64,000 nucleotides of DNA from Micromonospora nigra (GTDB lineage Bacteria > Actinomycetota > Actinomycetes > Mycobacteriales > Micromonosporaceae), in NCBI RefSeq assembly GCF_900091585.1, contig NZ_FMHT01000003.1, positions 4,393,501-4,457,500 on the forward strand. Direction: 5' to 3'. This document shows, in pieces, positions 1 to 64,000 of this stretch. The notes under the pieces were generated by a model. It did not search any database. It was not told the origin of the DNA and was given only the letters and a program-made list of their open reading frames with translations. Position 1 is the first letter of the stretch; every line of letters begins with the position of its first letter. The position numbers were made by a program, and so were the translations under genes.

Positions 1-1563
1 GACAGCGACGACATGGTGGCCCGGCTCGGTGGAGACGAGTTCGCCATCGTCAAGACCGACCTGGCCGACGTCGGCGAGGCCCGAGCGTTGGCTGACCGGG
101 TGGTCCGTGCGCTGGCCGCCCCGGTGCCGCTGGACGGGTTGCCGCTGGACGTCGGCGGCTCCATCGGGATCGCGTTGTTCCCCGACCACGGCGAGGACTT
201 CGCCACCCTCATGCGGCACGCCGACGTGGCAATGTACGACGCGAAGAACCGCGACGACACCGTCGCCGTCTACACCGCCGAGTCCGACCACAACTCCGCC
301 GAGCGGCTGGGGTTGCTGGCCGATCTGCGCCGGGTCCTGGAGTCCGGGCCGCCCACGGGCCGGGGTGGGCCGGCCCGGATCGGGGCGGTGGGCGGGGACG
401 GGGCAGCGCTGCCGGCGGTGCCGGGACTGCCGGGGGAGGCCCTGACGAGCGGCGGCGACGGGCTGCCGGGGGAGACCCTGACGAGCGGCAACGACGGGCT
501 GCCGGGTGGGGTGCGCGGCCGGCGGCGGTCGCCCGGACGACCGACGATCCGGTGGTGGCCACGCCGTCGGCAGTCGCCCGAGCCGGTCGACGACGAGCTG
601 ATCAGTCGGATCGTCACCGGAGCGGACCCGATCCGGCGGCGCACCGCGGCCGGGCGGGCCACCGAAGGGGCGGGCGTGGACCGGCGGGCCACCGAAGGGG
701 CGGGCATGGACCAGCGGGCCGCCGAAGGGGCGGGCGCGGCGGCGACGGAAGCAGTGGCAGCGGGCGCGGCGAGCGCCGACGCCGGTGAGATCACGATGTA
801 CTACCAGCCGCAGGTCGCCATCGCCACCGGCGAGGTGGTGGGCGTCGAGGCGCTGCTGCGCTGGTGGCATCCCGTGCGGGGCATGGTCGACCCGGGTGAG
901 CTGATCCAGGTGGCCGAGCAGAGCGCGGTGATGCGGCTGCTCACCCGGCGCGTCGTCGACGACGTGGTGGCGCAACTGGCGAAATGGTCGGCCGCCGGGA
1001 TCGCCCTGCGCGCCGCGCTCAACGTCAGCGTGCGCGACCTGCACGACGGCGAGATCGTCGACCACATCGCCGACCGGCTCACCCGCTACGGCGTACCTCC
1101 GCAGCGGCTGCAACTGGAGATCACCGAGGGGGCGCTGATGGCCGACCCCCGCCGGGTGCTGGCCACCATCTCCCGGTTGCACCGCATCGGCGTGGGCATC
1201 GCCCTGGACGACTTCGGCACCGGCTACTCCTCCCTCCAACACCTGCGGCGGCTGCCGCTGGCGGAGGTCAAGGTGGACCGTTCGTTCGTCCTCGGCATGG
1301 CCGACGACGCCGACGACGCCGCGATCGTCCGGTCGACGATCGAACTGGCGGGGGCGCTGGGGCTGCGGGTGGTCGCCGAGGGCGTCGAGGACGAGCGGAC
1401 CTGGCGGATGCTGCACGCCGCCGGCTGCGACGCGGCCCAGGGCTGGTTCTACGCGCGCCCGATGCCGGCGGACGAACTGGTGGGCTGGTTGGCCCGGTAC
1501 CGGCCGGTGCGCCCCCTGACCGCCCACGACGAACCGGACCTGCCCCGCCGCCACCCCCGCTGA
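1..1563 (+). CDS. GGDEF-EAL cyclic-di-GMP protein, 5' end cut by the window
   Basis: The frame is open from base 1, so the true start and any N-terminal sensor lie upstream. What remains begins inside a diguanylate cyclase domain with an intact GGDEF signature at residues 10-14 (counted from base 1). No RxxD inhibitory site precedes it, because the position of the Arg is an Asp. A linker of roughly 150 residues rich in Gly, Ala, Arg and Pro follows, containing two sets of short repeats. The C-terminal half is a full EAL phosphodiesterase domain: [41 protein letters not shown] and the QGWFYARPM tail. Both halves look catalytically competent, so the protein could make or break c-di-GMP. The gene ends in a GC hairpin before gatC. 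The family call is secure; net activity and input signal are unknown. Confidence 0.93.
427..744 (+). repeat. Short in-frame repeats in the GGDEF-EAL linker
   Basis: Two repeat sets lie in the interdomain linker. The first (about 427-510) is a 36-base unit encoding GLPGE-x-LTSG-x-D, present about 2.3 times. The second (about 655-740) is a 30-base unit encoding RATEGAG-x-D-x, present about 2.7 times. Both periods are multiples of three, so copy-number change would only lengthen or shorten the linker. Confidence 0.8.
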
Positions 1564-1604
1564 GCCCTCCCGGTCGCCCCGGCCGTCCCGACCCGGGCAC
1601 GACA

Positions 1605-1623
1605 CCCCCGCAGGAGCGGGGGG
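1605..1623 (+). terminator. GC hairpin after the GGDEF-EAL gene
   Basis: CCCCCGC, a 4-base AGGA loop, then GCGGGGG gives a 7-bp perfect GC stem 42 bases after the stop codon. No U tract follows, which is common in actinobacteria. Probable intrinsic terminator separating this gene from gatCAB. Confidence 0.5.
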
Positions 1624-1740
1624 AGGGGGCAACGGCGGGGCGCGGACGGAGCAATAGACTCGCTGCGGTCACCGCGCGTCACGCTCCACCGGCCGCGGCC
1701 GGCCCACCCAGAACAGGACAGCCGACGAAGGGGGCACCGA

Positions 1741-2045
1741 TGGCCGCCATCTCCCGCGAGGAGGTCGCGCACCTCGCGCGACTGTCGCGGCTCGCCGTGA
1801 CGGAGGAGGAACTCGACACCTTCGCCGGCCAGCTCGACGTGATCCTCCAGGCGGTCGCCCAGGTCGGCGAGGTCACCGCCGCGGACATCCCGCCGACCTC
1901 GCACTCCGTGCCGCTGACCAACGTCCTGCGGGACGACGTCGTGGTGCCCGGCCTCGCCCCCGAGGAGGCCCTGTCGGGCGCACCCGACGCCGAGCAGCAG
2001 CGGTTCCGCGTCCCGCGGATCCTGGACGAGGATGTGGCATCGTGA
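1741..2045 (+). CDS. gatC: Asp-tRNA(Asn)/Glu-tRNA(Gln) amidotransferase subunit C
   Basis: This 101-residue protein matches GatC in size and pattern: an N-terminal helix starting [17 protein letters not shown], the [12 protein letters not shown] segment, and the C-terminal PTSHSVPL and FRVPRIL elements that wrap around GatA. In bacteria without GlnRS or AsnRS, GatCAB amidates Glu-tRNA(Gln) and Asp-tRNA(Asn); GatC is the small scaffold subunit. The ATG start is preceded by a GA-rich ribosome site (ACGAAGGGGGC). Its stop overlaps the GTG start of gatA by four bases (GTGA), which implies translational coupling. A TAGACT sequence at 1655-1660 could be the -10 of the operon promoter, but I see no convincing -35. 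Confidence 0.97.
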
Positions 2046-3517
2046 CTGACCTGACCAGGCTCACCGCCGTCGAGATCGCCGCGCTGGTGGCGGCGGGAGA
2101 GACCTCCGCCGTGGAGGTCACCCGGGCCCACCTCGACCGGATCGCCGAGGTCGACGACCGGGTGCACGCGTTCCTGCACGTCGACACCGACGGCGCGCTG
2201 GCCGCCGCCCGCGCGGTCGACGCCCGCCGCTCCGCCGGCGAGCCGCTCGGCCCCCTGGCCGGCGTGCCGGTGGCCGTGAAGGACGTGCTCACCACGAAGG
2301 GCGTGCCGACCACCGTCGGGTCGAGGATCCTGGAGGGCTGGCGCCCACCGTACGACTCGACGATCGTGCGGCGGCTGCGCGAGGCCGGCACGGTGATGCT
2401 CGGCAAGACGAACATGGACGAGTTCGCGATGGGCTCCTCCACGGAGTACTCGGCGTACGGGCCGAGCCGTAACCCGTGGGACACCGACCGCATCCCGGGC
2501 GGCTCCGGGGGCGGCAGCGCGGCGGCCCTGGCCGCGTACGAGGCCCCGCTGGCCATCGGCTCCGACACGGGCGGCTCGATCCGCCAGCCCGGCGCGGTCA
2601 CCGGCACGGTCGGCGCGAAGCCCACCTACGGCGGCACCTCCCGCTACGGCCTGGTGGCGTTCTCGTCCTCGCTGGACACTCCCGGCCCGTGTGCCCGGAC
2701 GGTGCTGGACGCCGCCCTGCTGCACGAGGTGATCGGCGGCCACGACCCGCGTGACTCCACGTCGATCCCGGCTCCGGTGCCGGGCGTGGTGGCCGCCGCG
2801 AAGCTCGGCGCGACCGGTGACCTGACGGGCGTTCGGCTCGGCATCGTCACCGAGTTCACCGGTGAGGGCGCCGAGCCGGGCGTCCTGGCCGCGTTCCGCG
2901 AGTCGGTGGACGCGCTGGCCAAGCTGGGTGCGGAGATCGTCGAGGTGTCCTGCCCGAACTTCACCTACGCCCTGCCGGCCTACTACCTGATCGCCCCGAG
3001 TGAGTGTTCCTCCAACCTGGCCCGGTTCGACGGCGTCCGGTTCGGCCTGCGGGTCGGCGACGACGGCAACCGGTCGCTGGAGGAGGTCATGTCGATGACC
3101 CGGGAGGCCGGCTTCGGCCCCGAGGTGAAGCGGCGCATCATGATCGGCACGTACGCGCTGTCGTCGGGTTACTACGACGCCTACTACGGGCAGGCGCAGA
3201 AGGTCCGCACGCTGATCACCCGGGACTTCACCGCCGCGTTCGAGCGGGTCGACGCGCTGATCTCGCCGACCACCCCGTCGGTGGCGTTCCCGCTGGGGGC
3301 GCGCACCGCCGACCCGTACCAGATGTACCTGGCCGACCTCTACACGATCCCGACGAACCTGTACGGCGGGCCGGGCATCTCGGTGCCGTGCGGGCTGTCC
3401 GACGGGCTCCCGGTCGGCCTGCAGGTCATGGCCCCGACGATGGCCGACGACCGGATGTACCGGGTCGCCGCCGCGCTGGAGAGCGCCGTCGGCACGTTCA
3501 CCCCACCGGCACTGTGA
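2042..3517 (+). CDS. gatA: Asp-tRNA(Asn)/Glu-tRNA(Gln) amidotransferase subunit A
   Basis: A 491-residue amidase-signature protein, the glutaminase subunit that releases ammonia for transamidation in the GatB active site. The Ser-cisSer-Lys triad is visible: Lys80 in VAVKDVL, Ser155 in the GGSGGGS stretch, and Ser179 in [10 protein letters not shown]. The C-terminal part carries the family's PTTPS and [11 protein letters not shown] motifs. Length is normal for GatA. The GTG start overlaps the gatC stop, and gatB follows after 13 bases, so the three genes form one operon. Nothing is unusual. Confidence 0.98.
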
Positions 3518-3530
3518 GGCAGGAGCACCG

Positions 3531-5030
3531 ATGACCACGACACTGCCCGCGTACGAGGATGTCGTCGCGCGCTACGAGCCGGTGATCGGCCTGGAGACCC
3601 ACGTCGAGCTGGGCACGAACACCAAGATGTTCTGCGGCTGCCCGACCGACTTCGGCGGGGAGCCGAACACCCGGGTCTGCCCGGTCTGCCTGGGCCTGCC
3701 CGGCTCGTTGCCGGTGGCCAACAGGGCGGCCATCGAGGCGACGATCCGGATCGGCCTGGCGCTGAACTGCTCCATCGCGCAGTGGTGCCGGTTCGCCCGG
3801 AAGAACTACTTCTACCCCGACATGCCGAAGAACTTCCAGATCAGCCAGTACGACGAGCCGCTCTGCGTCGACGGCTACCTGGACGTCGAGGTGAACGGCG
3901 AACTGGTGCGGATCGGCATCGAGCGGGTGCACCTGGAGGAGGACACCGGCAAGACGCTGCACGTGGGTGGCGCGACCGGGCGGATCCACGGTGCGACGGA
4001 GTCGCTGGTGGACTACAACCGGGCCGGCATCCCGCTGGTCGAGATCGTCACCAAGCCGGTTCCCGGCACGGCCGCGCTGGCTCCGGAGGTGGCCCGCGCG
4101 TACGTCGCGGAGCTGCGGGACGTGATCCGGTCGCTGGGCGTGTCCGACGTGCGGATGGAGGAGGGGTCGCTGCGCTGCGACGTGAACACCTCCCTGAACC
4201 TGCCCGGCCAGGAGTGGGGCACCCGCACGGAGACGAAGAACGTCAACTCGCTGCGTTCGGTGGAGCGGGCGGTGCGTTCGGAGATGCTGCGCCAGGCGTC
4301 GGTGCTGGACGCGGGTGGCCGGATCACCCAGGAGACCCGGCACTTCCACGAGGACACGGGCGACACCACGCCGGGGCGGTCCAAGGAGACCGCGACCGAC
4401 TACCGGTACTTCCCGGAACCGGATCTGGTGCCGCTCGCACCGGACCCGGCGTGGGTGGCGGAGCTGAAGGCCGCCCTGCCGGAGCTGCCCCGGCTGCACC
4501 GTCGGCGGCTCCAGCAGGACTGGGGCCTGTCCGACCAGGACATGCAGTCGGTGCTCAACGCCGGCGCGGTGGAGCTGATCGAGGCCACGATCGCCGCGGG
4601 CGCGACCCCGGCGGCGGCCCGCAAGTGGTGGCTGGGCGAGTTGTCCCGCCGGGCCAACGAAGCCGGCGTGGAGCTGGCCGATGTCGGGGCCACCCCGGCG
4701 CAGGTCGCCGAGCTTCAGGGCCTGGTCGACGCCGGCAAGCTCAACGACAAGCTGGCCCGCGTCGTCCTGGAGGGCGTGGTGGCCGGTGAGGGCTCGCCCA
4801 CCGAGATCATGACCAACCGCAACCTGGAGGTCGTCTCGGACACCGGCGCGTTGACCGCCGCCGTGGACGAGGCGATCGCCGCGAACCCGGCCATCGCCGA
4901 CAAGGTGCGCAGCGGCAAGGTCGCCGCGGCGGGCGCGCTGGTCGGCGCGGTCATGAAGACCACCCGCGGCCAGGCCGACGCGAAGACCGTCCGTGAACTG
5001 ATCCTGGAGCGCCTCGGCGTCCAGGGCTGA
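3531..5030 (+). CDS. gatB: Asp-tRNA(Asn)/Glu-tRNA(Gln) amidotransferase subunit B
   Basis: A 499-residue kinase-like subunit that binds the mischarged tRNA, activates the aminoacyl side chain with ATP and accepts ammonia from GatA. The N-terminal [10 protein letters not shown] motif, a Cys cluster (Cys35, Cys37, Cys50, Cys53), the [14 protein letters not shown] motif and the EEDTGK motif are present. A C-terminal helical YqeY-like tail ends in [18 protein letters not shown]. The ATG follows a GGCAGGAG ribosome site. A hairpin directly after the stop suggests the gat operon ends here. Confidence 0.98.
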
Positions 5031-5038
5031 GCCCCGCC

Positions 5039-5073
5039 GGAAGGCCGTCGCCGTGATCCGGTGGCGGCCTTCC
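5039..5073 (+). terminator. Hairpin after gatB
   Basis: GGAAGGCCG at 5039-5047 pairs perfectly with CGGCCTTCC at 5065-5073. The stem is partly extended inward, and the pattern is typical of a transcription terminator just after the last gat gene. No U run follows. Confidence 0.6.
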
Positions 5074-5141
5074 GTCGAGTACGCGCACACCCCGCGCACC
5101 CCGATGGAGGGCGTCAACGGCGACGCCCGGATGGAGTCACC

Positions 5142-7499
5142 GTGAACCAGCACGACCTCGACGTCCTCGACGAGATCCAACGGCGGGTGCTCTGGCTCGC
5201 CACCCGCATCGTGGACGCGGCCAACCACGACCGGGACACGGGCGACGGGGTGAAGGTCGGTGGGCACCAGGCGTCCAGCGCCTCCCTGGTCACCGCGATG
5301 ACGGCGCTGTGGTTCGCGCACCTCGACGCCGAGGACCGGGTCGCGGTGAAGCCGCACGCCTCCCCGGTGTTCCACGCCATCCAGTACCTGCTGGGCAGGC
5401 TGGACCGGTCGTACCTGTCGAGGCTGCGCGACCGGGGCGGTCTCCAGTCGTACCCGTCGCGGACGAAGGATCCGGACGAGGTCGACTTCTCGACGGGCTC
5501 CGTGGGCCTGGGTGCCGCCGCGCCGCTGTTCGCCGCCGCCACCCGGCGCTACGTCGACGCGCACTTCGGCGCGCGGCCCCGTTCCCGGTTCGTGGCGCTG
5601 ATCGGCGACGCCGAACTGGACGAGGGCAACATCTGGGAGGCCGTGGCCGATCCGGCGACCACGGGTCTGGGCTCCGTGATGTGGTTGGTCGACTTCAACC
5701 GCCAGTCGCTGGACCGGGTCGTTCCCGGCATCCGCATCGACCAGTGGCGCGGCCAGTTCGAGGCCGCCGGCTGGCATGTCGTGGAGGTCAAGTACGGCCG
5801 CCGGCTCGCCGAGGCGTACGCCCGGCCGGGCGGTGACGTGCTGCGTACCTGGATCGACCGGATGCCCAACGAGCAGTACCAGTCGCTGTTCGGCCTGGCC
5901 GGTGCCGACCTGCGCAAGCAGTTCCTCGACGGCGCGCCGGACGAGGTGGCGGCGTTCGTCGCGAGCGTGCCGGACGACGAGCTGGGGCCGCTGGTCACCG
6001 ACCTGGGCGGGCACGACCTGGCGGCGATGCTCGACGCGTACGCCCAGTGTGACGCGGTCACCGACCGGCCGAGTGTGGTGTTCGCGTACACCGTCAAGGG
6101 TTGGGGTCTGCCGATCGCCGGCAATCCGCGCAACCACTCGGCGCTGCTGACCCGACCGCAGGTCGACGCCCTGCGGGCGGCGCACGGCCTGACCGCCGAG
6201 ACCGAGTGGGATCGGCTCGACCCGGCCACCCCGGCCGGCATCCGGGCCGGCGAGCGCCGGGAGGCGCTGTCCCGCGCGCCCCGCGAGCGGGCGCTGGGGG
6301 TCACCGTTCCGGAGACCACGAGGGTACGCACGAACAAGCCGATCTCCACCCAGGAGGTCTTCGGGCGGGTGCTCGTCGAGCTGGCCCGCGACCCGCAGGT
6401 GGGCCGCTACCTGGTGACCACCGCCCCCGACGTGGCGACGTCCACGAACCTGGCCGGCTTCATCAACAAGACGGGTGTGTTCGCCCCGACGGCGCAGCGG
6501 TCCTGGTCGGAGGATCGGATGCTGCGCTGGACGGAGAGCCCCTCGGGGCAGCACATCGAGCTGGGCATCTCGGAGATGAACCTGTTCCTGCTGCTGGGGC
6601 AGCTCGGCCTGGCCTGGGACCTGTCGGGTCAACCGCTGCTGCCGGTCGGCACGGTCTACGACCCGTTCGTGCTGCGTGGGCTGGACGCGTTCCTGTACGG
6701 CACCTATTCCGGGTCCCGCTTCGTGGTGGCCGGTACCCCGTCGGGCATCACCCTCGCCCCGGAGGGCGGCGCACACCAGTCCACCATCACCGCCAGCGTG
6801 GGGCTGGAACTGCCCGGGGTGACCTTCTGCGAACCCGCGTACGCGGCCAGCCTGGACTGGCTGCTCTGCGACGCCCTGGGCCAGATCGCGCAGGGAGCGG
6901 CCCCGGCGGCGACGGCCGCGCCGGCCGAGGACGGGGCGTACTACTTCCGGCTCAGCACCCGCCCGCTCGACCAGGCGCCGTTCGAGGCGGCCCGCGCCCG
7001 GCTCGGCGACGCGGTGCTGCGCCGGCAGGTGGTGGCCGGGGCGTACCGGCTGGTGGATGCGCACCAGGCGTACCCGGATCTGGTCGACGCGCCGGTGGTG
7101 CAGTTGGCCGCCTCGGGGGCGGTGCTGCCGGAGGTGCTCGCCGCGGCGGCGGAGCTGGCCGAGGAGGGCGTGGCCGCGCACGTGGTGGACGTGACCAGCC
7201 TGGAACGGCTCTACCGGGCCTGGCAGCGCACCCTGCGTCAGGGGGTCCGCACCGCGACTGTGCCGAGCGTGCCGGGCGCGCTGCGCTCGGCCTTCGCCGA
7301 CCGGGTGCCGGTGGTGACGGTGCACGACGCGGCGTCCCATGCGATGGCCTGGCTGGGATCGGCGGTGGGTGCCCCGGCGGTGCCGCTCGGGGTGGACGAG
7401 TTCGGTCAGTCCGGCAGCGTCCGCGACCTGTACGAGCTGCACGACCTGCTGCCCGGCAGCATCGTCAACGCCGCCCTCGCGGCCCTCGCCCTGCGCTGA
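5142..7499 (+). CDS. Transketolase-like ThDP enzyme related to homodimeric pyruvate dehydrogenase E1
   Basis: A 785-residue thiamine-diphosphate enzyme. The N-terminal half has the E1-type segment GDAELDEGNIWEA (about residue 155), followed by a DFNRQSLD stretch matching the metal/ThDP-binding half-motif of AceE-like proteins rather than true transketolases. KVGGHQASSASL and ASPVFHAIQYL also fit this group. The second half carries the pyrimidine-binding domain (HIELGISEMNLFLLLGQLG) and a transketolase C-terminal domain. At about 785 residues it is roughly 100 shorter than AceE. It could be a 2-oxoacid dehydrogenase E1 variant or a transketolase-like enzyme of unknown substrate; no E2 or E3 gene is next to it. 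I chose the GTG at 5142, preceded by a TGGAGT ribosome site, over an upstream start that overlaps the gatB terminator. Confidence 0.8.
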   Translation: MNQHDLDVLDEIQRRVLWLATRIVDAANHDRDTGDGVKVGGHQASSASLVTAMTALWFAHLDAEDRVAVKPHASPVFHAIQYLLGRLDRSYLSRLRDRGGLQSYPSRTKDPDEVDFSTGSVGLGAAAPLFAAATRRYVDAHFGARPRSRFVALIGDAELDEGNIWEAVADPATTGLGSVMWLVDFNRQSLDRVVPGIRIDQWRGQFEAAGWHVVEVKYGRRLAEAYARPGGDVLRTWIDRMPNEQYQSLFGLAGADLRKQFLDGAPDEVAAFVASVPDDELGPLVTDLGGHDLAAMLDAYAQCDAVTDRPSVVFAYTVKGWGLPIAGNPRNHSALLTRPQVDALRAAHGLTAETEWDRLDPATPAGIRAGERREALSRAPRERALGVTVPETTRVRTNKPISTQEVFGRVLVELARDPQVGRYLVTTAPDVATSTNLAGFINKTGVFAPTAQRSWSEDRMLRWTESPSGQHIELGISEMNLFLLLGQLGLAWDLSGQPLLPVGTVYDPFVLRGLDAFLYGTYSGSRFVVAGTPSGITLAPEGGAHQSTITASVGLELPGVTFCEPAYAASLDWLLCDALGQIAQGAAPAATAAPAEDGAYYFRLSTRPLDQAPFEAARARLGDAVLRRQVVAGAYRLVDAHQAYPDLVDAPVVQLAASGAVLPEVLAAAAELAEEGVAAHVVDVTSLERLYRAWQRTLRQGVRTATVPSVPGALRSAFADRVPVVTVHDAASHAMAWLGSAVGAPAVPLGVDEFGQSGSVRDLYELHDLLPGSIVNAALAALALR

Positions 7500-7520
7500 G
7501 CCGCCCGCCGACGCCAGCCG

Positions 7521-9188
7521 TCAGCCGGTCGGGGTGGGGCCGGCGGCGGTGCCGGCGGGGGTGGGTGCGGTGGGGACCGGGGTGCCCGGGGTCGGGGTGA
7601 CCGGCGTCGGCAGGGCCGGCCCGCGCGTCGGGGTGGGGGTCACCGGGGCCGACGGACCCTCCGCCGGCTGCTCGATGACGCTCCGCTCCAGGTTCACCTG
7701 GGCCCGGCCGGTGCCGCCGACGGTGATGTCGTCGTAGGCCTGGAGCATCCGCTCCTCGTCGAAGTAGAGCACGGTCATCGACAGCGGCGTGGGCTCCTCG
7801 CCCTCCAGCCCGCGCAGCCCCGCCCCGCCGGTGGAGCCCTGCACCATCAGGGTGGTGGGCTGCTGGCCGGCCACCGCCGGCAGCTTCGAGACGACCCGCT
7901 TGTGGGTGTGCCCGGCCAGCACCAGCGGGCTGGCGCCGGACAGCGGGCCGGCGGAGGCGGGGTCGTGCACCAGCGCGATGTCGATCTCGCGGGGCGCCTT
8001 GCGGATCGTCGCCGACAGCGTCTCGCCGGTGGTGATCAGGTCGTTGACCGTGGGGGAGGTGAGGCCGCCGGTCGCCGGTGAGGTGCTCTTGTCCGGCGTG
8101 AAGCGGGGGTCGCCGATGCCGGCGATGGTCAACCCGGCGACGGTGGTGGTCGAGTCGTTCAGCACGATCGCGTTCGGCTGCCGGGCCACCGCCGCGGCGG
8201 TCCGCTCGGAGTCGTGGTTGCCCCGGATGTAGACGTACGGCACCTTCAGCAGGCTGATCGAGCCGACGTACGACGCCTCCGGCTCGCTGCCCCAGTCGGT
8301 GATGTCTCCGGTGTCGATGACCACGTCGATGCCGAACTGCTGCACCACGGTGCGGATGACCTGCCAGCCCGCCGGGTTCAGGTGCATGTCGGAGACGTGC
8401 AGCACCCGGGTCGTGCCGGGCTCCGGCTCGTAGACCGGCAGCGTCGAGACGGTGGTGTAGAGCTGGCTGACGTTGCCGACGATGCGCTGGAGCTGCTCCG
8501 CGTACTTCGTGTAGTCATTGGCGATCTTGCGGGCGTCGCCGACGATGGCCGGAGCGTTGACCAGCAACCCCTCGTAGCGCGGCTCCTCGATGGCCTGCGG
8601 TCGCAGCGTCGCCACCGCGGTGCCGAGGCTGCCGGCGGTGACCGTGAAGGCGAGCGCCCCCGCCCAGGCCGCCCGGCGGGTGTCCCGGAAGACCAGCAGC
8701 GCCAGCAGGAGGGTGGCCAGCACGGCGGCGCCGAGCGTCCGCAGGCCCAGCCGGAACACGCCCTCCCGGACGTCCGCGACGGCCGACTGGCTGGCCCGGT
8801 TGAGGTTCGCCGGGTCGCCCAGCAGCGCCTGGGTGCGGCCCTGGTCGAGCGCTCCCAGCTCCACCGTCAGGTGGGTGGGCCCGTCATGGCTGTCGAGCAG
8901 CAGCGCACCCAACGGCGGAATGTCGATCGTGGTGCCGCCGCTGGCCGAGGGGGCGACCCGCAGGTCCGCCCGGAACGGCCCGATGTCGGTGCTCACCGAC
9001 CCGCCCGCGAACACCCCCGCCACCACACCGGCCACGGTGACCGCCAGCACGGCCAGCGTCACACCGACCCGGCGCGCGGCCCGGCCACGGCTCACCGTCC
9101 GCAGGCGGCCGATGAAACGACGGACACGACCGCCCGGCGGGACGACCCCGCCCGCGGGGTGGCGCTGCTCGTTGTCCTTGCCATCCAT
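7521..9188 (-). CDS. Membrane-anchored metallophosphoesterase
   Basis: A 555-residue calcineurin-like phosphoesterase. An N-terminal transmembrane segment near residues 40-62 and two more hydrophobic stretches (about 165-205) place it in the membrane, with the catalytic domain in the second half. All five metal-site blocks are visible: SDMHLN, DTGDITDWG, RGNHDSE, VHDP and GHTHKR. The last 60 residues are a Pro/Thr-rich tail with repeated PTP units, probably a spacer or cell-wall region. I start at the ATG at 9188 because the upstream extension looks non-coding. The substrate is unknown; the family includes nucleotide, lipid and phosphodiester hydrolases. Confidence 0.85.
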   Translation of the reverse strand: MDGKDNEQRHPAGGVVPPGGRVRRFIGRLRTVSRGRAARRVGVTLAVLAVTVAGVVAGVFAGGSVSTDIGPFRADLRVAPSASGGTTIDIPPLGALLLDSHDGPTHLTVELGALDQGRTQALLGDPANLNRASQSAVADVREGVFRLGLRTLGAAVLATLLLALLVFRDTRRAAWAGALAFTVTAGSLGTAVATLRPQAIEEPRYEGLLVNAPAIVGDARKIANDYTKYAEQLQRIVGNVSQLYTTVSTLPVYEPEPGTTRVLHVSDMHLNPAGWQVIRTVVQQFGIDVVIDTGDITDWGSEPEASYVGSISLLKVPYVYIRGNHDSERTAAAVARQPNAIVLNDSTTTVAGLTIAGIGDPRFTPDKSTSPATGGLTSPTVNDLITTGETLSATIRKAPREIDIALVHDPASAGPLSGASPLVLAGHTHKRVVSKLPAVAGQQPTTLMVQGSTGGAGLRGLEGEEPTPLSMTVLYFDEERMLQAYDDITVGGTGRAQVNLERSVIEQPAEGPSAPVTPTPTRGPALPTPVTPTPGTPVPTAPTPAGTAAGPTPTG

Positions 9189-9270
9189 GGTGAGTTTCTG
9201 ACCTGCCCCTAGAAGGATCTTGGCAAACCTGTCCCGTGCAGTGTGCCCTGCCGGACCTGACCGACGCGGG

Positions 9271-10437
9271 TCAGCTCCGACCGGCACCGCCGTCGGCGAA
9301 GACCAGACGCAGCAGCCGGTCGTCCTCGGGCGCCGGTCGGCCCCGCCCGTCGTGGTTGGAGGTGCCGACCCACAGCGAGCCGTCCGGCGCGGCGGCCACC
9401 GCGCGCAGCCGCCCGTACCGTTCGGTCAGCAGGTCGCGCGGCTGACCCAGCACCGTACCCGTGTCGGTCAGCTCGACCAGCCAGAGCCGTTGGCCGCGCA
9501 GGCACGCGGTGACCAGCAGACGGTCGACCGCCGCGAGGCCCGAGCAGGACGCCTCATCCGTGCGCCACTGGACGATCGGGTTGACGAACCGCTTGTCGTC
9601 ACCGCGCCCCTCCACCTCCGGCCAGCCGTAGTTGCTGCCCTTGGTGATCTGGTTGATCTCGTCCCAGGTGTTCTGGCCGAACTCGACGGCGTACATCCGG
9701 TTGCCGGGATCCCAGGTGAAACCCTGCACGTTGCGGTGGCCCAGCGACCAGACCGGGGAGTCCGGGAAGGGGTTGCCCGGGGCCGGCCTGCCCTCGGCCG
9801 TGATCCGCAGGATCTTGCCACCGAGGCTCCTGACGTCCTGCGACTTGTCGGTGTCGCCGGCGTCACCGGTGCTGGCGTACAGCTGCCCGTCGGGGCCGAA
9901 CCCCAGCCCGCCGCCGTTGTGGATGCCCGCCTTCGGGATGCCGGTCAGGATCGGGGTGGGCGGCTCGCCCAGCCGCAGCCGGGCGATCCGGTTGTCCCGT
10001 TCCGCCGTGTAGTAGACGAAGACCGTCTGATCCTGCTCGTAACGCGGGGAGACGGCGATTCCCATCAGCCCGCCCTCGCCGGCCGCCACCACCTCGTCGA
10101 TGGTCTGCACCTCGGTGACCTTCAGCCCGTCGGGCCCCGACTCGGGGCCGACCCGCAGGATGCGGCCGCTGTTGCGTTCGGTGACCAGCGCGCCGCCGTC
10201 GGGCAGGAAGTCGAGCCCCCAGGGCACCCGCAGCCCCTGGGCCAGCACGGTGGTGACGACCCCCTGGCCGGGGCCGCCGCTGGCGGTCGCCGAGGGGGTC
10301 GGCAGATTGGGCGGTTGCCCGGCGGGATCCGGCTGCGGCTCGCCGAAGCTGCATCCGGCCAACAGCAGCGCCGCGCAGGACGCCGCGAGGGCCGACCGCA
10401 GGCGGCGGGTGCGGGGGTACGGGAGACGGGCGCTCAC
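9271..10437 (-). CDS. PQQ-dependent sugar dehydrogenase (glucose/sorbosone dehydrogenase family) lipoprotein
   Basis: A 388-residue beta-propeller enzyme of the GSDH family, exported as a lipoprotein. The signal peptide ends in LLLAGCS, with Cys29 as the lipidated residue when translation begins at the GTG at 10437. Family motifs include [61 protein letters not shown] and [11 protein letters not shown]. Such proteins oxidise aldoses or related alcohols, usually with PQQ; whether this one binds PQQ cannot be told from sequence alone. It lies 82 bases upstream of the metallophosphoesterase on the same strand, possibly co-transcribed. Confidence 0.87.
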
Positions 10438-10527
10438 CCGGCCCAGGGTAGCCCGCGTACATGACGGTTTGCGCACGACGGATCGGCGGGCGAGCCGCGG
10501 GGCTGACCCGGGTCGGCCGGGGGCCAC

Positions 10528-12339
10528 TCAGCGGACCCGCACGGCCAGCAGCGCGACATCGTCCTCGCGGCCCTGTTTCGTGTCGAGCAGCAGCTCGCAC
10601 AGCTCGTCCAGCGGCAGAGCCTGGGCGTCGCGCAACCGGTCGACCAGCTCCGCCAGGCCCTCGTCGATCGTGCGGTCCCGGCGCTCCACCAGCCCGTCGG
10701 TGTAGAGCAGCAGCGTGTCGCCCACGCCCAGACGGGTCGTCCGGCTCGTGCGGGGCACCGGCCGGGCAAGGCCGAGCAGCGGCTCGCGTACCTCGGCGAG
10801 CACCTCCACCGGGCCGCCGGCCCGCAGCACCAGCGGCGGCGGGTGCCCGGCGCTGCACCAGGTGACCTGCTGCCCGCCGCTGTCGTCGGCCCGCAGCCGG
10901 GCCAGCACGGCGGTGGCGGCCGTGCGGATCGGCAGCCCCCGGATGGCGTCGTCGAGGTGGATCATCAGCTCCTCGACGCCGTCGGCGCGGCCGTACGCGT
11001 TGCCCCGGACGAGGTTGCGCAGCTGCCCCATCTGGGCGGCGGCTTCGATGTCGTGGCCGGCGACGTCCCCGATGGCGGCGATCAGGTCGCCGTCGGGCTG
11101 GACGAAGGCGTCGTACCAGTCGCCGCCCACCGCGACCCGGTCGGCGACCGGCTGGTAGCGGGCGGCCAGTTCCAGCCGCCCGGGGGCGGGGAGCTGCGGG
11201 AGCATGCTGTGTTGCAGCACCTCGGCGACGTGGCGCTGCTCGCCGTACATCCAGCTGTTGCCGACGGCCTGCCCCGCGCGGCGGCCGACGTCGACGGCGG
11301 TGAGCAGGTCCCCCTCGTCGAACGCCCGCCGGCCGGGGCCGTTGACCAGGGTGATGCAGCCGAGCACGGCACCGAGGCGGGTCAGCACGACGGGCACGCT
11401 GAGGTGCGAGGCGATACCGAGCCGCTCGGCGATCACGGCCAGTTGCGGGTCGTTGGTGCCCCGGCGGACGTCGTCGATCCCACCCGACGCGGCCAGGATG
11501 GGCGCTCCGGTGCGCAGCACCCGCCGGGTGGCCGACTCCGGGCCCAGCCGGGTGCGCAGCAACGCGGCGAACCGCCCCGCGTCGGCCGCGAGGGCCGGGT
11601 CGCGGTGGGTGGCGGCCACGTCGCGGGGCTCCCCGTCGGGACCGACCAGCGTCACCAGGCACCAGTCGGCCAGCAGCGGCACCATCGTCTCGCCGAGCCG
11701 GCGCAGGGTGTCGGCGACGTCCAGCGTGCCCGCGAGTGTCTCGCTCAGCCCGGCCAGCAGGGCCAGTCGCTCATGGGCCTCCTCGGCACGTTGACGGGCC
11801 TGCTCGGCGACGGCCAGGGCGATCCGCAGGCGCAACTCCGACGAGCAGGCGGCGGCCAGGTCGGCCAGCGTCCGCAGCTGGGCGGCGGCCCACGCGCGGG
11901 GTTGGCTGTCGATGGCGCACAGCGAGCCCAGCACGCGCCCGTCCAGGTCGGTCAGCGGCATTCCCGCGTACGCGACCACGCCCAGTTCGGGAATCGCGAG
12001 GTTGCGCCGGACCGGCGGGTGGAGCCGGGCGTCGGGCAGCACCATGGGGAGCCCGATGTCGACCACGTGCTGACAGAACGAGTGGCTCAGCGGCGTCTCG
12101 CGGCAGGCAGCCCACGGCTCGCCCAGCCCGACCGCGCCGGGGAAGAACTGGCGGACCTCGTCGACGAGGGAGACCAGCGCCACCGGCACGTCGAGCAGGT
12201 CCGCCACCAGGCGGGCGAACCGGTCGAAGGTCTCGTCGGGAGCGGCGTCGAGCCGGGTCTCGGCGAGTGACCGCAGTCGATCCGGATCCCCCAGCCCGGT
12301 GATCGGGGCGGCGTCGTGTGTGCCTGAGCCGTCGGTCAT
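10528..12339 (-). CDS. GAF-GAF-SpoIIE (PP2C) serine/threonine phosphatase
   Basis: A 603-residue cytoplasmic regulator with two GAF domains (about residues 30-180 and 200-360). The first carries a SHSFCQHVV segment common in light/redox-type GAFs. The C-terminal PP2C-like SpoIIE domain shows VGGDWYDAF, IGDVAGHDIEAAAQM, AGHPPPLVL, DTLLLYTDGLVERR and REDDVALLAVR. The Asp residues that bind the two metals are present. Such proteins typically dephosphorylate anti-sigma-factor antagonists in stress and developmental switches of actinobacteria. The partner is not encoded here. The ATG at 12339 gives a full-length protein. Confidence 0.92.
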   Translation of the reverse strand: MTDGSGTHDAAPITGLGDPDRLRSLAETRLDAAPDETFDRFARLVADLLDVPVALVSLVDEVRQFFPGAVGLGEPWAACRETPLSHSFCQHVVDIGLPMVLPDARLHPPVRRNLAIPELGVVAYAGMPLTDLDGRVLGSLCAIDSQPRAWAAAQLRTLADLAAACSSELRLRIALAVAEQARQRAEEAHERLALLAGLSETLAGTLDVADTLRRLGETMVPLLADWCLVTLVGPDGEPRDVAATHRDPALAADAGRFAALLRTRLGPESATRRVLRTGAPILAASGGIDDVRRGTNDPQLAVIAERLGIASHLSVPVVLTRLGAVLGCITLVNGPGRRAFDEGDLLTAVDVGRRAGQAVGNSWMYGEQRHVAEVLQHSMLPQLPAPGRLELAARYQPVADRVAVGGDWYDAFVQPDGDLIAAIGDVAGHDIEAAAQMGQLRNLVRGNAYGRADGVEELMIHLDDAIRGLPIRTAATAVLARLRADDSGGQQVTWCSAGHPPPLVLRAGGPVEVLAEVREPLLGLARPVPRTSRTTRLGVGDTLLLYTDGLVERRDRTIDEGLAELVDRLRDAQALPLDELCELLLDTKQGREDDVALLAVRVR

Positions 12340-12507
12340 CGGTCACCTGTCTGCCCGGGGCGGGGCCGACTGGCCCCGACTCCCTGTTATACCCGCTCTG
12401 TCTGACAGTGCGTCCGGTCGGTGAGCCGTCCCGTCGTCCCACCCGTCCGGGTGCCGTCGCGCACCCCGCCCGGCATCCGGCCGGGCGGGGGCCTATCGTC
12501 AGCGGGC

Positions 12508-13434
12508 GTGAAGGTGTGGATCCCGCAGGAGACCGGCGTGGCCCTGCTCGGCGAGGTGCCGCCGGGGGTGACCGTGCAGGTGCTGACCGATCCGGCCCGG
12601 CCGCCGTCGCCGGTGGCCGACGTCCGCTTCTGGGTGCCGCCGTTCCTGGCCGGGACGGACGCCACGGCCCTCGTCGACGACCTGCCGGACCTGGCCGTGG
12701 TGCAGCTGTTGTCGGCCGGGGCGGACGCCTGGGTCGACCGGGTGCCGCCGGGGGTGACGCTCTGCGACGCCCGTGGGGTGCACGACCCGGCCACGGCGGA
12801 GTGGGTGGTGACCGCGATCCTGTCCCAGCTGCGGGCCTTTCCCGCCCTGGCCCGTGCGCAGGCCCGCCGCGAGTGGGCGTATGCCGAGGTGGCCCCCACC
12901 GACGAGGTGACCGGCAAGCGGGTGCTGATCGTGGGTGCCGGCTCGATCGGCACGGCGGTCGCCGCCCGGCTCGCGCCGTTCGACGTGGAGCTCACGATGG
13001 TGGCCCGCACGGCCCGGCCGGACGAGGGGGTGCGCGGCGTCGACGAGCTGCCCCGGCTGCTGCCCGGGGCCGACGTGGTGGTGCTGCTGGTGCCGCTGAC
13101 CGACCGGACGCGGGGCATGGTGGACGAGCGGTTCCTCGCCGCGATGCGCGACGGCGCGTTGCTGGTCAACGCCGCCCGGGGGCCGGTGGCCCGGACGCCG
13201 GCCCTGGTCGCCGAGCTGGCGACGGGGCGGATCTCGGCCGCCCTGGACGTCACCGACCCGGAACCCCTGCCGGCGGACCATCCGCTGTGGTCGATGCCCA
13301 ACGTCCTGCTCACGCCGCACGTGGCCGGGTCGGTGCGCGGCCTGCTGCCGCGGGCCTACCGGCTGGTCGGGGAGCAGGTGCGGCGGTTCGCGGCCGGCGA
13401 GGCGCTGATCAACGCGGTGGTCGACGGCTACTGA
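12508..13434 (+). CDS. D-isomer-specific 2-hydroxyacid dehydrogenase
   Basis: A 308-residue NAD(P)-dependent dehydrogenase. The Rossmann dinucleotide site GAGSIGTAVAARL is present, along with VNAARGPV (substrate Arg), LDVTDPEPLPADHPLW (catalytic Glu) and LTPHVAGSV (catalytic His). The length suits the shorter members of the family (GhrA-like). I start at the GTG at 12508 (VKVWIPQ), where homology-like sequence begins. The exact 2-keto acid (glyoxylate, hydroxypyruvate or other) cannot be assigned. The last codons and the stop lie in the first unit of a 24-base tandem repeat. Confidence 0.88.
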   Translation: MKVWIPQETGVALLGEVPPGVTVQVLTDPARPPSPVADVRFWVPPFLAGTDATALVDDLPDLAVVQLLSAGADAWVDRVPPGVTLCDARGVHDPATAEWVVTAILSQLRAFPALARAQARREWAYAEVAPTDEVTGKRVLIVGAGSIGTAVAARLAPFDVELTMVARTARPDEGVRGVDELPRLLPGADVVVLLVPLTDRTRGMVDERFLAAMRDGALLVNAARGPVARTPALVAELATGRISAALDVTDPEPLPADHPLWSMPNVLLTPHVAGSVRGLLPRAYRLVGEQVRRFAAGEALINAVVDGY

Positions 13435-13506
13435 CGCGTGATGGTCGACGGCTACGGGCGCACGTGGGTCGACGGCTACGGGCGCGCCGTGGTCGACGGC
13501 TACTGA
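13419..13506 (+). repeat. Four-copy 24-bp tandem repeat at the dehydrogenase stop codon
   Basis: The 13-base core GGTCGACGGCTAC occurs at 13419, 13443, 13467 and 13491, exactly 24 bases apart, with partly conserved spacers. The first unit encodes the enzyme's C-terminal VDGY and is followed by TGA; the last unit is also followed by TGA. The period is eight codons and the frame stays open between the two stops, so the repeat encodes a potential 23-residue readthrough tail. Confidence 0.9.
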
Positions 13507-13508
13507 CG

Positions 13509-13886
13509 TCAGGCGGCCCGGTCGGTCAGGTCCTGCCCGGAGGCGGCGACCAGCCGGGGCAGGTCGGCACCCCGCACGGCGGGGAGCGGGACGTGCCGGC
13601 CGTCGGTGAGGCGGGCGACCGCCCGGCCCCGCGAGTCGGTGGCGAACTCGGCGATCTGGTCCCAGGCGAGGTGGGCCTGGCCGGTGAGGGCCCGAAGGCG
13701 TAGCCCCCGGGCGTCGGCGTCGGTGCCCGCGCGCCACGCCCAGATGCCGACCGCCAGCGGGACGAGCAGCACCGGCAGCAGCCAGCTGCGGGCGCTGGCC
13801 AGGGGCAGGGCGCCGATGGTGGCGACGATCGCCGCCGCCAGGATTGCCTGGTTGTGGCGGAAACGGACGGTGTCGGAGCGGCTCAC
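13509..13886 (-). CDS. Small PH-like membrane protein
   Basis: A 125-residue protein starting with GTG at 13886. The N-terminal RFRHNQAILAA segment leads into two hydrophobic helices (about residues 13-31 and 35-51). A compact domain follows with the pattern ADARGLRLRALTGQAHLAWDQIAEF, typical of the PH-like domain of short actinobacterial membrane proteins (such as low-molecular-weight antigen CFP-6-like proteins). The function of this family is not established. It converges on the 2-hydroxyacid dehydrogenase with almost no gap. Confidence 0.75.
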   Translation of the reverse strand: MSRSDTVRFRHNQAILAAAIVATIGALPLASARSWLLPVLLVPLAVGIWAWRAGTDADARGLRLRALTGQAHLAWDQIAEFATDSRGRAVARLTDGRHVPLPAVRGADLPRLVAASGQDLTDRAA

Positions 13887-14060
13887 CCTCCGATGATCCC
13901 ACCTGCCGGGAGACCCCGGTCGGGCGGGCCGTGTGCAGGTCGGGCGGAGCCCGCGCGTCCGAGACCTGGGAGTGACGAGCGTCACTGTCGCCTCGGCGTC
14001 ACCTGTTCCGGCTCCGTTCGTTCGGGAAGGGTGGGCAGCGGACTGACCCCGCGCCCACCA

Positions 14061-14108
14061 CACCGCCGCAACACCGCACCACCGCACCGCCGCAACACCG
14101 CACCGCCG
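14061..14108 (+). repeat. Two-copy 24-bp direct repeat
   Basis: CACCGCCGCAACACCGCAC occurs at 14061 and again at 14085 (24-base spacing), with a decayed third start near 14101. It lies in the 289-base gap between the divergent PH-like gene and the EAL gene. No obvious promoter is visible in this C-rich stretch. Confidence 0.6.
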
Positions 14109-14175
14109 CCCTTGAGCACCGTCGCACCAATGCACCGCCGCACCGCCCCCGTGCCCCCTCACGAAGGCGACCGTC

Positions 14176-16599
14176 GTGCCCGTCGCGTACCCCTTCCGAG
14201 CCCTCGCCCGTCGTCCGTCCCCGGAGGCCGTGGTCCTCGCGGTGGCGGCGCTGCTGGTCCTGGCCGGTGCCGCCGGCCCGGTGCCCACGCTCGCCGTGGT
14301 GGCCCTCGCCGGAGCCGCGGGCTCCACCCTCGCCGGGGTGCGGCTGTCCCGCCTCGCCGCCGGGGTGGACGCCGCGCCGACGGCGACCGGCGGGCGGGTC
14401 GCCCGGCGGCGTGCCGTCCGGCCACGCCGGGCCGCCGCCCTGTTCCAGGCGGCGGTGGTGGCTGCCGGGCTGACCACCGCCGTGCTGCCGCTCACGCCGA
14501 CGGCGCACCGGTCCACCGCCGCCGCCGTCGGGCTGGGTGTCGCGGCGGTGCTGCTCGCCGCCGGGTCGGCCCTGCTGCCCGTCAGTTCCCGGCCACCGAA
14601 CTGGCCCGCCGGCGCCACCACGACGGCCCCGGCGCGGGTCCGGCTGCGCCGCCTCGCCGAGGCCGGGGCACCGGGCGGGTGCCTCGTGCTGGCGGCCTGG
14701 CTGCTGCTGCCCCACGCGGGGGTCGCCGCGTCCGGCCGGCTGCCGGTGACGGTGGCGCTCGGCGTCCTCGCCACCGTCGCGTTGACCGCCTCGACCGGCC
14801 CGCACCGGCTCGGAGGGGTGGCCCGCTGCCGGGGCGGTGCGGCGCTGACCCTGTTCGGGCTGGTCCTGCTGGCGGCCCTGTCCACCGGGTCGGCTCCCGG
14901 CCGGGCCGCGCTGCTGGCCGTACCTCCACTGGTGGTCGGGTTGCTGCTCACCGCGGCGGGGGTGCGGCGGGTGGTGCGGGCGCAGGTCGATCCGCCCCGC
15001 CGGCCGGTACGGGTGTGGCCGCGGGCGGTGGTGCCGGCTGCGGCGGTGGTGCTCGCCGGCGGGCAACAGGTCCTTACCGGCGTCGCCCCGGACCGGACGG
15101 CGGTGGTGCTGGCCCTGGCGGTGGTGCCCCCGCTGGTGCTGCGGGAGCTGCTGCGTGCGCCCCGCCGACCACCACCGCCCGCGACGGTCCCGGCGGTGGC
15201 GAACCCATCGGTGGCGAACCCGTCGGTGGTGGGGCCACCGGCGGCGGTCCCGGCGATGGCGCCACCGGCGGTGGACGCGCCGGCGGCACCGACGGCGAGC
15301 TGTGCCGCCGCCCTGGCGTCCCGACCGGGTGGGCCCGGCGCCGCCGTCCCGCTGGTCGCCGCGCTCACCGACGGCGAGGCCGGCGGCCGGGCGGCGTTGC
15401 TGCGGGCCGTGCGTACGCGGGGGGAGGCGACGCACGGCGGGGCGTTGCTCGTGGTCGACCTGCACCCGGACGGGCAACCCGCTGCGGCGGGGGACGACCT
15501 GACGGCGGAGGCGGTCCGGCGGGTGCGGGCCGTCGTCGCCCCGGACGACGCGGTGCTCGGCCTGCCCGACGAGGCGTTGGCGGTGGTGACCTCGGCCGGT
15601 CCGATGCTGGCCTACGCGCTGGGCGTGCGGCTGGTCGCGGTGCTGGCCGAGCCCTACCTGCTGGCCGGTGCGGTGGTTCGGGCCCGGGTCAGCGTCGGGC
15701 TCGCCGAGTTGGCCGGTATCGACCCGGTGGCCGCGCTGCGCCAGGCGGACCTGGCCCGGCGGCGCGCGGTGCAGCTCGGCCGGGACCGGGTCGAGTGGTA
15801 CGACGCCTATCTGGAGGAACAGCTCGTGCGCCGGCTCGACCTGGAACGGGAGCTGCCGGGGGCGGCGGCCCGGGGCGAGCTGGACCTGGTCTACCAGCCG
15901 GTGCTCGGCCTCGCCGACCGCCAGCCGGTGGGCGCGGAGGCGCTGCTGCGCTGGCGCAGCCCGGTGCTCGGCACGGTGCTGCCCGCCGAGCTGCTGCCGG
16001 TGGCGGAGGACCTCGACCTCCTGGGCGAGCTGGGGGCCTGGGTGCTCGACCGGGCCTGCCGGCAGCTCGCCGCCTGGTCCGTCTCGGGGCGGCAGGTCTG
16101 GATGGCGGTGAACGTGACCATCCGCGAGTTGACCTCACCCGACTTCGTGACCCGCACGGCGGCGGTGCTGGACGCGTACGGGGTGCCGCTGGATCGGCTG
16201 GTCGTGGAGGTGGCGGAGCCGCGGGTGGCGGCCGAGCTGCCGACCGTGGTGGCCCGGTTGGCCGGGCTGCGGTCGCTGGGCATCCGCACCGCGCTGGACG
16301 GCTTCCGCGCCGAGCACGCCTCGCTGGCCCAGCTCCGCCGGCTCCCGATCGACCTGCTCAAGGTCGGCCCCGAGCTGGTCGGGGCGACCGCCGACCCGCA
16401 GCGCCAACTACTCGACGTGGTGGTCAGCGTCGGCGACCGTCTGGGGTTGGAGGTCGTGGCGGGGGAGTTGGAGTCCGAGCGCCAGGTGGCGGGGGCGCGG
16501 CGGGCGGGCTGCCACTACGGGCAGGGGTTCGCGCTGGCCCGTCCGGCCACCGCCGAACGGGTCGAGGCGTACTTCGAGGAGTTCCCGGCCAGCCGCTGA
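14176..16599 (+). CDS. Membrane protein with degenerate GGDEF and degenerate EAL domains
   Basis: An 807-residue protein. The first 320 residues hold about nine or ten hydrophobic segments, followed by a Pro/Val/Ala linker. The next domain has GGDEF-fold landmarks, but the signature is replaced by LPDEA. The final EAL domain keeps EALLRW, the Asn of MAVNVTIREL and the Glu of EVAEPRV. It has lost other metal/catalytic positions: DDFGTGYSS has become LDGFRAEHAS, KIDRSFV has become KVGPELV, and AEGVE has become AGELE. It is therefore unlikely to make or hydrolyse c-di-GMP and is better seen as a sensor or scaffold. It is paralogous to the intact protein at 59741-62167. The GTG start is preceded by GAAGGCGACC. 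Confidence 0.85.
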   Translation: MPVAYPFRALARRPSPEAVVLAVAALLVLAGAAGPVPTLAVVALAGAAGSTLAGVRLSRLAAGVDAAPTATGGRVARRRAVRPRRAAALFQAAVVAAGLTTAVLPLTPTAHRSTAAAVGLGVAAVLLAAGSALLPVSSRPPNWPAGATTTAPARVRLRRLAEAGAPGGCLVLAAWLLLPHAGVAASGRLPVTVALGVLATVALTASTGPHRLGGVARCRGGAALTLFGLVLLAALSTGSAPGRAALLAVPPLVVGLLLTAAGVRRVVRAQVDPPRRPVRVWPRAVVPAAAVVLAGGQQVLTGVAPDRTAVVLALAVVPPLVLRELLRAPRRPPPPATVPAVANPSVANPSVVGPPAAVPAMAPPAVDAPAAPTASCAAALASRPGGPGAAVPLVAALTDGEAGGRAALLRAVRTRGEATHGGALLVVDLHPDGQPAAAGDDLTAEAVRRVRAVVAPDDAVLGLPDEALAVVTSAGPMLAYALGVRLVAVLAEPYLLAGAVVRARVSVGLAELAGIDPVAALRQADLARRRAVQLGRDRVEWYDAYLEEQLVRRLDLERELPGAAARGELDLVYQPVLGLADRQPVGAEALLRWRSPVLGTVLPAELLPVAEDLDLLGELGAWVLDRACRQLAAWSVSGRQVWMAVNVTIRELTSPDFVTRTAAVLDAYGVPLDRLVVEVAEPRVAAELPTVVARLAGLRSLGIRTALDGFRAEHASLAQLRRLPIDLLKVGPELVGATADPQRQLLDVVVSVGDRLGLEVVAGELESERQVAGARRAGCHYGQGFALARPATAERVEAYFEEFPASR

Positions 16600-16623
16600 A
16601 CCAGCACCGCCGACCCCACCCGC

Positions 16624-16635
16624 TGAACCGGTTCA
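16624..16635. promoter_or_regulatory. Perfect palindrome TGAACCGGTTCA, candidate LacI-type site
   Basis: A 12-bp perfect palindrome overlaps the stop codon of the LacI-family gene. It shares the nine bases CTGAACCGG with the reverse complement of the candidate operator at 17991-18006. It could be an auxiliary operator allowing looping over the repressor gene, or a chance palindrome. Confidence 0.35.
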
Positions 16636-17652
16636 TCTGGGCCGGGGCGGTGCGGTGCTGCCCCGGGGGGTCAGATGTGCCGCCTCGTCCTGCACGGTGG
16701 TGCCCTGCGCCCCGCCGATCACCGCCAGCAGCTGCCGGGCGGCGTGCGCCCCGTACGCCGGGATGTCGCGGCTGAGCGCTGTCAACGGCGGGTGCACCAG
16801 TTGGCACAGCGGCGAGTCGTCCCAGGCCACGATGGACAGGTCGCCGGGCACGGCGAGGCCCATCTCCTGGGCGACCGACAGCCCGGCGATGGCCATCACG
16901 TCGTTGTCGTAGATCACGGCGGTGGGCCGGCTGGCGGAGCTGAGCAGCCGTCGGGTGGCCCGCGCCCCCTCCTCCCCGGTGTAGTCGGAGGAGACGGTGG
17001 CCGCCCCGGCGAGCCCGAGGCGGTCGCACACCTCGGTGAACGCGGCCGTCCGGACGGCGGTGTGCAGCAGGTCGGGCAGCCCGCCGACGCGGGCGATCCG
17101 CCGGTGGCCCAGGGCGTACAGGTATTCGACCGTCTCCACCAGGGCCGCCGCGTCGTCGACCCAGACGCTGGCCAACGCGCCGGTGCCCCGGGGGCCGCCG
17201 ATCACCACGGCGGGCAGGCCCAGTTCCTCCAGCGCCGGGACCCGCCGGTCGTCGACACGCAGGTCGCAGACGAGCACCCCGTCGACCCGCCGCTCGCCCC
17301 ACCAACGCCGGTAGACGGCCAGCTCCGCGTCCTGGTCGCTGACCACCTGGAGGGTGAGCGCGTACGAGCGGGCGGACAGTTCGGCCTCGACGCCGCTGAT
17401 CAACTCCATGAAGAACGGCTCGATGCCGAGGGTGCGGGCGGGCCGGCGCAGGGCCAGGCCGACGGCCTCGGCGGTGGAGCCGGACAGTGCCCGCGCGGCG
17501 CTGCTCGGGTTGAACCCGATCTCCGCGGCGATGGCCAGGATGCGCTGCCGGGTGGCCTCGGAGACCCCGGGTTGGCCGTTCAGGGCGTATGAGACCGCCC
17601 CCTTGGACACCCCGGCGCGCCGGGCGACGTCGGCGATGGTCGGCCGCTTCAC
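16633..17652 (-). CDS. LacI-family transcriptional repressor
   Basis: A 339-residue regulator. The N-terminal helix-turn-helix is canonical (PTIADVARRAGVSKGAVSYALNG, followed by the hinge helix NPSSAARALSG), and a periplasmic-binding-protein-like sugar domain follows (DGVLVCDLR, AVIYDNDVMAIAGLSVAQEMG, LSIVAWDDSPLCQ). It is divergent from the ABC importer and beta-mannosidase operon, so it most likely represses that operon and is released by a mannoside or mannose. The GTG start at 17652 is preceded by GGAGGAG; upstream in-frame codons are outside the conserved fold. Confidence 0.93.
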   Translation of the reverse strand: MKRPTIADVARRAGVSKGAVSYALNGQPGVSEATRQRILAIAAEIGFNPSSAARALSGSTAEAVGLALRRPARTLGIEPFFMELISGVEAELSARSYALTLQVVSDQDAELAVYRRWWGERRVDGVLVCDLRVDDRRVPALEELGLPAVVIGGPRGTGALASVWVDDAAALVETVEYLYALGHRRIARVGGLPDLLHTAVRTAAFTEVCDRLGLAGAATVSSDYTGEEGARATRRLLSSASRPTAVIYDNDVMAIAGLSVAQEMGLAVPGDLSIVAWDDSPLCQLVHPPLTALSRDIPAYGAHAARQLLAVIGGAQGTTVQDEAAHLTPRGSTAPPRPR

Positions 17653-17955
17653 CGGCGTGCTCCTCCTGCTCTCCCGCCCCCGTGGCGGGCTGCGGCACCG
17701 CCGGGTCGACCGGCGGAGGACCACGATAGGCCACCGGCCGGGGCCGACCCCCCGGTGCCACGTCGGCGATCCTGGGGCCGGCGCCGCGCGAGGTCACGGA
17801 TCGCCGCCACGCTTGCTCGGTTAAGCGTACGGGAGGCGGCCTGCGCGTGAGTCGCCCGGTCGTGTGCCGGAGTGCTGCGAAACGGCCCCCACCCCTCGTG
17901 ATCGCGCTCCCGTGCGACGGGGAAGTTGCCGGCTGGTCTCGGAATTGATCGACCG

Positions 17956-18006
17956 TTGACAGTGCGGATGCCCGCCCGTACGGTGGCTTCACTTATCCGG
18001 TTCAGT
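17956..18006 (+). promoter_or_regulatory. Promoter and overlapping LacI operator of the mannoside operon
   Basis: TTGACA (17956-17961) and TACGGT (17979-17984) are separated by exactly 17 bases, a good housekeeping-type promoter. Seven bases further, ACTTATCCGGTTCAGT (17991-18006) is an imperfect 16-bp palindrome of the form ACTnAnCCGGnTnAGT centred on CCGG, as in LacI/GalR operators, and would cover the transcription start. The rest of the 403-base gap (17653-18055) holds the repressor's own upstream region and nothing else I recognise. Confidence 0.65.
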
Positions 18007-18055
18007 CAACGTTCCTCGATGTCCGGGAGCGTTTCTTTCAGCGCGGAGGATTGAC

Positions 18056-19339
18056 ATGAGACGGTCCGTGACGCACTGGGCGAGGGTGGCTGCCGCCGGC
18101 GCGGTCAGCCTGGCCCTGGTGGCGGCGTGCAGCGGCAACAGCGGTGGCGACTCCGCGTCGGGCGGCCAGGTCACCCTGAAAATCAACTTCTGGGGCGACT
18201 TCGGGCTCGACGAGCTGAAGGCCGCCTACGAGGCGGACAACCCCCACGTCAGGATCAGCCTGAACACCGGCGAGTACAACGCCCAGCACGAGGACCTGCA
18301 GAAGAAGATAATCGCCGGTTCCGGGGCCCCCGACATCGCCGCCATCGACGAGGGCTTCGTGGTGCAGTTCCGGGGCCAGGCCGACAAGTTCGTCAACCTG
18401 CTCGACAAGGGTGCCGGCCAGTACGAGAGCAGGTACCTGCCGTGGAAGTGGAAGCAGACCCTCACCCCGGACGGCAGCACCCAGATCGGCCTCGGCACCG
18501 ACGTCGGCGGCCTGGCCATGTGCTACCGCACCGACCTGTTCGAGGCGGCCGGGCTGCCCACCGAACGCGACGCGGTCTCCGCGCTCTGGCCGACCTGGGA
18601 CCAGTTCATCGCCACCGGGCAGCGGTACACCGCCCGGAGCGGTAAGAAGTTCGTCGACTCGGCCACCAACATCTTCAATCCGGTGCTCGGCCAGCAACCC
18701 GTCGGCTTCTACGACGACAGCGAGACCCTGAGGATGGCGGGCGGCCCGAAGGTCGCCTTCGACGTCGCGGCCCGGCTGCTCGGCGCCGACCTGTCGGCCA
18801 ACCTCGCCGCCTTCTCGCCCGAGTGGAACAGCGGCTTCGTCAAGGGCGACTTCGCCGTCCTCGCCTGCCCGGCCTGGATGCAGGGGCACATCAGGAACAC
18901 CGCCCCCGGCACCGCCGGCAAGTGGGACGTGGCCGCGATCCCCGGCGGCGGCGGCAACTGGGGGGGCTCGTTCCTGACCATCCCCAGGCAGGGCAAGAAC
19001 GTGGACGAGGCATACCGGTTCCTGGAGTGGCTGGTCCAACCCGAGCAGCAGATCGAGATCTTCAAGCAGGTCGGCAACCTGCCCTCGCAGCCGGCGCTCT
19101 ACCAGGACCCGGCGATCAGGGACTTCACCAACCCGTTCTTCAACAACGCCCCCGTCGGCCAGATCTTCTCCCAGACCGCCGAGAACCTGACCCCGCAGTA
19201 TCTGGGCAGGAAGAACGGCCCGACCCGGGTCGCCGTGGAGAACGTCATCAACCGCCTGGCCACCGGCAACCTCAAGGGCAAGCCCGACCAGGCGTGGACC
19301 GAGGCGATCAAGGAGGCCGAGAAGGCCGCGAAGTCCTGA
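18056..19339 (+). CDS. Sugar ABC transporter substrate-binding lipoprotein
   Basis: A 427-residue family 1 extracellular solute-binding protein. The signal peptide ends in LALVAACSG, giving lipidated Cys26. The mature part has the expected KINFWGDFGLDELK start, GAPDIAAIDEGF, and a hinge-region NWGGSFLTIPRQGKN segment near the C-terminal third. A clear GGAGGA ribosome site precedes the ATG. It heads an operon with two permeases and a beta-mannosidase, so the ligand is probably a beta-mannoside or manno-oligosaccharide. That ligand is inferred from context. Confidence 0.92.
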   Translation: MRRSVTHWARVAAAGAVSLALVAACSGNSGGDSASGGQVTLKINFWGDFGLDELKAAYEADNPHVRISLNTGEYNAQHEDLQKKIIAGSGAPDIAAIDEGFVVQFRGQADKFVNLLDKGAGQYESRYLPWKWKQTLTPDGSTQIGLGTDVGGLAMCYRTDLFEAAGLPTERDAVSALWPTWDQFIATGQRYTARSGKKFVDSATNIFNPVLGQQPVGFYDDSETLRMAGGPKVAFDVAARLLGADLSANLAAFSPEWNSGFVKGDFAVLACPAWMQGHIRNTAPGTAGKWDVAAIPGGGGNWGGSFLTIPRQGKNVDEAYRFLEWLVQPEQQIEIFKQVGNLPSQPALYQDPAIRDFTNPFFNNAPVGQIFSQTAENLTPQYLGRKNGPTRVAVENVINRLATGNLKGKPDQAWTEAIKEAEKAAKS

Positions 19340-19418
19340 TCGTCCACCAGCGCCGGCCGGACGGGTCCGACCCACCCCCGCGACCCGTCCGGCCGTCCCC
19401 CGGTCCCGGAGGTTCCCC

Positions 19419-20420
19419 ATGTCCACCACCCGCGCCGCCCCGGACGCCGGCCGCCCCGCCGGCTCCGCCCCGGGCGGCCCCCGCCGCCCGCAGGTGTCGC
19501 TGCGCGACCGGCTGTACCGGTTCGACGTGCGGTACGTGCCGTACCTGCTGATCGCCCCCTTCTTCCTGCTCTTCGCGGTCTTCGGGCTCTTCCCGATCAT
19601 CTTCAACGCGGTCGTCGCCCTGCGGCACTGGCGGCTGGACGACCCGACGCTGACCGGCTGGGCCGGCACGGAGAACTTCCGCCGGCTGGTCACCGACGAC
19701 GACTTCGGCAACGCCCTGTTCAACACGTTCGGCATCTTCATCCTGTCCACGGTGCCGCAGCTCGTGCTGGCCCTGATCGTGGCGTCGCTGCTGAACCGCA
19801 GGCTGCGGGCGCAGACCTGGTTCCGGGTGGGTGTGCTGCTGCCGTACATCACGCCCGTCACCGCCTCGACATTGATCTTCTCGGTGGTGTTCGCACGGGA
19901 CACCGGCATCGCCAACTGGGCGCTGTCGCTGCTGGGCATCGGGGAGACCGAGCCGATCGACTGGCGCGCGACCAGGTGGGCCTCCTGGACCGCCATCGCC
20001 GCGATGGTCAACTGGAAGTGGATCGGCTACAACGCACTGCTCTACCTGGCAGCCATGCAGTCCATCCCCCGCGACGTCTACGAGGCCGCCGCCGTGGACG
20101 GCGCGGGGCCGTGGCGGCAACTGTGGCGCATCACCGTGCCGATGATCCGGCCGGTGGTGATCTTCACGGTGGTGCTGTCCACCATCGGCGGCCTGCAACT
20201 GTTCACCGAGCCGATGCTGTTCGAGTCCAATCCGGCGCTGGCCACCGGCGGCGCGGACGGTGAGTGGCAGACCATCGCACAGTTGATCTACAAGGTCGGC
20301 TGGCGGGACCTGAACCTCGGCTACGCCGCCGCCATGTCCTGGGCCCTGTTCCTCATCATCCTGGTCGTCGCGGCCGTCAACGCGACGATCACGAACCGGC
20401 TGGGCGGTGGTGGGAGATGA
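19419..20420 (+). CDS. Sugar ABC transporter permease, MalF-like
   Basis: A 333-residue inner-membrane permease with six predicted transmembrane segments and the cytoplasmic EAA loop (YEAAAVDGAGPWRQLWRITVP). It is the first of two permeases forming the channel heterodimer. The ATG follows a GGTCCCGGAGGTTCCCC ribosome region. Its stop overlaps the start of the next permease by four bases (ATGA). No ATP-binding subunit is encoded here; actinobacterial sugar importers of this class usually share an MsiK-type ATPase encoded elsewhere. Confidence 0.93.
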   Translation: MSTTRAAPDAGRPAGSAPGGPRRPQVSLRDRLYRFDVRYVPYLLIAPFFLLFAVFGLFPIIFNAVVALRHWRLDDPTLTGWAGTENFRRLVTDDDFGNALFNTFGIFILSTVPQLVLALIVASLLNRRLRAQTWFRVGVLLPYITPVTASTLIFSVVFARDTGIANWALSLLGIGETEPIDWRATRWASWTAIAAMVNWKWIGYNALLYLAAMQSIPRDVYEAAAVDGAGPWRQLWRITVPMIRPVVIFTVVLSTIGGLQLFTEPMLFESNPALATGGADGEWQTIAQLIYKVGWRDLNLGYAAAMSWALFLIILVVAAVNATITNRLGGGGR

Positions 20421-21325
20421 CGGCCACGATGCCACCTGCGCCGCAGCGCGACCGCCGCCGGGCGGCCCTGATGGGCCGGGCCCCGCAGAACACCCCCGGC
20501 AGTCGCTGGAACTACCTGTTCCTGGTGGTGGTGATCGCCTTCTCGGCGTTCCCGCTCTACTGGATGTTCGTCATCGCCACCAACACCGACGAGGCGCTGG
20601 CGAAGATCCCGCCGCAGGTGCTGCCCGGCGACCAGCTCGTGACGAACCTGCGTGAGGTCTTCACCATGCAGGATGTCTACTTCATCCAGTCTCTGGTCAA
20701 CAGCGTGATCGTGTCGTCCGTGGTGACCGCCTCGGTGCTGTTCTTCTGCTCCCTGGCCGGGTTCGCCTTCGCCAAGCTGCGCTTCAGGGGCCGCCACGGC
20801 CTGATGGTCATGGTGATCCTGACGATGACCGTGCCCAACCAGCTCGGCGTGGTGGCGCTCTACATCCTGATGGGCAGGATGCCCGGCGAGGGCGGCTGGA
20901 ACGGCACCCTGCTGGCCGTGATCGTGCCGGGCCTGGTCAGCGCGTTCGGCGTGTTCTACATGCGGCAGTTCATCCTCGACGCGGTGCCCGACGAACTGGT
21001 CGAGGCCGCCCGGATGGACGGCGCCACCACCATGCGTATCTTCTGGAGCGTGGTGGTCTCGGCGGTGCGGCCGGCGATGGCGGTGCTCGGCCTGCTCACC
21101 TTCGTGGCGACCTGGAACGAGTTCCAGTGGCCGCTGATCACCCTGGGCGGCACCGACTACCCGACCTCGATGGTCGCCCTGTCCGACCTGGCCAGCGGAA
21201 ACTACGTGCTCTACCGGCGGGTGCTGGCCGGCGCGCTGGTCGCCACCCTGCCGCTGCTGGTGATGCTGTTCATCGGCGGACGGCAGATCGTCCGCGGAAT
21301 CATGGAAGGTGCGGTGAAGTCGTGA
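20417..21325 (+). CDS. Sugar ABC transporter permease, MalG-like
   Basis: A 302-residue permease with six hydrophobic segments. FPLYWMFVIATNT follows the first helix, and the EAA loop reads LVEAARMDGATTMRIFWSVVVS, as in MalG-type subunits. It starts inside the stop of the preceding permease (ATGA), and its own stop overlaps the beta-mannosidase start (GTGA), so all three proteins are likely made in fixed ratio from one transcript. Confidence 0.94.
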   Translation: MTATMPPAPQRDRRRAALMGRAPQNTPGSRWNYLFLVVVIAFSAFPLYWMFVIATNTDEALAKIPPQVLPGDQLVTNLREVFTMQDVYFIQSLVNSVIVSSVVTASVLFFCSLAGFAFAKLRFRGRHGLMVMVILTMTVPNQLGVVALYILMGRMPGEGGWNGTLLAVIVPGLVSAFGVFYMRQFILDAVPDELVEAARMDGATTMRIFWSVVVSAVRPAMAVLGLLTFVATWNEFQWPLITLGGTDYPTSMVALSDLASGNYVLYRRVLAGALVATLPLLVMLFIGGRQIVRGIMEGAVKS

Positions 21326-23754
21326 CCCCGTTGCACGAGGGATGGACCCTGCGGGCGGTGACCGGGCCGCAGGTTCCGGCCGGGATCGCCGACCGGGTGG
21401 TGCCGGCCACCGTTCCGGGCTGCGTCCACACCGACCTGCTCGCGGCCGGGCTGATCCCCGACCCCTACCTCGACGCCAACGAGACCACCCTGGCCTGGAT
21501 CGGGCGCACCGACTGGGTCTACGAGACCACCTTCGACCGGCCCGACGGCGACCACGAACACCTCGACCTGGTCTGCGCCGGCCTGGACACGGTGGCCACG
21601 GTGACCCTCAACGGGGTCGAGGTCGGTCGCACCGAGAACATGCACCGCGCGTACCGGTTCGACGTGTCCAGCGCCCTGCGGGCCGAGGACAACACGCTCG
21701 CCGTGCGGTTCGACTCCGCCTACCGGTACGCCGAGGCGCACCGCGACCGGCTCGGCGACCGGCCCAACGCGTACCCGGAGCCGTTCCCGTTCATCCGTAA
21801 GATGGCCTGCAACTTCGGCTGGGACTGGGGACCCACGCTGGTCACCGCCGGCATCTGGCGCCCGATCGGGCTGCACGCCTGGTCCACCGCCCGGTTGGCG
21901 ACCGTGCGCCCCCTGGTCACCGTCGCCGGTCGCGACGGCCACGTCGAGGTGCACGTCGAGGTCGCGCGGGCCGCCGAGGGCCCGGTGACGGTCCGCGCCG
22001 AGGTGGCCGGGCAGACGGCCGAGGCGACCGTCCCGGCGGGCGAACGCACGACCGTGCTGGCCGTCACCGTCCGCGACCCCGAGCGCTGGTGGCCCCGGGG
22101 GTACGGCGAGCAGCGCCGCTACGAGCTGGCCGTGACCCTGCACGGGCCGGACGGGGAACGCCTCGACGACTGGACGCGGCGGATCGGGTTCCGGTCGGTG
22201 CGGCTGGACACCACCCCCGACGCGCACGGCACGCCGTTCGCCCTGCACGTCAACGACATCCCGGTGTTCGTACGGGGCGTCAACTGGATCCCCGACGACG
22301 CCTTCCCCACCCGGGTCACCCGCGACCGGCTGGCCCACCGGTTCGACCAGGCCGCCGGGGCCAACGTCAACCTGCTGCGGGTGTGGGGCGGCGGCCGGTA
22401 CGAGTCGGAGGACTTCTACGACCTGGCCGACGAGGCGGGGCTGCTGGTGCAGCAGGACTTCCTGTTCGCCTGCGCGGCGTACCCCGAGGAGGAACCGTTC
22501 GGCGCGGAGGTGGCCGCCGAGGCCGCCGAGCAGGTGACCCGCCTCGCGCCGCACCCGTCACTGGTGCTGTGGACCGGCAACAACGAGAACATCTGGGGCT
22601 GGCACGACTGGGACTGGCAGGAGCCCCTGGCGGGACGGTCCTGGGGGCGCGGCTTCTACCTCGACGTGCTGCCCCGCGTCGTCGCCGAACTGGACCCGAC
22701 CCGCCCCTACTGGCCGGGCAGCCCCTGGTCGGGAAGCGAGGAGATCCACCCCAACGACCCGGCGCACGGCACGACGCACATCTGGGACGTGTGGAACACC
22801 GACGACTACACCAGGTACCGGGAGTACGTGCCCCGGTTCGTCGCCGAGTTCGGCTACCAGGCCCCACCGGCATACGCGACGCTGCGCCGGGCGCTGTCCG
22901 ACGAGCCCCTCGCGCCCGACTCGCCCGGCATGGCCCACCACCAGAAGGCCGCCGACGGTGACCGGAAGCTCCGGCGGGGCCTCGACGCGCACCTGCCCGC
23001 GCCGCGTGACTTCGACGACTGGCACTACCTGACGCAGCTCAACCAGGCCCGCGCCATCGCGCTGGGGGTGGAACACTTCCGCTCCCACCGGGGGGTGTGC
23101 ACGGGCACCATCGTCTGGCAGCTCAACGACTGCTGGCCGGTGACCTCCTGGTCGGCCGTCGACGGTGACGGCCGCCGCAAACCGCTGTGGTACGCGCTGC
23201 GTCGCGCGTACGCCGACCGGCTGCTCACCGTCCAGCCGCGCGACGGCGGGCTGGCCGTGGTGGCGGTCAACGACGGCGGTCAGCCCTGGCGGACCCCGGT
23301 CACCGTCACCCGCGTCGACCTGACCGGGGAGCCCCGGGCGAAGACCACGCTGGAACTGGACTTGCCCGCGTACGCCTCGGTGACGCTGGCGCTGCCGGCG
23401 GAGCTGGCGCTGCCGGACGAGGCCCGGCGGGAGTTGCTGGTCGCCGAGGCCGACGACCCGGCCGGGCGGGCGTTGTGGTTCTTCGCGGAGGACCGGGAGG
23501 TGGACTATCCGGCGGCGGAGTTCGACGCGGTGGTGGAGCCCGTCGACGGCGGGCAGCGGGTGCGGGTCACCGCCCGCACCGTGCTGCGCGACCTGACCCT
23601 CTTTCCGGACAGACTCGACCCGTCGGCGCAGGTCGACGAGGCGCTGGTGACCCTGCTGCCGGGGGAGTCGACGACCTTCACCGTGTGCGCCGACGCGCCG
23701 CTGGACCCGGTGGCGCTGACGGCCCGGCCGGTGCTGCGCTGCGTCAACGACTGA
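21322..23754 (+). CDS. Beta-mannosidase, glycoside hydrolase family 2
   Basis: An 810-residue cytoplasmic enzyme with no signal peptide. It has the GH2 layout: an N-terminal sugar-binding domain (LAWIGRTDWVYETTF, LDTVATVTLNGVEVG), an immunoglobulin-like domain (PERWWPRGYGEQRRYEL) and a TIM barrel. The general acid/base is Glu422 in WTGNNENIWGW and the nucleophile is Glu509 in VAEFGYQ. It would cleave terminal beta-mannose from imported mannosides. The GTG start overlaps the upstream permease stop. The specificity call rests on the NNEN and EFGYQ motifs characteristic of beta-mannosidases rather than beta-galactosidases. Confidence 0.93.
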   Translation: MTPLHEGWTLRAVTGPQVPAGIADRVVPATVPGCVHTDLLAAGLIPDPYLDANETTLAWIGRTDWVYETTFDRPDGDHEHLDLVCAGLDTVATVTLNGVEVGRTENMHRAYRFDVSSALRAEDNTLAVRFDSAYRYAEAHRDRLGDRPNAYPEPFPFIRKMACNFGWDWGPTLVTAGIWRPIGLHAWSTARLATVRPLVTVAGRDGHVEVHVEVARAAEGPVTVRAEVAGQTAEATVPAGERTTVLAVTVRDPERWWPRGYGEQRRYELAVTLHGPDGERLDDWTRRIGFRSVRLDTTPDAHGTPFALHVNDIPVFVRGVNWIPDDAFPTRVTRDRLAHRFDQAAGANVNLLRVWGGGRYESEDFYDLADEAGLLVQQDFLFACAAYPEEEPFGAEVAAEAAEQVTRLAPHPSLVLWTGNNENIWGWHDWDWQEPLAGRSWGRGFYLDVLPRVVAELDPTRPYWPGSPWSGSEEIHPNDPAHGTTHIWDVWNTDDYTRYREYVPRFVAEFGYQAPPAYATLRRALSDEPLAPDSPGMAHHQKAADGDRKLRRGLDAHLPAPRDFDDWHYLTQLNQARAIALGVEHFRSHRGVCTGTIVWQLNDCWPVTSWSAVDGDGRRKPLWYALRRAYADRLLTVQPRDGGLAVVAVNDGGQPWRTPVTVTRVDLTGEPRAKTTLELDLPAYASVTLALPAELALPDEARRELLVAEADDPAGRALWFFAEDREVDYPAAEFDAVVEPVDGGQRVRVTARTVLRDLTLFPDRLDPSAQVDEALVTLLPGESTTFTVCADAPLDPVALTARPVLRCVND

Positions 23755-23815
23755 GCCGGGGGTTCCGGGGCACCCGGGGCGGTGTGTGCCGGTGCCACCT
23801 GCACAGCGGGTGGGG

Positions 23816-23852
23816 CCGGGCCGGCGCGTGATCCCGTGACGCGCCGACCCGG
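23816..23852. terminator. Hairpin between convergent genes
   Basis: CCGGGCCGGCGCGT (23816-23829) pairs with ACGCGCCGACCCGG (23839-23852) around a 9-base loop, with one mismatch in a 14-bp stem. It lies between the beta-mannosidase and the oppositely oriented DUF2690 gene and can serve both. Confidence 0.6.
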
Positions 23853-23981
23853 CCCGGTGCAGCCGGTTCGGATCCCGTTGCCAGCGCCGGCTGGCCGGCG
23901 GCCCGGTCACCCGCGAGCCGGGCTGCTGTCACCGGCACGTCGACCCTGTTCGCACCTCGGGGCCGACGTGCCGGCACGCCG

Positions 23982-24437
23982 TCAGGCGCAGAGCGGTGAG
24001 CTGGTGAGGGTGCCGGAGGGCGTGATGACCTCGCCGACCGCGCAGACCGTCATGCCCTCGCCGTAGAGCTGGTCGCCGTAGTACTGCCGGCCGGTGCCGC
24101 CGTACCACGCGGTGTTCTCGTACGGGTTCGGCCGGTAGACGCGTACCCGTACGGAGTTCTGCGGGCTGACGCGGTTCGAGATCCGTCCCCAGTTGGTCTT
24201 GCAGGAGTCGCTCCAGCGCAGTTCCACGACGGCCAGCTCAGTGGCTCCCTGCACGATGCGCGCCGGGTGGGGCGTGATGTTGCGGGCATCGGCGGAACAG
24301 CCGGTGTTGATCGGGTCGGTGTCGTCGCAGCTGTAACCGCTGCACGTCGCGGCGCTGGCGGGTGACGCGATCAGGAGACTGGCCGCCACGAGGGCGGCTG
24401 CCGCAGCGGCGGTCATCCGCCGGACGTTCCGGATCAT
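23982..24437 (-). CDS. Secreted DUF2690-family protein
   Basis: A 151-residue exported protein. An N-terminal signal peptide ends near SPASAATC. The mature part contains six cysteines and the DUF2690 pattern: CSGYSCDDTDP, a conserved Cys-Ser-Ala-Asp, AVVELRWSDSCKTNWGRI, then RVYRPN. The ATG at 24437 has a strong GGAGGAGA ribosome site. It is divergent from a helix-turn-helix protein that carries the same domain at its C-terminus, so the two may sense or bind the same thing. No function is established for DUF2690. The upstream 138 bases hold both promoters, which I could not define. Confidence 0.8.
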   Translation of the reverse strand: MIRNVRRMTAAAAAALVAASLLIASPASAATCSGYSCDDTDPINTGCSADARNITPHPARIVQGATELAVVELRWSDSCKTNWGRISNRVSPQNSVRVRVYRPNPYENTAWYGGTGRQYYGDQLYGEGMTVCAVGEVITPSGTLTSSPLCA

Positions 24438-24575
24438 GGTCTCTCCTCCGTTTCGTGGGCTGGGCCAGCCCCGGGTGTCGGCTCCCATCTCTACCGTCCG
24501 TCTACGTTGTTCTCTACGCTGTGTCGCGTCGGACAATGAATCCCGGTTGTGGTCAATCAATTCGAGGAGCCATCC

Positions 24576-25727
24576 ATGGCCCGGGCGGAACGCCCCCTGG
24601 ACCCGACCGCCGGCCCGCTTCAGGCGTTCGCCGCCGACCTGCGGGCCCTGCGCGACAGGGCCGGCCGTCCCACCTATCAGGCGCTCGCCCGTCGGGCCCA
24701 CCGCTCGGCGAGTTCGCTGTCGGAGGCAGCCGGCGGGCGGCGGCTACCGACCCTCGACACGACTCTGGCCTATGTGCGGGCGCTCGGCGGCGACGAGAGG
24801 GAGTGGACCGCACGGTGGCGTGCGGTCGCCGGCACGGTCGAGCCGGAGCCGGAGCCGGAGCCGGTACCGGAGCCGGTACCGGAGCTGAAGCCGGTGCCGG
24901 AGCCGGAGCCGAAGTCGGGGCAGCCGAAGCTGGAGTCGGAGTCGAAGTCGGGGCCCGAATCGGAGCCTGGGCCGAAGTCGGGGCCCGAATCGGAGCCTGG
25001 GCCGAAGTCGGAGCCTGGGCCGGAGTCGGAGCCACGGCCGCGGCCGGCGAGCCAGCCCGGCGACAGCCCGGAACCGTCCCGCCCGAACCAGGTCCCGGGC
25101 CCCGCACGGTCATGGACAGCCACCCGCTCGGGCCGCCACATCCGGGTGCTGGCCGCCGGGGTGCTCCTGGCCGGGCTCGTCGCGGTGCCGTGGCTCGTCG
25201 GCGGGTTCCGGACACAGGGCGACGGAACACCGTCCCCTGCGGCGGTCGGGTCGGGATCTCCGGCCGGGGGTGCGTCGGTGTCCCCTGACGAGGGCGGGTC
25301 GGTGGCCGTGCCGACGGGCATCCGCGACGGCGCGGACCCGAAGGACGCCGGCTGCGCCACCGATCCGGGCGTCACCACGGTGGACAGTGCTGCGGTGTTG
25401 CTCGACGAACGGGTGGTCGGCACGGTCGAGCTGCGGTACGCCCCGGCCTGCGGAGTGAGTTGGCCGCGGTTCGTGCCGGTGCCGGGCGGCGCCGACGTCG
25501 TGCCCCGACCCGCCCGCATCCAACTCGCCGTCACCGACGGCGACCAGCCGACCCGCGTGGCCGACTTCGCCATGGACTACGGCGGCATCTCGACGTTCGG
25601 CAACCTGCTGACGAGCACGAAGACCTGTGTGTACGCGCAGGTGCAGCTCTCCGGAGCGGGATGGCGTTCGGCCGTGGGCCGCACCGGCTGCTGGCGGGGC
25701 GCCACCGAGGTGCGGCCGATCCCGTGA
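24576..25727 (+). CDS. HTH, transmembrane and extracellular DUF2690 protein
   Basis: A 383-residue protein with three parts. Residues 1-90 form an XRE-like helix-turn-helix (YQALARRAHRSASSLSEAAGGRRLPTL, then AYVRALGGD). Residues 90-175 are a Pro-Glu-rich linker made of repeats. One transmembrane helix (about 195-213, LAAGVLLAGLVAVPWLV) is followed by an outside DUF2690 domain with CATDPGVTTVDS and VELRYAPACGVSWPRF. This is the known HTH-TM-DUF2690 layout of actinobacteria, consistent with a membrane-tethered regulator that reads the cell surface. The ATG at 24576 has a GAGGAG ribosome site. Confidence 0.83.
   Translation: MARAERPLDPTAGPLQAFAADLRALRDRAGRPTYQALARRAHRSASSLSEAAGGRRLPTLDTTLAYVRALGGDEREWTARWRAVAGTVEPEPEPEPVPEPVPELKPVPEPEPKSGQPKLESESKSGPESEPGPKSGPESEPGPKSEPGPESEPRPRPASQPGDSPEPSRPNQVPGPARSWTATRSGRHIRVLAAGVLLAGLVAVPWLVGGFRTQGDGTPSPAAVGSGSPAGGASVSPDEGGSVAVPTGIRDGADPKDAGCATDPGVTTVDSAAVLLDERVVGTVELRYAPACGVSWPRFVPVPGGADVVPRPARIQLAVTDGDQPTRVADFAMDYGGISTFGNLLTSTKTCVYAQVQLSGAGWRSAVGRTGCWRGATEVRPIP
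24840..25050 (+). repeat. Pro-Glu repeat tract
   Basis: Coding repeats of GAGCCG (Glu-Pro) give way to a 30-base unit (ESEPGPKSGP) with two perfect copies at 24951-24980 and 24981-25010 and a partial third. They form a stiff acidic spacer between the DNA-binding domain and the membrane helix. The period keeps the frame. Confidence 0.85.
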
Positions 25728-25774
25728 GCCCGCTGCCGGCCCGTGCTTCGGGTCAGGAACGCGCCACAGGCCGA

Positions 25775-25799
25775 TTGGTGACAAGCGCCTGTCCACCAA
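25775..25799. promoter_or_regulatory. Dyad upstream of the secreted protein gene
   Basis: TTGGTGACA and TGTCCACCAA form an imperfect inverted repeat around six bases, 59 bases before the ATG at 25858. It could be a regulator site. No clear -10 was found. Confidence 0.3.
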
Positions 25800-25857
25800 C
25801 AAATTCATGCGCTTGGATAGCGTCGCAGGTAGTGCCCCTTCTCGCAGGAGGTATCAC

Positions 25858-26481
25858 ATGGGTCGCGTTCGACGAATACTGCTCGCGCTGGCGCTTGTCG
25901 TCTCCGCCACACTGCTCGTGCCGGCTGCTCCGGCCAGTGCCGCCGGTCAGCCGGTGACGGTCTGCTTCAAGGTCGGTGAGTTCGGCGGAGTGCCGATCTT
26001 CGACTGCCACACGATTCTGCTGCCGGACTTCAAGCCGCACCCGATCGGGCCGGACGAATGTCTGAGCTGCCCGCCGGTGTTCGACCTGTGGGACCGGATC
26101 GACCCGGAGAAGCGGTTCGAGTATCTGGACCGGCTGGGTAGGGGCCTGTCACTGCTGGGGGAGTCGGCGCAGGCCGTCGACCCGGACAAGGCGAAGCACC
26201 TGCGGGAGTTGGCGACGGAGAACCTCTGGTCGTCGGCGAAGCTGCTCGACGGCTCCGAGGTCAAGCTCGGCCAGGTCGGCTGGGCGGATCTGAAGAACGG
26301 GAAGTTCCACGGCGACCCCGATCCGCAGCCGTCGCTGGTGACGAGCGGGGAGAACCTGACCGGTGGGCTCGAACTGATGCAGAAGGCGCTCGGTGATCCG
26401 CAGCCGGAGCCCAACATCGAGGCGGCGATGGCACGCTTCGACGAGGCGTACAAGGATCTCGGGACGCTGTTCGCCGGCTGA
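25858..26481 (+). CDS. Secreted protein of unknown function
   Basis: A 207-residue protein with a clear signal peptide (charged MGRVRR, hydrophobic core, cleavage after APASA). The mature part has two Cys clusters (VCFKVGEF and DCHTILL; ECLSCPP) and then a mostly helical, acidic C-terminal half (DPEKRFEYLDRLGRGLSLLGESA, IEAAMARFDEAYKDLG). The CxxC in ECLSCPP could bind metal or form a disulphide. An excellent GCAGGAGG ribosome site precedes the ATG. I do not recognise the family. Confidence 0.78.
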   Translation: MGRVRRILLALALVVSATLLVPAAPASAAGQPVTVCFKVGEFGGVPIFDCHTILLPDFKPHPIGPDECLSCPPVFDLWDRIDPEKRFEYLDRLGRGLSLLGESAQAVDPDKAKHLRELATENLWSSAKLLDGSEVKLGQVGWADLKNGKFHGDPDPQPSLVTSGENLTGGLELMQKALGDPQPEPNIEAAMARFDEAYKDLGTLFAG

Positions 26482-26606
26482 TCTTGCTACGGATACGGCG
26501 GTCCCGGCCAGGGGCCGCCGCACCCGGCTGCCCGTGGAGTTCGACGGCATCGCCGGCTCCGGCGCCGACGGCCACCCGGAAGCACCGTTGTGTGAGGATC
26601 TGCGGC

Positions 26607-26990
26607 ATGGGCACCCGTACGGAACCGGGATCAGCCGCAAATGGTGTCACGCAGCTCGCCGATCGGCTCCGGCGGTTCGCCGAGGAGCGTGACTGGCAGC
26701 AGTTCCACACGCCGAAGAACCTGGCGATGGCGCTCGCCGGCGAGGTCGGGGAACTGTTGGCGGAGTTGCAGTGGCTGACGCCGGAGCAGGCGGCCACAGT
26801 GATGGCGGACCCGGAGGCGGGCGACCGGGTGCGCGCCGAGATCGGGGACGTCATGATCTATCTGGTCCGGCTCGCCGACGTCCTCGACATCGATCTGGTA
26901 GAAGCGGCGACCGACAAGCTGACGGACTCCGCCCGGCGTTACCCGGTGGAGAGCGCGAAGGGATCGGCGGCCAAGGCGCGACGGTCGTAG
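26607..26990 (+). CDS. MazG-like nucleotide pyrophosphohydrolase (dCTPase/RS21-C6 type)
   Basis: A 127-residue all-alpha NTP pyrophosphatase. The metal-binding ExxE and ExxD helices are visible as EVGELLAELQWL and RAEIGDVMIYLVRLAD. The FAEERDWQQFHTPKNLAMALAGE segment is typical of the RS21-C6/dCTPase branch. These enzymes hydrolyse dCTP or modified nucleoside triphosphates to the monophosphate. It sits 116 bases before a DUF2075 helicase and close to the BREX genes, a setting compatible with a defence or house-cleaning role. The ATG at 26607 follows a TGAGGATC ribosome site. Confidence 0.88.
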   Translation: MGTRTEPGSAANGVTQLADRLRRFAEERDWQQFHTPKNLAMALAGEVGELLAELQWLTPEQAATVMADPEAGDRVRAEIGDVMIYLVRLADVLDIDLVEAATDKLTDSARRYPVESAKGSAAKARRS

Positions 26991-27106
26991 TCGCTGATTG
27001 ATCTTCTCGGTACAGTCGTCGCAGTAAGGCGGTCCGACGGGCTTCCGGTGCACGGATATGCCCCCCATCCGCACGATCATTTCGTGCTGCCCGGGGGCAC
27101 CTGTCG

Positions 27107-29011
27107 ATGTCGGCGTACCGTACGTCTGCTGCTGGTCTGTTGCGTTCCGCCACCGGCGGCACCCTGGTCGAGGTGCTGACGGAGCAGGCCCGGCACAGCG
27201 GCCACGGCGTGAGCCCCGCCGAGAAGCGGTCCTGGGCACGCAGCCTCCCGGTGCTCGCGCAGGATCTCGCCGACGCCGGCCTCACCGGGGTCGAGGTGCT
27301 GGTCGAGTACCAGCTTCCGTTGACGAGCCGGCGGGTCGACGCGGTACTGGCCGGCGTCGATCCGCACACCGGCGACGACTCCTACCTTGTCGTCGAACTC
27401 AAGCAGTGGTCCTACGCCACGGCCTACGAGGACTCCGACACCCTCGTCGCCGTCGAACAGGCCCGGGGGCCGCGCCTGCATCCCGGCCTGCAGGTGCAGG
27501 ACTACTGCCGCTACCTCACCGACTTCCTGGGCGTGTTCGGCCGCGACCAGAGGTTGTTGCGAGGTGCCGCGTACCTGCACAACGCGGTGGACCGGGACGT
27601 CGCCGACCTGCTCGACCGGCCGGCCACGGAGCAGAGCCGGATCTTCACCGGACAACGTCGGGGGCAGTGGCTCGATCACCTGCGTAGCCGGTTCGCACCC
27701 GCCTCGGGAGCGGGCGCGGCGGATCGGTTCCTGACCAGCACCGTACGCCCCAGCCGGCACCTGCTCGCGTACGCCGCCGCCGAGTTGAAGGAACGCTCGC
27801 ACTTCGTCCTGCTCGACGAGCAGCACGTGGCGTACGAGCTGGTCATGCACGCCATCGAGCGGGCCCGGAAGGCTAACCAGAAACGTGCGGTGGTGGTGGC
27901 GGGTGGACCGGGTAGCGGCAAGAGCGTCATCGCGCTGACGGTCCTCGGGGAACTCGCCCGGCGGAACAGGTCGGTGCTGCACGCCACCGGCTCCAGGTCG
28001 TTCACCCAGACGCTGCGCCGCTACGCCGGCCGGGGATCGACCCGCCTCCAGAGCCTGTTCAAGTACTTCAACAGCTTCATGGACGCCGAACCGAACGACA
28101 TCGAGGTGCTGATCTGCGACGAGGCGCACCGGGTGCGGGAGAACTCGGTCAACCGCTACACCCCCAGAGCGCGCCGGGATGTCGCCCGCCCACAGTTGGA
28201 GGAACTCATCTCCCTCGCCCGGGTGCCGGTCTTCCTGCTCGACGAGCACCAGGTGGTGAAGCCGGGCGAGTTGGGCAGCGTCGACGTCATCTCCGCCTTC
28301 GCGCGCAGGATCGGCGTGGACGTCGACGTGGTCTCCCTGCACGACCAGTTTCGCTGCGGTGGCAGCGAGGCGTACGAGGAATGGGTCCTCGACCTGCTCG
28401 GCCTCGACGGTGACGAGCCGTCGGTCTGGACCGGTGACGGCCGGTTCGACGTGCGGATCGCCGAGTCGCCGCAGGAACTGGAGGCATATCTCGCCGATCG
28501 GCAGGAAACCGGTGGTACGGCCAGGATGTCGGCCGGCTACTGCTGGCCGTGGAGCGACCCGGGAACCGACGGCACGTTGGTGCCGGACGTGACGATCGGT
28601 GACTGGGCCCGGCCGTGGAACGTCAAGAGTGAACGCAGCGTCGGTGCGGCACCGGGTAGCGCGTTCTGGGCCACCGATCCGAACGGCTTCGGCCAGGTCG
28701 GCTGCGTGTACACGGCGCAGGGCTTCGAGTACGACTGGTCGGGGGTGATCATCGGCCCCGATCTGGTGGCGAGGGACGGCCGGCTGGTGACCCGCCGCGA
28801 GGAGTCGAAGGATCCGGCCTTCCGCAGTCGCAGGTCGCTGAGCGACGAGGAGGCGGACCGGCTCATCCGCAACACCTACAAGGTGCTGCTGACCCGGGGC
28901 ATGCGCGGCACGGTGCTGTACGCGACCGACCCGCAGACGCGGGAGTTTCTGCGCGGACTGGTGCGGGTGCGGCGGGCCCCGGAGATCAGATTCGAGGTCG
29001 AAGCCGGGTAA
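27107..29011 (+). CDS. DUF2075-family DNA/RNA helicase with nuclease-like N-terminus
   Basis: A 634-residue protein. Residues 1-200 resemble a restriction-endonuclease fold: an Asp in SRRVDAVLAG (about residue 76) followed by VVELKQW (Glu and Lys near 98-100), the PD-(D/E)xK spacing. A DUF2075/Schlafen-type P-loop ATPase follows: Walker A GGPGSGKSV (about residue 265), Walker B LICDEAHR, a DQFRC motif, and the C-terminal YTAQGFEYDW and VLLTRGMRGTVLYAT motifs of superfamily 1. The catalytic residues of both parts look intact. It lies just upstream of pglW and after a dCTPase-like gene, so it is probably an antiviral or nucleic-acid-processing factor. The role is inferred. Confidence 0.85.
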   Translation: MSAYRTSAAGLLRSATGGTLVEVLTEQARHSGHGVSPAEKRSWARSLPVLAQDLADAGLTGVEVLVEYQLPLTSRRVDAVLAGVDPHTGDDSYLVVELKQWSYATAYEDSDTLVAVEQARGPRLHPGLQVQDYCRYLTDFLGVFGRDQRLLRGAAYLHNAVDRDVADLLDRPATEQSRIFTGQRRGQWLDHLRSRFAPASGAGAADRFLTSTVRPSRHLLAYAAAELKERSHFVLLDEQHVAYELVMHAIERARKANQKRAVVVAGGPGSGKSVIALTVLGELARRNRSVLHATGSRSFTQTLRRYAGRGSTRLQSLFKYFNSFMDAEPNDIEVLICDEAHRVRENSVNRYTPRARRDVARPQLEELISLARVPVFLLDEHQVVKPGELGSVDVISAFARRIGVDVDVVSLHDQFRCGGSEAYEEWVLDLLGLDGDEPSVWTGDGRFDVRIAESPQELEAYLADRQETGGTARMSAGYCWPWSDPGTDGTLVPDVTIGDWARPWNVKSERSVGAAPGSAFWATDPNGFGQVGCVYTAQGFEYDWSGVIIGPDLVARDGRLVTRREESKDPAFRSRRSLSDEEADRLIRNTYKVLLTRGMRGTVLYATDPQTREFLRGLVRVRRAPEIRFEVEAG

Positions 29012-29058
29012 CGGCAGTAGTCAGCCGTCAGGCGGGCCTGCCGGTGTCGGATACCGGA

Positions 29059-29087
29059 TTGCACTGTCCGAGAGCGACGGTACCGTC
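29059..29087 (+). promoter_or_regulatory. Possible pglW promoter with an internal palindrome
   Basis: TTGCAC (29059-29064) and TACCGT (29081-29086) are 16 bases apart. The perfect 12-bp palindrome GACGGTACCGTC covers 29076-29087, overlapping the -10 element, which would suit repression. This is about 68 bases upstream of the pglW start. Promoter strength is weakly supported. Confidence 0.35.
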
Positions 29088-29154
29088 CACAGGACCAAAA
29101 TCGGGGTGTGGGTGGGAGTGACTGTCATGGCTGCGCGGGGGCGCACGGTGCCGG

Positions 29155-32100
29155 ATGCGTGAGGACTCGCCGCGCTGGGAGCAGATCAATCCGAGCGCGT
29201 ACCCGCACGAGCAGGACGGTCTGCGGGAACTGGCGTCGTACCTGCCGGACGCCGAGCCGTACCACGTCTGGGCGAACGTGGAGTTCGTCGGCACCGACGG
29301 TTCGATCAACGAGGTCGACGCGCTGGTGCTCACCTCCCGCGGCCTCTACGTGCTGGAGCTGAAGCACTGGCAGGGCGTTGTCGGCGGCGACGGCCAGCAG
29401 TGGCGACGGCGGCTGCCGGGCGGTGGCCGGCGAGTGTTGGACAGCCCGCTCATCCTCGCCAACCGCAAGGCCAAACGGCTGCGCAGCGTGATGCAGCAGT
29501 ACGCCCCGCACGGTGCCCGGATCCCCTTCGTCAACGCGGCGGTGTTCCTGCACGCGCGGAACATGACGTCCGAGCTGGACGACATCGGCCGCCAGCACGT
29601 CTACGGGCTCGACGGCACGTCGTCGCGGCTGCCCAGCCTGAAGGAGATGCTGCTGGCCCGGCCCGTCGACGCGAAACATCACGTCGACGCGGTACGCGGG
29701 CGGCAGATCGTGGAGCTGGTGCGCGGCGCGAAGATCCGCCCTTCGGTGGCCGACCGGCGGGTCAACCAGCTGGTGCTGCACCAGCGGCCGTTCGCCGAGG
29801 GCATCGGCTGGCAGGACTTCCTGGCCGACCACACCGTCGACACCTCCCTGCTGCGCCGGGTGCGGTTCTATCTGACCAGCCGCGCGGCCGAGGAGGACGT
29901 GCCGGCGATCCGGCGGGCCGCCGAGCGCGAGTTCCGCCTGTTGCAGGGCATCCACCATCCGGGGATCGCGCGCGCGTTGGATCTGGTGGAGCATCCGTGG
30001 GGGCCGGCGGTCGTCTTCGACCACCGGCGGGAGTGGGTGCGCCTGGACCAGTGGCTCGGCGAGCGCGACGGCCGGCTGCAACTGGCCCAGCGGCTCCAAC
30101 TCGTGCAGGATCTCGCCGAGATCGTCGACCACGCGCACTCCCGGCGGCTGTCGCACCGGTCGCTGAACCCCCGGGCGGTCTATGTCTGCGACCCGGACAG
30201 CGCCCGACCGACCCTGGTGGTGACGGACTGGCAGACCGGGGGCCGGTTGCCGGGCACCCGGCTCACCTCGCTCGGCTCACCGACCGACCCGGCCAGCCTG
30301 GAACTGTTCTTCGACGACGCGGTCCGCCGTTACCAGGCACCGGAGGCGGCCACCCTGGACGAGCTGCCGGGGCACCAGCTCGACATCTTCTCGCTGGGCG
30401 CGCTCGCCTACCGGATCGTCGCCGGCCGGGAACCGGCGACGTCGGCGGAGGAGTTGCTCGCGGCGGTGGCCGACGGCGGCCTGCACCTGGACTCGGTCGC
30501 CGACGGCATGCCGTTCGACCTGGTGAAGGCGATCTACGACGCGACCCGGGGCGACCCGGCGCAGCGGATGAAGCGGATCGCCGACTTCCTGGCCTACATC
30601 GACATGGTGTGGGAGAAGCTGACCGCCCCGGAGCCGGAGCCGGTGGTCGACCCGTTGCAGGCGCATCGCGGCGACGTGCTCGACGGCGGGTTGACGGTGC
30701 TGCGCAACCTGGGCAGCGGCGCCACCGCCATCGCCCTGCTGGTCGCGCAGGAGGGGCCGGAGGGTCGCCGGGAACTGGTGCTGAAGGTGGCCCGGGACGA
30801 GCAGTTCGCCGACCGGTTCGCCGCCGAGGCCCGCACGGTCGACCAGCTCCGCGACTCGCGGGTGGCGGCCCTGGTCCAGGGGCCGATCAAGGTCGGCGGC
30901 CGGACGGCCCTGCTGCTGGAGAACGCCGGCCCACGCACCCTCGCCGAGGATCTGCGCGGTGGCCGGCTGGCCCTGGACCTGCTGGAACGCTACGGCCGTG
31001 ACCTGCTGGAGATCGTCGCCTTCCTCGACGGGCAGGGGGTGTGGCACCGCGACATCAAGCCGGCGAACCTGGCGTCCCGGCCCCGCCCGAAGGACAAGCA
31101 GCCGCATCTGTGCGTCTTCGACTTCTCGCTCGCGGCGGTGCCGGCCGACCAGCTCACCGCCGGCACGACCGCCTACCTGGATCCGTTCCTCGGGCCGCCG
31201 CGCCGGCTGCGGTTCGACGCCGCCGCCGAGCGGTTCGCCGTCGCGGTGACCCTCTACGAGATGGCCACCGGCACGCTGCCCCGGTGGGGTGGGGGCGCCA
31301 ACCCGGCGGCCATCTCCGACGAGGTCACCCTCGACCCGGCCGCCTTCGACGCCGCCGTCGCCGACCGGCTGGTGGCGTTCTTCGCCAAGGCCCTGGCCCG
31401 CGACACCGCGCACCGCTTCGACACCCTCGACGAGATGACCGACGCGTGGCGGGCGGTGTTCCGGGAGATCCCGGAACCGGCGGCCACCGACGACACCGGC
31501 GTGGTCGCGCCGTTGGGCCGGACGTCGCCGCTGGAGGCCACCGAGCTGACGGCCCGCGCCCGGTCGGCGTTGGAACGGCTCGGCATCCTCACCGTGGGGG
31601 AGCTGCTGGACGCCGAACCGTCGGCGTTGACCCGGGCCCGGGGGGTGCCCGACGCCACCCGCAAGGAGATCCTGGCCCGCACCCGGGAACTGCGTGACCT
31701 GCTCGGGGCCGACGCCGAGCCGACCCCGGCCCGGCCGCACGCGCAGGGCATCGAGGCGCTCTGCGCCACCCTGCTGCCGGCGGAGACCAGCCGCAGCGCC
31801 GGGCAGCGGGCCACGTTGCAGGTGCTGCTCGGGCAGACCGCCGTCGACGGCACCTTCCTGCGCTGGCCGTCGCAGGCGGAGGCGGCCCGCGCCACCGGCA
31901 GGCAGCAGCCGCAGATCTCCACCCTGCTCAGGCGGGTCATCGGCCGGGACTGGCAGCCGAACGCCGCACTGGGCCTGGTGCGCGACGAGATCGTCGCGCT
32001 GCTCGACGCGCGGGGCGGGGCGATGTCCGGCGAGGAGGTCGCCGAGGCGCTGATCGCCGCCCGTGGCTCCTACTCCGCCGAGCCGAGGCGCACCGCCCAG

Positions 32101-33273
32101 GCGATCGGCCTGGTGCGCGCGGCCGTGGAGACGGAACTGGCCCGGGGCGGCGACGCCCGGCTGGCCATGCAGCGGCTGCGCGGCAGTGACTGCGTACTCA
32201 TCGGTCGGGAGCCCGACGACCCGGGCACCGAGCGGACAGCCGCGGACCTGCTCGGGTACGTGGTCCGGCTCGGCCGCCGCGCGGTGGCGCTGGCCGGCGC
32301 GGACCCGCTGCCCACGCGGGCACGGGCCGTCGAGGAACTGCGGGCGTTGGAGCCGCCGCCGTCGGGCATGCCGGCGCTGAGCGACGCCCGGCTGTTGCAG
32401 CTTGCCGCCGCCGGCAGCGGCGGGGAGGCCGCCGTCAACGCGCAGGGCCAGCTCTACCCGGTGGGGATGCCCGCCGAGCGGGCGCTGCGGCTCGCGGCGG
32501 GCGCGCTGGTCGGGCAGAAACTCGACCCCGAGACGGTACGCGCCAGGGTGCGCACCCGGTTCCCGCACGCCGCGCACCTGCCGGCCCGGCCGGCGCTGGA
32601 CGCGCTGCTGCGCGGGATCCCGCTGGTGTGGGACGCGGTGACGGGCCGGTTCACGCCGCCGGACCGCACCTCGTCGGTCACCGGAACCCGGATGCGTACC
32701 ACGGTCGGCCCGCTGCTGGAACCCGACGCCGCCGCGCGGGCAACAGCCCGGCTGGCGGGGGTGATCGACCGGCGCGGTTTCCTGGTGGCGCTCGCCTCGA
32801 TCCGCCGGCTGGGCCGGGCCCGGCGGGCGCTGCTGGACCGGCTCGACCTGGTCGAGGTCGACGTCACCGCGATCCTGCTGCGGGAACTGCGCACCCTCGG
32901 CTTCCCGTGGGAGGCGATCGTCGCCGCCGACACCGGCTCGTCGACCGACCCGGATTTCCGCTCTCTCGTGGAGTTGGTGCAGCACGAGGTGGTTCCGGCG
33001 ATCGACCGGGTGCTCGCCGAGACGGACCGCCCGGTGTTGATCACCGAGGCCGCGCCGCTGGCCCGCTACCAGCAGCTCCGGCTGATCCAGGAGCTGGCCG
33101 ACCCGACCCGGCCCCGCCCGGCGGCCCGCCTGCTGCTGGTGCCGGCGCGGCGCACCGAGCCGGTGCTGCTCGACGGGCAGCAACTGCCGTTGACCTCGCC
33201 GGCCAGCCAGTCGCTGTGGCTGCCCGAGGACTGGCCGACCACCCCCGCCCTGGAGAGGACCACCCCCCGATGA
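29155..33273 (+). CDS. pglW: BREX type 2 serine/threonine protein kinase PglW
   Basis: A 1372-residue kinase of the phage growth limitation system. It opens with RWEQINPSAYPHEQDGL and a NERD nuclease-related domain (about 34-150; NEVDALVLTSRGLYVLELKHW). A first kinase-like lobe follows, whose catalytic loop reads HRSLNPRAV (about 334), so it lacks the catalytic Asp and looks like a pseudokinase. A second kinase domain has LGSGATAIAL, HRDIKPANL (about 630) and DFSLA, and looks active. Beyond about 790 there are helix-hairpin-helix/RpoA-CTD-like segments (LGILTVGELLDAEPSAL, TRARGVPDATRKEIL) and an HTH-like stretch. PglW supplies the kinase of type 2 BREX. Its stop overlaps the pglX start (ATGA). 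Confidence 0.95.
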   Translation: MREDSPRWEQINPSAYPHEQDGLRELASYLPDAEPYHVWANVEFVGTDGSINEVDALVLTSRGLYVLELKHWQGVVGGDGQQWRRRLPGGGRRVLDSPLILANRKAKRLRSVMQQYAPHGARIPFVNAAVFLHARNMTSELDDIGRQHVYGLDGTSSRLPSLKEMLLARPVDAKHHVDAVRGRQIVELVRGAKIRPSVADRRVNQLVLHQRPFAEGIGWQDFLADHTVDTSLLRRVRFYLTSRAAEEDVPAIRRAAEREFRLLQGIHHPGIARALDLVEHPWGPAVVFDHRREWVRLDQWLGERDGRLQLAQRLQLVQDLAEIVDHAHSRRLSHRSLNPRAVYVCDPDSARPTLVVTDWQTGGRLPGTRLTSLGSPTDPASLELFFDDAVRRYQAPEAATLDELPGHQLDIFSLGALAYRIVAGREPATSAEELLAAVADGGLHLDSVADGMPFDLVKAIYDATRGDPAQRMKRIADFLAYIDMVWEKLTAPEPEPVVDPLQAHRGDVLDGGLTVLRNLGSGATAIALLVAQEGPEGRRELVLKVARDEQFADRFAAEARTVDQLRDSRVAALVQGPIKVGGRTALLLENAGPRTLAEDLRGGRLALDLLERYGRDLLEIVAFLDGQGVWHRDIKPANLASRPRPKDKQPHLCVFDFSLAAVPADQLTAGTTAYLDPFLGPPRRLRFDAAAERFAVAVTLYEMATGTLPRWGGGANPAAISDEVTLDPAAFDAAVADRLVAFFAKALARDTAHRFDTLDEMTDAWRAVFREIPEPAATDDTGVVAPLGRTSPLEATELTARARSALERLGILTVGELLDAEPSALTRARGVPDATRKEILARTRELRDLLGADAEPTPARPHAQGIEALCATLLPAETSRSAGQRATLQVLLGQTAVDGTFLRWPSQAEAARATGRQQPQISTLLRRVIGRDWQPNAALGLVRDEIVALLDARGGAMSGEEVAEALIAARGSYSAEPRRTAQAIGLVRAAVETELARGGDARLAMQRLRGSDCVLIGREPDDPGTERTAADLLGYVVRLGRRAVALAGADPLPTRARAVEELRALEPPPSGMPALSDARLLQLAAAGSGGEAAVNAQGQLYPVGMPAERALRLAAGALVGQKLDPETVRARVRTRFPHAAHLPARPALDALLRGIPLVWDAVTGRFTPPDRTSSVTGTRMRTTVGPLLEPDAAARATARLAGVIDRRGFLVALASIRRLGRARRALLDRLDLVEVDVTAILLRELRTLGFPWEAIVAADTGSSTDPDFRSLVELVQHEVVPAIDRVLAETDRPVLITEAAPLARYQQLRLIQELADPTRPRPAARLLLVPARRTEPVLLDGQQLPLTSPASQSLWLPEDWPTTPALERTTPR

Positions 33274-36200
33274 TCGCGCTGAAGGCGCTGCAAGGCCAGG
33301 TCACCGCCCTCACCGACGACCTGCGCGGCCGGGTGGCCGAGGATTCCGTGCTGGCGTCGTCGCTGGCCAAGGAACACGCCCAGGCGATTGAGGCGCGGCG
33401 CACGGCGGGCACGTTCGAGACCTGGCTGGAGGACGTGCTCGACCAGGCGGCGGTGGCCTGGGTGCTGGGCTGCGTGTTCGTGCGCTTCTGTGAGGACAAC
33501 GGGCTGGTCGAGCCGCTGTGGATCGGCGGCCCGGAGCCGGTGGCCCCGGTCGGCCGAGCCGTGGGGGAGCGCCAGCAGTATCTGATCGACAACCCCCGGC
33601 ACAACGACCGGCACTGGCTGCGTAAGGCGTTCGGCTACCTGCGCGGCCTGCGCGCCACCGGCAAGATCTTCGACGAGCACAACCCGGTGTGGCGGTTCGA
33701 CATCTCCGGTGCGGCGGCCGAGAAGCTGTCGGAGTTCTTCCGGCGCGGGCCGGGCCTGGTGTCACTGCGGGTCGACGACCTCGACACCCGCTTCCTCGGC
33801 GACCTCTACCAGGATCTGTCGACGCACGCGAAGAAGACGTACGCGCTGCTCCAGACGCCGGACTTCGTGGAGGAATTCATCCTCGACCGCACCTTCGAGC
33901 CGGCGGTCAAGGAGTTCGGCCTGCCCGCCACCTCGGTCATCGACCCCACCTGCGGGTCGGGCCACTTCCTGCTGGGGGCGTTCGCCCGGCTGGTGAGCAA
34001 GTGGCGGCAGCGGGAACCGGCCACCGACGTGCGGGTGTTGACCGAGCGGGCGCTCGGGCAGGTCACCGGGGTCGACATCAACCCGTTCGCGGTGGCAATC
34101 GCCCGGTTCCGGCTGCTGGTCGCCGCCATGAAGGAGTGCGGCCTGACGTCCCTGGAACGCACGCCGGCCTGGCCGGTGCGGGTGGCGACCGGCGACTCCC
34201 TCCTGCACTGGGGCGTAACCTCGCGCCACCAGGGCGACCTGTTGGCTCTTGTCGACGGGCAGGCGGGTTTCGCCTATGCCAGCGAGGACGCCGACGTGCT
34301 CGCCGACTACCTGCGCGAGGGGCAGTACACGGTGGTGGTCGGCAACCCGCCCTACATCACCGTCGCCGACTCGGCCCGCAACAAGCTCTACCGGGAGATC
34401 TACCCCGACGTCTGCCACCGGCAGTACGCGCTGACGGTGCCGTTCGCCAAGCGCTTATTCGACCTGGCCAAGCGGTCGGACGAGCACGGCGACGGCGCGG
34501 GCCACGTCGGCCAGATCACCGGCAACGCCTTCATGAAGCGCGAATTCGGCAAGAAGCTCATCGAGGACTACTTCGCGCACAAGGTCGAGCTGACCGAGGT
34601 CATCGACACCTCGGGGGCCTACATCCCCGGCCATGGCACCCCGACGGTCATCCTGATCGGCCGCGCAAAGGACCGTCGACACACGCAGAAGGTTCTGGCG
34701 GTGCTCGGGGTTCGCGGGGAGCCCGCCCAGCCGGACGATCCGGCAGCAGGGTTGGTGTGGTCTGCGATCAAGGCGGGCGTAGAAAGATCGGAGACCAGCT
34801 CAGACTGGGTGACCGTGATCGACCTGGAACGCAGGCGGTTCGCAACGCACCCCTGGAGCCTCAGTGGCGGCGGCGCGAGCAGCCTGGTGGCCTCGCTGGA
34901 GGCCACTACTGGTCGGATGTCGCATGTCATTGACCTGCCTGTGGGCCGGGCCATCCGTGCTGGCGCGGACGAAGCCTTCATGCGACCGCTGGGTCGGAAC
35001 CTGCGGACGGCGGCCGATGCCCGAGCGCTGCGTCCGCTGATGATTGGTGAAGTCGTCAGAGACTGGGGTTCATCACCAGAGGACGCGATCTGGTATCCGT
35101 ACGATCCGAGTCTGGATGAGGCCGGTCTTTCCGTTGAGCTGTGGCCATGGCGGACCATGCTGGCCGCCAGGCGGACCTTCCAGGGCAGCATGGCCGACGC
35201 TGGATTGCGCTGGTGGGAATACCATCAGCACACGGCGTCCGCTTATCGGACTCCGCTGTCGATGGCGTTTGCTTTTGTGGCGACGCATAACCACTTTGTG
35301 TTGGATCGGGGTGGGAAGGTCTTCAAGCAGTCGGCACCGGTGATCAAGTTGGCGGAGGGGGCGACGGAGGACGATCACCTGCGGTTGCTCGGGGTGCTGA
35401 ACAGCTCGACCGCCTGCTTCTGGCTCAAGCAGGTCTGCCACGACAAGGGCATCCGTGGGGAAGGTGGCGGCTTCACCAGCGATGACTGGGAGCACTTCTA
35501 CGAGTTCACCGGGACCAAGTTGCAGGAGTTTCCGGTGCCGGGGGCGTACCCGTTGGAGCGGGCGCGGCTGCTCGACTCGCTGGCTCAGCGGCTCGGCAGC
35601 CTGACCCCGGCGGCGGTCGCGGAGTCCGGCGTGCCGACCCGGAAGCGGCTGCGGGCGGCGCATGCCGACTACGACGCGACGCGGGCGCGGATGATCGCCG
35701 TGCAGGAGGAGTTGGACTGGGAGGTCTACCGGCTCTACGGGCTGCGTGACGACGACCTGACCTGCGCCGAGCCACCGGAGCTGGCGCTGGGGGAGCGGGC
35801 GTTCGAGATCGCGCTGGCGCGGAAGAACGCCGAGCCTGAGTGGTTTGTGCGGCATGGGTCGACGCCGATCACGGAGCTGCCGGCGCACTGGCCGGATGAC
35901 TACCGGGCGCTGGTGCAGCGGCGGATCGAGGTCATCGAGTCGGATCGCCACATCGCGCTGATCGAGCGGCCGGAGTGCAAGCGGCGCTGGGCCACCGACG
36001 GCTGGGACGCCATGCAGGCCAAGGCGCTGCGCGGCTGGCTGCTCGACCGGCTGGAAACGCCCGAGCTGTGGGGGGATCGGCCGGTGCCGCAGTCGGTGGC
36101 GCAGCTCGCCGACCGGGTGCGCCACGACGAGGACTTCCGTTCGGTGCTGGAGCTGTGGGTCGGCCGCGACGACCACGACCTGACGAAGACCCTCGCCAAG

Positions 36201-36740
36201 CTGGTCGCCGACGAGCACGTGCCCTACCTGCCGGTTCATCGCTACAAGCCGTCGGGGCTGCGCAAACGGGCGCAGTGGGAGCGCACCTGGGCGCAGCAGC
36301 GCCTGGAGGACGCGGGCGAGGACGTGCAGGTCGCCGTGCCGCCGAAGTACACCTCGGCGGACTTCGTGAAGGCGTCGTACTGGCGGGCGCGGGGCAAGCT
36401 CGACGTGCCGAAGGAGCGCTTCATCTCGTACCCGAAGGCGGGTCGGGACGGGGACGCCACGGAGCTGCTCGGGTGGGCGGGGTGGGACCACCTCGCCCAG
36501 GCCCAGGCGCTGGCGACCGTCTACCTGGACCGGAAGTCGCAGGCGGCGTGGCCGGCGGACCGGCTGCTGCCGCTGCTGGCCGGCATCGCGGAGCTGGAGC
36601 CGTGGCTACACCAGTGGTACGCCGACGAGCGCCCCGGTTTCCCCGGCTCGCCGGCCCAGTTCTTCACCGACCTGGTGGACGCGGAGCTGTCGCAGCTCGG
36701 TGCCGACCGGAGCGCCATCGAACGCCTGCGGCTGAGTTGA
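33270..36740 (+). CDS. pglX: BREX type 2 adenine-specific DNA methyltransferase PglX
   Basis: A 1156-residue class I methyltransferase. The SAM motif is IDPTCGSGHFLLGAF (about 225) and the catalytic motif is NPPYITV (about 359), characteristic of N6-adenine enzymes. Target-recognition and helical regions follow, up to about 1150. PglX marks the host chromosome at an asymmetric site and is needed for phage exclusion in BREX. The ATG at 33270 is coupled to pglW. The stretch from about 34,740 to 35,350 is visibly more AT-rich than its flanks and falls in the predicted specificity region, suggesting that this segment was exchanged. No frameshift is seen. Confidence 0.95.
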   Translation: MIALKALQGQVTALTDDLRGRVAEDSVLASSLAKEHAQAIEARRTAGTFETWLEDVLDQAAVAWVLGCVFVRFCEDNGLVEPLWIGGPEPVAPVGRAVGERQQYLIDNPRHNDRHWLRKAFGYLRGLRATGKIFDEHNPVWRFDISGAAAEKLSEFFRRGPGLVSLRVDDLDTRFLGDLYQDLSTHAKKTYALLQTPDFVEEFILDRTFEPAVKEFGLPATSVIDPTCGSGHFLLGAFARLVSKWRQREPATDVRVLTERALGQVTGVDINPFAVAIARFRLLVAAMKECGLTSLERTPAWPVRVATGDSLLHWGVTSRHQGDLLALVDGQAGFAYASEDADVLADYLREGQYTVVVGNPPYITVADSARNKLYREIYPDVCHRQYALTVPFAKRLFDLAKRSDEHGDGAGHVGQITGNAFMKREFGKKLIEDYFAHKVELTEVIDTSGAYIPGHGTPTVILIGRAKDRRHTQKVLAVLGVRGEPAQPDDPAAGLVWSAIKAGVERSETSSDWVTVIDLERRRFATHPWSLSGGGASSLVASLEATTGRMSHVIDLPVGRAIRAGADEAFMRPLGRNLRTAADARALRPLMIGEVVRDWGSSPEDAIWYPYDPSLDEAGLSVELWPWRTMLAARRTFQGSMADAGLRWWEYHQHTASAYRTPLSMAFAFVATHNHFVLDRGGKVFKQSAPVIKLAEGATEDDHLRLLGVLNSSTACFWLKQVCHDKGIRGEGGGFTSDDWEHFYEFTGTKLQEFPVPGAYPLERARLLDSLAQRLGSLTPAAVAESGVPTRKRLRAAHADYDATRARMIAVQEELDWEVYRLYGLRDDDLTCAEPPELALGERAFEIALARKNAEPEWFVRHGSTPITELPAHWPDDYRALVQRRIEVIESDRHIALIERPECKRRWATDGWDAMQAKALRGWLLDRLETPELWGDRPVPQSVAQLADRVRHDEDFRSVLELWVGRDDHDLTKTLAKLVADEHVPYLPVHRYKPSGLRKRAQWERTWAQQRLEDAGEDVQVAVPPKYTSADFVKASYWRARGKLDVPKERFISYPKAGRDGDATELLGWAGWDHLAQAQALATVYLDRKSQAAWPADRLLPLLAGIAELEPWLHQWYADERPGFPGSPAQFFTDLVDAELSQLGADRSAIERLRLS

Positions 36741-36753
36741 TGGTGACGCAGCT

Positions 36754-37593
36754 GTGCTGTTTGTCGTTGGCGACAGTTTCGGAGCTGTGCTTTCTGTCTT
36801 GAGTTTCGCTGAACGTATGAGGCTGGGGCTGCCGCATGCTTCCCGAGACAACTCGTCTTCTTGGTTTTCGGACGCCCTTGTTTGGGTGGGCACTTACCTG
36901 TGCTGTCCACTCCTGTCGTTGCTGATCTTCTTTGTCATAGTAGTGGCTGTTCAGAAGGGGGGTGAAGAAAACAGAAGGAGAGCTGAAGCGCAAGAAAGAT
37001 TACTCCGTGAGGCCAAGCGGGAAATTGAGAGCTTGACGGGCGCAGCGAGAATAGAGCATCAATTCTCTCTGTTGACGCAGTTCTACGAGAGTGCTAGTGA
37101 GTGGTGGACTGTAGATCAGTTGTCCGCCGCTTCATCGATGAATCCGCACGTGGTGCAGGAGTTGTTGCCGAGGCTTGTTGAAATCGCATATCTGAAGAAA
37201 GGAAGTCATGGCGAGGGTTACAAGATAACTGCCCAAGGTGGGCGCGCTGTCATCAACTGGCACGAGAAGGGAAGGGCGCAAGTGGGCGACTTCATCTATG
37301 CGGCCGAAGGTTCAACGGTCAACAATAGGAGCCTCATTCAAGGCTCCTTCAACAAGGTGGAGGGCAAACTCGGCGAAGAGGTAGAGAAGGCGCTGCGGAA
37401 GATCGGCGAAGCGGTCTCTGCGTCTGGTGATGCCGAGGCGGCTGAGATGTACGCCGCATTCCTTGAGGAACTTGGGGCTGAGAAGCCTAAGAAGTCGGTT
37501 CTCCGGGTGCTGTTCGAGGGTGTCTGCGCGGCAGTACCTGCGGTGTCGTCGTTGACGTCCGCAGTGGCAGCGGTAGTCACGCTGATGAAGTAG
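36754..37593 (+). CDS. Low-GC membrane protein with winged-helix-like middle, unknown
   Basis: A 279-residue protein whose base composition is clearly lower in GC than its neighbours, a sign of acquisition. It has one transmembrane helix (about residues 46-68), then a charged coiled segment (ENRRRAEAQERLLREAKREIESL). A winged-helix-like unit follows (QLSAASSMNPHVVQELLPRLVEIAYLKK), then an ANNRS-type polar patch (GSTVNNRSLIQG), a helix pair and a hydrophobic tail (AAVPAVSSLTSAVAAVVTLM). The tail preceded by KPKKSVLRVLFEG recalls the C-terminus of diverse bacterial orphan proteins. The start codon is uncertain: GTG at 36754 lies 13 bases after pglX. It may be co-transcribed with pglX. No function can be assigned. 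Confidence 0.6.
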   Translation: MLFVVGDSFGAVLSVLSFAERMRLGLPHASRDNSSSWFSDALVWVGTYLCCPLLSLLIFFVIVVAVQKGGEENRRRAEAQERLLREAKREIESLTGAARIEHQFSLLTQFYESASEWWTVDQLSAASSMNPHVVQELLPRLVEIAYLKKGSHGEGYKITAQGGRAVINWHEKGRAQVGDFIYAAEGSTVNNRSLIQGSFNKVEGKLGEEVEKALRKIGEAVSASGDAEAAEMYAAFLEELGAEKPKKSVLRVLFEGVCAAVPAVSSLTSAVAAVVTLMK

Positions 37594-37673
37594 GTCTTTG
37601 TGACATCAGTGACCGCTGACGCCAAACTCGCTCGGGCTGCGACGGCGCAATAGTCCACAGCGTACGCCGCAGG

Positions 37674-37988
37674 TCACTTCGGTCCCGAGCGGTACTGGTC
37701 GTCGGCGGCAGAGTGATAGGCCTCGCTCCATGCGCTCACACAGAACGCAAGGGCGATGATCATCGCGATGCCGGTGACGACCTTGCTTGAGGTGTCGAGT
37801 TCCGGGTCGGACAGACGATTGAGCCCCCAGACGGACACCGCGATCTGCCCGAGCTGGACGACTGTGGCGATGAGGTAGAGCCGCTTCGTCTCGCCCGAGG
37901 CGTGGGGCGGAATCGCGTCGAGTTCGCTCGGGACGAGGTCCGCGAAGGCGTGGCCCTCCTGCTCGTCGGCGCGATCCTTGTCGTCCAC
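37674..37988 (-). CDS. Small two-helix membrane protein, unknown
   Basis: A 104-residue protein starting with GTG at 37988. An acidic N-terminus (DDKDRADEQEGHAFADL) precedes two hydrophobic helices (about 40-56 and 70-88), with a short charged tail. It is not similar to anything I recognise. Base composition is lower in GC than in the core genes. It converges on the preceding gene with an 80-base gap. Confidence 0.5.
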   Translation of the reverse strand: MDDKDRADEQEGHAFADLVPSELDAIPPHASGETKRLYLIATVVQLGQIAVSVWGLNRLSDPELDTSSKVVTGIAMIIALAFCVSAWSEAYHSAADDQYRSGPK

Positions 37989-38319
37989 ATATTCATGGTA
38001 GACGATTGATTGGGTTGGTGTACCTGAGGCTAAGACGGCCGGTGTCGGCTTTCCGACTGATTTTGAGTCGGACGGGCGGATCCGGTTGTTGGCGGATATC
38101 TGATAGAACGTTTCCTGGATGCGGCGTCCTTTTCCAGATCCAGATCCAGTCTTGACTCAACGTCTGACGGTCGGGTCGCCGGATCGGGTGCTTTCTGGGC
38201 TGACCCGTCGCCTGTTTCAGGCCACCCGGACGACTATTGCCAACCGTCAACCATGGCATCGTGCGAAGCGCTTTGCTCATTACGCGGCACCGCGAATCAA
38301 GACCGGGAGACTCCACTCG
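37989..38319. other. 331-base intergenic stretch, no clear gene
   Basis: This is a comparatively AT-rich gap between two divergent small genes. It contains a 7-bp hairpin (TCCGACT/AGTCGGA, 38052-38072) and a TTGACT at 38153 without a matching -10. No coding region is convincing. Confidence 0.5.
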
Positions 38320-39087
38320 ATGACGGCCCCCTACGATCCTGCCCAGAATCAGCCGCCCGCCGGGCAGTTCCCGCCGCCCCAGGCGGGCCAGTTCCCCCCG
38401 CCGCCGCCCGGCCAGTTTCCTGCACCGCCCGCCCCCAGGAAGCGTGCCGCCTGGCTGGTGCCCACCCTCATCGGTGTCGGCGCATTCGTGGTGCTGTGCT
38501 GTGGCGGCGTCACCGTGCTCAGCCTGACCGGCGGGGACGGCAAGACCGAAACCACCTCCGCCAGCAGTGGCGCTCCCGCCGACACGAGTACCGACCCTGC
38601 GGGCGCAGCCGCACCGGCGGAGAGTGCGGCGGCACCCAAGCCGGAGAAGACGACTGCGGCTCCCGAGCCGGCGAAGCCGAAGAGCCCCGGCATCGGTGAC
38701 AAGGTGCGCGGCGGCGACTTCGAGTTCACCGTCAAGAGCGTGAAGTGTGGGATCTCCCAGGTGGGCAGCGAGTTCCTCAACACCAGGGCGCAGGGCACCT
38801 TCTGCAGGGTCAGCGTGACCGTCAAGAACGTCACCAAGAGCGCGCACTCCTTCCACGCCGACGGCAGTCTCACCGCCCAGGACGCCAGCGGCCGGAACTA
38901 CTCGGTCGACGGGGAGGCCGGGATCTACGGCAACAGTGACGGGCAGGGTTTCCTCGACGAGATCAACCCGGGCAACTCGGTGACCGCGAACGTCTATTTC
39001 GACGTGCCGAAGGGCACCAAGCTCAAGACGATCACGCTCGACGCCGGCCTGTTCACCTTCGCCGAGGACGCCGTCGTCACCCTGTGA
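38320..39087 (+). CDS. Membrane-anchored DUF4352-type protein
   Basis: A 255-residue protein. It starts with a Pro/Gln/Gly-rich cytoplasmic stretch containing three PPxxGQFP repeats, followed by a transmembrane helix (about 44-66, ending in VLCCGGVTVLSL). A Ser/Thr/Ala/Pro linker comes next, then an external beta-sandwich domain of the DUF4352 (telokin-like) type: GDKVRGGDFEFTVKSVKCG, GTFCRVSVTVKNVTKSAHSF, then DEINPGNSVTANVYFDVPKG. Two cysteines in that domain probably form a disulphide. Such proteins are common surface proteins of actinobacteria with no fixed function. The ATG at 38320 is preceded by GGGAGA. A hairpin follows the stop. Confidence 0.82.
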   Translation: MTAPYDPAQNQPPAGQFPPPQAGQFPPPPPGQFPAPPAPRKRAAWLVPTLIGVGAFVVLCCGGVTVLSLTGGDGKTETTSASSGAPADTSTDPAGAAAPAESAAAPKPEKTTAAPEPAKPKSPGIGDKVRGGDFEFTVKSVKCGISQVGSEFLNTRAQGTFCRVSVTVKNVTKSAHSFHADGSLTAQDASGRNYSVDGEAGIYGNSDGQGFLDEINPGNSVTANVYFDVPKGTKLKTITLDAGLFTFAEDAVVTL

Positions 39088-39104
39088 CCGACCGTTGAGC
39101 TAGG

Positions 39105-39145
39105 GATGGCCAGCCTCGGCTGCCCTGCTTCCGACGCTGGCCATC
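39105..39145 (+). terminator. Hairpin after the DUF4352 gene
   Basis: GATGGCCAGC (39105-39114) and GCTGGCCATC (39136-39145) form a perfect 10-bp stem 17 bases after the stop. Probable terminator. Confidence 0.55.
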
Positions 39146-39250
39146 TCCGATCGCTTGGTGATGTGAATAGCTCCCATGTTCCGAGTTGTCCGCCTATGCG
39201 ATTAATGCCCGACAAGGTCGGGCTGCCTCCTCGACGGTCGGGAGGGCTGA

Positions 39251-39675
39251 ATGAGCAGAGGCGAGAACGTGAGACCAACCCGGCGAATTACCGCCACCGG
39301 AGCGATGGCGATTGCCGTCGGTGCCGTAGCACTGCCCAGTGCAGCCCCGGCGCTCGCCGCGCCTGGCGACGCCAGCGCCCGTGGCGTCCTGGTGGACCTG
39401 TCCGCAGTTGTGGCCGGCGAGCCGGTGATCGCGGCCGAGGTGGTCATCGGCAGCGCTACCGCACCGGCAGGCGGGGGGCACAGACCGAGCCGACCGTGCC
39501 GCCCACGGTTGACCCGACCCAGCCTCCGACGGTCAGCCCGAGCCCGACCCTTCCCGTGACCGGCGAGAACACGACCCCGCTGTGGTGGCTGTTCGGCATC
39601 GGCACCGCGATGGTGGCCATCGGCGGCACCGTCTCGCTGATCCTGCGGCGGAGCCGCACGTCACCTGTCGCGTGA
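39251..39675 (+). pseudogene. LPxTG cell-wall protein gene interrupted by a frame shift at a G6 run
   Basis: The reading frame from the ATG at 39251 (good GGGAGG ribosome site) encodes a signal peptide (AMAIAVGAVALPSAAPALAA) and about 75 residues. The continuing protein, however, is in the -1 frame: QTEPTVPPTVDPTQPPTVSPSPT, then the sortase signal LPVTGE, a hydrophobic helix and a RRSR tail, ending at 39675. The two frames meet at a run of six G (39473-39478). One extra G would restore a complete 142-residue sortase-anchored protein. This is either a genuine inactivation, a sequencing error in the homopolymer, a phase-variable tract or a -1 slippage site. The gene is short, as for small wall-anchored spacers. 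Confidence 0.75.
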
Positions 39676-39701
39676 CGGAAGCCCTTCGGCGTAGGTCACC
39701 G

Positions 39702-39736
39702 CGAGGGGTTTCCAGCCGACAGGCTGGAACCCCTCG
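39702..39736 (+). terminator. Long hairpin after the LPxTG gene
   Basis: CGAGGGGTTTCCAGCC (39702-39717) pairs with GGCTGGAACCCCTCG (39722-39736), a 15-bp stem with one bulged T. It is a strong intrinsic terminator 27 bases past the LPxTG stop. The rest of the 352-base gap to 40028 shows no other gene. Confidence 0.65.
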
Positions 39737-40027
39737 TTGCGTCGCGCTGAGGCCCGTTTCCGCACCAGATCGAGATCACGCCTCCGGTCGGCTGACGTCT
39801 CCGCCGTGGCTGTCGTGCCTTGCCGGCGCGGTGTCGAACTCCGGGCTGTCCTGGGATGAAATGGCGGTGGACACGGCGCGGCCGCTACGCACCCTCGACC
39901 ACGATCGCCGATGGTATGGGTGCCGAGCGCGATTGGTATTAGCCAGAACGGCGTGTTGCTGATCGGATTACATCTATGCAGCCGATCGGTGGAGCGTCCA
40001 CGCCCGCCATTGAACGAAGGAGGCTTC

Positions 40028-40393
40028 GTGAAGAACCGACAGCATTCCCGCAGGTCACTGAGAGTTGTGGGTCGAGCCCTGACGGCACTGGTGCTCGCCA
40101 CCGCTGCTGCCGGTTTCTCTCTCGGTGTCGCCAGTCCCGCGCAGGCGGCCAGCACCACCATGTGTTCGACCTCGCCGGTGCCCGCAGGGTGGGTGGTGAC
40201 GGAGGTGAACACGAATGCGGGCGCCATCTGTGGGCCGTTCCTGTTCTTCCGAATCACCAACGATCTGTGGAACGGCATGCACATGTGTTCGGTCACGCAG
40301 CCGCCTGCGGGTTGGGTGGTGACGGAGGTGCAGACGAATGCCCGCGCCATCTGTGGGCCGTACCTGTTCTACCGCATCAAGATGCTGGGCTGA
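40028..40393 (+). CDS. Secreted protein with two 41-residue repeats
   Basis: A 121-residue protein starting with GTG at 40028 after a strong GAAGGAGG site. A signal peptide ends near SPAQAAS. Two repeats follow, each 41 residues: MCSxxxxPAGWVVTEVxTNAxAICGPxLFxRI plus a short spacer (TNDLWNGMH). Each repeat has two cysteines (MCS and ICGP), compatible with one disulphide per unit. It is the first of three neighbouring paralogues. I do not recognise the family. Confidence 0.75.
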   Translation: MKNRQHSRRSLRVVGRALTALVLATAAAGFSLGVASPAQAASTTMCSTSPVPAGWVVTEVNTNAGAICGPFLFFRITNDLWNGMHMCSVTQPPAGWVVTEVQTNARAICGPYLFYRIKMLG

Positions 40394-40454
40394 CGTCTCG
40401 TACCGACGGCAGGCATTGGGCAGTTCGGTGCAAGAGGTCAAAGGAAGGGGTCTG

Positions 40455-40946
40455 ATGGAGACAATTCAGCGACAGTCGGGCGGGGTCCGTCGAGTCTTTC
40501 ACCGGTCGTTGCTGGCGGTGGCGCTCGTTGCTGCCAGCTTCGGCGTGTCCCTTACTGCTGCCAGTCCCGCCCAGGCGGCCAGCACCACCATGTGTTCGAC
40601 CTCGTCGGTGCCCGCAGGGTGGCTGGTGACGGAGGTCCAGACGAATGCGGGCGCCATCTGTGGGCCGTACCTGTTCTTCCGAATCACCAACGATCTGCGG
40701 AACGGCATGTACATGTGTTCGGTCACGCAGCCGCCTGCGGGTTGGGTGGTCACGGAGGTGCAGAGGAACGCGGGCGCCATCTGCGGGCCGTACCTGTTCT
40801 TCCGAATCACCAGTGATCTGCGGAACGGCATGTACATGTGTTCGGTCACGCAGCCGCCTGCGGGTTGGGTGGTCACGGAGGTGCAGACGAATGCGGGCGC
40901 CATCTGTGGGCCGTACCTGTTCTACCGCATCAGTCGACTTGCCTGA
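40455..40946 (+). CDS. Secreted protein with three 41-residue repeats
   Basis: A 163-residue paralogue of the preceding gene. After METIQRQSGGVRR comes a signal peptide ending in SPAQAAS, then three repeats (MCSTSSVPAGW, MCSVTQPPAGW and MCSVTQPPAGW as starts) spaced exactly 123 bases apart at 40590, 40713 and 40836. The second and third units are nearly identical in DNA, so the expansion is recent. The ATG at 40455 follows AAGGAAGGGG. The family is unknown; the protein is very likely exported and disulphide-bonded. Confidence 0.75.
   Translation: METIQRQSGGVRRVFHRSLLAVALVAASFGVSLTAASPAQAASTTMCSTSSVPAGWLVTEVQTNAGAICGPYLFFRITNDLRNGMYMCSVTQPPAGWVVTEVQRNAGAICGPYLFFRITSDLRNGMYMCSVTQPPAGWVVTEVQTNAGAICGPYLFYRISRLA
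40590..40940 (+). repeat. 123-bp coding tandem repeat
   Basis: Three units of 123 bases (41 codons) lie here, with a related pair at 40160 and 40283 in the upstream paralogue. Near-identity between units 2 and 3 means copy number can change by recombination without loss of frame. Confidence 0.85.
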
Positions 40947-40979
40947 CATTCGGTCGCGACAGGCGAGGAGAGGGATCTG

Positions 40980-41123
40980 ATGGAGACAGTTCAGCGACAG
41001 CATTCAGTCATGTGTTCTTTCTCGCCGGTGCCTGCGGGTCGGGTGGTGACGAACGCAGTGACGAGTTCGGGTGTCTGCGGGCCGTTCGTGTACTACCAGA
41101 TCACCAGAGCTGCTGACGTCTGA
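40980..41123 (+). CDS. Truncated paralogue with one repeat and no signal peptide
   Basis: A 47-residue frame that starts exactly like the gene at 40455 (METVQRQ, with the same upstream ATCTGATGGAGAC context). It then jumps directly into a single repeat (VMCSFSPVPAGRVV, SGVCGPFVYYQI). The export signal is missing, as if an internal deletion joined the first eight codons to the repeat. It may be a decaying copy, or a cytosolic form. The next element is a strong terminator. Whether it is expressed is unknown. Confidence 0.5.
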   Translation: METVQRQHSVMCSFSPVPAGRVVTNAVTSSGVCGPFVYYQITRAADV

Positions 41124-41144
41124 CCTGTGGAGAGTGCCGGCATA

Positions 41145-41184
41145 CTGTCGGGACCGTCGCGAGCGGATGCGACGGTCCCGACAG
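41145..41184 (+). terminator. 16-bp perfect hairpin after the repeat-protein cluster
   Basis: CTGTCGGGACCGTCGC (41145-41160) pairs perfectly with GCGACGGTCCCGACAG (41169-41184) around an 8-base loop. It ends the plus-strand cluster. The remaining 263 bases before the DUF397 gene hold nothing I recognise. Confidence 0.75.
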
Positions 41185-41447
41185 CCTGGCACCGGGTTCG
41201 ACTGTGCTCGCCATCCGCCACCAGACGTTGATGTAACCACTGGCCGGCCTTGATCCTGGTCGCGACGGATGTCGTTCGGCCGGTGGTGGATTAGGACCTG
41301 GGGACGCTGTCCGCCGGATAGTTCCTTCGATCGGCTGGGCGTGGTGCTTCTGGTGTGGGGGTGCCGTGTGCGATGGCGAGTCAGGGTCGCGAACGCCCAC
41401 GGCTCGCGTGCGGGTCCGCCAGGGCGTCAAGTGGTCCGGGTGTGCCG

Positions 41448-41636
41448 TCAGCGGCGGATCGTGCCGACGAATGTGGCCCACGCGGACGCCGGGAAGGCGA
41501 GTGCCGGGCCGTGTGGGTCCTTGCTGTCGCGTACGGCGACGATGCCGGGCAGGTTGTCCGCGACCTCGACACACTCGCCGCCGTTGCCGCCACTGCGGGT
41601 GCTCTTGCGCCAACGAGCGTCGGTCAGATCAACCAT
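41448..41636 (-). CDS. DUF397 protein
   Basis: A 62-residue protein with the full DUF397 pattern: DLTDARWRKSTRSGGNGGECVEVADN, VAVRDSKDPHGPALAF, then WATFVGTIR. In actinobacteria these small proteins are encoded next to Scr1-type helix-turn-helix regulators and are thought to act with them, in pairs resembling antagonist/regulator or toxin/antitoxin modules. The ATG at 41636 overlaps the 3' end of the upstream regulator, so the two are translationally coupled. Confidence 0.93.
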   Translation of the reverse strand: MVDLTDARWRKSTRSGGNGGECVEVADNLPGIVAVRDSKDPHGPALAFPASAWATFVGTIRR

Positions 41637-42513
41637 GGTGGACCTCCCCGATGATCTTGTTGATCAGATGCTTCGATTGTTCCTCATCAAGGGCGAGTGA
41701 GAGCAGCCCCGACCAGACTTTCTCGTAGGCGGCCACCTCGGCGGGCCTGTCGAGGTACAGCGAGCCCGTCCACGACTCGCTGTAGACGACGGGTGGCTCG
41801 GGGGTGCTGCGGTTGCCGGGTGGGAAGCCCAGAAGAACGAACTCGCCCCCGACCGCGCCGTGGTGAGGGCCTGCGGCGAGGGGCAGGACCCGGATCGACA
41901 CGTTCGGCAGGCGGGCCATCGCCAGGAGGTGGCCCAGTTGCCCGGCCATGGTTCCGGTGTCGCCGACTGGCCTGAGGAGCACCGACTCGCAGAGCACCAC
42001 CTGCACCTGCGGGGCCTGCGGCAGGCGGCGGGTCAGCAGGGACTGTCGTTGCAGGCGAAGCTCGACCGCGCGCTCCCGGTCGTCGTCGCTCATGTCGGGC
42101 TGATCGATGCGGTAGATGCCCCGGGCGTAGTCGCGGTTCTGAAGGATGCCCGGCACGAGGCTGTTCTTGTAGAAGCGGAGTCTCGACGCGGCGGATTCGA
42201 GGCCGACGTACAGCTCGAACCACTCCGGGATGGCGTCGCCGTAGGCGTGCCACCACCCCCTCGCCCTGGTCTCGCTCGCCAGGGCGGCCAACGCTCGCGT
42301 CAACTCCGGATTCGTGTCGTAGAGCTGGCACATTGCGCGGACGTCCACCGCGCGCACCGAGCCGAGCCCGCTTTCGATCCGCCACACCTTCTGCCGGCTG
42401 CACTCCAGCGCCTCGGCGGCGGCGTCGAGGGTCACCCCCGCCTCGGTGCGCAGGTCACGCAGGGCCCTGCCGAGCTGGCGTCGGGGCACCGTCGACCCCA
42501 TGTCATCGGTCAC
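41629..42513 (-). CDS. Scr1-type helix-turn-helix regulator (XRE plus DUF5753)
   Basis: A 294-residue protein. An XRE helix-turn-helix lies near residues 10-65 (RQLGRALRDLRTEAGVTLDAAAEALECSRQKVWRIESG). The DUF5753 domain follows, with the family's WFELYVGLESAASRLRFYKNSLVPGILQ and DRPAEVAAYEKVWSGLLSLALDEEQS. These regulators pair with a downstream DUF397 gene, as here, and influence development or secondary metabolism in actinomycetes. The GTG at 42513 has an AAGGAGA ribosome site six bases away; longer upstream starts have none. Confidence 0.92.
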   Translation of the reverse strand: MTDDMGSTVPRRQLGRALRDLRTEAGVTLDAAAEALECSRQKVWRIESGLGSVRAVDVRAMCQLYDTNPELTRALAALASETRARGWWHAYGDAIPEWFELYVGLESAASRLRFYKNSLVPGILQNRDYARGIYRIDQPDMSDDDRERAVELRLQRQSLLTRRLPQAPQVQVVLCESVLLRPVGDTGTMAGQLGHLLAMARLPNVSIRVLPLAAGPHHGAVGGEFVLLGFPPGNRSTPEPPVVYSESWTGSLYLDRPAEVAAYEKVWSGLLSLALDEEQSKHLINKIIGEVHHG

Positions 42514-42680
42514 GCGGCTCTCCTTCCCGTTGAGTTCTGCAACATCCCGACGGCTGTTCTGAAACAGGGGAATGTTGCCCACAAATAATCGAACAGTATG
42601 AGTCGCCATTCATTGCGATGGTGGCCCTGACCTTACAAGATAGGTCCGACAACGGCGATGACCGTGGAACTCCCATTGCC

Positions 42681-42692
42681 CGACAATTGTCG
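42681..42692. promoter_or_regulatory. Palindrome CGACAATTGTCG between divergent genes
   Basis: A perfect 12-bp palindrome 37 bases upstream of the GTG at 42729, with a half-site CGACAACG near 42647. It is the best candidate operator in the 215-base divergent region shared with the Scr1-type regulator, which may bind it. Confidence 0.4.
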
Positions 42693-42728
42693 AACGCACC
42701 TGTCATCGAGTAAGGGTGGTGCTGCTTC

Positions 42729-42902
42729 GTGCGCGCGTTCTTCCGATACTTCCGGGCCGGGTCGCCCCGGCCCGCGGCCTACCGGGCCGCCATTTACCGG
42801 CCGTCGAAGCCCTGGCAGGTGCGCGAGCGCCGGTTCACCCGGCGGGGCCGACGCGGCGTGGACGTCGGGGACGTCACCGAGGATCTGGCGGCCCGCCGGT
42901 GA
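42729..42902 (+). CDS. Small Arg-rich protein, first gene of a three-gene operon
   Basis: A 57-residue basic protein (MRAFFRYFRAGSPRPAAYRA at the N-terminus, RERRFTRRGRRG in the middle). It starts with GTG at 42729 after a GGGTGG site. Its stop overlaps the next start by four bases (GTGA), a strong sign that this short frame is real. The charge suggests nucleic-acid or ribosome contact, but nothing else supports a function. Confidence 0.6.
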   Translation: MRAFFRYFRAGSPRPAAYRAAIYRPSKPWQVRERRFTRRGRRGVDVGDVTEDLAARR

Positions 42903-43150
42903 GCCCACGATTCGTGGCGCACCTGCCGTTCACCGCCGCCGACCTGCCCGCCGCCCGGCAGTTCGCCGGCACCCTGGCCCGCTCCCTGAGCTTCCTCACC
43001 GAAGTCGACGGCGGCGAGACCACCGTGTCGGCCGAGGACGCCCAGGGCGTACGCCATCGGGTCTTCTGCGACCTGCCGCTCGATGCCGGCCGGCGGTGTG
43101 TGCGCCGCGTCGACCACGACGGGGCCTGCGCGCCCCGGCAGCGCCGATGA
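42899..43150 (+). CDS. Small unknown protein, second gene of the operon
   Basis: An 83-residue protein starting with GTG at 42899 inside the stop of the previous frame. It has a helix (LPAARQFAGTLARSLSFL), a beta-rich middle (GETTVSAEDAQGVRHRVFCDL) and two cysteines (FCDLP and RRCVRR). Its own stop overlaps the following ATG (ATGA). I do not recognise the family. Tight coupling on both sides means it is probably made in fixed ratio with the large zinc-cluster protein. Confidence 0.65.
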   Translation: MSPRFVAHLPFTAADLPAARQFAGTLARSLSFLTEVDGGETTVSAEDAQGVRHRVFCDLPLDAGRRCVRRVDHDGACAPRQRR

Positions 43151-45225
43151 CCGCCGCCCCCACCGTCGTCATCTGCCCCGACTGCGACGGGATGACGTTC
43201 ACGCTGGATCCGTGCGCGTGCACCGCCTACGGCGACCGATTCTTCGCCGACGCCGACGCCGACGCCGACGGCTCCGCTGCCGCCGGCTCGGACGTGCCCG
43301 CGCCGCGCCGGGAGGCGTACCGGGGCTGCGAGCAGTGCCGGGGCGTGGGCAGCGTCGCGTACCCCTGTCACCGCTGCGGTCGACGCGGCCGGCGGCGGGC
43401 GCAGCTCGTCGTCACCGTCGCCAACCTCGACACCGGCGCGGTCGCCTCCCAGCGGGTCGTGCCCGGCGGCCTCGACGCCCGCCGCGACCCGGCGGGCCGC
43501 TGGGTGGTCGACCTCGCCTCCCGGGTACGCGAACTCGCGACCAGCGTCGGCGCGGTCGTGCCCGCCACCGACGTGCCGACGCTGTGGCTGGACGGGCAGT
43601 GGCGGCCCGACCTGCCTGCCGCGCGACGGTACGAGCTGGAGGCCCACGCCATCCTGCGCGCCGACCACGCCCCCTGGCGGCTGCTGCTCGGCCGCACCAC
43701 CGCCGCACCCCCGGTCGACCCCGCCGCCCGGCTGGCCCGGCTCTGCGCGCTGGCCGACCTGCTGCTGCTCGACCTGGTCGTGGAGGCCCGCCGGCAGGGC
43801 GCGGGGTTCGGCTGGGCCATCCGGTACGAGGTGCCCGGCACCCCCGTGCCGTCCGGGTCGCCCGGCCGGTGCCACGGCCTGCCGGAGGCGCTGACCCGCA
43901 CCGACGAGGCCGCCGCGCTCACCGGCCTCGCCGAGCGTGGCCTCGCCGCCCCCGCCCGGCTGCTGCGCCCCGGATCGCCGCGCCCGCCCGTCGCCCCGGC
44001 CGTCGACGTCGACCAGCTCGAACGCCGGATCCTCGGCGACTGCGTCGACCCGACCGGCGGCGACGAACTGCCCGGCGCGCAGGCCCTCTGGCGGGACGGC
44101 CGCTGGTGGCACACCACCCTGCGCGCCGGGGAACCCGTCGACGACCTCGCGGAACGGCCCACCGGCCAGGTCGTCCGCCGCGTGCGGGTGCCGTTGACCC
44201 GCGGCCACCAGCCACCCGACCCGCCGTGGCTCGGCGAACCCGTCGGCTGGCGGCCCTGCCCCGACTGCCGCCCCCACAACCGGCTGCGCGTCTGCACCTG
44301 CCGGCTCGGCGGGCGTCCCGCCGAACCCGACTGCCCGCACTGCTGCGGCGCGGGCCTGCGCCCCTCGGCGCTGCGCTGCCTCACCTGCGGCGACACCCAC
44401 CGCCTCCACGAGGCCCTGCTGGTCACCGTCACCGACCTGCGGCACCGGGTCGTGCACCTCGTGTGGCGGGCCGGCACCCCCGAGGACGCTCCGCTGGTCG
44501 CCATCCAGCCGGGCGGCAGGCCTGTCGTCCGACTCCCCGACCGCTACCGGCTCGGTGCCTGGGCGGCCGTGCTCGGCGGGCGGCCCGAAGACCTCGCCGA
44601 CGCCGACGGCGGACACGAACTCGGCAAGGGACTGCGCGACGGGTACGTCACCCTGCCCCGGGCCGGAGCCGACCCCGTCGCCGAACACGTGCGCGACGCC
44701 GGTTGGGGCGTGGCAGCCGGCCGCCTGATCGTGACGACGGCACCCCCCGACGCGCCGCCGCTGCCCGAACTGCTGCGCCTCACCCTCGGCCTCGACCTGG
44801 CCCTCGTGGTCGGCATGCACGACCTGCGCCACCACGCCGCCGACCCGTTGCTGGCCGACGGCCTGAGCTGGTCGGTCGACGTGAGACCGCGCGACGCCCC
44901 CGTCCACCCCGACGACCTGCCCTGCCGGCCGAGCCTGGAGGCCGCGCTCGCCTGGTGCTGGGAACTGCTGCCCGACACCGTCGCCGGGGCCGCCCCCGCC
45001 GACCCGGCCGCCCCGATCCCGCAGCCCCGGTCGGGGCCACGCGACCTCGACCCCGATCCCGTGCCGCACCTGCTGCGGCTTGCCGCCAGGCACGCCGGGC
45101 AGGTGGTCACCGTGCGCTTCACCCGCACCGGCTGCACCGTGCACCGGCACGACGACGACGGCGTACGCCTGCTCGCCGAAGCCCTCGACCTCCCTGCCGC
45201 TCTGGCTGCCCTGCGGCAGACATGA
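43147..45225 (+). CDS. Large protein with two DnaJ-like zinc clusters, unknown
   Basis: A 692-residue protein built as a duplication. The N-terminal half has CPDCDG, CACTAYGDRF, CEQCRGVG and CHRCGR, followed by QLVVTVANLDTG. The second half (from about residue 370) has CPDC, CTC, CPHCCGAGL and CLTCGD, followed by LLVTVTDLRHR. Each half is thus a DnaJ-like zinc cluster plus a similar beta-rich unit. A C-terminal domain contains VDVRPRDAPVHPDDLPCRPSLEAALAWCWELLP. No J-domain, nuclease or ATPase motif is seen. The ATG at 43147 overlaps the previous stop. The position inside a BREX locus suggests a defence or regulatory role, which is only inference. Confidence 0.75.
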   Translation: MTAAPTVVICPDCDGMTFTLDPCACTAYGDRFFADADADADGSAAAGSDVPAPRREAYRGCEQCRGVGSVAYPCHRCGRRGRRRAQLVVTVANLDTGAVASQRVVPGGLDARRDPAGRWVVDLASRVRELATSVGAVVPATDVPTLWLDGQWRPDLPAARRYELEAHAILRADHAPWRLLLGRTTAAPPVDPAARLARLCALADLLLLDLVVEARRQGAGFGWAIRYEVPGTPVPSGSPGRCHGLPEALTRTDEAAALTGLAERGLAAPARLLRPGSPRPPVAPAVDVDQLERRILGDCVDPTGGDELPGAQALWRDGRWWHTTLRAGEPVDDLAERPTGQVVRRVRVPLTRGHQPPDPPWLGEPVGWRPCPDCRPHNRLRVCTCRLGGRPAEPDCPHCCGAGLRPSALRCLTCGDTHRLHEALLVTVTDLRHRVVHLVWRAGTPEDAPLVAIQPGGRPVVRLPDRYRLGAWAAVLGGRPEDLADADGGHELGKGLRDGYVTLPRAGADPVAEHVRDAGWGVAAGRLIVTTAPPDAPPLPELLRLTLGLDLALVVGMHDLRHHAADPLLADGLSWSVDVRPRDAPVHPDDLPCRPSLEAALAWCWELLPDTVAGAAPADPAAPIPQPRSGPRDLDPDPVPHLLRLAARHAGQVVTVRFTRTGCTVHRHDDDGVRLLAEALDLPAALAALRQT

Positions 45226-45264
45226 CGTGTAGGGGAACCTGCGCTCCGGCCGCCTGGGCTGCCC

Positions 45265-46563
45265 TCAGAGCGACGGCGACGAGCCGGGGGACTGCCCGCC
45301 GTGCCGGGCGAAGAGGTTTCGCAACTCCTCCCGCCCCCGCACGAGGGTCCGCAGCAGGCTCGCCGTGTCCGTCTGCGGCGGGAGGGGCAGATCCGTGGTC
45401 AGGTCCCGGACGCCGAAGCTCGCAGCCAGCCACGCGCGAAGGGCGCGAAGGTGCTGCGCCTTCCTGTCGGTGGTCGGCAGGGCCCAGACATCCGTCTCGT
45501 ACGGTGTGTCGTCGTGCCCGACGCCTGCCAGCAGGCCGGACTGCCGGATCAGGCAGGGGTAGCAGTGCCCACAGTGGTGCGGTCTGCTGGCACCGCCGAA
45601 CTTGCAGGGGGACTGGCCGCAGCTCACCGTCACCATCAGGGCCGCGAGCGGCAGGCCGAGATCTCTGGCCCGACGACAGACCTCACCCTTGGTGGCGGGT
45701 AACAGCGGATTCTCCACCCGGACATCGCCTTCGGCGGAGTTGATGAGGTCGTTGACCAGATCCAGGGTGCGCGGATGGACGGACCGCGTGGAGCAGGCGG
45801 CCACCCGAGCGGCGGTGAGCGGAGGATTCACCGCCAACTGCCCGTTCTCGGGTACGGCAACCTGTCGGGCCCGATGGGCGGCGGCAGCGAAGACCGCAGT
45901 GGCAAGGAACAACAGCCCGCGGGACCGTGAACTCCGATCGAGTCGTACGCCGTTGGCCCGTGACTGCAACAGCACCGCCCGGTGCTCGACAGGACGGGAC
46001 CTCAGGCGACGTAGGTGGTCGAGGATCTGCTCCTGGCGGCGTTTGAGCGTTGGGTCGTAGTAGGACACCAGCAGCAGCGGACCCCCGGCCTGCTGGACCC
46101 GTTCCGCCGCATAGGCAGTGGAGTCGAGACCTCCGGAGAAGAGCGACACCTCCTCGACCCGAGCGTCGTCCAGCAGCCGCCCCTGCACGCCCGGGTGCCT
46201 GGCCGCGCCGCTGTGGAAACGGATGCTCCATCGATCGGCCGTGAGTATCTCCAACAGGGCGGTGAGCGTCGGCGCGGCGTGATGCCACCGGTCCGGATCG
46301 ATCACCTGCACGGACAACTCGATGGTCCGGGTCCATCGGTCCGGTGCGAGTTCGCGCCCGGAGAGCTTGTCGGCCAGATACACGGCCTTCGCGATGCGGA
46401 GAAGGTCCTGGGCCCAATCCGGCGGCGGCGGCGCGGGCGACAGATTGCGTTCGATGGCACTGCCCCTGGCCCGGAAGAGTCGATCATCGAGCGGCTGGTG
46501 AGAGGATGAGAACCGCACCCTGCCGTCGGTCGTGTAGTGGTAGGCGTACCGGCCCGTCTTCAC
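45265..46563 (-). CDS. qatC: QueC-like enzyme resembling QatC
   Basis: A 432-residue protein with the PP-loop ATP pyrophosphatase signature SGGLDS (residues 143-148). Near the C-terminus is the zinc site typical of QueC: Cys315 and Cys320, then Cys331, Cys334 and Cys337 (HHCGHCYPCLIRQ). QueC makes preQ0 through an adenylated carboxy-deazaguanine. This protein is almost twice as long, has an extra N-terminal domain, and no other queuosine gene is nearby. That matches QatC of the Qat antiphage system better than queuosine synthesis. The GTG at 46563 forms a GTGA overlap with the upstream gene. The name is given by resemblance of fold and context, not by a search. Confidence 0.72.
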   Translation of the reverse strand: MKTGRYAYHYTTDGRVRFSSSHQPLDDRLFRARGSAIERNLSPAPPPPDWAQDLLRIAKAVYLADKLSGRELAPDRWTRTIELSVQVIDPDRWHHAAPTLTALLEILTADRWSIRFHSGAARHPGVQGRLLDDARVEEVSLFSGGLDSTAYAAERVQQAGGPLLLVSYYDPTLKRRQEQILDHLRRLRSRPVEHRAVLLQSRANGVRLDRSSRSRGLLFLATAVFAAAAHRARQVAVPENGQLAVNPPLTAARVAACSTRSVHPRTLDLVNDLINSAEGDVRVENPLLPATKGEVCRRARDLGLPLAALMVTVSCGQSPCKFGGASRPHHCGHCYPCLIRQSGLLAGVGHDDTPYETDVWALPTTDRKAQHLRALRAWLAASFGVRDLTTDLPLPPQTDTASLLRTLVRGREELRNLFARHGGQSPGSSPSL

Positions 46564-47312
46564 GGCTGTGCCTCCCATGTGCCGAGCGCTGTCTCCACCG
46601 TCCGGGTCAGCAACTCGTGAGCGGTCTCCACGAGCAGGCCCCCGCGTGGGGGCCTGCTGGCAGCCTCAGCGCACGGGTCGGGCAGCACATCGAGAACATG
46701 GGCGGCCACGGTGCTGGCGACCAGTCCGGTCGGGTCGAGTGGAACCGCGAGCGACATCGCCAGCGGAACGCCCTCCGCGATGGCGGTGTCCACGTAACCG
46801 GCGACGATGTCTCCGAAGAAGAACCGGTAGATCCTGCAGAACAGGTCACCGGTAATGCGTACGGAGCCCTCGCCCGTGCGCAGCGCGGTGGTCACCGGCG
46901 AGTCGTCGGCCAGCAGTTCCTCGGCGGCTCGCCGGGCTGCCCGGCGTGCGACGGCATCTCCGACCAGCCCGCCGTCTCCGCCTACACCGGCGACGAACCG
47001 GGCAACGAACTCATCCTGGCGCTGCGGGACGGTCTCACCCGGGACAGCCACCAGCCTCGACGTGCCCCGCAGCAGATCTCCCAGAACATCGACCAGGTCG
47101 TTGCCCGCCCGGAGCGCCGCAGGGCGGAGACCTGACATGTCAGGGTCCTCGTCAAGTGATTCGGCCAGCGCCCGGCGGTACTGCAGGGCAACCTGTTCCG
47201 CCCAGTCGTGACCTGCCCCGGCAGGGCTGTCAGCCGTCCACTGCCCCAACCGGCTGCGGGCGGGCTTCCAGGCCCCACCGCGAGGCCCGGGTAACGTCGT
47301 CGACGTGCCCAT
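46560..47312 (-). CDS. qatB: QatB-like partner of the QueC-like enzyme
   Basis: A 250-residue helical protein that begins MGTSTTLPGPRGGAW, closely resembling the Met-Gly-Thr-Ser start I recall for QatB proteins. The rest is Ala/Leu-rich and helical (GNDLVDVLGDLLRG, ITGDLFCRIYRFFFGDIVAGYVDTAIAEG, TAHELLTRTVETALGTWE). It is translationally coupled to the QueC-like gene. Removal of Met would expose an N-terminal Gly, a plausible acceptor for a deazaguanine carboxylate activated by the partner. The ATG at 47312 follows GAGGTGA. No recognisable QatA ATPase or QatD (TatD-like) lies next to it. The assignment rests on context and the N-terminus. Confidence 0.6.
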   Translation of the reverse strand: MGTSTTLPGPRGGAWKPARSRLGQWTADSPAGAGHDWAEQVALQYRRALAESLDEDPDMSGLRPAALRAGNDLVDVLGDLLRGTSRLVAVPGETVPQRQDEFVARFVAGVGGDGGLVGDAVARRAARRAAEELLADDSPVTTALRTGEGSVRITGDLFCRIYRFFFGDIVAGYVDTAIAEGVPLAMSLAVPLDPTGLVASTVAAHVLDVLPDPCAEAASRPPRGGLLVETAHELLTRTVETALGTWEAQP

Positions 47313-47347
47313 CGTCACCTCGCACGGCATAGGCGGCCAACGATCAA

Positions 47348-47376
47348 AGCTTATGGGTACGCACAGTGTCCGTCCA
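47348..47376 (-). promoter_or_regulatory. Possible promoter of the QatBC-like operon
   Basis: On the minus strand TGGACG (-35) and TAAGCT (-10) are 17 bases apart and would start RNA near 47341, about 29 bases before the ATG. It lies in the 362-base divergent gap (47313-47674) shared with pglY; no convincing promoter was found for pglY. Confidence 0.4.
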
Positions 47377-47674
47377 TGTTCTCAGGGTTGTCTGGCGACT
47401 GAGGGTGTGGCTGACCACTGGGGAGAGTGAGGCCGTTCACCGGTCTGTCGGGTTGTCGACTCTCACGCCGTAGGCATCCGATCCGATCGCCGATCTGAGC
47501 TTGCCGCTAGCCGGGCCTGACCTGGGATGCCTCGGACGTCCGGCCACAGTGGTCGGTGGGAGGGCCTGGCCGAGCCGGTCAATCAGTCCGCTTCGGGGCC
47601 AACCAAGCCGGTACCCGGACATCGGGGTCGATGGGTAGCGTGTCGGGCACCCTGGGGAGGCTGGAGGACCACCT

Positions 47675-50600
47675 GTGACGCTGCTGCGCGACCTGATCGA
47701 CATCCCGACGTCGGTCGGTGAGGGCGACTTCGTGGTGAAGGCGGCCGAAGGTGCCGACCTGAAACGCTACGTCGTCACCGACCAGCTCAAGGAGAACTTC
47801 ACCAGCGCGTTGCAGCGGATCGGCCACGCCGTCACCACCGGCCGGTCGCAGGCGATGTTCCTGCACGGCTCGTTCGGCTCCGGCAAGTCGCACTTCATGG
47901 CCGTGCTGCGGGAGATCCTGGCGCACAACCCGCAGGCCCGGCAGATCAGCGGATTGGAAGGACCCGTCGTCGCCGCCGACGCGTGGCTGCCGCAGCGGAC
48001 GTTCCTCACCCTCACCCTGCACATGCTCGACGCGCGTTCCGTGGAGCAGGCGATCCTGGAGGGCTACCTGCGCCAGATCACCGCCCGGCACCCGGACGCG
48101 CCCGTCCCCGCCGTGCACCGTTCCGACGCGCTGCTGGTCAACGCGGCCGACCTGCGCGCGACGCTGGGCGACGACGCGTTCTTCGCCAAGCTGCGCGGCG
48201 GCGGCGCGGGACCCGGGGCCGGTGGCGGCGGGCTGGCCGCGCTGCGTGCCCGCGCCGAGGGCTGGACCCCCCAGCGGTACGCCGACGCCGCCGCCCAACC
48301 GCCCGGCACGAAAGACCGCGACGCCCTGGTCAGCGCCCTCACCGAGACCTTCTTCAGCGGCGCGGTGCACAGCGCCGAATACCTCGACCTGGACACGGGC
48401 CTCGCCGTCATCACCCGGCACGCCAAGGCCCTCGGCTACGACGCCATCGTGCTCTTCCTCGACGAGCTGATCCTGTGGCTGTCCGGGCGGATCGCCGACC
48501 ACACCTTCGTCAACACCGAAGGTGCCAAGCTCAACAAGCTTGTCGAGTCGGCCGACGCCGCGCGTCCGCTGCCACTGGTCTCGTTCGTCGCCCGCCAGCG
48601 CAACCTGGAGGAGTTCCTCGGCCCGCAGGTCGGCGGCACCGAGCGGGAGGCGCTCGCGCACGTCATGCGCAGCGTGCAGGGCCGGTTCGGCGAGATCGTC
48701 CTCGCCGACACGAACCTGCCCGAGATCACCGAGAACCGGCTGCTCAAACCGAACGACGCCGCCGCCCGCAACGTCATCGACAACGCCTTCGCCGCCGTGC
48801 GGCACAACCGCGAGGTGTGGGACATCCTGCTGCTGGGCGCCCAGTACGGCGACGCCGGCATCGGCTCCGACGCGACCGCGTTCCGGCAGCTCTACCCCTT
48901 CTCGCCCGCCCTCGTGGCGACGCTGGTCGCGCTGTCCCAGGCGCTGCAACGGGAACGGACCGCGCTGAAGGTGATGACGGAGCTGCTGGTCGACCGGCGC
49001 GACAGCCTGCGGGTCAACGACCTGATCGGGGTCGCCGCCCTGTTCGACCCGCTGGTGCTGCACGGGGAACTGCCCGACCGGCCGAAGCTGCGGCAGCAGT
49101 TCGAGGCGGCCCGGTCGCTCTACCTGCGCAAGCTGCGTCCGATCCTGCTGACCCTCAACGGCGTCGACGAGGAGAAAGCCGCCTCCCACACCCAGTTCCA
49201 CCTCGACGACAAGCTGGTCAAGACGGTGCTGCTCGGCGCGCTGGTGCCCGAGGTGCCGGCCCTGCACAACCTGACGGCGGCGAAGCTGCACGCCCTGAAC
49301 TTCGGCTCGATCGCCGCGCCGATCCCCGGCTACGAGAACACCATGGTGCTCAACCGGCTGCGCAAGATCGAGCAGGACGCCGGTGAGCTGCACCTGACCG
49401 ACGACCACGATCCCGTCGTCTCGCTGAAACTGCACACCGTCGACTTCGACAAGCTGCTCGACCTGGTGCCGCTCGGCGAGACCTCCGCCGGCGTACGGCA
49501 GCAGTTGCTGCGCGAACTGATCAGCGCGGAGATGGGGCTCGCCGGCAGCGAGGGCAGCCACGGCGAGCTTCAGCAGCCCCGCGACTGGCGGGGCCGGCGA
49601 CACGTCGTGCAGGTCAAGTTCGGCAACGTCCGCGACCCCGACACCATGCCGGTCGCCGCGCTGATCGCTCCCGGCGAGTCGTGGCGGATCGTCGTCGACT
49701 ATCCGTTCGACCCGCAGGACTACCCGCGCAGCGCCGACCGGGCCCGCATCGAGGAGCTGCCCCGGGGCTCACACACCGTCTTCTGGCTGCCGCTCTATCT
49801 GACCGACGACATGATGGGCCGGGTCGCCCAGCTCGCGAAGATCAACTATCTGCTCGGGGTCGGCGGTGCCGGGGAGCGGTTGAACACCCTCGCCGCCGAC
49901 TGGCCCAAGGCCGACCGGCAGCAGGGGCGGGTCTATCTGCTGCAACGGCAGACCCAGCTCCGCGACGGCCTGATCACCGCCCTCAAGCAGGCGTACGGGG
50001 CGGCGAACCCGCAGCCCTCCGAGGTGCACGACGACACCGTCGGGGTGCTGCACACCCTGGCCGACGGGCTGCGCATCGGCGACCCGCGCGGCGGCACCCT
50101 GGCCGACGCCTTCCGCAACCTCACCGGGGAACTGCTGGAATGGTCGTACCCGGGCACCCCGGCCCTGCCCGTCGACGAGAAGCCGCTCACCCGGGCGGAC
50201 CTGGCGAAGGTGTTCGAGTACGCGGGCAAAGCCGCCGCCGACCCGACCCACGGCGTCTCCGTCGCCTCCCCGGCCGACCAGAAGATCCTCCGCCGCATCT
50301 GCAACCCGCTCCAGCTCGGCGAACTCGTCGACCACCGGTACGTGCTCGACATCAGCACCTGCTTCTGGAGCCGACACCTGCTCCAGGAGGCGGCCAGGCA
50401 GGACTACCGCGACCACTTCCCGGTGCACGTGCTGCGCAAGCTGCTCGACGTGCCCAAGGCCCGCGGCTTCGACCGCGACCTGCAGAACCTGATCATCTCG
50501 GTCTTCGCCCTCGAACAGCAGCTCAGCTGGTACGACAACGGCGGGAAGATCACCGTTGCCGCCGTCAACGGGGTGGAGGACCGCTTCGAGCTGCGTCACC

Positions 50601-51460
50601 CCCCGATGCCCGACGACGACACCTGGAAAGCCGCCGTCCGGTTCGGGCAGCCGTTCTTCGGCGAGGTGCTGCCACTGTTCCGCAACCCCGCGAACCTCGG
50701 CACCCTCGCCAGCACCATGCGGAAGGTGGCCAGGGCGTACGCCGACGTCGCCGGGCAGCTCGTCACGCACCTCGAAAGGCACGCCGACCTCCTGGGACTG
50801 GACACGGCGGCCACCACCGGCCGGCTCGCCACCGCCCGACGGGTCGCCCACCTGCTCACCCAGGTCGCCCACGAGCAGGACGACGTGGTGCTCGTCGCCG
50901 TGGTCGCCGGGGGCGACCAGCACCTCGGCGGGCTCGACGGGCACGCCGCCAGTGGCGTCTACAAGCAGGCGCAGAAGCTGATCACCGCACTCACCACCAC
51001 CCAGTGGCCGCTGGTCGCCGCGCTCGTCACCCTGGCCGACAACGACGACCGTGCCCGGCGTACGGTCGAGCAACTGCGCGGCGCGGCCCGCGACGAGCAG
51101 CACGGCTCGGACCTGGTCACGGCGCTCCAGCAGGCCGTCGGTGCCGCCGCCGCCCTGCTCGCGCAGAGCAAACCCACCGTCGACCCGGAACCGGCCGTCG
51201 ACACCGGCCCGACGGCCGGCGCGACGCCGTCGGACGGGCAGCAGGCGAATCCCGAGCCGCCGCAGGTCGCCACCTCGTTCGTCATCCCCGGTCCGCGCCC
51301 TGCCGCCGACCCGATGACCGGGGTGACCACGAGCGGGACGGTGGTGGTCACCGACGACGACGAGCTGAACCGGCTGACCGAGCAGCTCCGGGCCGAGATC
51401 ACCGCCGGCCGGCGGGTCGAGGTGACCTGGCGGGCGCAGCGGCAGGAGCTGCGCCGGTGA
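47675..51460 (+). CDS. pglY: BREX type 2 ATPase PglY
   Basis: A 1261-residue P-loop ATPase of the PglY/BrxC group. The Walker A motif is HGSFGSGKSH (about residues 66-75), preceded by the family's FVVKAAEGAD and YVVTDQLKENFTSAL. LFLDELILWLSG is the likely Walker B. A long C-terminal helical region ends in a disordered Pro/Thr segment and VEVTWRAQRQELRR. PglY is essential for phage growth limitation and probably remodels DNA or the other BREX proteins. The GTG at 47675 is preceded by CTGGAGGACC. The stop overlaps the pglZ start (GTGA). Confidence 0.94.
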   Translation: MTLLRDLIDIPTSVGEGDFVVKAAEGADLKRYVVTDQLKENFTSALQRIGHAVTTGRSQAMFLHGSFGSGKSHFMAVLREILAHNPQARQISGLEGPVVAADAWLPQRTFLTLTLHMLDARSVEQAILEGYLRQITARHPDAPVPAVHRSDALLVNAADLRATLGDDAFFAKLRGGGAGPGAGGGGLAALRARAEGWTPQRYADAAAQPPGTKDRDALVSALTETFFSGAVHSAEYLDLDTGLAVITRHAKALGYDAIVLFLDELILWLSGRIADHTFVNTEGAKLNKLVESADAARPLPLVSFVARQRNLEEFLGPQVGGTEREALAHVMRSVQGRFGEIVLADTNLPEITENRLLKPNDAAARNVIDNAFAAVRHNREVWDILLLGAQYGDAGIGSDATAFRQLYPFSPALVATLVALSQALQRERTALKVMTELLVDRRDSLRVNDLIGVAALFDPLVLHGELPDRPKLRQQFEAARSLYLRKLRPILLTLNGVDEEKAASHTQFHLDDKLVKTVLLGALVPEVPALHNLTAAKLHALNFGSIAAPIPGYENTMVLNRLRKIEQDAGELHLTDDHDPVVSLKLHTVDFDKLLDLVPLGETSAGVRQQLLRELISAEMGLAGSEGSHGELQQPRDWRGRRHVVQVKFGNVRDPDTMPVAALIAPGESWRIVVDYPFDPQDYPRSADRARIEELPRGSHTVFWLPLYLTDDMMGRVAQLAKINYLLGVGGAGERLNTLAADWPKADRQQGRVYLLQRQTQLRDGLITALKQAYGAANPQPSEVHDDTVGVLHTLADGLRIGDPRGGTLADAFRNLTGELLEWSYPGTPALPVDEKPLTRADLAKVFEYAGKAAADPTHGVSVASPADQKILRRICNPLQLGELVDHRYVLDISTCFWSRHLLQEAARQDYRDHFPVHVLRKLLDVPKARGFDRDLQNLIISVFALEQQLSWYDNGGKITVAAVNGVEDRFELRHPPMPDDDTWKAAVRFGQPFFGEVLPLFRNPANLGTLASTMRKVARAYADVAGQLVTHLERHADLLGLDTAATTGRLATARRVAHLLTQVAHEQDDVVLVAVVAGGDQHLGGLDGHAASGVYKQAQKLITALTTTQWPLVAALVTLADNDDRARRTVEQLRGAARDEQHGSDLVTALQQAVGAAAALLAQSKPTVDPEPAVDTGPTAGATPSDGQQANPEPPQVATSFVIPGPRPAADPMTGVTTSGTVVVTDDDELNRLTEQLRAEITAGRRVEVTWRAQRQELRR

Positions 51461-54204
51461 GCATCACCCGGGTGGCCGTGCGTCCGGCGGCCGTGCGTCG
51501 CAAGGTCGAGGCGTGGCTCGCCGAGCGGGACGACGCCAACGCGATCGTGCTGCTCGCCCGTCCGGAATGGACGGACGAACCTGTCCTCACCATCGACGAC
51601 ACGCAGGTACGGGTCGTGCCGTGTCCCACACCCATCGCGGCGCGGGCCGCACTGGCCGACCGGGCGGCACACGAGAAGCTCGTCCTGCTGACCGACCTCA
51701 CCGACACCGAACTGGGCGACGGGCTGCTCGCCCACGTCAGCCTCCAGACCGGGCGCAGCGTCGACCCCTGGGATCTGGTCGGGCAGGCGTTCGGCGGCCA
51801 GGTGCAGCCCGACTCGACCCTGGTGCGTACCGGTCGATGGGTGGCCGACGCGCTCACCGAACTGGCCCCCACCGCCGGCTGGCCGCCGCCCGCCGGCACC
51901 ATCCTCACCCGCGACCACGCACTGCGGCACCTCGCCGGCGCGGTCCTCGGCCTCGATCCCGACGAGCTGGACGGTGCCGGGCTGCTCCACTGGAGCACGG
52001 ACGCACCCACCCAGCTGCGATTCGGCGAACTGCCCGCCGACTGGGCCGAGGGCATCGCCGACTTCCTGGTCGAGGTGGCCGGGCCGGTCGCCGTCCCGGT
52101 GCTGGCCGCCGTGCGGGCCGGACACGGCACCGACGCGATCCCGCTCGGCCTGCTGGCCGGTGTGCTCTGGCCACGCAGCTCGGCACAGACGCCGGACGTG
52201 GAGATCGCGGTGGCCCGGACCCGGCTGGAGCCGCGCTTCGGCGGCACCCGACTCACCGACTGCCAGGCCAACCTGTTCCTCGAGGCCGCCGAGGCGTGGA
52301 TCTACCGGGCACTCGACGGCGACGACGCGGTGCGGCACGACGCGCACCGCATGCTGCGCCGGGCCGAGGAGATCGCCGCCGAGATCGACGTGACCGAGCG
52401 GCTGGTCGCCTCCACCCTGCTGCCGGTCGGGTTCACCCAACGGATGCGGGCCTTCGGCGCCGCGGTCCGGCTGGCCCTGCCCGGGTCCGCCGCCGGCACA
52501 CCCCCGCCCGACCTGATCGGGAATGCACAGGACCGGCTCGCCGAGGTCGAAGCCCACCGGTCCGCCGACCGCTCCCGGGTGGAGACCGCCCGGATGGCCG
52601 TGCGGCTCCTGCGTTGGCTGGCGATCGGCGACGGGCGGGGACCGGCCACCATGCTCGCCGCCGTGCACCGGCAGGTGCGCGACGACGGCTGGGTGGACCG
52701 GGCCCGACTGGACGTGTTCGCCGGAGACGTCGACCAGCAGGTCGCCCAGGCGTACCGCGCGCTGCACGCGGCCGTCGACACGCGGCGCGCCGAGCACGAC
52801 CGGGAGTTCGCCGAGCTGTTGCAGGACATGACGGGGGCCGAGCGGGAGCCCGGGACGCTGTTCCGGGTGGAGGACGTCCTGGACCGGGTGGTCCGGCCGA
52901 TCCTCGACAACGGCCGCCGGATCCTGCTGCTGCTCCTCGACGGCATGAGCGCGGCAGCGGGCATCGAGATCGCCGACTCACTGGGGCGCAGCGGCGCCTG
53001 GACCGAGCTGACCCCCGGCGGAGGGCCCCGAACCGGGGTGCTCGCCGCCCTGCCCACCATCACCGTCGTCAACCGGTGCAGCCTGTTCAGCGGACGCATC
53101 GCCGTCGGTGACCGCGCCGCCGAACTGAGAGCCTTCACCGGCCAGTTCCCGGGCAGCGTCCTGCTGCACAAAGCCGACCTGCGCACGCCTGCCGGCCTGG
53201 CGGTCGACCCCGAGGTCGCCGGCGCGATCGACGACCCGGCCGTGCCGATGGTGGCGGCCGTCATCAACACCATCGACGACGCACTCGACCGCAGCGACCC
53301 GGGCACCATCGAGTGGAGCACCGACACCGTCAACGGCCTGCGCGACCTGCTGGCGGTCGCCCAGGACCGGGTGGTGGTGCTGGTCTCCGACCACGGTCAC
53401 GTGGTCGACCGTGGCTCGGAGGCGGTGCTGCTGTCGTCAGACTCCGGCGAGAACCGCTGGCGACCGGCGACCACCGCCCCTCGCGACGGGGAACTGCTCT
53501 ACGCCGGCACCCGGGTGGCGCTCGGCAACGGTCGGGTGATCCTGCCGTGGCGGGAGGAACTGCGGTACGGCCCCCGCAAGGCCGGCTACCACGGTGGTGC
53601 CACACCCGCCGAGGTCGTCATCCCCCTCCTCGTCTTCGCCGCCCAGGACGAACACGCCGTGCCGGGCTGGGCCGGCGCTCCCGTCCCCAGCCCCGAATGG
53701 TGGCGGGAACCGATCCGGCAGACGACCTCGGGCGGCTCCACCACCGTCGCCGCCCGACCCGGGGCCAGACCCAGCGGCCGGCCGGGCCGCCGGCACCGGC
53801 CACCGGCACAGGACGAGGGCCTGTTCGACCTGCCGTCGCCCACGTCCGCCGCTGCGCCACCGCCGGCCACCACACCCGCCCCGGTAGAGCCCGCCTCGGC
53901 GCTCGTCGACGCCCTGCTGGCCAGCCCCGTGTACGCGGACCGCCGTGACGCCCGAGCACCGATCCCCGACGAGCGGGTGGCCGCCCTGCTCGCCACCCTG
54001 GTCGTCGGCAACGGCCGAGCCACCCTGGACACCCTCGCCACCCGGGCCGGCATCCCGGCCCACCGGATCCACGGCACCTTCACCGCCCTGCGCCGACTGC
54101 TCCAGGTCGAGGGGTACCCGGTGCTCAGCCTCGACCCCGACGGCCGGACGGCGAAGCTGGACATTCCGCTGCTGGTCGAGCAGTTCGGGCTGGAACCATC
54201 ATGA
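51457..54204 (+). CDS. pglZ: BREX alkaline-phosphatase-like protein PglZ
   Basis: A 915-residue protein with the PglZ domain in its second half. The metal-binding segments of the alkaline phosphatase superfamily are visible: LLLLDGMSAAAG (about 491), then LVSDHGHVVDRG (about 643), followed by LPWREELRYG. The N-terminal half is family-specific (ITRVAVRPAAVRRKVEAWL). The last 150 residues contain a Pro-rich linker and a winged-helix-like end (NGRATLDTLATRAGIPAHRIHGTF). PglZ is the signature gene of all BREX systems. GTG start overlaps pglY; its stop overlaps brxD by four bases (ATGA). Confidence 0.95.
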   Translation: MSITRVAVRPAAVRRKVEAWLAERDDANAIVLLARPEWTDEPVLTIDDTQVRVVPCPTPIAARAALADRAAHEKLVLLTDLTDTELGDGLLAHVSLQTGRSVDPWDLVGQAFGGQVQPDSTLVRTGRWVADALTELAPTAGWPPPAGTILTRDHALRHLAGAVLGLDPDELDGAGLLHWSTDAPTQLRFGELPADWAEGIADFLVEVAGPVAVPVLAAVRAGHGTDAIPLGLLAGVLWPRSSAQTPDVEIAVARTRLEPRFGGTRLTDCQANLFLEAAEAWIYRALDGDDAVRHDAHRMLRRAEEIAAEIDVTERLVASTLLPVGFTQRMRAFGAAVRLALPGSAAGTPPPDLIGNAQDRLAEVEAHRSADRSRVETARMAVRLLRWLAIGDGRGPATMLAAVHRQVRDDGWVDRARLDVFAGDVDQQVAQAYRALHAAVDTRRAEHDREFAELLQDMTGAEREPGTLFRVEDVLDRVVRPILDNGRRILLLLLDGMSAAAGIEIADSLGRSGAWTELTPGGGPRTGVLAALPTITVVNRCSLFSGRIAVGDRAAELRAFTGQFPGSVLLHKADLRTPAGLAVDPEVAGAIDDPAVPMVAAVINTIDDALDRSDPGTIEWSTDTVNGLRDLLAVAQDRVVVLVSDHGHVVDRGSEAVLLSSDSGENRWRPATTAPRDGELLYAGTRVALGNGRVILPWREELRYGPRKAGYHGGATPAEVVIPLLVFAAQDEHAVPGWAGAPVPSPEWWREPIRQTTSGGSTTVAARPGARPSGRPGRRHRPPAQDEGLFDLPSPTSAAAPPPATTPAPVEPASALVDALLASPVYADRRDARAPIPDERVAALLATLVVGNGRATLDTLATRAGIPAHRIHGTFTALRRLLQVEGYPVLSLDPDGRTAKLDIPLLVEQFGLEPS

Positions 54205-55502
54205 CGGTCGAGGTGAGCGCCCGCCGGAGACGGGACATCATCGACGCCCTGCGGCGGGGAGCCGTGCCCGCCAACGGCCTGGACGCCCTCGCCGTCGGCC
54301 TCGACCGCTTCACCACCGCCCTCGACGAGGACCTCGACCGGGTCTCCGGGGGCGGCAGCGTCTTCAAGGCCGTGCGCGGCGAGTACGGCGCCGGCAAGAC
54401 CTTCTTCACCCGCTGGCTGGGGGAGCGGGCCAAACGACGCGGGTTCGCCGTCGCCGAGGTGCAGATCTCCGAACTGGAAACCCCACTGCACCGGATGGAG
54501 ACCGTCTACCGGCGACTCGTCGAACAGTTGGCGACCGAACAGTTCGCCCCGAGCGCGATGCGGCCCGTGCTGGACGGCTGGATCTTCGCGCTGGAGGAGG
54601 ACGTCCTGGCCGGTGGCCGGGTCGCCGAGACCGACGCGGAGGGCCTCGACCGGGAGGTCGGCGAACTGCTCGAACGCCGCCTGGCAGACATCTCCCGGCG
54701 TACCCCCGGCTTCGCGGCGGCCCTGCGTGGCTACCGCACCGCCGTCGCCGACGGCGACCAGGCCACCGCGGGCGGGCTCGCCGCGTGGCTCGGCGGGCAA
54801 CCCCACGTCGCCGCCTCCGCCCGGCGGGCGGCCGGGGTCAAGGGCGACCTCGACCACTTCGGTGCGCTGAGCTTCCTGCAGGGCCTGCTCGCGGTGCTGC
54901 GGGACAGCGGGCACCCCGGCCTGCTCGTGGTGCTCGACGAGGTGGAGACCCTGCAACGGGTCCGCTCGGACGCCCGCGACAAGGCGCTCAACGCGCTGCG
55001 GCAACTCGTCGACGACATCTACGCCGGCCGGTTCCCCGGCCTCTTCCTCCTGATCACCGGAACCCCGGCATTCTTCGACGGCCAGCAGGGTGTGCAGCGA
55101 CTCGCCCCGCTGGCGCAGCGGCTCGCCACCGACTTCGGGGCGGAGCCCCGCTGGGACAACCCCCGCGCCACCCAACTGCGACTGCCCGGATTCAGCGAGG
55201 ACGCGCTGGTGCAGCTCGGCGTACGGGTGCGGGAGATCTACGACAGCGGCCGGGTCTGCGACGTCGTCGACGACGACTACCTCGGCGAACTGGCTCGCGC
55301 CGTGGCGGGTCGCCTCGGCGGCCAGGTCGGCGTGGCACCCCGGGTCTACCTCAAGAAGCTCGTCGCCGACGTGTTCGACCGCGTCGACCAGTTCGACGAC
55401 TGGGACCCACGTCGCCACTACGAGCTGACGCTGCGTCCCGACGAACTGACCGAGGTGGAACGCAACGCCGCCTCGGCCGACGACATCACCCTGCCGATGT
55501 GA
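54201..55502 (+). CDS. brxD: BREX ATP-binding protein BrxD
   Basis: A 433-residue P-loop protein of the DUF2791 type. Walker A is GEYGAGKTFF (about residue 62) and Walker B is VVLDEVETL (about 243), with LITGTPAFFDG beyond it. Its first 20 residues (RRRRDIIDALRRGAVPANGLDALAVG) match the BrxD start pattern. BrxD is an accessory ATPase of type 2 BREX, thought to work with the helicase BrxHI. It sits between pglZ and brxHI with four-base overlaps on both sides. Confidence 0.92.
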   Translation: MTVEVSARRRRDIIDALRRGAVPANGLDALAVGLDRFTTALDEDLDRVSGGGSVFKAVRGEYGAGKTFFTRWLGERAKRRGFAVAEVQISELETPLHRMETVYRRLVEQLATEQFAPSAMRPVLDGWIFALEEDVLAGGRVAETDAEGLDREVGELLERRLADISRRTPGFAAALRGYRTAVADGDQATAGGLAAWLGGQPHVAASARRAAGVKGDLDHFGALSFLQGLLAVLRDSGHPGLLVVLDEVETLQRVRSDARDKALNALRQLVDDIYAGRFPGLFLLITGTPAFFDGQQGVQRLAPLAQRLATDFGAEPRWDNPRATQLRLPGFSEDALVQLGVRVREIYDSGRVCDVVDDDYLGELARAVAGRLGGQVGVAPRVYLKKLVADVFDRVDQFDDWDPRRHYELTLRPDELTEVERNAASADDITLPM

Positions 55503-57625
55503 GCGAGGAACGTCTGCTCGACCCGGTCGTCCTGCACCACGTCGTCAACAGTCTCGGCTGGTCCGACCTGCGGCCCCTGCAACGCGCGTCGATCGGGCCC
55601 CTGACCCGGGGCGACGACGCGCTGCTGCTCGCCCCGACGGCCGGCGGGAAGACCGAGGCGGCCGTCTTCCCCCTGCTGTCCCGCATGGCCGGGCAGGGTT
55701 GGACCGGCACCTCGCTGCTCTACCTCTGCCCGTTGAAGGCGCTGCTCAACAACCTGCTGCCCCGACTCGAGCGGTACGCCGGCTGGCTGGGACGCGGTGT
55801 GGCGCTGTGGCACGGCGACGTCGCCACGTCCGCCCGCCGGGCCGTGCTCTGGCAGCGCCCGGACATCCTGCTCACCACGCCCGAGTCGCTGGAGTCGATG
55901 CTGGTCAGCGTCAACGTCGACCACCGGCTGTTCTTCGCCGGCCTGCGGGCGGTGGTGGTGGACGAGGTGCACGCGTTCGCCGGGGACGACCGGGGATGGC
56001 ACCTGCTCGCCGTACTCGAACGGTTGACGAGGGTGACCGGCCGGCCACTGCAACGGGTGGGCCTGTCCGCGACGGTCGGCAACCCCGACGAGCTGCTGAC
56101 CTGGCTCCAGGGTTCCGGGGCAGGTGCCCGGCCGGGCAGCGTGGTCGCCCCCGAACTGGCGACGACGCCACCGGCTGCGGAACCCGCCGCGCCGCCACCC
56201 GGGCAGATCGAACTCGACCACGTCGGGTCACTCACCAACGCCGCGACGGTCATCTCCGCCCTGCACCCCGGCCAGAAGCGGTTGGTCTTCTGCGAGTCCC
56301 GGCAGACCGTCGAGGAACTCGGGCAGCTGCTGCGCGAGCGGGGCACCACCACCTTCCTGTCCCACGCCTCCCTCTCCGCCGACGAACGACGCCGGTCCGA
56401 GCAGGCGTTCGCCGAAGCCCGGGACTGCGTCATCGTCTCCACCAGCACCCTCGAACTCGGCATCGACGTGGGTGACCTCGACCGGGTCATCCAGATCGAC
56501 TCCCCGGCGACGGTGGCGTCGTTCCTGCAACGGTTGGGGCGCACCGGCCGCCGGCCGGGCAGCATCCGCAACTGTCTCTTCCTCTGCCGCAGCGCGGCGG
56601 AGCTGACCAGAGCGGCGGCGCTGCTGCTGCTGTGGGGACGCGGGTGGGTGGAGCCGGTCGTCGCGCCGCCCGAACCCCGGCACATCGTCGCCCAGCAGAT
56701 GATGGCGCTCTGCCTCCAGGAACACCGCGTCGGCGACCGGCTCTGGCCGACGGCGTGGAACGGGTTGGGACCCTTCGGACCCGGCGCCGAGCCGATCGTC
56801 CGTCACCTCGTCGACCAGGGATATCTCGATGGCGACGGTGGGCTGCTGTTCATCGGCCCGGAGGCGGAACGGCGCTTCGGTCGTCGGCATTTCACGGAGA
56901 TGACAGCGGTCTTCACCGGCCCGCCCGAGTTCACCGTGCTGCACGGCCGGACCGAACTGGGCCGGGTCGACCCGAGCCTGCTCACCGAGGAGGTACCCGG
57001 GGAACGGCGGCTTCTGCTCGGCGGACGCGGCTGGCGGGTGACGTACGTCGACTGGCGTCGTCGCCGGTGCTTCGTCGAGCCGGCGGACGGGGGTGGGCGG
57101 GCCCGCTGGACCTCGTCGGGCTGGGTCGGCTCGGGGCATGCGTTGACCCGCGCGATGCGCGACGTCCTCCTCGGCGCGGATCCACCGGTCCGGCTGACCG
57201 CTCGGGCGAAGACCCGGCTGGCAGCTGAACGGGACGAGCGGTCGGCGCTGGTACACCCGGGCGGCAGCCTGATCGTTCGCACCGACCGCGGAGACCTGCT
57301 GTGGTGGACCTGGGCCGGTCTGCGGGCGAACGCGACGTTGACGGCGACCCTCGGCGAGGTCGTCGACCCCGTGCAGCGCTTCGATGACCACGCCATCCGG
57401 CTCCGCGAGAACCTGACGCCGCGCGAGTGGCGGTCCCTGGTCGCCGACGCCGCGCACCGACTGTGCCTACCGGAGGTGAATGACCGGGCCCTCGCCGGGT
57501 TGAAGTTCAGCGCCGCCCTGCCGGAACGCCTGGCGCGGGCCACCCTCGCCGCCCGCCTCGCGGACCTCCCCGCAGCGGCGGCCGTCCTGGACGAACCCGT
57601 CCGGTTTGTCACCGTCTCCCGCTGA
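55499..57625 (+). CDS. brxHI: BREX Lhr-like DEAD/DEAH helicase BrxHI
   Basis: A 708-residue superfamily 2 helicase. Motif I is APTAGGKTEA (about 43-52), motif II is DEVH (about 154-157), motif III is LSATVGN, and motif VI is QRLGRTGRRPGS (about 343). Lhr-type C-terminal regions follow. The Q-motif region LRPLQRASIGPL is at the start. BrxHI is the helicase that accompanies BrxD in type 2 systems. The GTG at 55499 overlaps the brxD stop (GTGA). It is the last gene of the BREX block and is followed by two hairpins. Confidence 0.94.
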   Translation: MSEERLLDPVVLHHVVNSLGWSDLRPLQRASIGPLTRGDDALLLAPTAGGKTEAAVFPLLSRMAGQGWTGTSLLYLCPLKALLNNLLPRLERYAGWLGRGVALWHGDVATSARRAVLWQRPDILLTTPESLESMLVSVNVDHRLFFAGLRAVVVDEVHAFAGDDRGWHLLAVLERLTRVTGRPLQRVGLSATVGNPDELLTWLQGSGAGARPGSVVAPELATTPPAAEPAAPPPGQIELDHVGSLTNAATVISALHPGQKRLVFCESRQTVEELGQLLRERGTTTFLSHASLSADERRRSEQAFAEARDCVIVSTSTLELGIDVGDLDRVIQIDSPATVASFLQRLGRTGRRPGSIRNCLFLCRSAAELTRAAALLLLWGRGWVEPVVAPPEPRHIVAQQMMALCLQEHRVGDRLWPTAWNGLGPFGPGAEPIVRHLVDQGYLDGDGGLLFIGPEAERRFGRRHFTEMTAVFTGPPEFTVLHGRTELGRVDPSLLTEEVPGERRLLLGGRGWRVTYVDWRRRRCFVEPADGGGRARWTSSGWVGSGHALTRAMRDVLLGADPPVRLTARAKTRLAAERDERSALVHPGGSLIVRTDRGDLLWWTWAGLRANATLTATLGEVVDPVQRFDDHAIRLRENLTPREWRSLVADAAHRLCLPEVNDRALAGLKFSAALPERLARATLAARLADLPAAAAVLDEPVRFVTVSR

Positions 57626-57643
57626 CGCGGCGCAGAAGCGTGG

Positions 57644-57693
57644 AGATCTTGGTGAGAAACAGCCCCTAGAGGGGCCGAAACCTACCAAGATCT
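57644..57693. terminator. Nested hairpin after brxHI
   Basis: AGATCTTGGT (57644-57653) pairs with ACCAAGATCT (57684-57693); an inner hairpin CCCCTAGAGGGG lies in the loop (57663-57674). It is the likely end of the BREX transcript. Confidence 0.6.
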
Positions 57694-57699
57694 TTGAGT

Positions 57700-57734
57700 G
57701 CCCAGCGCCCAGCGCTCAGCGCTGGGCGCTGGGC
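57700..57734. terminator. Large GCCCAGCGC palindrome before ilvD
   Basis: GCCCAGCGCCCAGCGCT (57700-57716) and AGCGCTGGGCGCTGGGC (57718-57734) are perfect inverse complements around a single C, with one further GCTGGGC copy downstream. It is a strong cruciform or bidirectional terminator between convergent brxHI and ilvD, built from a short GCCCAGC unit repeated on both arms. Confidence 0.6.
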
Positions 57735-57782
57735 GCTGGGCGTTCGCGGCGGCTGCCTCGCGGGCGTCCGGGTGCCGGGTGT

Positions 57783-59630
57783 CTACTCCGGGACGCGGCG
57801 GTACGCGCCGTCGCTGGCCGAGGTGGCCATCGAGGCGTACGCGCGCAGCGCCGCGGACACCGGCCGCTGCCGGTCCACCGGCGTGTACGGGCGGTCCCGC
57901 TTCTCCTGCGCGACGCGGCGGGCGTCCAGCACGTCGGCGGGCACGTTCAGCTCGATCGACCGGTTCGGGATGTCGATGACGATCTCGTCGCCGGGCTCGA
58001 CCAGCGCGATCAGCCCGCCGGAGGCCGCCTCCGGGGAGACGTGCCCGATGGACAGGCCCGAGGTGCCGCCGGAGAACCGGCCGTCGGTGAGCAGCGCGCA
58101 GGCCCGGCCCAGCCCTCGGCCCTTGAGGAACGAGGTGGGGTAGAGCATCTCCTGCATGCCGGGTCCGCCCTTCGGGCCCTCGTAGCGGATCACCACGACG
58201 TCACCGGCGACGACCTGCTTGGCGAGGATGGCGGTGACGGCGTCGTCCTGCGACTCGTAGACCTTCGCCGGGCCGCGGAAGGTCAGGCACTCCTCGGGCA
58301 CCCCGGCGGTCTTCACCACGCAGCCGTCGGGGGCGAGGTTGCCGGACAGGATGGCCAGCCCGCCGTCGGCGCTGTAGGCGTGTTCGAGGTCGCGTACGCA
58401 ACCGTCGGCCGCGTCGGTGTCCAGTGACGACCAGCGGTTGGTGGTGGAGAACGGCTCGACCGTACGCACTCCGCCGGGCGCGGCGTGGAACAGGTCGACG
58501 GCCTGCGGGGTGGCGGAGCCGCCGCGCACGTCCCAGTCGGCGAGCCAGCGCTCCAGATCGGGGGAGTGCACGGCGTGCACGTCCCGGCGCAGCAGGCCGG
58601 CGCGGTCGAGTTCGCCGAGGATGGCGGGGATGCCGCCGGCCCGGTGCACGTCCTCCATGTGGTAGTTCGGGGAGTTCGGGGCGACCTTGGCCAGGCAGGG
58701 CACCCGGCGGGAGATCGCGTCGATGTCGGCGACGGTGAAGTCCAGTTCGGCCTCGCGGGCGGCGGCGAGCAGGTGCAGGATCGTGTTGGTGGACCCGCCC
58801 ATCGCCACGTCCAGGGCGACGGCGTTCTCGAACGCGGCCCGGCTGGCGACCGCCCGGGGCAGCACGGAGGCGTCGTCGCCGTCGTACCACCGCTTGGCGA
58901 TCTCGACGACGGTGCGGCCGGCCTCGACGAACAGCGACCGGCGCGCGGCGTGGGTGGCCAGGGTCGAGCCGTTGCCGGGCAGCGCCAGCCCGACGGCCTC
59001 GGTGAGGCAGTTCATCGAGTTGGCGGTGAACATCCCCGAGCAGGAGCCGCAGGTGGGGCAGGCGGAGCGTTCGATCTCGCCGAGCTGGTCGTCGGTGACG
59101 GCCTCGTTGGACGACGCGATCATGGCGTCGATCAGGTCGATTTTCGAGTGCACCACGCCCTCGATCGCCACCGTCTTGCCGGCCTCCATGGGGCCACCGG
59201 AGACGAAGACCGTCGGGATGTTCAGCCGTAGCGCGGCCAGCAGCATCCCAGGGGTGATCTTGTCGCAGTTGGAGATGCAGACCAGGGCGTCCGCGCAGTG
59301 CGCGTTGACCATGTATTCGACCGCGTCGGCGATCAGTTCCCGGCTGGGCAGGGAGTAGAGCATGCCGCCGTGGCCCATGGCGATGCCGTCGTCCACGGCG
59401 ATCGTGTTGAACTCGCGGCCCACCCCGCCGGCGGCGGCCACCGCGTCGGCCACCAGGCCGCCCATGTCCTTGAGGTGGACGTGGCCCGGAACGAACTGGG
59501 TGAAACTGTTCGCGATGGCGACGATCGGCTTGCCGAAGTCGTCGTCGGTCATCCCGGTGGCCCGCCACAGGGCCCGGGCACCGGCCATCGTCCGACCGTG
59601 CGTGGAGGTCCTCGACCGCAGCTCAGGCAT
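57783..59630 (-). CDS. ilvD: Dihydroxy-acid dehydratase
   Basis: A 615-residue enzyme of valine, leucine and isoleucine synthesis that dehydrates 2,3-dihydroxy acids to 2-keto acids. Iron-sulfur ligand motifs are present ([30 protein letters not shown]), as are the substrate/metal motifs [34 protein letters not shown] and [14 protein letters not shown]. Length and start ([27 protein letters not shown]) match the family, so ATG at 59630 is chosen. It is divergent from a GGDEF-EAL gene and near ilvB, as in the usual ilv neighbourhood. Confidence 0.97.
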
Positions 59631-59740
59631 GTGTACCAGTCTGACACCGCCCGGGAGGGCCGGCACCGCCCCGCGCCCCGTGTCCCAACAGATGCACACC
59701 CGGCCCCCACGCCGGGCGCGGATCCGGCACAGTTGAGGGC

Positions 59741-62167
59741 GTGCACACACCCCCCGGCATGGTAGGCGTGGCGCTGTCGAGCGCCGTGGTCGCCGTGCTG
59801 GGCGTCGGTCTGCTGACGGTCGCCGCCCGCCGCCGCGGCTCGCCGCACCGCCAGGCGTACACGCTCTTCGCCGCCGGCGGCGCGGTCACCGTGGTCGGCC
59901 TGCTGCTCGCGCTGGCCGCCACGCTCGCCGCGGCCGAGCACTGGGAGCACGAACAGGGCCGCCGGGTGGGGTGGGCGACCGTGCTCGCGGTCGGGACGGC
60001 GGTCAGCGCGCTGCTGTTCGGCATGGGCCTGCTCCGGCTCCCCGGCATCGCGGCCAACCGCTCGGCGGCGGTCCGGCTCGCCCTCGACGGGTTGGTCGTC
60101 GCCGCCGCACTGTGGTTCGTCGGCTGGGTGCTGCTGTCCGAGCCGACCCGGCTGCTCGGGGCGGACACGCCCGCCGGATGCCCCTCCGTCCTGATCGCCT
60201 CGGTGAGCGCCGCCCTGATCACCGGGCTCGCCGCGATCGTCGTGATCCGGTCTCCCGCGCCACGCCCCGGTCTGACCGCGCTCGGCGCGGGCGTGACGGC
60301 CGCTTCCACCGGCGGGCTCGGGCTCGCCACCGGGCTCTGCCAGTCCGGCGCGGGGCTGGCCCTCGTCGGCGCGGTCGTGCTCGCCCTGGGGCTGCTCGTC
60401 GCCGCGGTGGCGGCGTTGCGTAGCGCCGCGCCCTGCGAACTCGACCACGACGTCACCCGCCGCGACGGCGAGTACGCGGTGGTGCCGATGTTCGCCATGG
60501 CCGCCTCGGCGATGTACCACCTCCTCCATGACGGCCGCTTCGACGCGCTCGGCATCGTCGCCGGCAGCGTGGAGGGCTTCGCCCTGGTGGCCCGGCAGTA
60601 CCTGACCCTGCACGACGTGCGCGGCTACGCCCGCCGGCTCGCCGAGCGCGAGGCGCACTTCCGGGAACTGGCCCACACCGACCCGTTGACCGGCCTGGCC
60701 AACCGGCGCGGGCTGCTGCGGGCGCTGCACCGGGGCGCGGCAGCCGGCGTCCCCTGCGTGCTGCTGGGCCTCGACCTCGACGGCTTCAAGAACGTCAACG
60801 ACATGCGTGGGCACGACGTGGGCGACGCCGTGCTGGCCGAGGTGGGCCGGCGGCTGCGCGGCAACCTGCGCCCCGGCGACCTGGCCGCCCGCCTCGGCGG
60901 CGACGAGTTCGCGGTGCTGATGCACGGCGGCCCGGCCGAGGCCGGCGTCGTCGCCGAACGGCTGCTCGGGGTGCTGGGCCACCCCTACGACCAGCCCGAG
61001 GGCCCGGTGTTCCTGTCGGTCAGCATCGGGCTGGCCGGGTGGGCCGGCGAGCCCGACGTGGAACTGCTGCTGCGCCACGCCGACCTGGCCCTGCGGTACG
61101 CCAAGCAGCGCGGCAAGAACCGGGTCGAACGCTACGACGGCGCGTACGACCGGCTGCTGCGCCGCCGCACCACCGTGGAGCACGAGCTGCGGGGCGCGAT
61201 CGAACGTGACGAGCTGCGGCTGGTCTTCCAGCCGGTGGCCTCGCTGCCCTCGGTCCGCCCGGTCGGGGCCGAGGCCCTGCTGCGCTGGCACCACCCCGAG
61301 CTGGGCACCGTCCGCCCCGACGAGTTCATCCCCCTCGCCGAGGAGTGCGGGATGATCGCCAAGCTGGGCGCCTGGGTGCTGCACCAGGCCTGCTGGCAGC
61401 TGTCCCGCTGGCTGGCCGACGGCCACGACGTCTGGGTGTCGGTGAACGTCTCACCCCGCGAGCTGCACGCCCCGGAGTACGTCGTCCAGGTCGCCGAGGC
61501 GCTGCGCGCCCACCACGTGCCGCCGCAGCGCCTCGTGCTGGAGGTCACCGAGCACGCCGTCGCCACCGACCTCGACGAGCTGATCCGGCGGCTGACCGCG
61601 TTGCGGCTGACCGGCGTGCGGATCGCGTTGGACGACTTCGGTGCCGGCTACTCGTCGCTGGGGCAGCTGCGCCGGTTGCCGATCGACATTCTCAAGATCG
61701 ACCACGGTCTGGTGGCCGAGCACGAGCCCGTCCGTCCCGTGGGTCGGGACGGGCCGGCGTTCGCCCCGATGGTCGACATCGTGATGCGGCTCGGGCACCA
61801 GTTCGGGTTGGAGGTCATCGCCGAGGGGGTGACCACTCCCACGGAACTGGCCGCCGTCGTCGCCGCCGGCTGCCGGTTCGGGCAGGGCGCGCTGTTCGGT
61901 TGGGGCGTCCCGGCGGAACACCTGGAGGCGATGCTGGAGGCCGCCACGTCGCCGGGCGCCCGCCCGGCGGCGCTGCCGCCGCCCCCGCCGCCCGCGCCCG
62001 CACGACCCGCGCCGTCGCCGCTGCTGCCGCGCCTGCGGTCGAACCCGCCGGCCCCGTCGGTGCCCGCCCCGCGCGCCTCCCAGGAGGGTCACGAGCAGGC
62101 CGAACGTGGCCGCCAGGGCGCGTCGGGTCCCGACACGCCGACGTCCGTTAACCAGAATATGGGATGA
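59741..62167 (+). CDS. Membrane GGDEF-EAL cyclic-di-GMP protein
   Basis: An 808-residue protein. Residues 1-230 hold about seven hydrophobic segments (a putative membrane sensor). The GGDEF domain is intact ([11 protein letters not shown], about residue 382), with an RPGD inhibitory site five residues upstream, so product feedback is expected. The EAL domain keeps [36 protein letters not shown] and AEGV. A Pro/Ala-rich tail of about 80 residues ends the protein. Both activities are possible. It is paralogous to the degenerate protein at 14176-16599. GTG start at 59741; the stop lies just before the ilvB promoter. Confidence 0.92.
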
Positions 62168-62168
62168 G

Positions 62169-62197
62169 TTGACTCATCGCGTGAGATGCGTCAGGCT
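62169..62197 (+). promoter_or_regulatory. Probable ilvB promoter
   Basis: TTGACT (62169-62174) and CAGGCT (62192-62197) are separated by 17 bases. The expected start point falls on or next to the ATG at 62205, giving a leaderless transcript for the leader peptide. The promoter sits right after the stop of the GGDEF-EAL gene. Confidence 0.5.
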
Positions 62198-62204
62198 TGG
62201 TCGC

Positions 62205-62240
62205 ATGTCGTCGTACCGGTCGCTGCGAGTACTTACCTGA
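62205..62240 (+). CDS. ilvB attenuator leader peptide
   Basis: An 11-residue frame, MSSYRSLRVLT, whose last sense codons are CTG CGA GTA CTT ACC. Leu and Val are both products of the pathway, and GTA and CTT are rare in this GC-rich genome, so ribosome stalling would respond to branched-chain amino-acid supply. The stop codon abuts the first hairpin. It is too short for ordinary gene finding; support comes from position and the RNA structure that follows. Confidence 0.55.
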   Translation: MSSYRSLRVLT

Positions 62241-62267
62241 GCGCACTCTCCCGAGCGAGAGTGCGCT
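62240..62267 (+). promoter_or_regulatory. Attenuator hairpin 1
   Basis: AGCGCACTCTC pairs perfectly with GAGAGTGCGCT around CCGAGC, an 11-bp stem beginning at the leader stop codon. It fits the pause structure of an amino-acid attenuator. Confidence 0.6.
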
Positions 62268-62268
62268 G

Positions 62269-62297
62269 GCCCCGTGCATCTGCACGTGGGCTTTTTT
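62269..62297 (+). terminator. Attenuator terminator before ilvB
   Basis: GCCCCGTGCA and TGCACGTGGGC pair around two bases and are followed directly by six T. It is the only U-tract intrinsic terminator seen in this window, and it lies upstream of ilvB, not after a gene, as expected for attenuation. The next 87 bases to the ilvB ATG hold the ribosome site region only. Confidence 0.75.
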
Positions 62298-62384
62298 GTT
62301 GCCGTCGGACCATCGGGGCGGGCTTCGCCCGCGTTCCACCGCCTGACCAGCCCCAGCCACTTCAGCCGAAGGCCTGAACCGTCA

Positions 62385-64000
62385 TGACGAGACCCACGCC
62401 AGAGACCCTCGCCCACTCCGCCCGGCGCCGCACGGCCGCCGAGGCCGCGACCGACCCCGGCCCCGCCGGTGCGGTCCGCCCCGCCGTCCCGTCCGCCGCC
62501 CCGGGGGTACGCGCCCCCGCCCCGACCCAGGTCTCCGGCGCCGGCTCCCTGGTGCGGTCCCTCGAGGCGCTCGGTGTCGAGGTCGTCTTCGGCATCCCCG
62601 GCGGGGCGATCCTGCCCGCCTACGACCCGCTGTACGACTCCACGGTCCGCCACATCCTGGTCCGCCACGAGCAGGGCGCCGGTCACGCGGCCACCGGCTA
62701 CGCGCAGGCCACCGGCCGGGTCGGGGTGTGCATCGCCACCTCCGGTCCGGGCGCGACGAACCTGGTCACCCCGATCGCCGACGCGTACATGGACTCGGTG
62801 CCGATGGTGGCGATCACCGGCCAGGTGCCGCGGCCCGCGATCGGCACGGACGCCTTCCAGGAGGCGGACATCCAGGGCATCACCCTGCCGATCACGAAGC
62901 ACAACTTCCTCGTGCAGAGCGCCGAGGAGATCCCCCAGGTGCTGGCCGAGGCGTTCCACCTGGCCTCGACCGGTCGGCCCGGCCCGGTCCTGGTCGACAT
63001 CCCCAAGGACGTCCTGCAGGCCGCCACCACGTTCGCCTGGCCGCCCACGCTGGACCTGCCGGGCTACCGGCCGACCCTGCACCCGCACGGCAAGCAGATC
63101 CGCGAGGCGGCCCGGCTGATCAGCGCGGCCCGCCGGCCGGTGCTCTACGTCGGCGGCGGCGTGCTCAAGGCGGGGGCCACCGAAGGGCTGCGCAAGCTGG
63201 CCGAGCTGACCGGCATCCCGGTGGTCACCACCCTGATGGCGCTGGGCGCGTTCCCCGACTCCCACCGGCAACACCTGGGCATGCCCGGCATGCACGGCAC
63301 CGTCGCGGCGGTCTACGGCCTCCAGAAGGCCGACCTGCTCATCGCCCTGGGGGCGCGGTTCGACGACCGGGTCACCGGCCGGCTCGACTCGTTCGCTCCC
63401 GACGCCACCGTGGTGCACGCCGACATCGACCCGGCCGAGATCGGCAAGAACCGGCACGCGGAGGTGCCGATCGTCGGTGACGCCAAGCACGTCATCGACG
63501 AGCTGCTGGCGGCGGTCACCGCCGAGCGCGCGGCGGGTCACTCCGCCGACCTGTCCGACTGGTGGACGCAGCTCGACGACCTGCGCAGCCGCTACCCGCT
63601 GGGGTACGAGGAACCCGCCGACGGCACCCTGGCCCCGCAGTTCGTGATCAAGCGGCTGGGCGAGATCGTCGGCCCGGACGCGATCTACGTGGCCGGGGTG
63701 GGCCAGCACCAGATGTGGGCCTCCCAGTTCATCTCGTACGAGAAGCCCCAGACCTGGCTGAACTCCGGCGGCGCGGGCACGATGGGCTACGCGGTGCCGG
63801 CGGCGATGGGCGCGAAGGTCGGCAGGCCGGACACGACGGTCTGGGCGATCGACGGCGACGGCTGCTTCCAGATGACCAACCAGGAGCTGGCGACCTGCGC
63901 CCTGGAGGGCATCCCGGTCAAGATCGCGGTGATCAACAACGGCAACCTGGGCATGGTCCGCCAGTGGCAGACCCTGTTCTACGGGGAGCGCTACTCCAAC
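62385..64000 (+). CDS. ilvB: Acetolactate synthase large subunit, 3' end beyond the window
   Basis: The frame from the ATG at 62385 stays open to the window end (538 codons). After an N-terminal Ala/Pro-rich extension of about 50 residues it shows the ThDP-enzyme motifs [30 protein letters not shown] (catalytic Glu), [33 protein letters not shown], and the later [11 protein letters not shown] and [12 protein letters not shown] (ThDP/Mg site). It condenses pyruvate with pyruvate or 2-ketobutyrate in the first committed step of branched-chain amino-acid synthesis. The small subunit ilvN is expected just downstream. Control is by the attenuator described above. Confidence 0.97.

Follow-up and report, generated by a model that had tools for sequence, protein, structure and literature searches.

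The closest described relatives of the locus analysed here are the Qat phage defence systems. In the available text of Gao et al. 2026 (PMC13279940), the glycine of the MGTS start of QatB and the active site of QatC are both essential in qatABCD, QatBC alone protects against phage lambda, and the reaction catalysed by QatC is left open. The same text reports that T278 and T280 of QatC replace the Tyr and Asp that hold carboxy-deazaguanine (CDG) in QueC and Cap9. Neighbourhoods of QueC-family cluster 2 contain qatA in 34.3% and qatD in 33.6% of cases according to the available text of Libby et al. 2026 (PMC13329287); because each is present in only about a third, copies without them are implied. 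The term BREX is absent from the main text of that paper, as are 'queuosine', 'QueC' and 'Qat' from the main text (figures and supplements aside) of the BREX survey PMC12839542. The accessible part of PMC10952713 lists QueC for qatABCD and for CBASS type IV, and the one paper found with both '7-cyano-7-deazaguanine synthase' and BREX presents Qat and BREX, in the part available, as separate Acinetobacter systems. In the literature searched, taken as main texts apart from figures, supplements, preprints and subscription papers, no paper contains both QatC and BREX. Two-gene Qat is already known in kind; the clade described below and its linkage to type 2 BREX (BREX-2) are not found in print within that literature.

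We analysed a 64,000-nucleotide stretch of the Micromonospora nigra genome, referred to here as the window. It carries a complete BREX-2 locus, with two overlapping genes in the interval from PglX to PglY. On the minus strand, 46560..47312 encodes a 250-aa protein with the start MGTSTTLPGP, and 45265..46563 encodes a 432-aa QueC-family protein whose GTG start lies in a GTGA overlap; an alternative ORF with an earlier ATG, from 46578, would give 437 aa. The gene pair, its divergent PglY neighbour and its BREX surroundings had been recognized in a sequence-only reading of this DNA, and all were recovered here. The qatB–pglY interval (47313..47674, 362 bp) is, from the ORF coordinates, the presumed site of both promoters. 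Six BREX-2 proteins, all encoded on the plus strand, have PADLOC profile matches near full length: the kinase-nuclease PglW (29155..33273, 1566 bits), the methyltransferase PglX (33285..36740, start approximate, 1659 bits), the ATPase PglY (47675..51460, BrxC-PglY 1428 bits), PglZ (51460..54204, start approximate, 968 bits), BrxD (54201..55502, also 666 bits against NF033438, above the cut-off of 350) and the helicase BrxHI (55499..57625, 1074 bits).

The interval between PglX and PglY also contains an XRE-type regulator (41629..42609, minus strand; Pfam HTH_31 and DUF5753), frequent at this position in relatives, where other variable genes are present too. A Cys-rich protein of about 720–855 residues (42658..45225, plus strand, start within 42658–43200) is convergent with qatC and has no PADLOC match. 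Its homologues, at 44–78% identity, occur in 9 of the 26 BREX-2 stretches searched, both with QatBC (L030–L032, L095) and without it (L098, L101–L104). Direct repeats lie inside small ORFs at 40111–40932, as three 269-base copies that are 79–90% alike and six 63-base copies, several at 123-base spacing. Immediately upstream of PglW is a Schlafen group 3 helicase-domain protein (27107–29011), relatives of which also adjoin BREX-less QatBC in L026.

The QueC-like protein is of the QatC type. It matches QatC in PADLOC (E 6e-71) and in the PDB (E 1.6e-43 and 1.4e-40), and scores 248.2 bits against the NCBIfam QatC equivalog NF041925, under the curated cut-off of 280, so that it is a relative rather than a called equivalog. 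It has the full-length QatC architecture of a QueC core with N- and C-terminal extensions. The SGGLDS site and four zinc-type cysteines (C315, C331, C334 and C337 in the 432-aa numbering), described as intact in the sequence-only reading, are invariant among 30 aligned close relatives. The YPDC motif described in the available texts of PMC13279940 and PMC13329287 is missing, and STRSVHP aligns instead to the Thr residues that replace YPDC in QatC. In the clade defined below, the T278 position is Thr in 24 of 26 rows and Ser in two (L023 and L028), and the T280 position is Ser in all 26, as it is in six four-gene rows.

The partner protein has no match in Pfam, PADLOC or NCBIfam, and no QatB match in the PDB by sequence or profile. 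A PDB match to 2a02 (E 0.0026) failed to recur with a profile and was dropped. The proposed kinship with QatB was found instead in the fold, a structural likeness, and in profile–profile comparison. We regard the identity of the two proteins as QatB and QatC as well supported, which supplies a likely identity for a family of about 250 residues listed as hypothetical in the sources. By pattern, the MGTS start is present in the window's partner and in 24 of the 27 distinct clade loci examined, and it recurs in 8 of 11 partner proteins found by homology; a degenerate pattern describing this start (MGTSTTLPG) has a single match in the window and none in 100 shuffles. The glycine would be exposed after removal of the methionine. 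The tail sought in QatB is a long, disordered N-terminal one of 30–90 aa; here the first helix is predicted at residue 13, with low confidence to about residue 35.

Neither QatA nor QatD was detected in the window with six reference proteins of each (best E 0.06), and the idea of a QatA encoded elsewhere was given up, as no KAP NTPase match occurs genome-wide. The reported absence of both proteins thus holds. A genome-wide search for QueC, QueD-type and QueE-type genes (QueF and Tgt being outside its scope) found no others in the window; the accompanying statement that no other queuosine gene is present holds, for these genes, in the window but not in the genome, where contig C2 has several candidates. 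There, in L122 (G000:C2:93000-112900), positions 6338–12668 hold a likely 7-deazaguanine natural-product cluster comprising FolE, QueD-like, QueE-like, phosphoribosyltransferase-like, SPASM-type radical SAM and DegT-type aminotransferase genes and a QueC-like gene with SAGLDS. FolE scores above its cut-off, the QueD-like protein reaches 87.4 of 89.25 bits and the QueE-like protein falls below all QueE cut-offs. The presence of FolE, QueD-like and QueE-like genes in the same genome, together with a PF06508 match above cut-off, could indicate that the window's protein is a biosynthetic QueC and its partner unrelated to defence. However, the C2 cluster has a separate QueC-like gene of its own rather than lacking one, the match to the canonical QueC equivalog TIGR00364 is weak (23.9 of 150.3 bits), both QatC extensions are present, and the partner has a QatB fold. 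The biosynthetic reading is already disfavoured and we consider it extremely improbable.

We then placed the protein among its relatives. QatC searches gave matches in 18 of 201 relatives at E 1e-10 and in 14 of 295 genomes of the G223 genus (taken as Streptomyces from named clade members) at E 1e-20; matches were thin across the phylum (6 of 396, E 1e-20) and the class (4 of 394, E 1e-60). In a tree of 49 QatC rows, made up of survey matches, named loci and plasmid loci, 28 rows group in a single clade (support 100/100, stem 1.35), with 21 outside it. The clade label '2g' had been assigned beforehand, from identity and neighbours, and the tree confirmed the actinobacterial two-gene clade as one side of a branch. 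With L039, which has no QatC gene call at a contig end and is outside the tree, the clade comprises 29 distinct loci; L024 and L027, whose contigs equal those of L041 and L034 in length, were treated as the same loci and counted once. None of the 29 has QatA, and none has QatD in the operon, as against 15 of 16 and 16 of 16, respectively, of the four-gene loci outside the clade. The minimal two-gene form suggested in the sequence-only reading is supported, and QatBC without QatA or QatD belongs to an actinobacterial clade of its own. Neither QatB nor the N-terminus of QatC is present in L040; the QatC genes of L041 (frame-shifted in the assembly) and L111 (with a stop) were kept unmended. The tree omits L084, a locus without QatA; L088, with no QatA, QatD or BREX gene, lies outside the clade and in neither count; and plasmid loci L047–L049, L051 and L052, chosen as annotated Qat, are also outside the counts. 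Carriage of QatC by phages is not supported: two distant Listeria matches occur in phage records, and a viral-contig scan, which detects close relatives only, gave none.

Linkage to BREX-2 recurs in the clade but is not constant. Eight loci are PglY-adjacent (the window, L030–L032 and L071–L074) and five PglW-adjacent (L021, L035, L037, L038 and L041), divergently in every case; three adjoin BREX fragments only, and 13 show no BREX gene within the fetched stretch, which is sometimes less than 10 kb per side. In two surveys, an intact BREX-2 gene lies within 10 kb in 12 of 20 clade loci but in none of the 12 four-gene loci (Fisher p 6e-4, no kinship correction); if only those loci count whose genome has a PglY assigned to that BREX locus, the figure is 11 of 20 (p 1.6e-3, likewise without kinship correction). 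The assignment in G083 crosses contigs, because PglY and QatBC are on different ones, and in G095 PglW adjoins QatBC and PglY has no match. PglY itself was found in 38 of 201 and 63 of 295 survey genomes. BREX-2 PglY proteins form two score groups, one above 1400 bits (canonical, 56 loci) and one below 1100 bits (49 loci, fragments included). The lower group, to which the window's PglY belongs, is below the curated NCBIfam cut-off (892 bits against NF047891 for the window, cut-off 1700). QatBC accompanies 11 of the 49 lower-scoring but 0 of the 56 canonical PglY loci (Fisher p 1.2e-4, kinship uncorrected) and, at 11 of the 105 counted, is not a general BREX-2 core component.

These counts overstate the number of separate events. 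On the tree, the rows with linkage make up three groups, Micromonospora-PglY, Micromonospora-PglW and Streptomyces-PglY. Ten Micromonospora loci (L021 and L033–L041) have a common flanking gene, with 75–97% identity to the L036 copy, and therefore represent one inherited chromosomal site, which has PglW in five loci, BREX fragments in two and no BREX in three. As the second tree group is this one site, there are about three inherited placements rather than 12 independent ones, and the repeated linkage of the clade to BREX-2 is suggestive, not proven. Between the window and L032, the figures for likeness are 62% for QatC and 83% for PglY. A correlation of QatC and PglY divergence (Spearman 0.78) was left unused, as the pairs are non-independent and mainly reflect two genera. 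In L033, a 1365-residue protein (9470–13567) with weak likeness to protease and HEAT/ARM defence models adjoins the BREX-less QatBC.

The earlier suggestion that the pair borrows BREX parts is not supported as a requirement. Only a PglY fragment remains beside QatBC in L034 and only a 31-residue PglW piece in L036, and a BrxD–BrxHI fragment lies beside QatC in L025. At E 1e-30, PglY has no match in five hosts with clade QatC (G619, G730, G056, G069 and G082), although no QatB was seen in G069 (at a contig end) or G082. Given these relics and PglY-less genomes, the pair probably works alone. Across 12 pairs that include some without intact BREX, dN/dS is 0.16 to 0.43 for both genes, one QatC pair being limited to 80 codons by the frame-shift in L041. 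Relics, PglY-less hosts and low dN/dS together favour a module that works by itself.

We also considered which acid QatC might use. Of 36 hosts tested, 28 have QueD-type PTPS, which is absent from 3 of 22 clade hosts (G681, G730 and G737) and 5 of 14 four-gene hosts. QueE was sought with two queries, the TIGR03365 model, which is positive for 9 of 14 control genomes, and the QueE-like protein of the window's genome. Both queries detect it in 6 of 22 clade hosts (G000, G108, G100, G034, G619 and G853) and in 1 of 14 four-gene hosts (G799), and they agree in not detecting it in 16 of the 22 clade hosts; weak TIGR03365 matches of 28–30 bits in G006 and G058 were unconfirmed by the second query. 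G759 and G383 were outside both the QueD and the QueE searches. For most of the clade, host-made CDG is thus doubtful as a substrate, though a QueE variant could have escaped detection or a precursor could be taken up. A further reason to doubt CDG as the attached group is that here, as in QatC, other residues stand at the positions that contact it in QueC and Cap9. The genome that contains the window may itself encode CDG synthesis, through the FolE, QueD-like and QueE-like genes of C2, so that the proposed attachment of carboxy-deazaguanine is doubtful for the clade but possible in this genome. The accompanying idea of chemistry at an N-terminal glycine is plausible but not new, as it is already part of the qatABCD model in the available text of PMC13279940.

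The linkage and the substrate data can be read in several ways. QatBC could be functional BREX-2 subunits, with modified QatB acting on or through PglY, PglW or PglZ and the Pgl proteins replacing QatA and QatD, as the sequence-only reading had proposed. This would account for the divergent positions beside pglY (8) and pglW (5) among 29 distinct loci, for linkage in three separate tree groups and for the restriction to the lower-scoring PglY subfamily (11/49 against 0/56). However, 38 of the 49 lower-scoring PglY loci do without QatBC, in 13 of the 29 clade loci the fetched stretch is free of BREX genes, five clade hosts lack any PglY match, dN/dS is still low where BREX has decayed, and QatBC alone is enough in other bacteria (PMC13279940, available text). 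We consider such a role unlikely. A related reading, in which two-gene Qat is a second line of defence coupled to BREX-2, would have QatC attach a molecule other than host CDG to Gly2 and modified QatB act with PglY/PglW; the substrate would then be a different acid or one delivered by the phage, because most hosts tested lack detectable QueE and the CDG-contacting residues are gone. This we judge a little less probable still.

The opposite position is a stricter form of the explanation that we prefer, in which QatBC is cargo of a defence island and has no functional connection of any sort with BREX, its position next to BREX genes going back to a few insertions that were later inherited. The single inherited site shared by ten Micromonospora loci with their common flanking gene fits this, as does the variable gene content of the pglX–pglY interval in relatives. 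Pure cargo sits less easily with linkage in two genera and at two positions, with divergence from the BREX gene in all 13 intact cases, and with the absence of linkage for four-gene Qat (0/12) in the same surveys. We regard it as a serious possibility, if somewhat short of an even chance.

The explanation that we prefer as a whole, and hold to be rather probable, is a self-sufficient two-gene Qat defence module that is carried inside a BREX-2 locus. QatC would bind QatB, use ATP through its SGGLDS and zinc sites to activate a small carboxylic acid, and transfer the activated acid to the amino group of Gly2 of QatB, exposed once the methionine is removed. The modified QatB, or the QatBC complex, would then block phage growth. 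This clade would have dispensed with QatA and QatD, and the BREX genes would often accompany QatBC in the genome without being needed by it. The protein identities, conserved sites, absence of QatA and QatD, single clade, BREX-2 linkage and occurrence without BREX were computed here; complex formation, the requirement for the glycine and defence activity would carry over by analogy from published Pseudomonas and E. coli Qat work. With no QatA or QatD, a short predicted QatB N-terminus and hosts in which QueE is mostly undetected, the clade offers a system that is simpler to test and that constrains the choice of substrate, and its repeated placement beside pglY or pglW opens the question of Qat–BREX cooperation to direct testing.

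In comparison with known systems, the host locus resembles type 2 BREX (Pgl) as described in the available text of PMC12839542 in having PglW, PglX, PglY, PglZ, BrxD and BrxHI, and differs from it in having QatBC as an extra. Unlike Cap9–CdnD of Type IV CBASS, the window's partner has a QatB fold and is not a CD-NTase, and the Tyr and Asp with which Cap9 contacts CDG have no counterparts at the aligned positions. As in QueC-family cluster 2 (PMC13329287, available text), the window's protein belongs to the QatC cluster of PF06508. The closest likeness is to qatABCD as set out in the available text of PMC13279940, with which the pair shares the QatC fold with its N- and C-terminal extensions, SGGxDS and zinc site, the ten-helix fold and MGTS start of QatB, and the qatB–qatC order. 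It differs from qatABCD in being a two-gene form without QatA or QatD, in forming a separate clade that is often beside BREX-2, in a QatB N-terminus that is shorter by prediction, and in the replacement of T280 by Ser, a change also seen in six four-gene rows.
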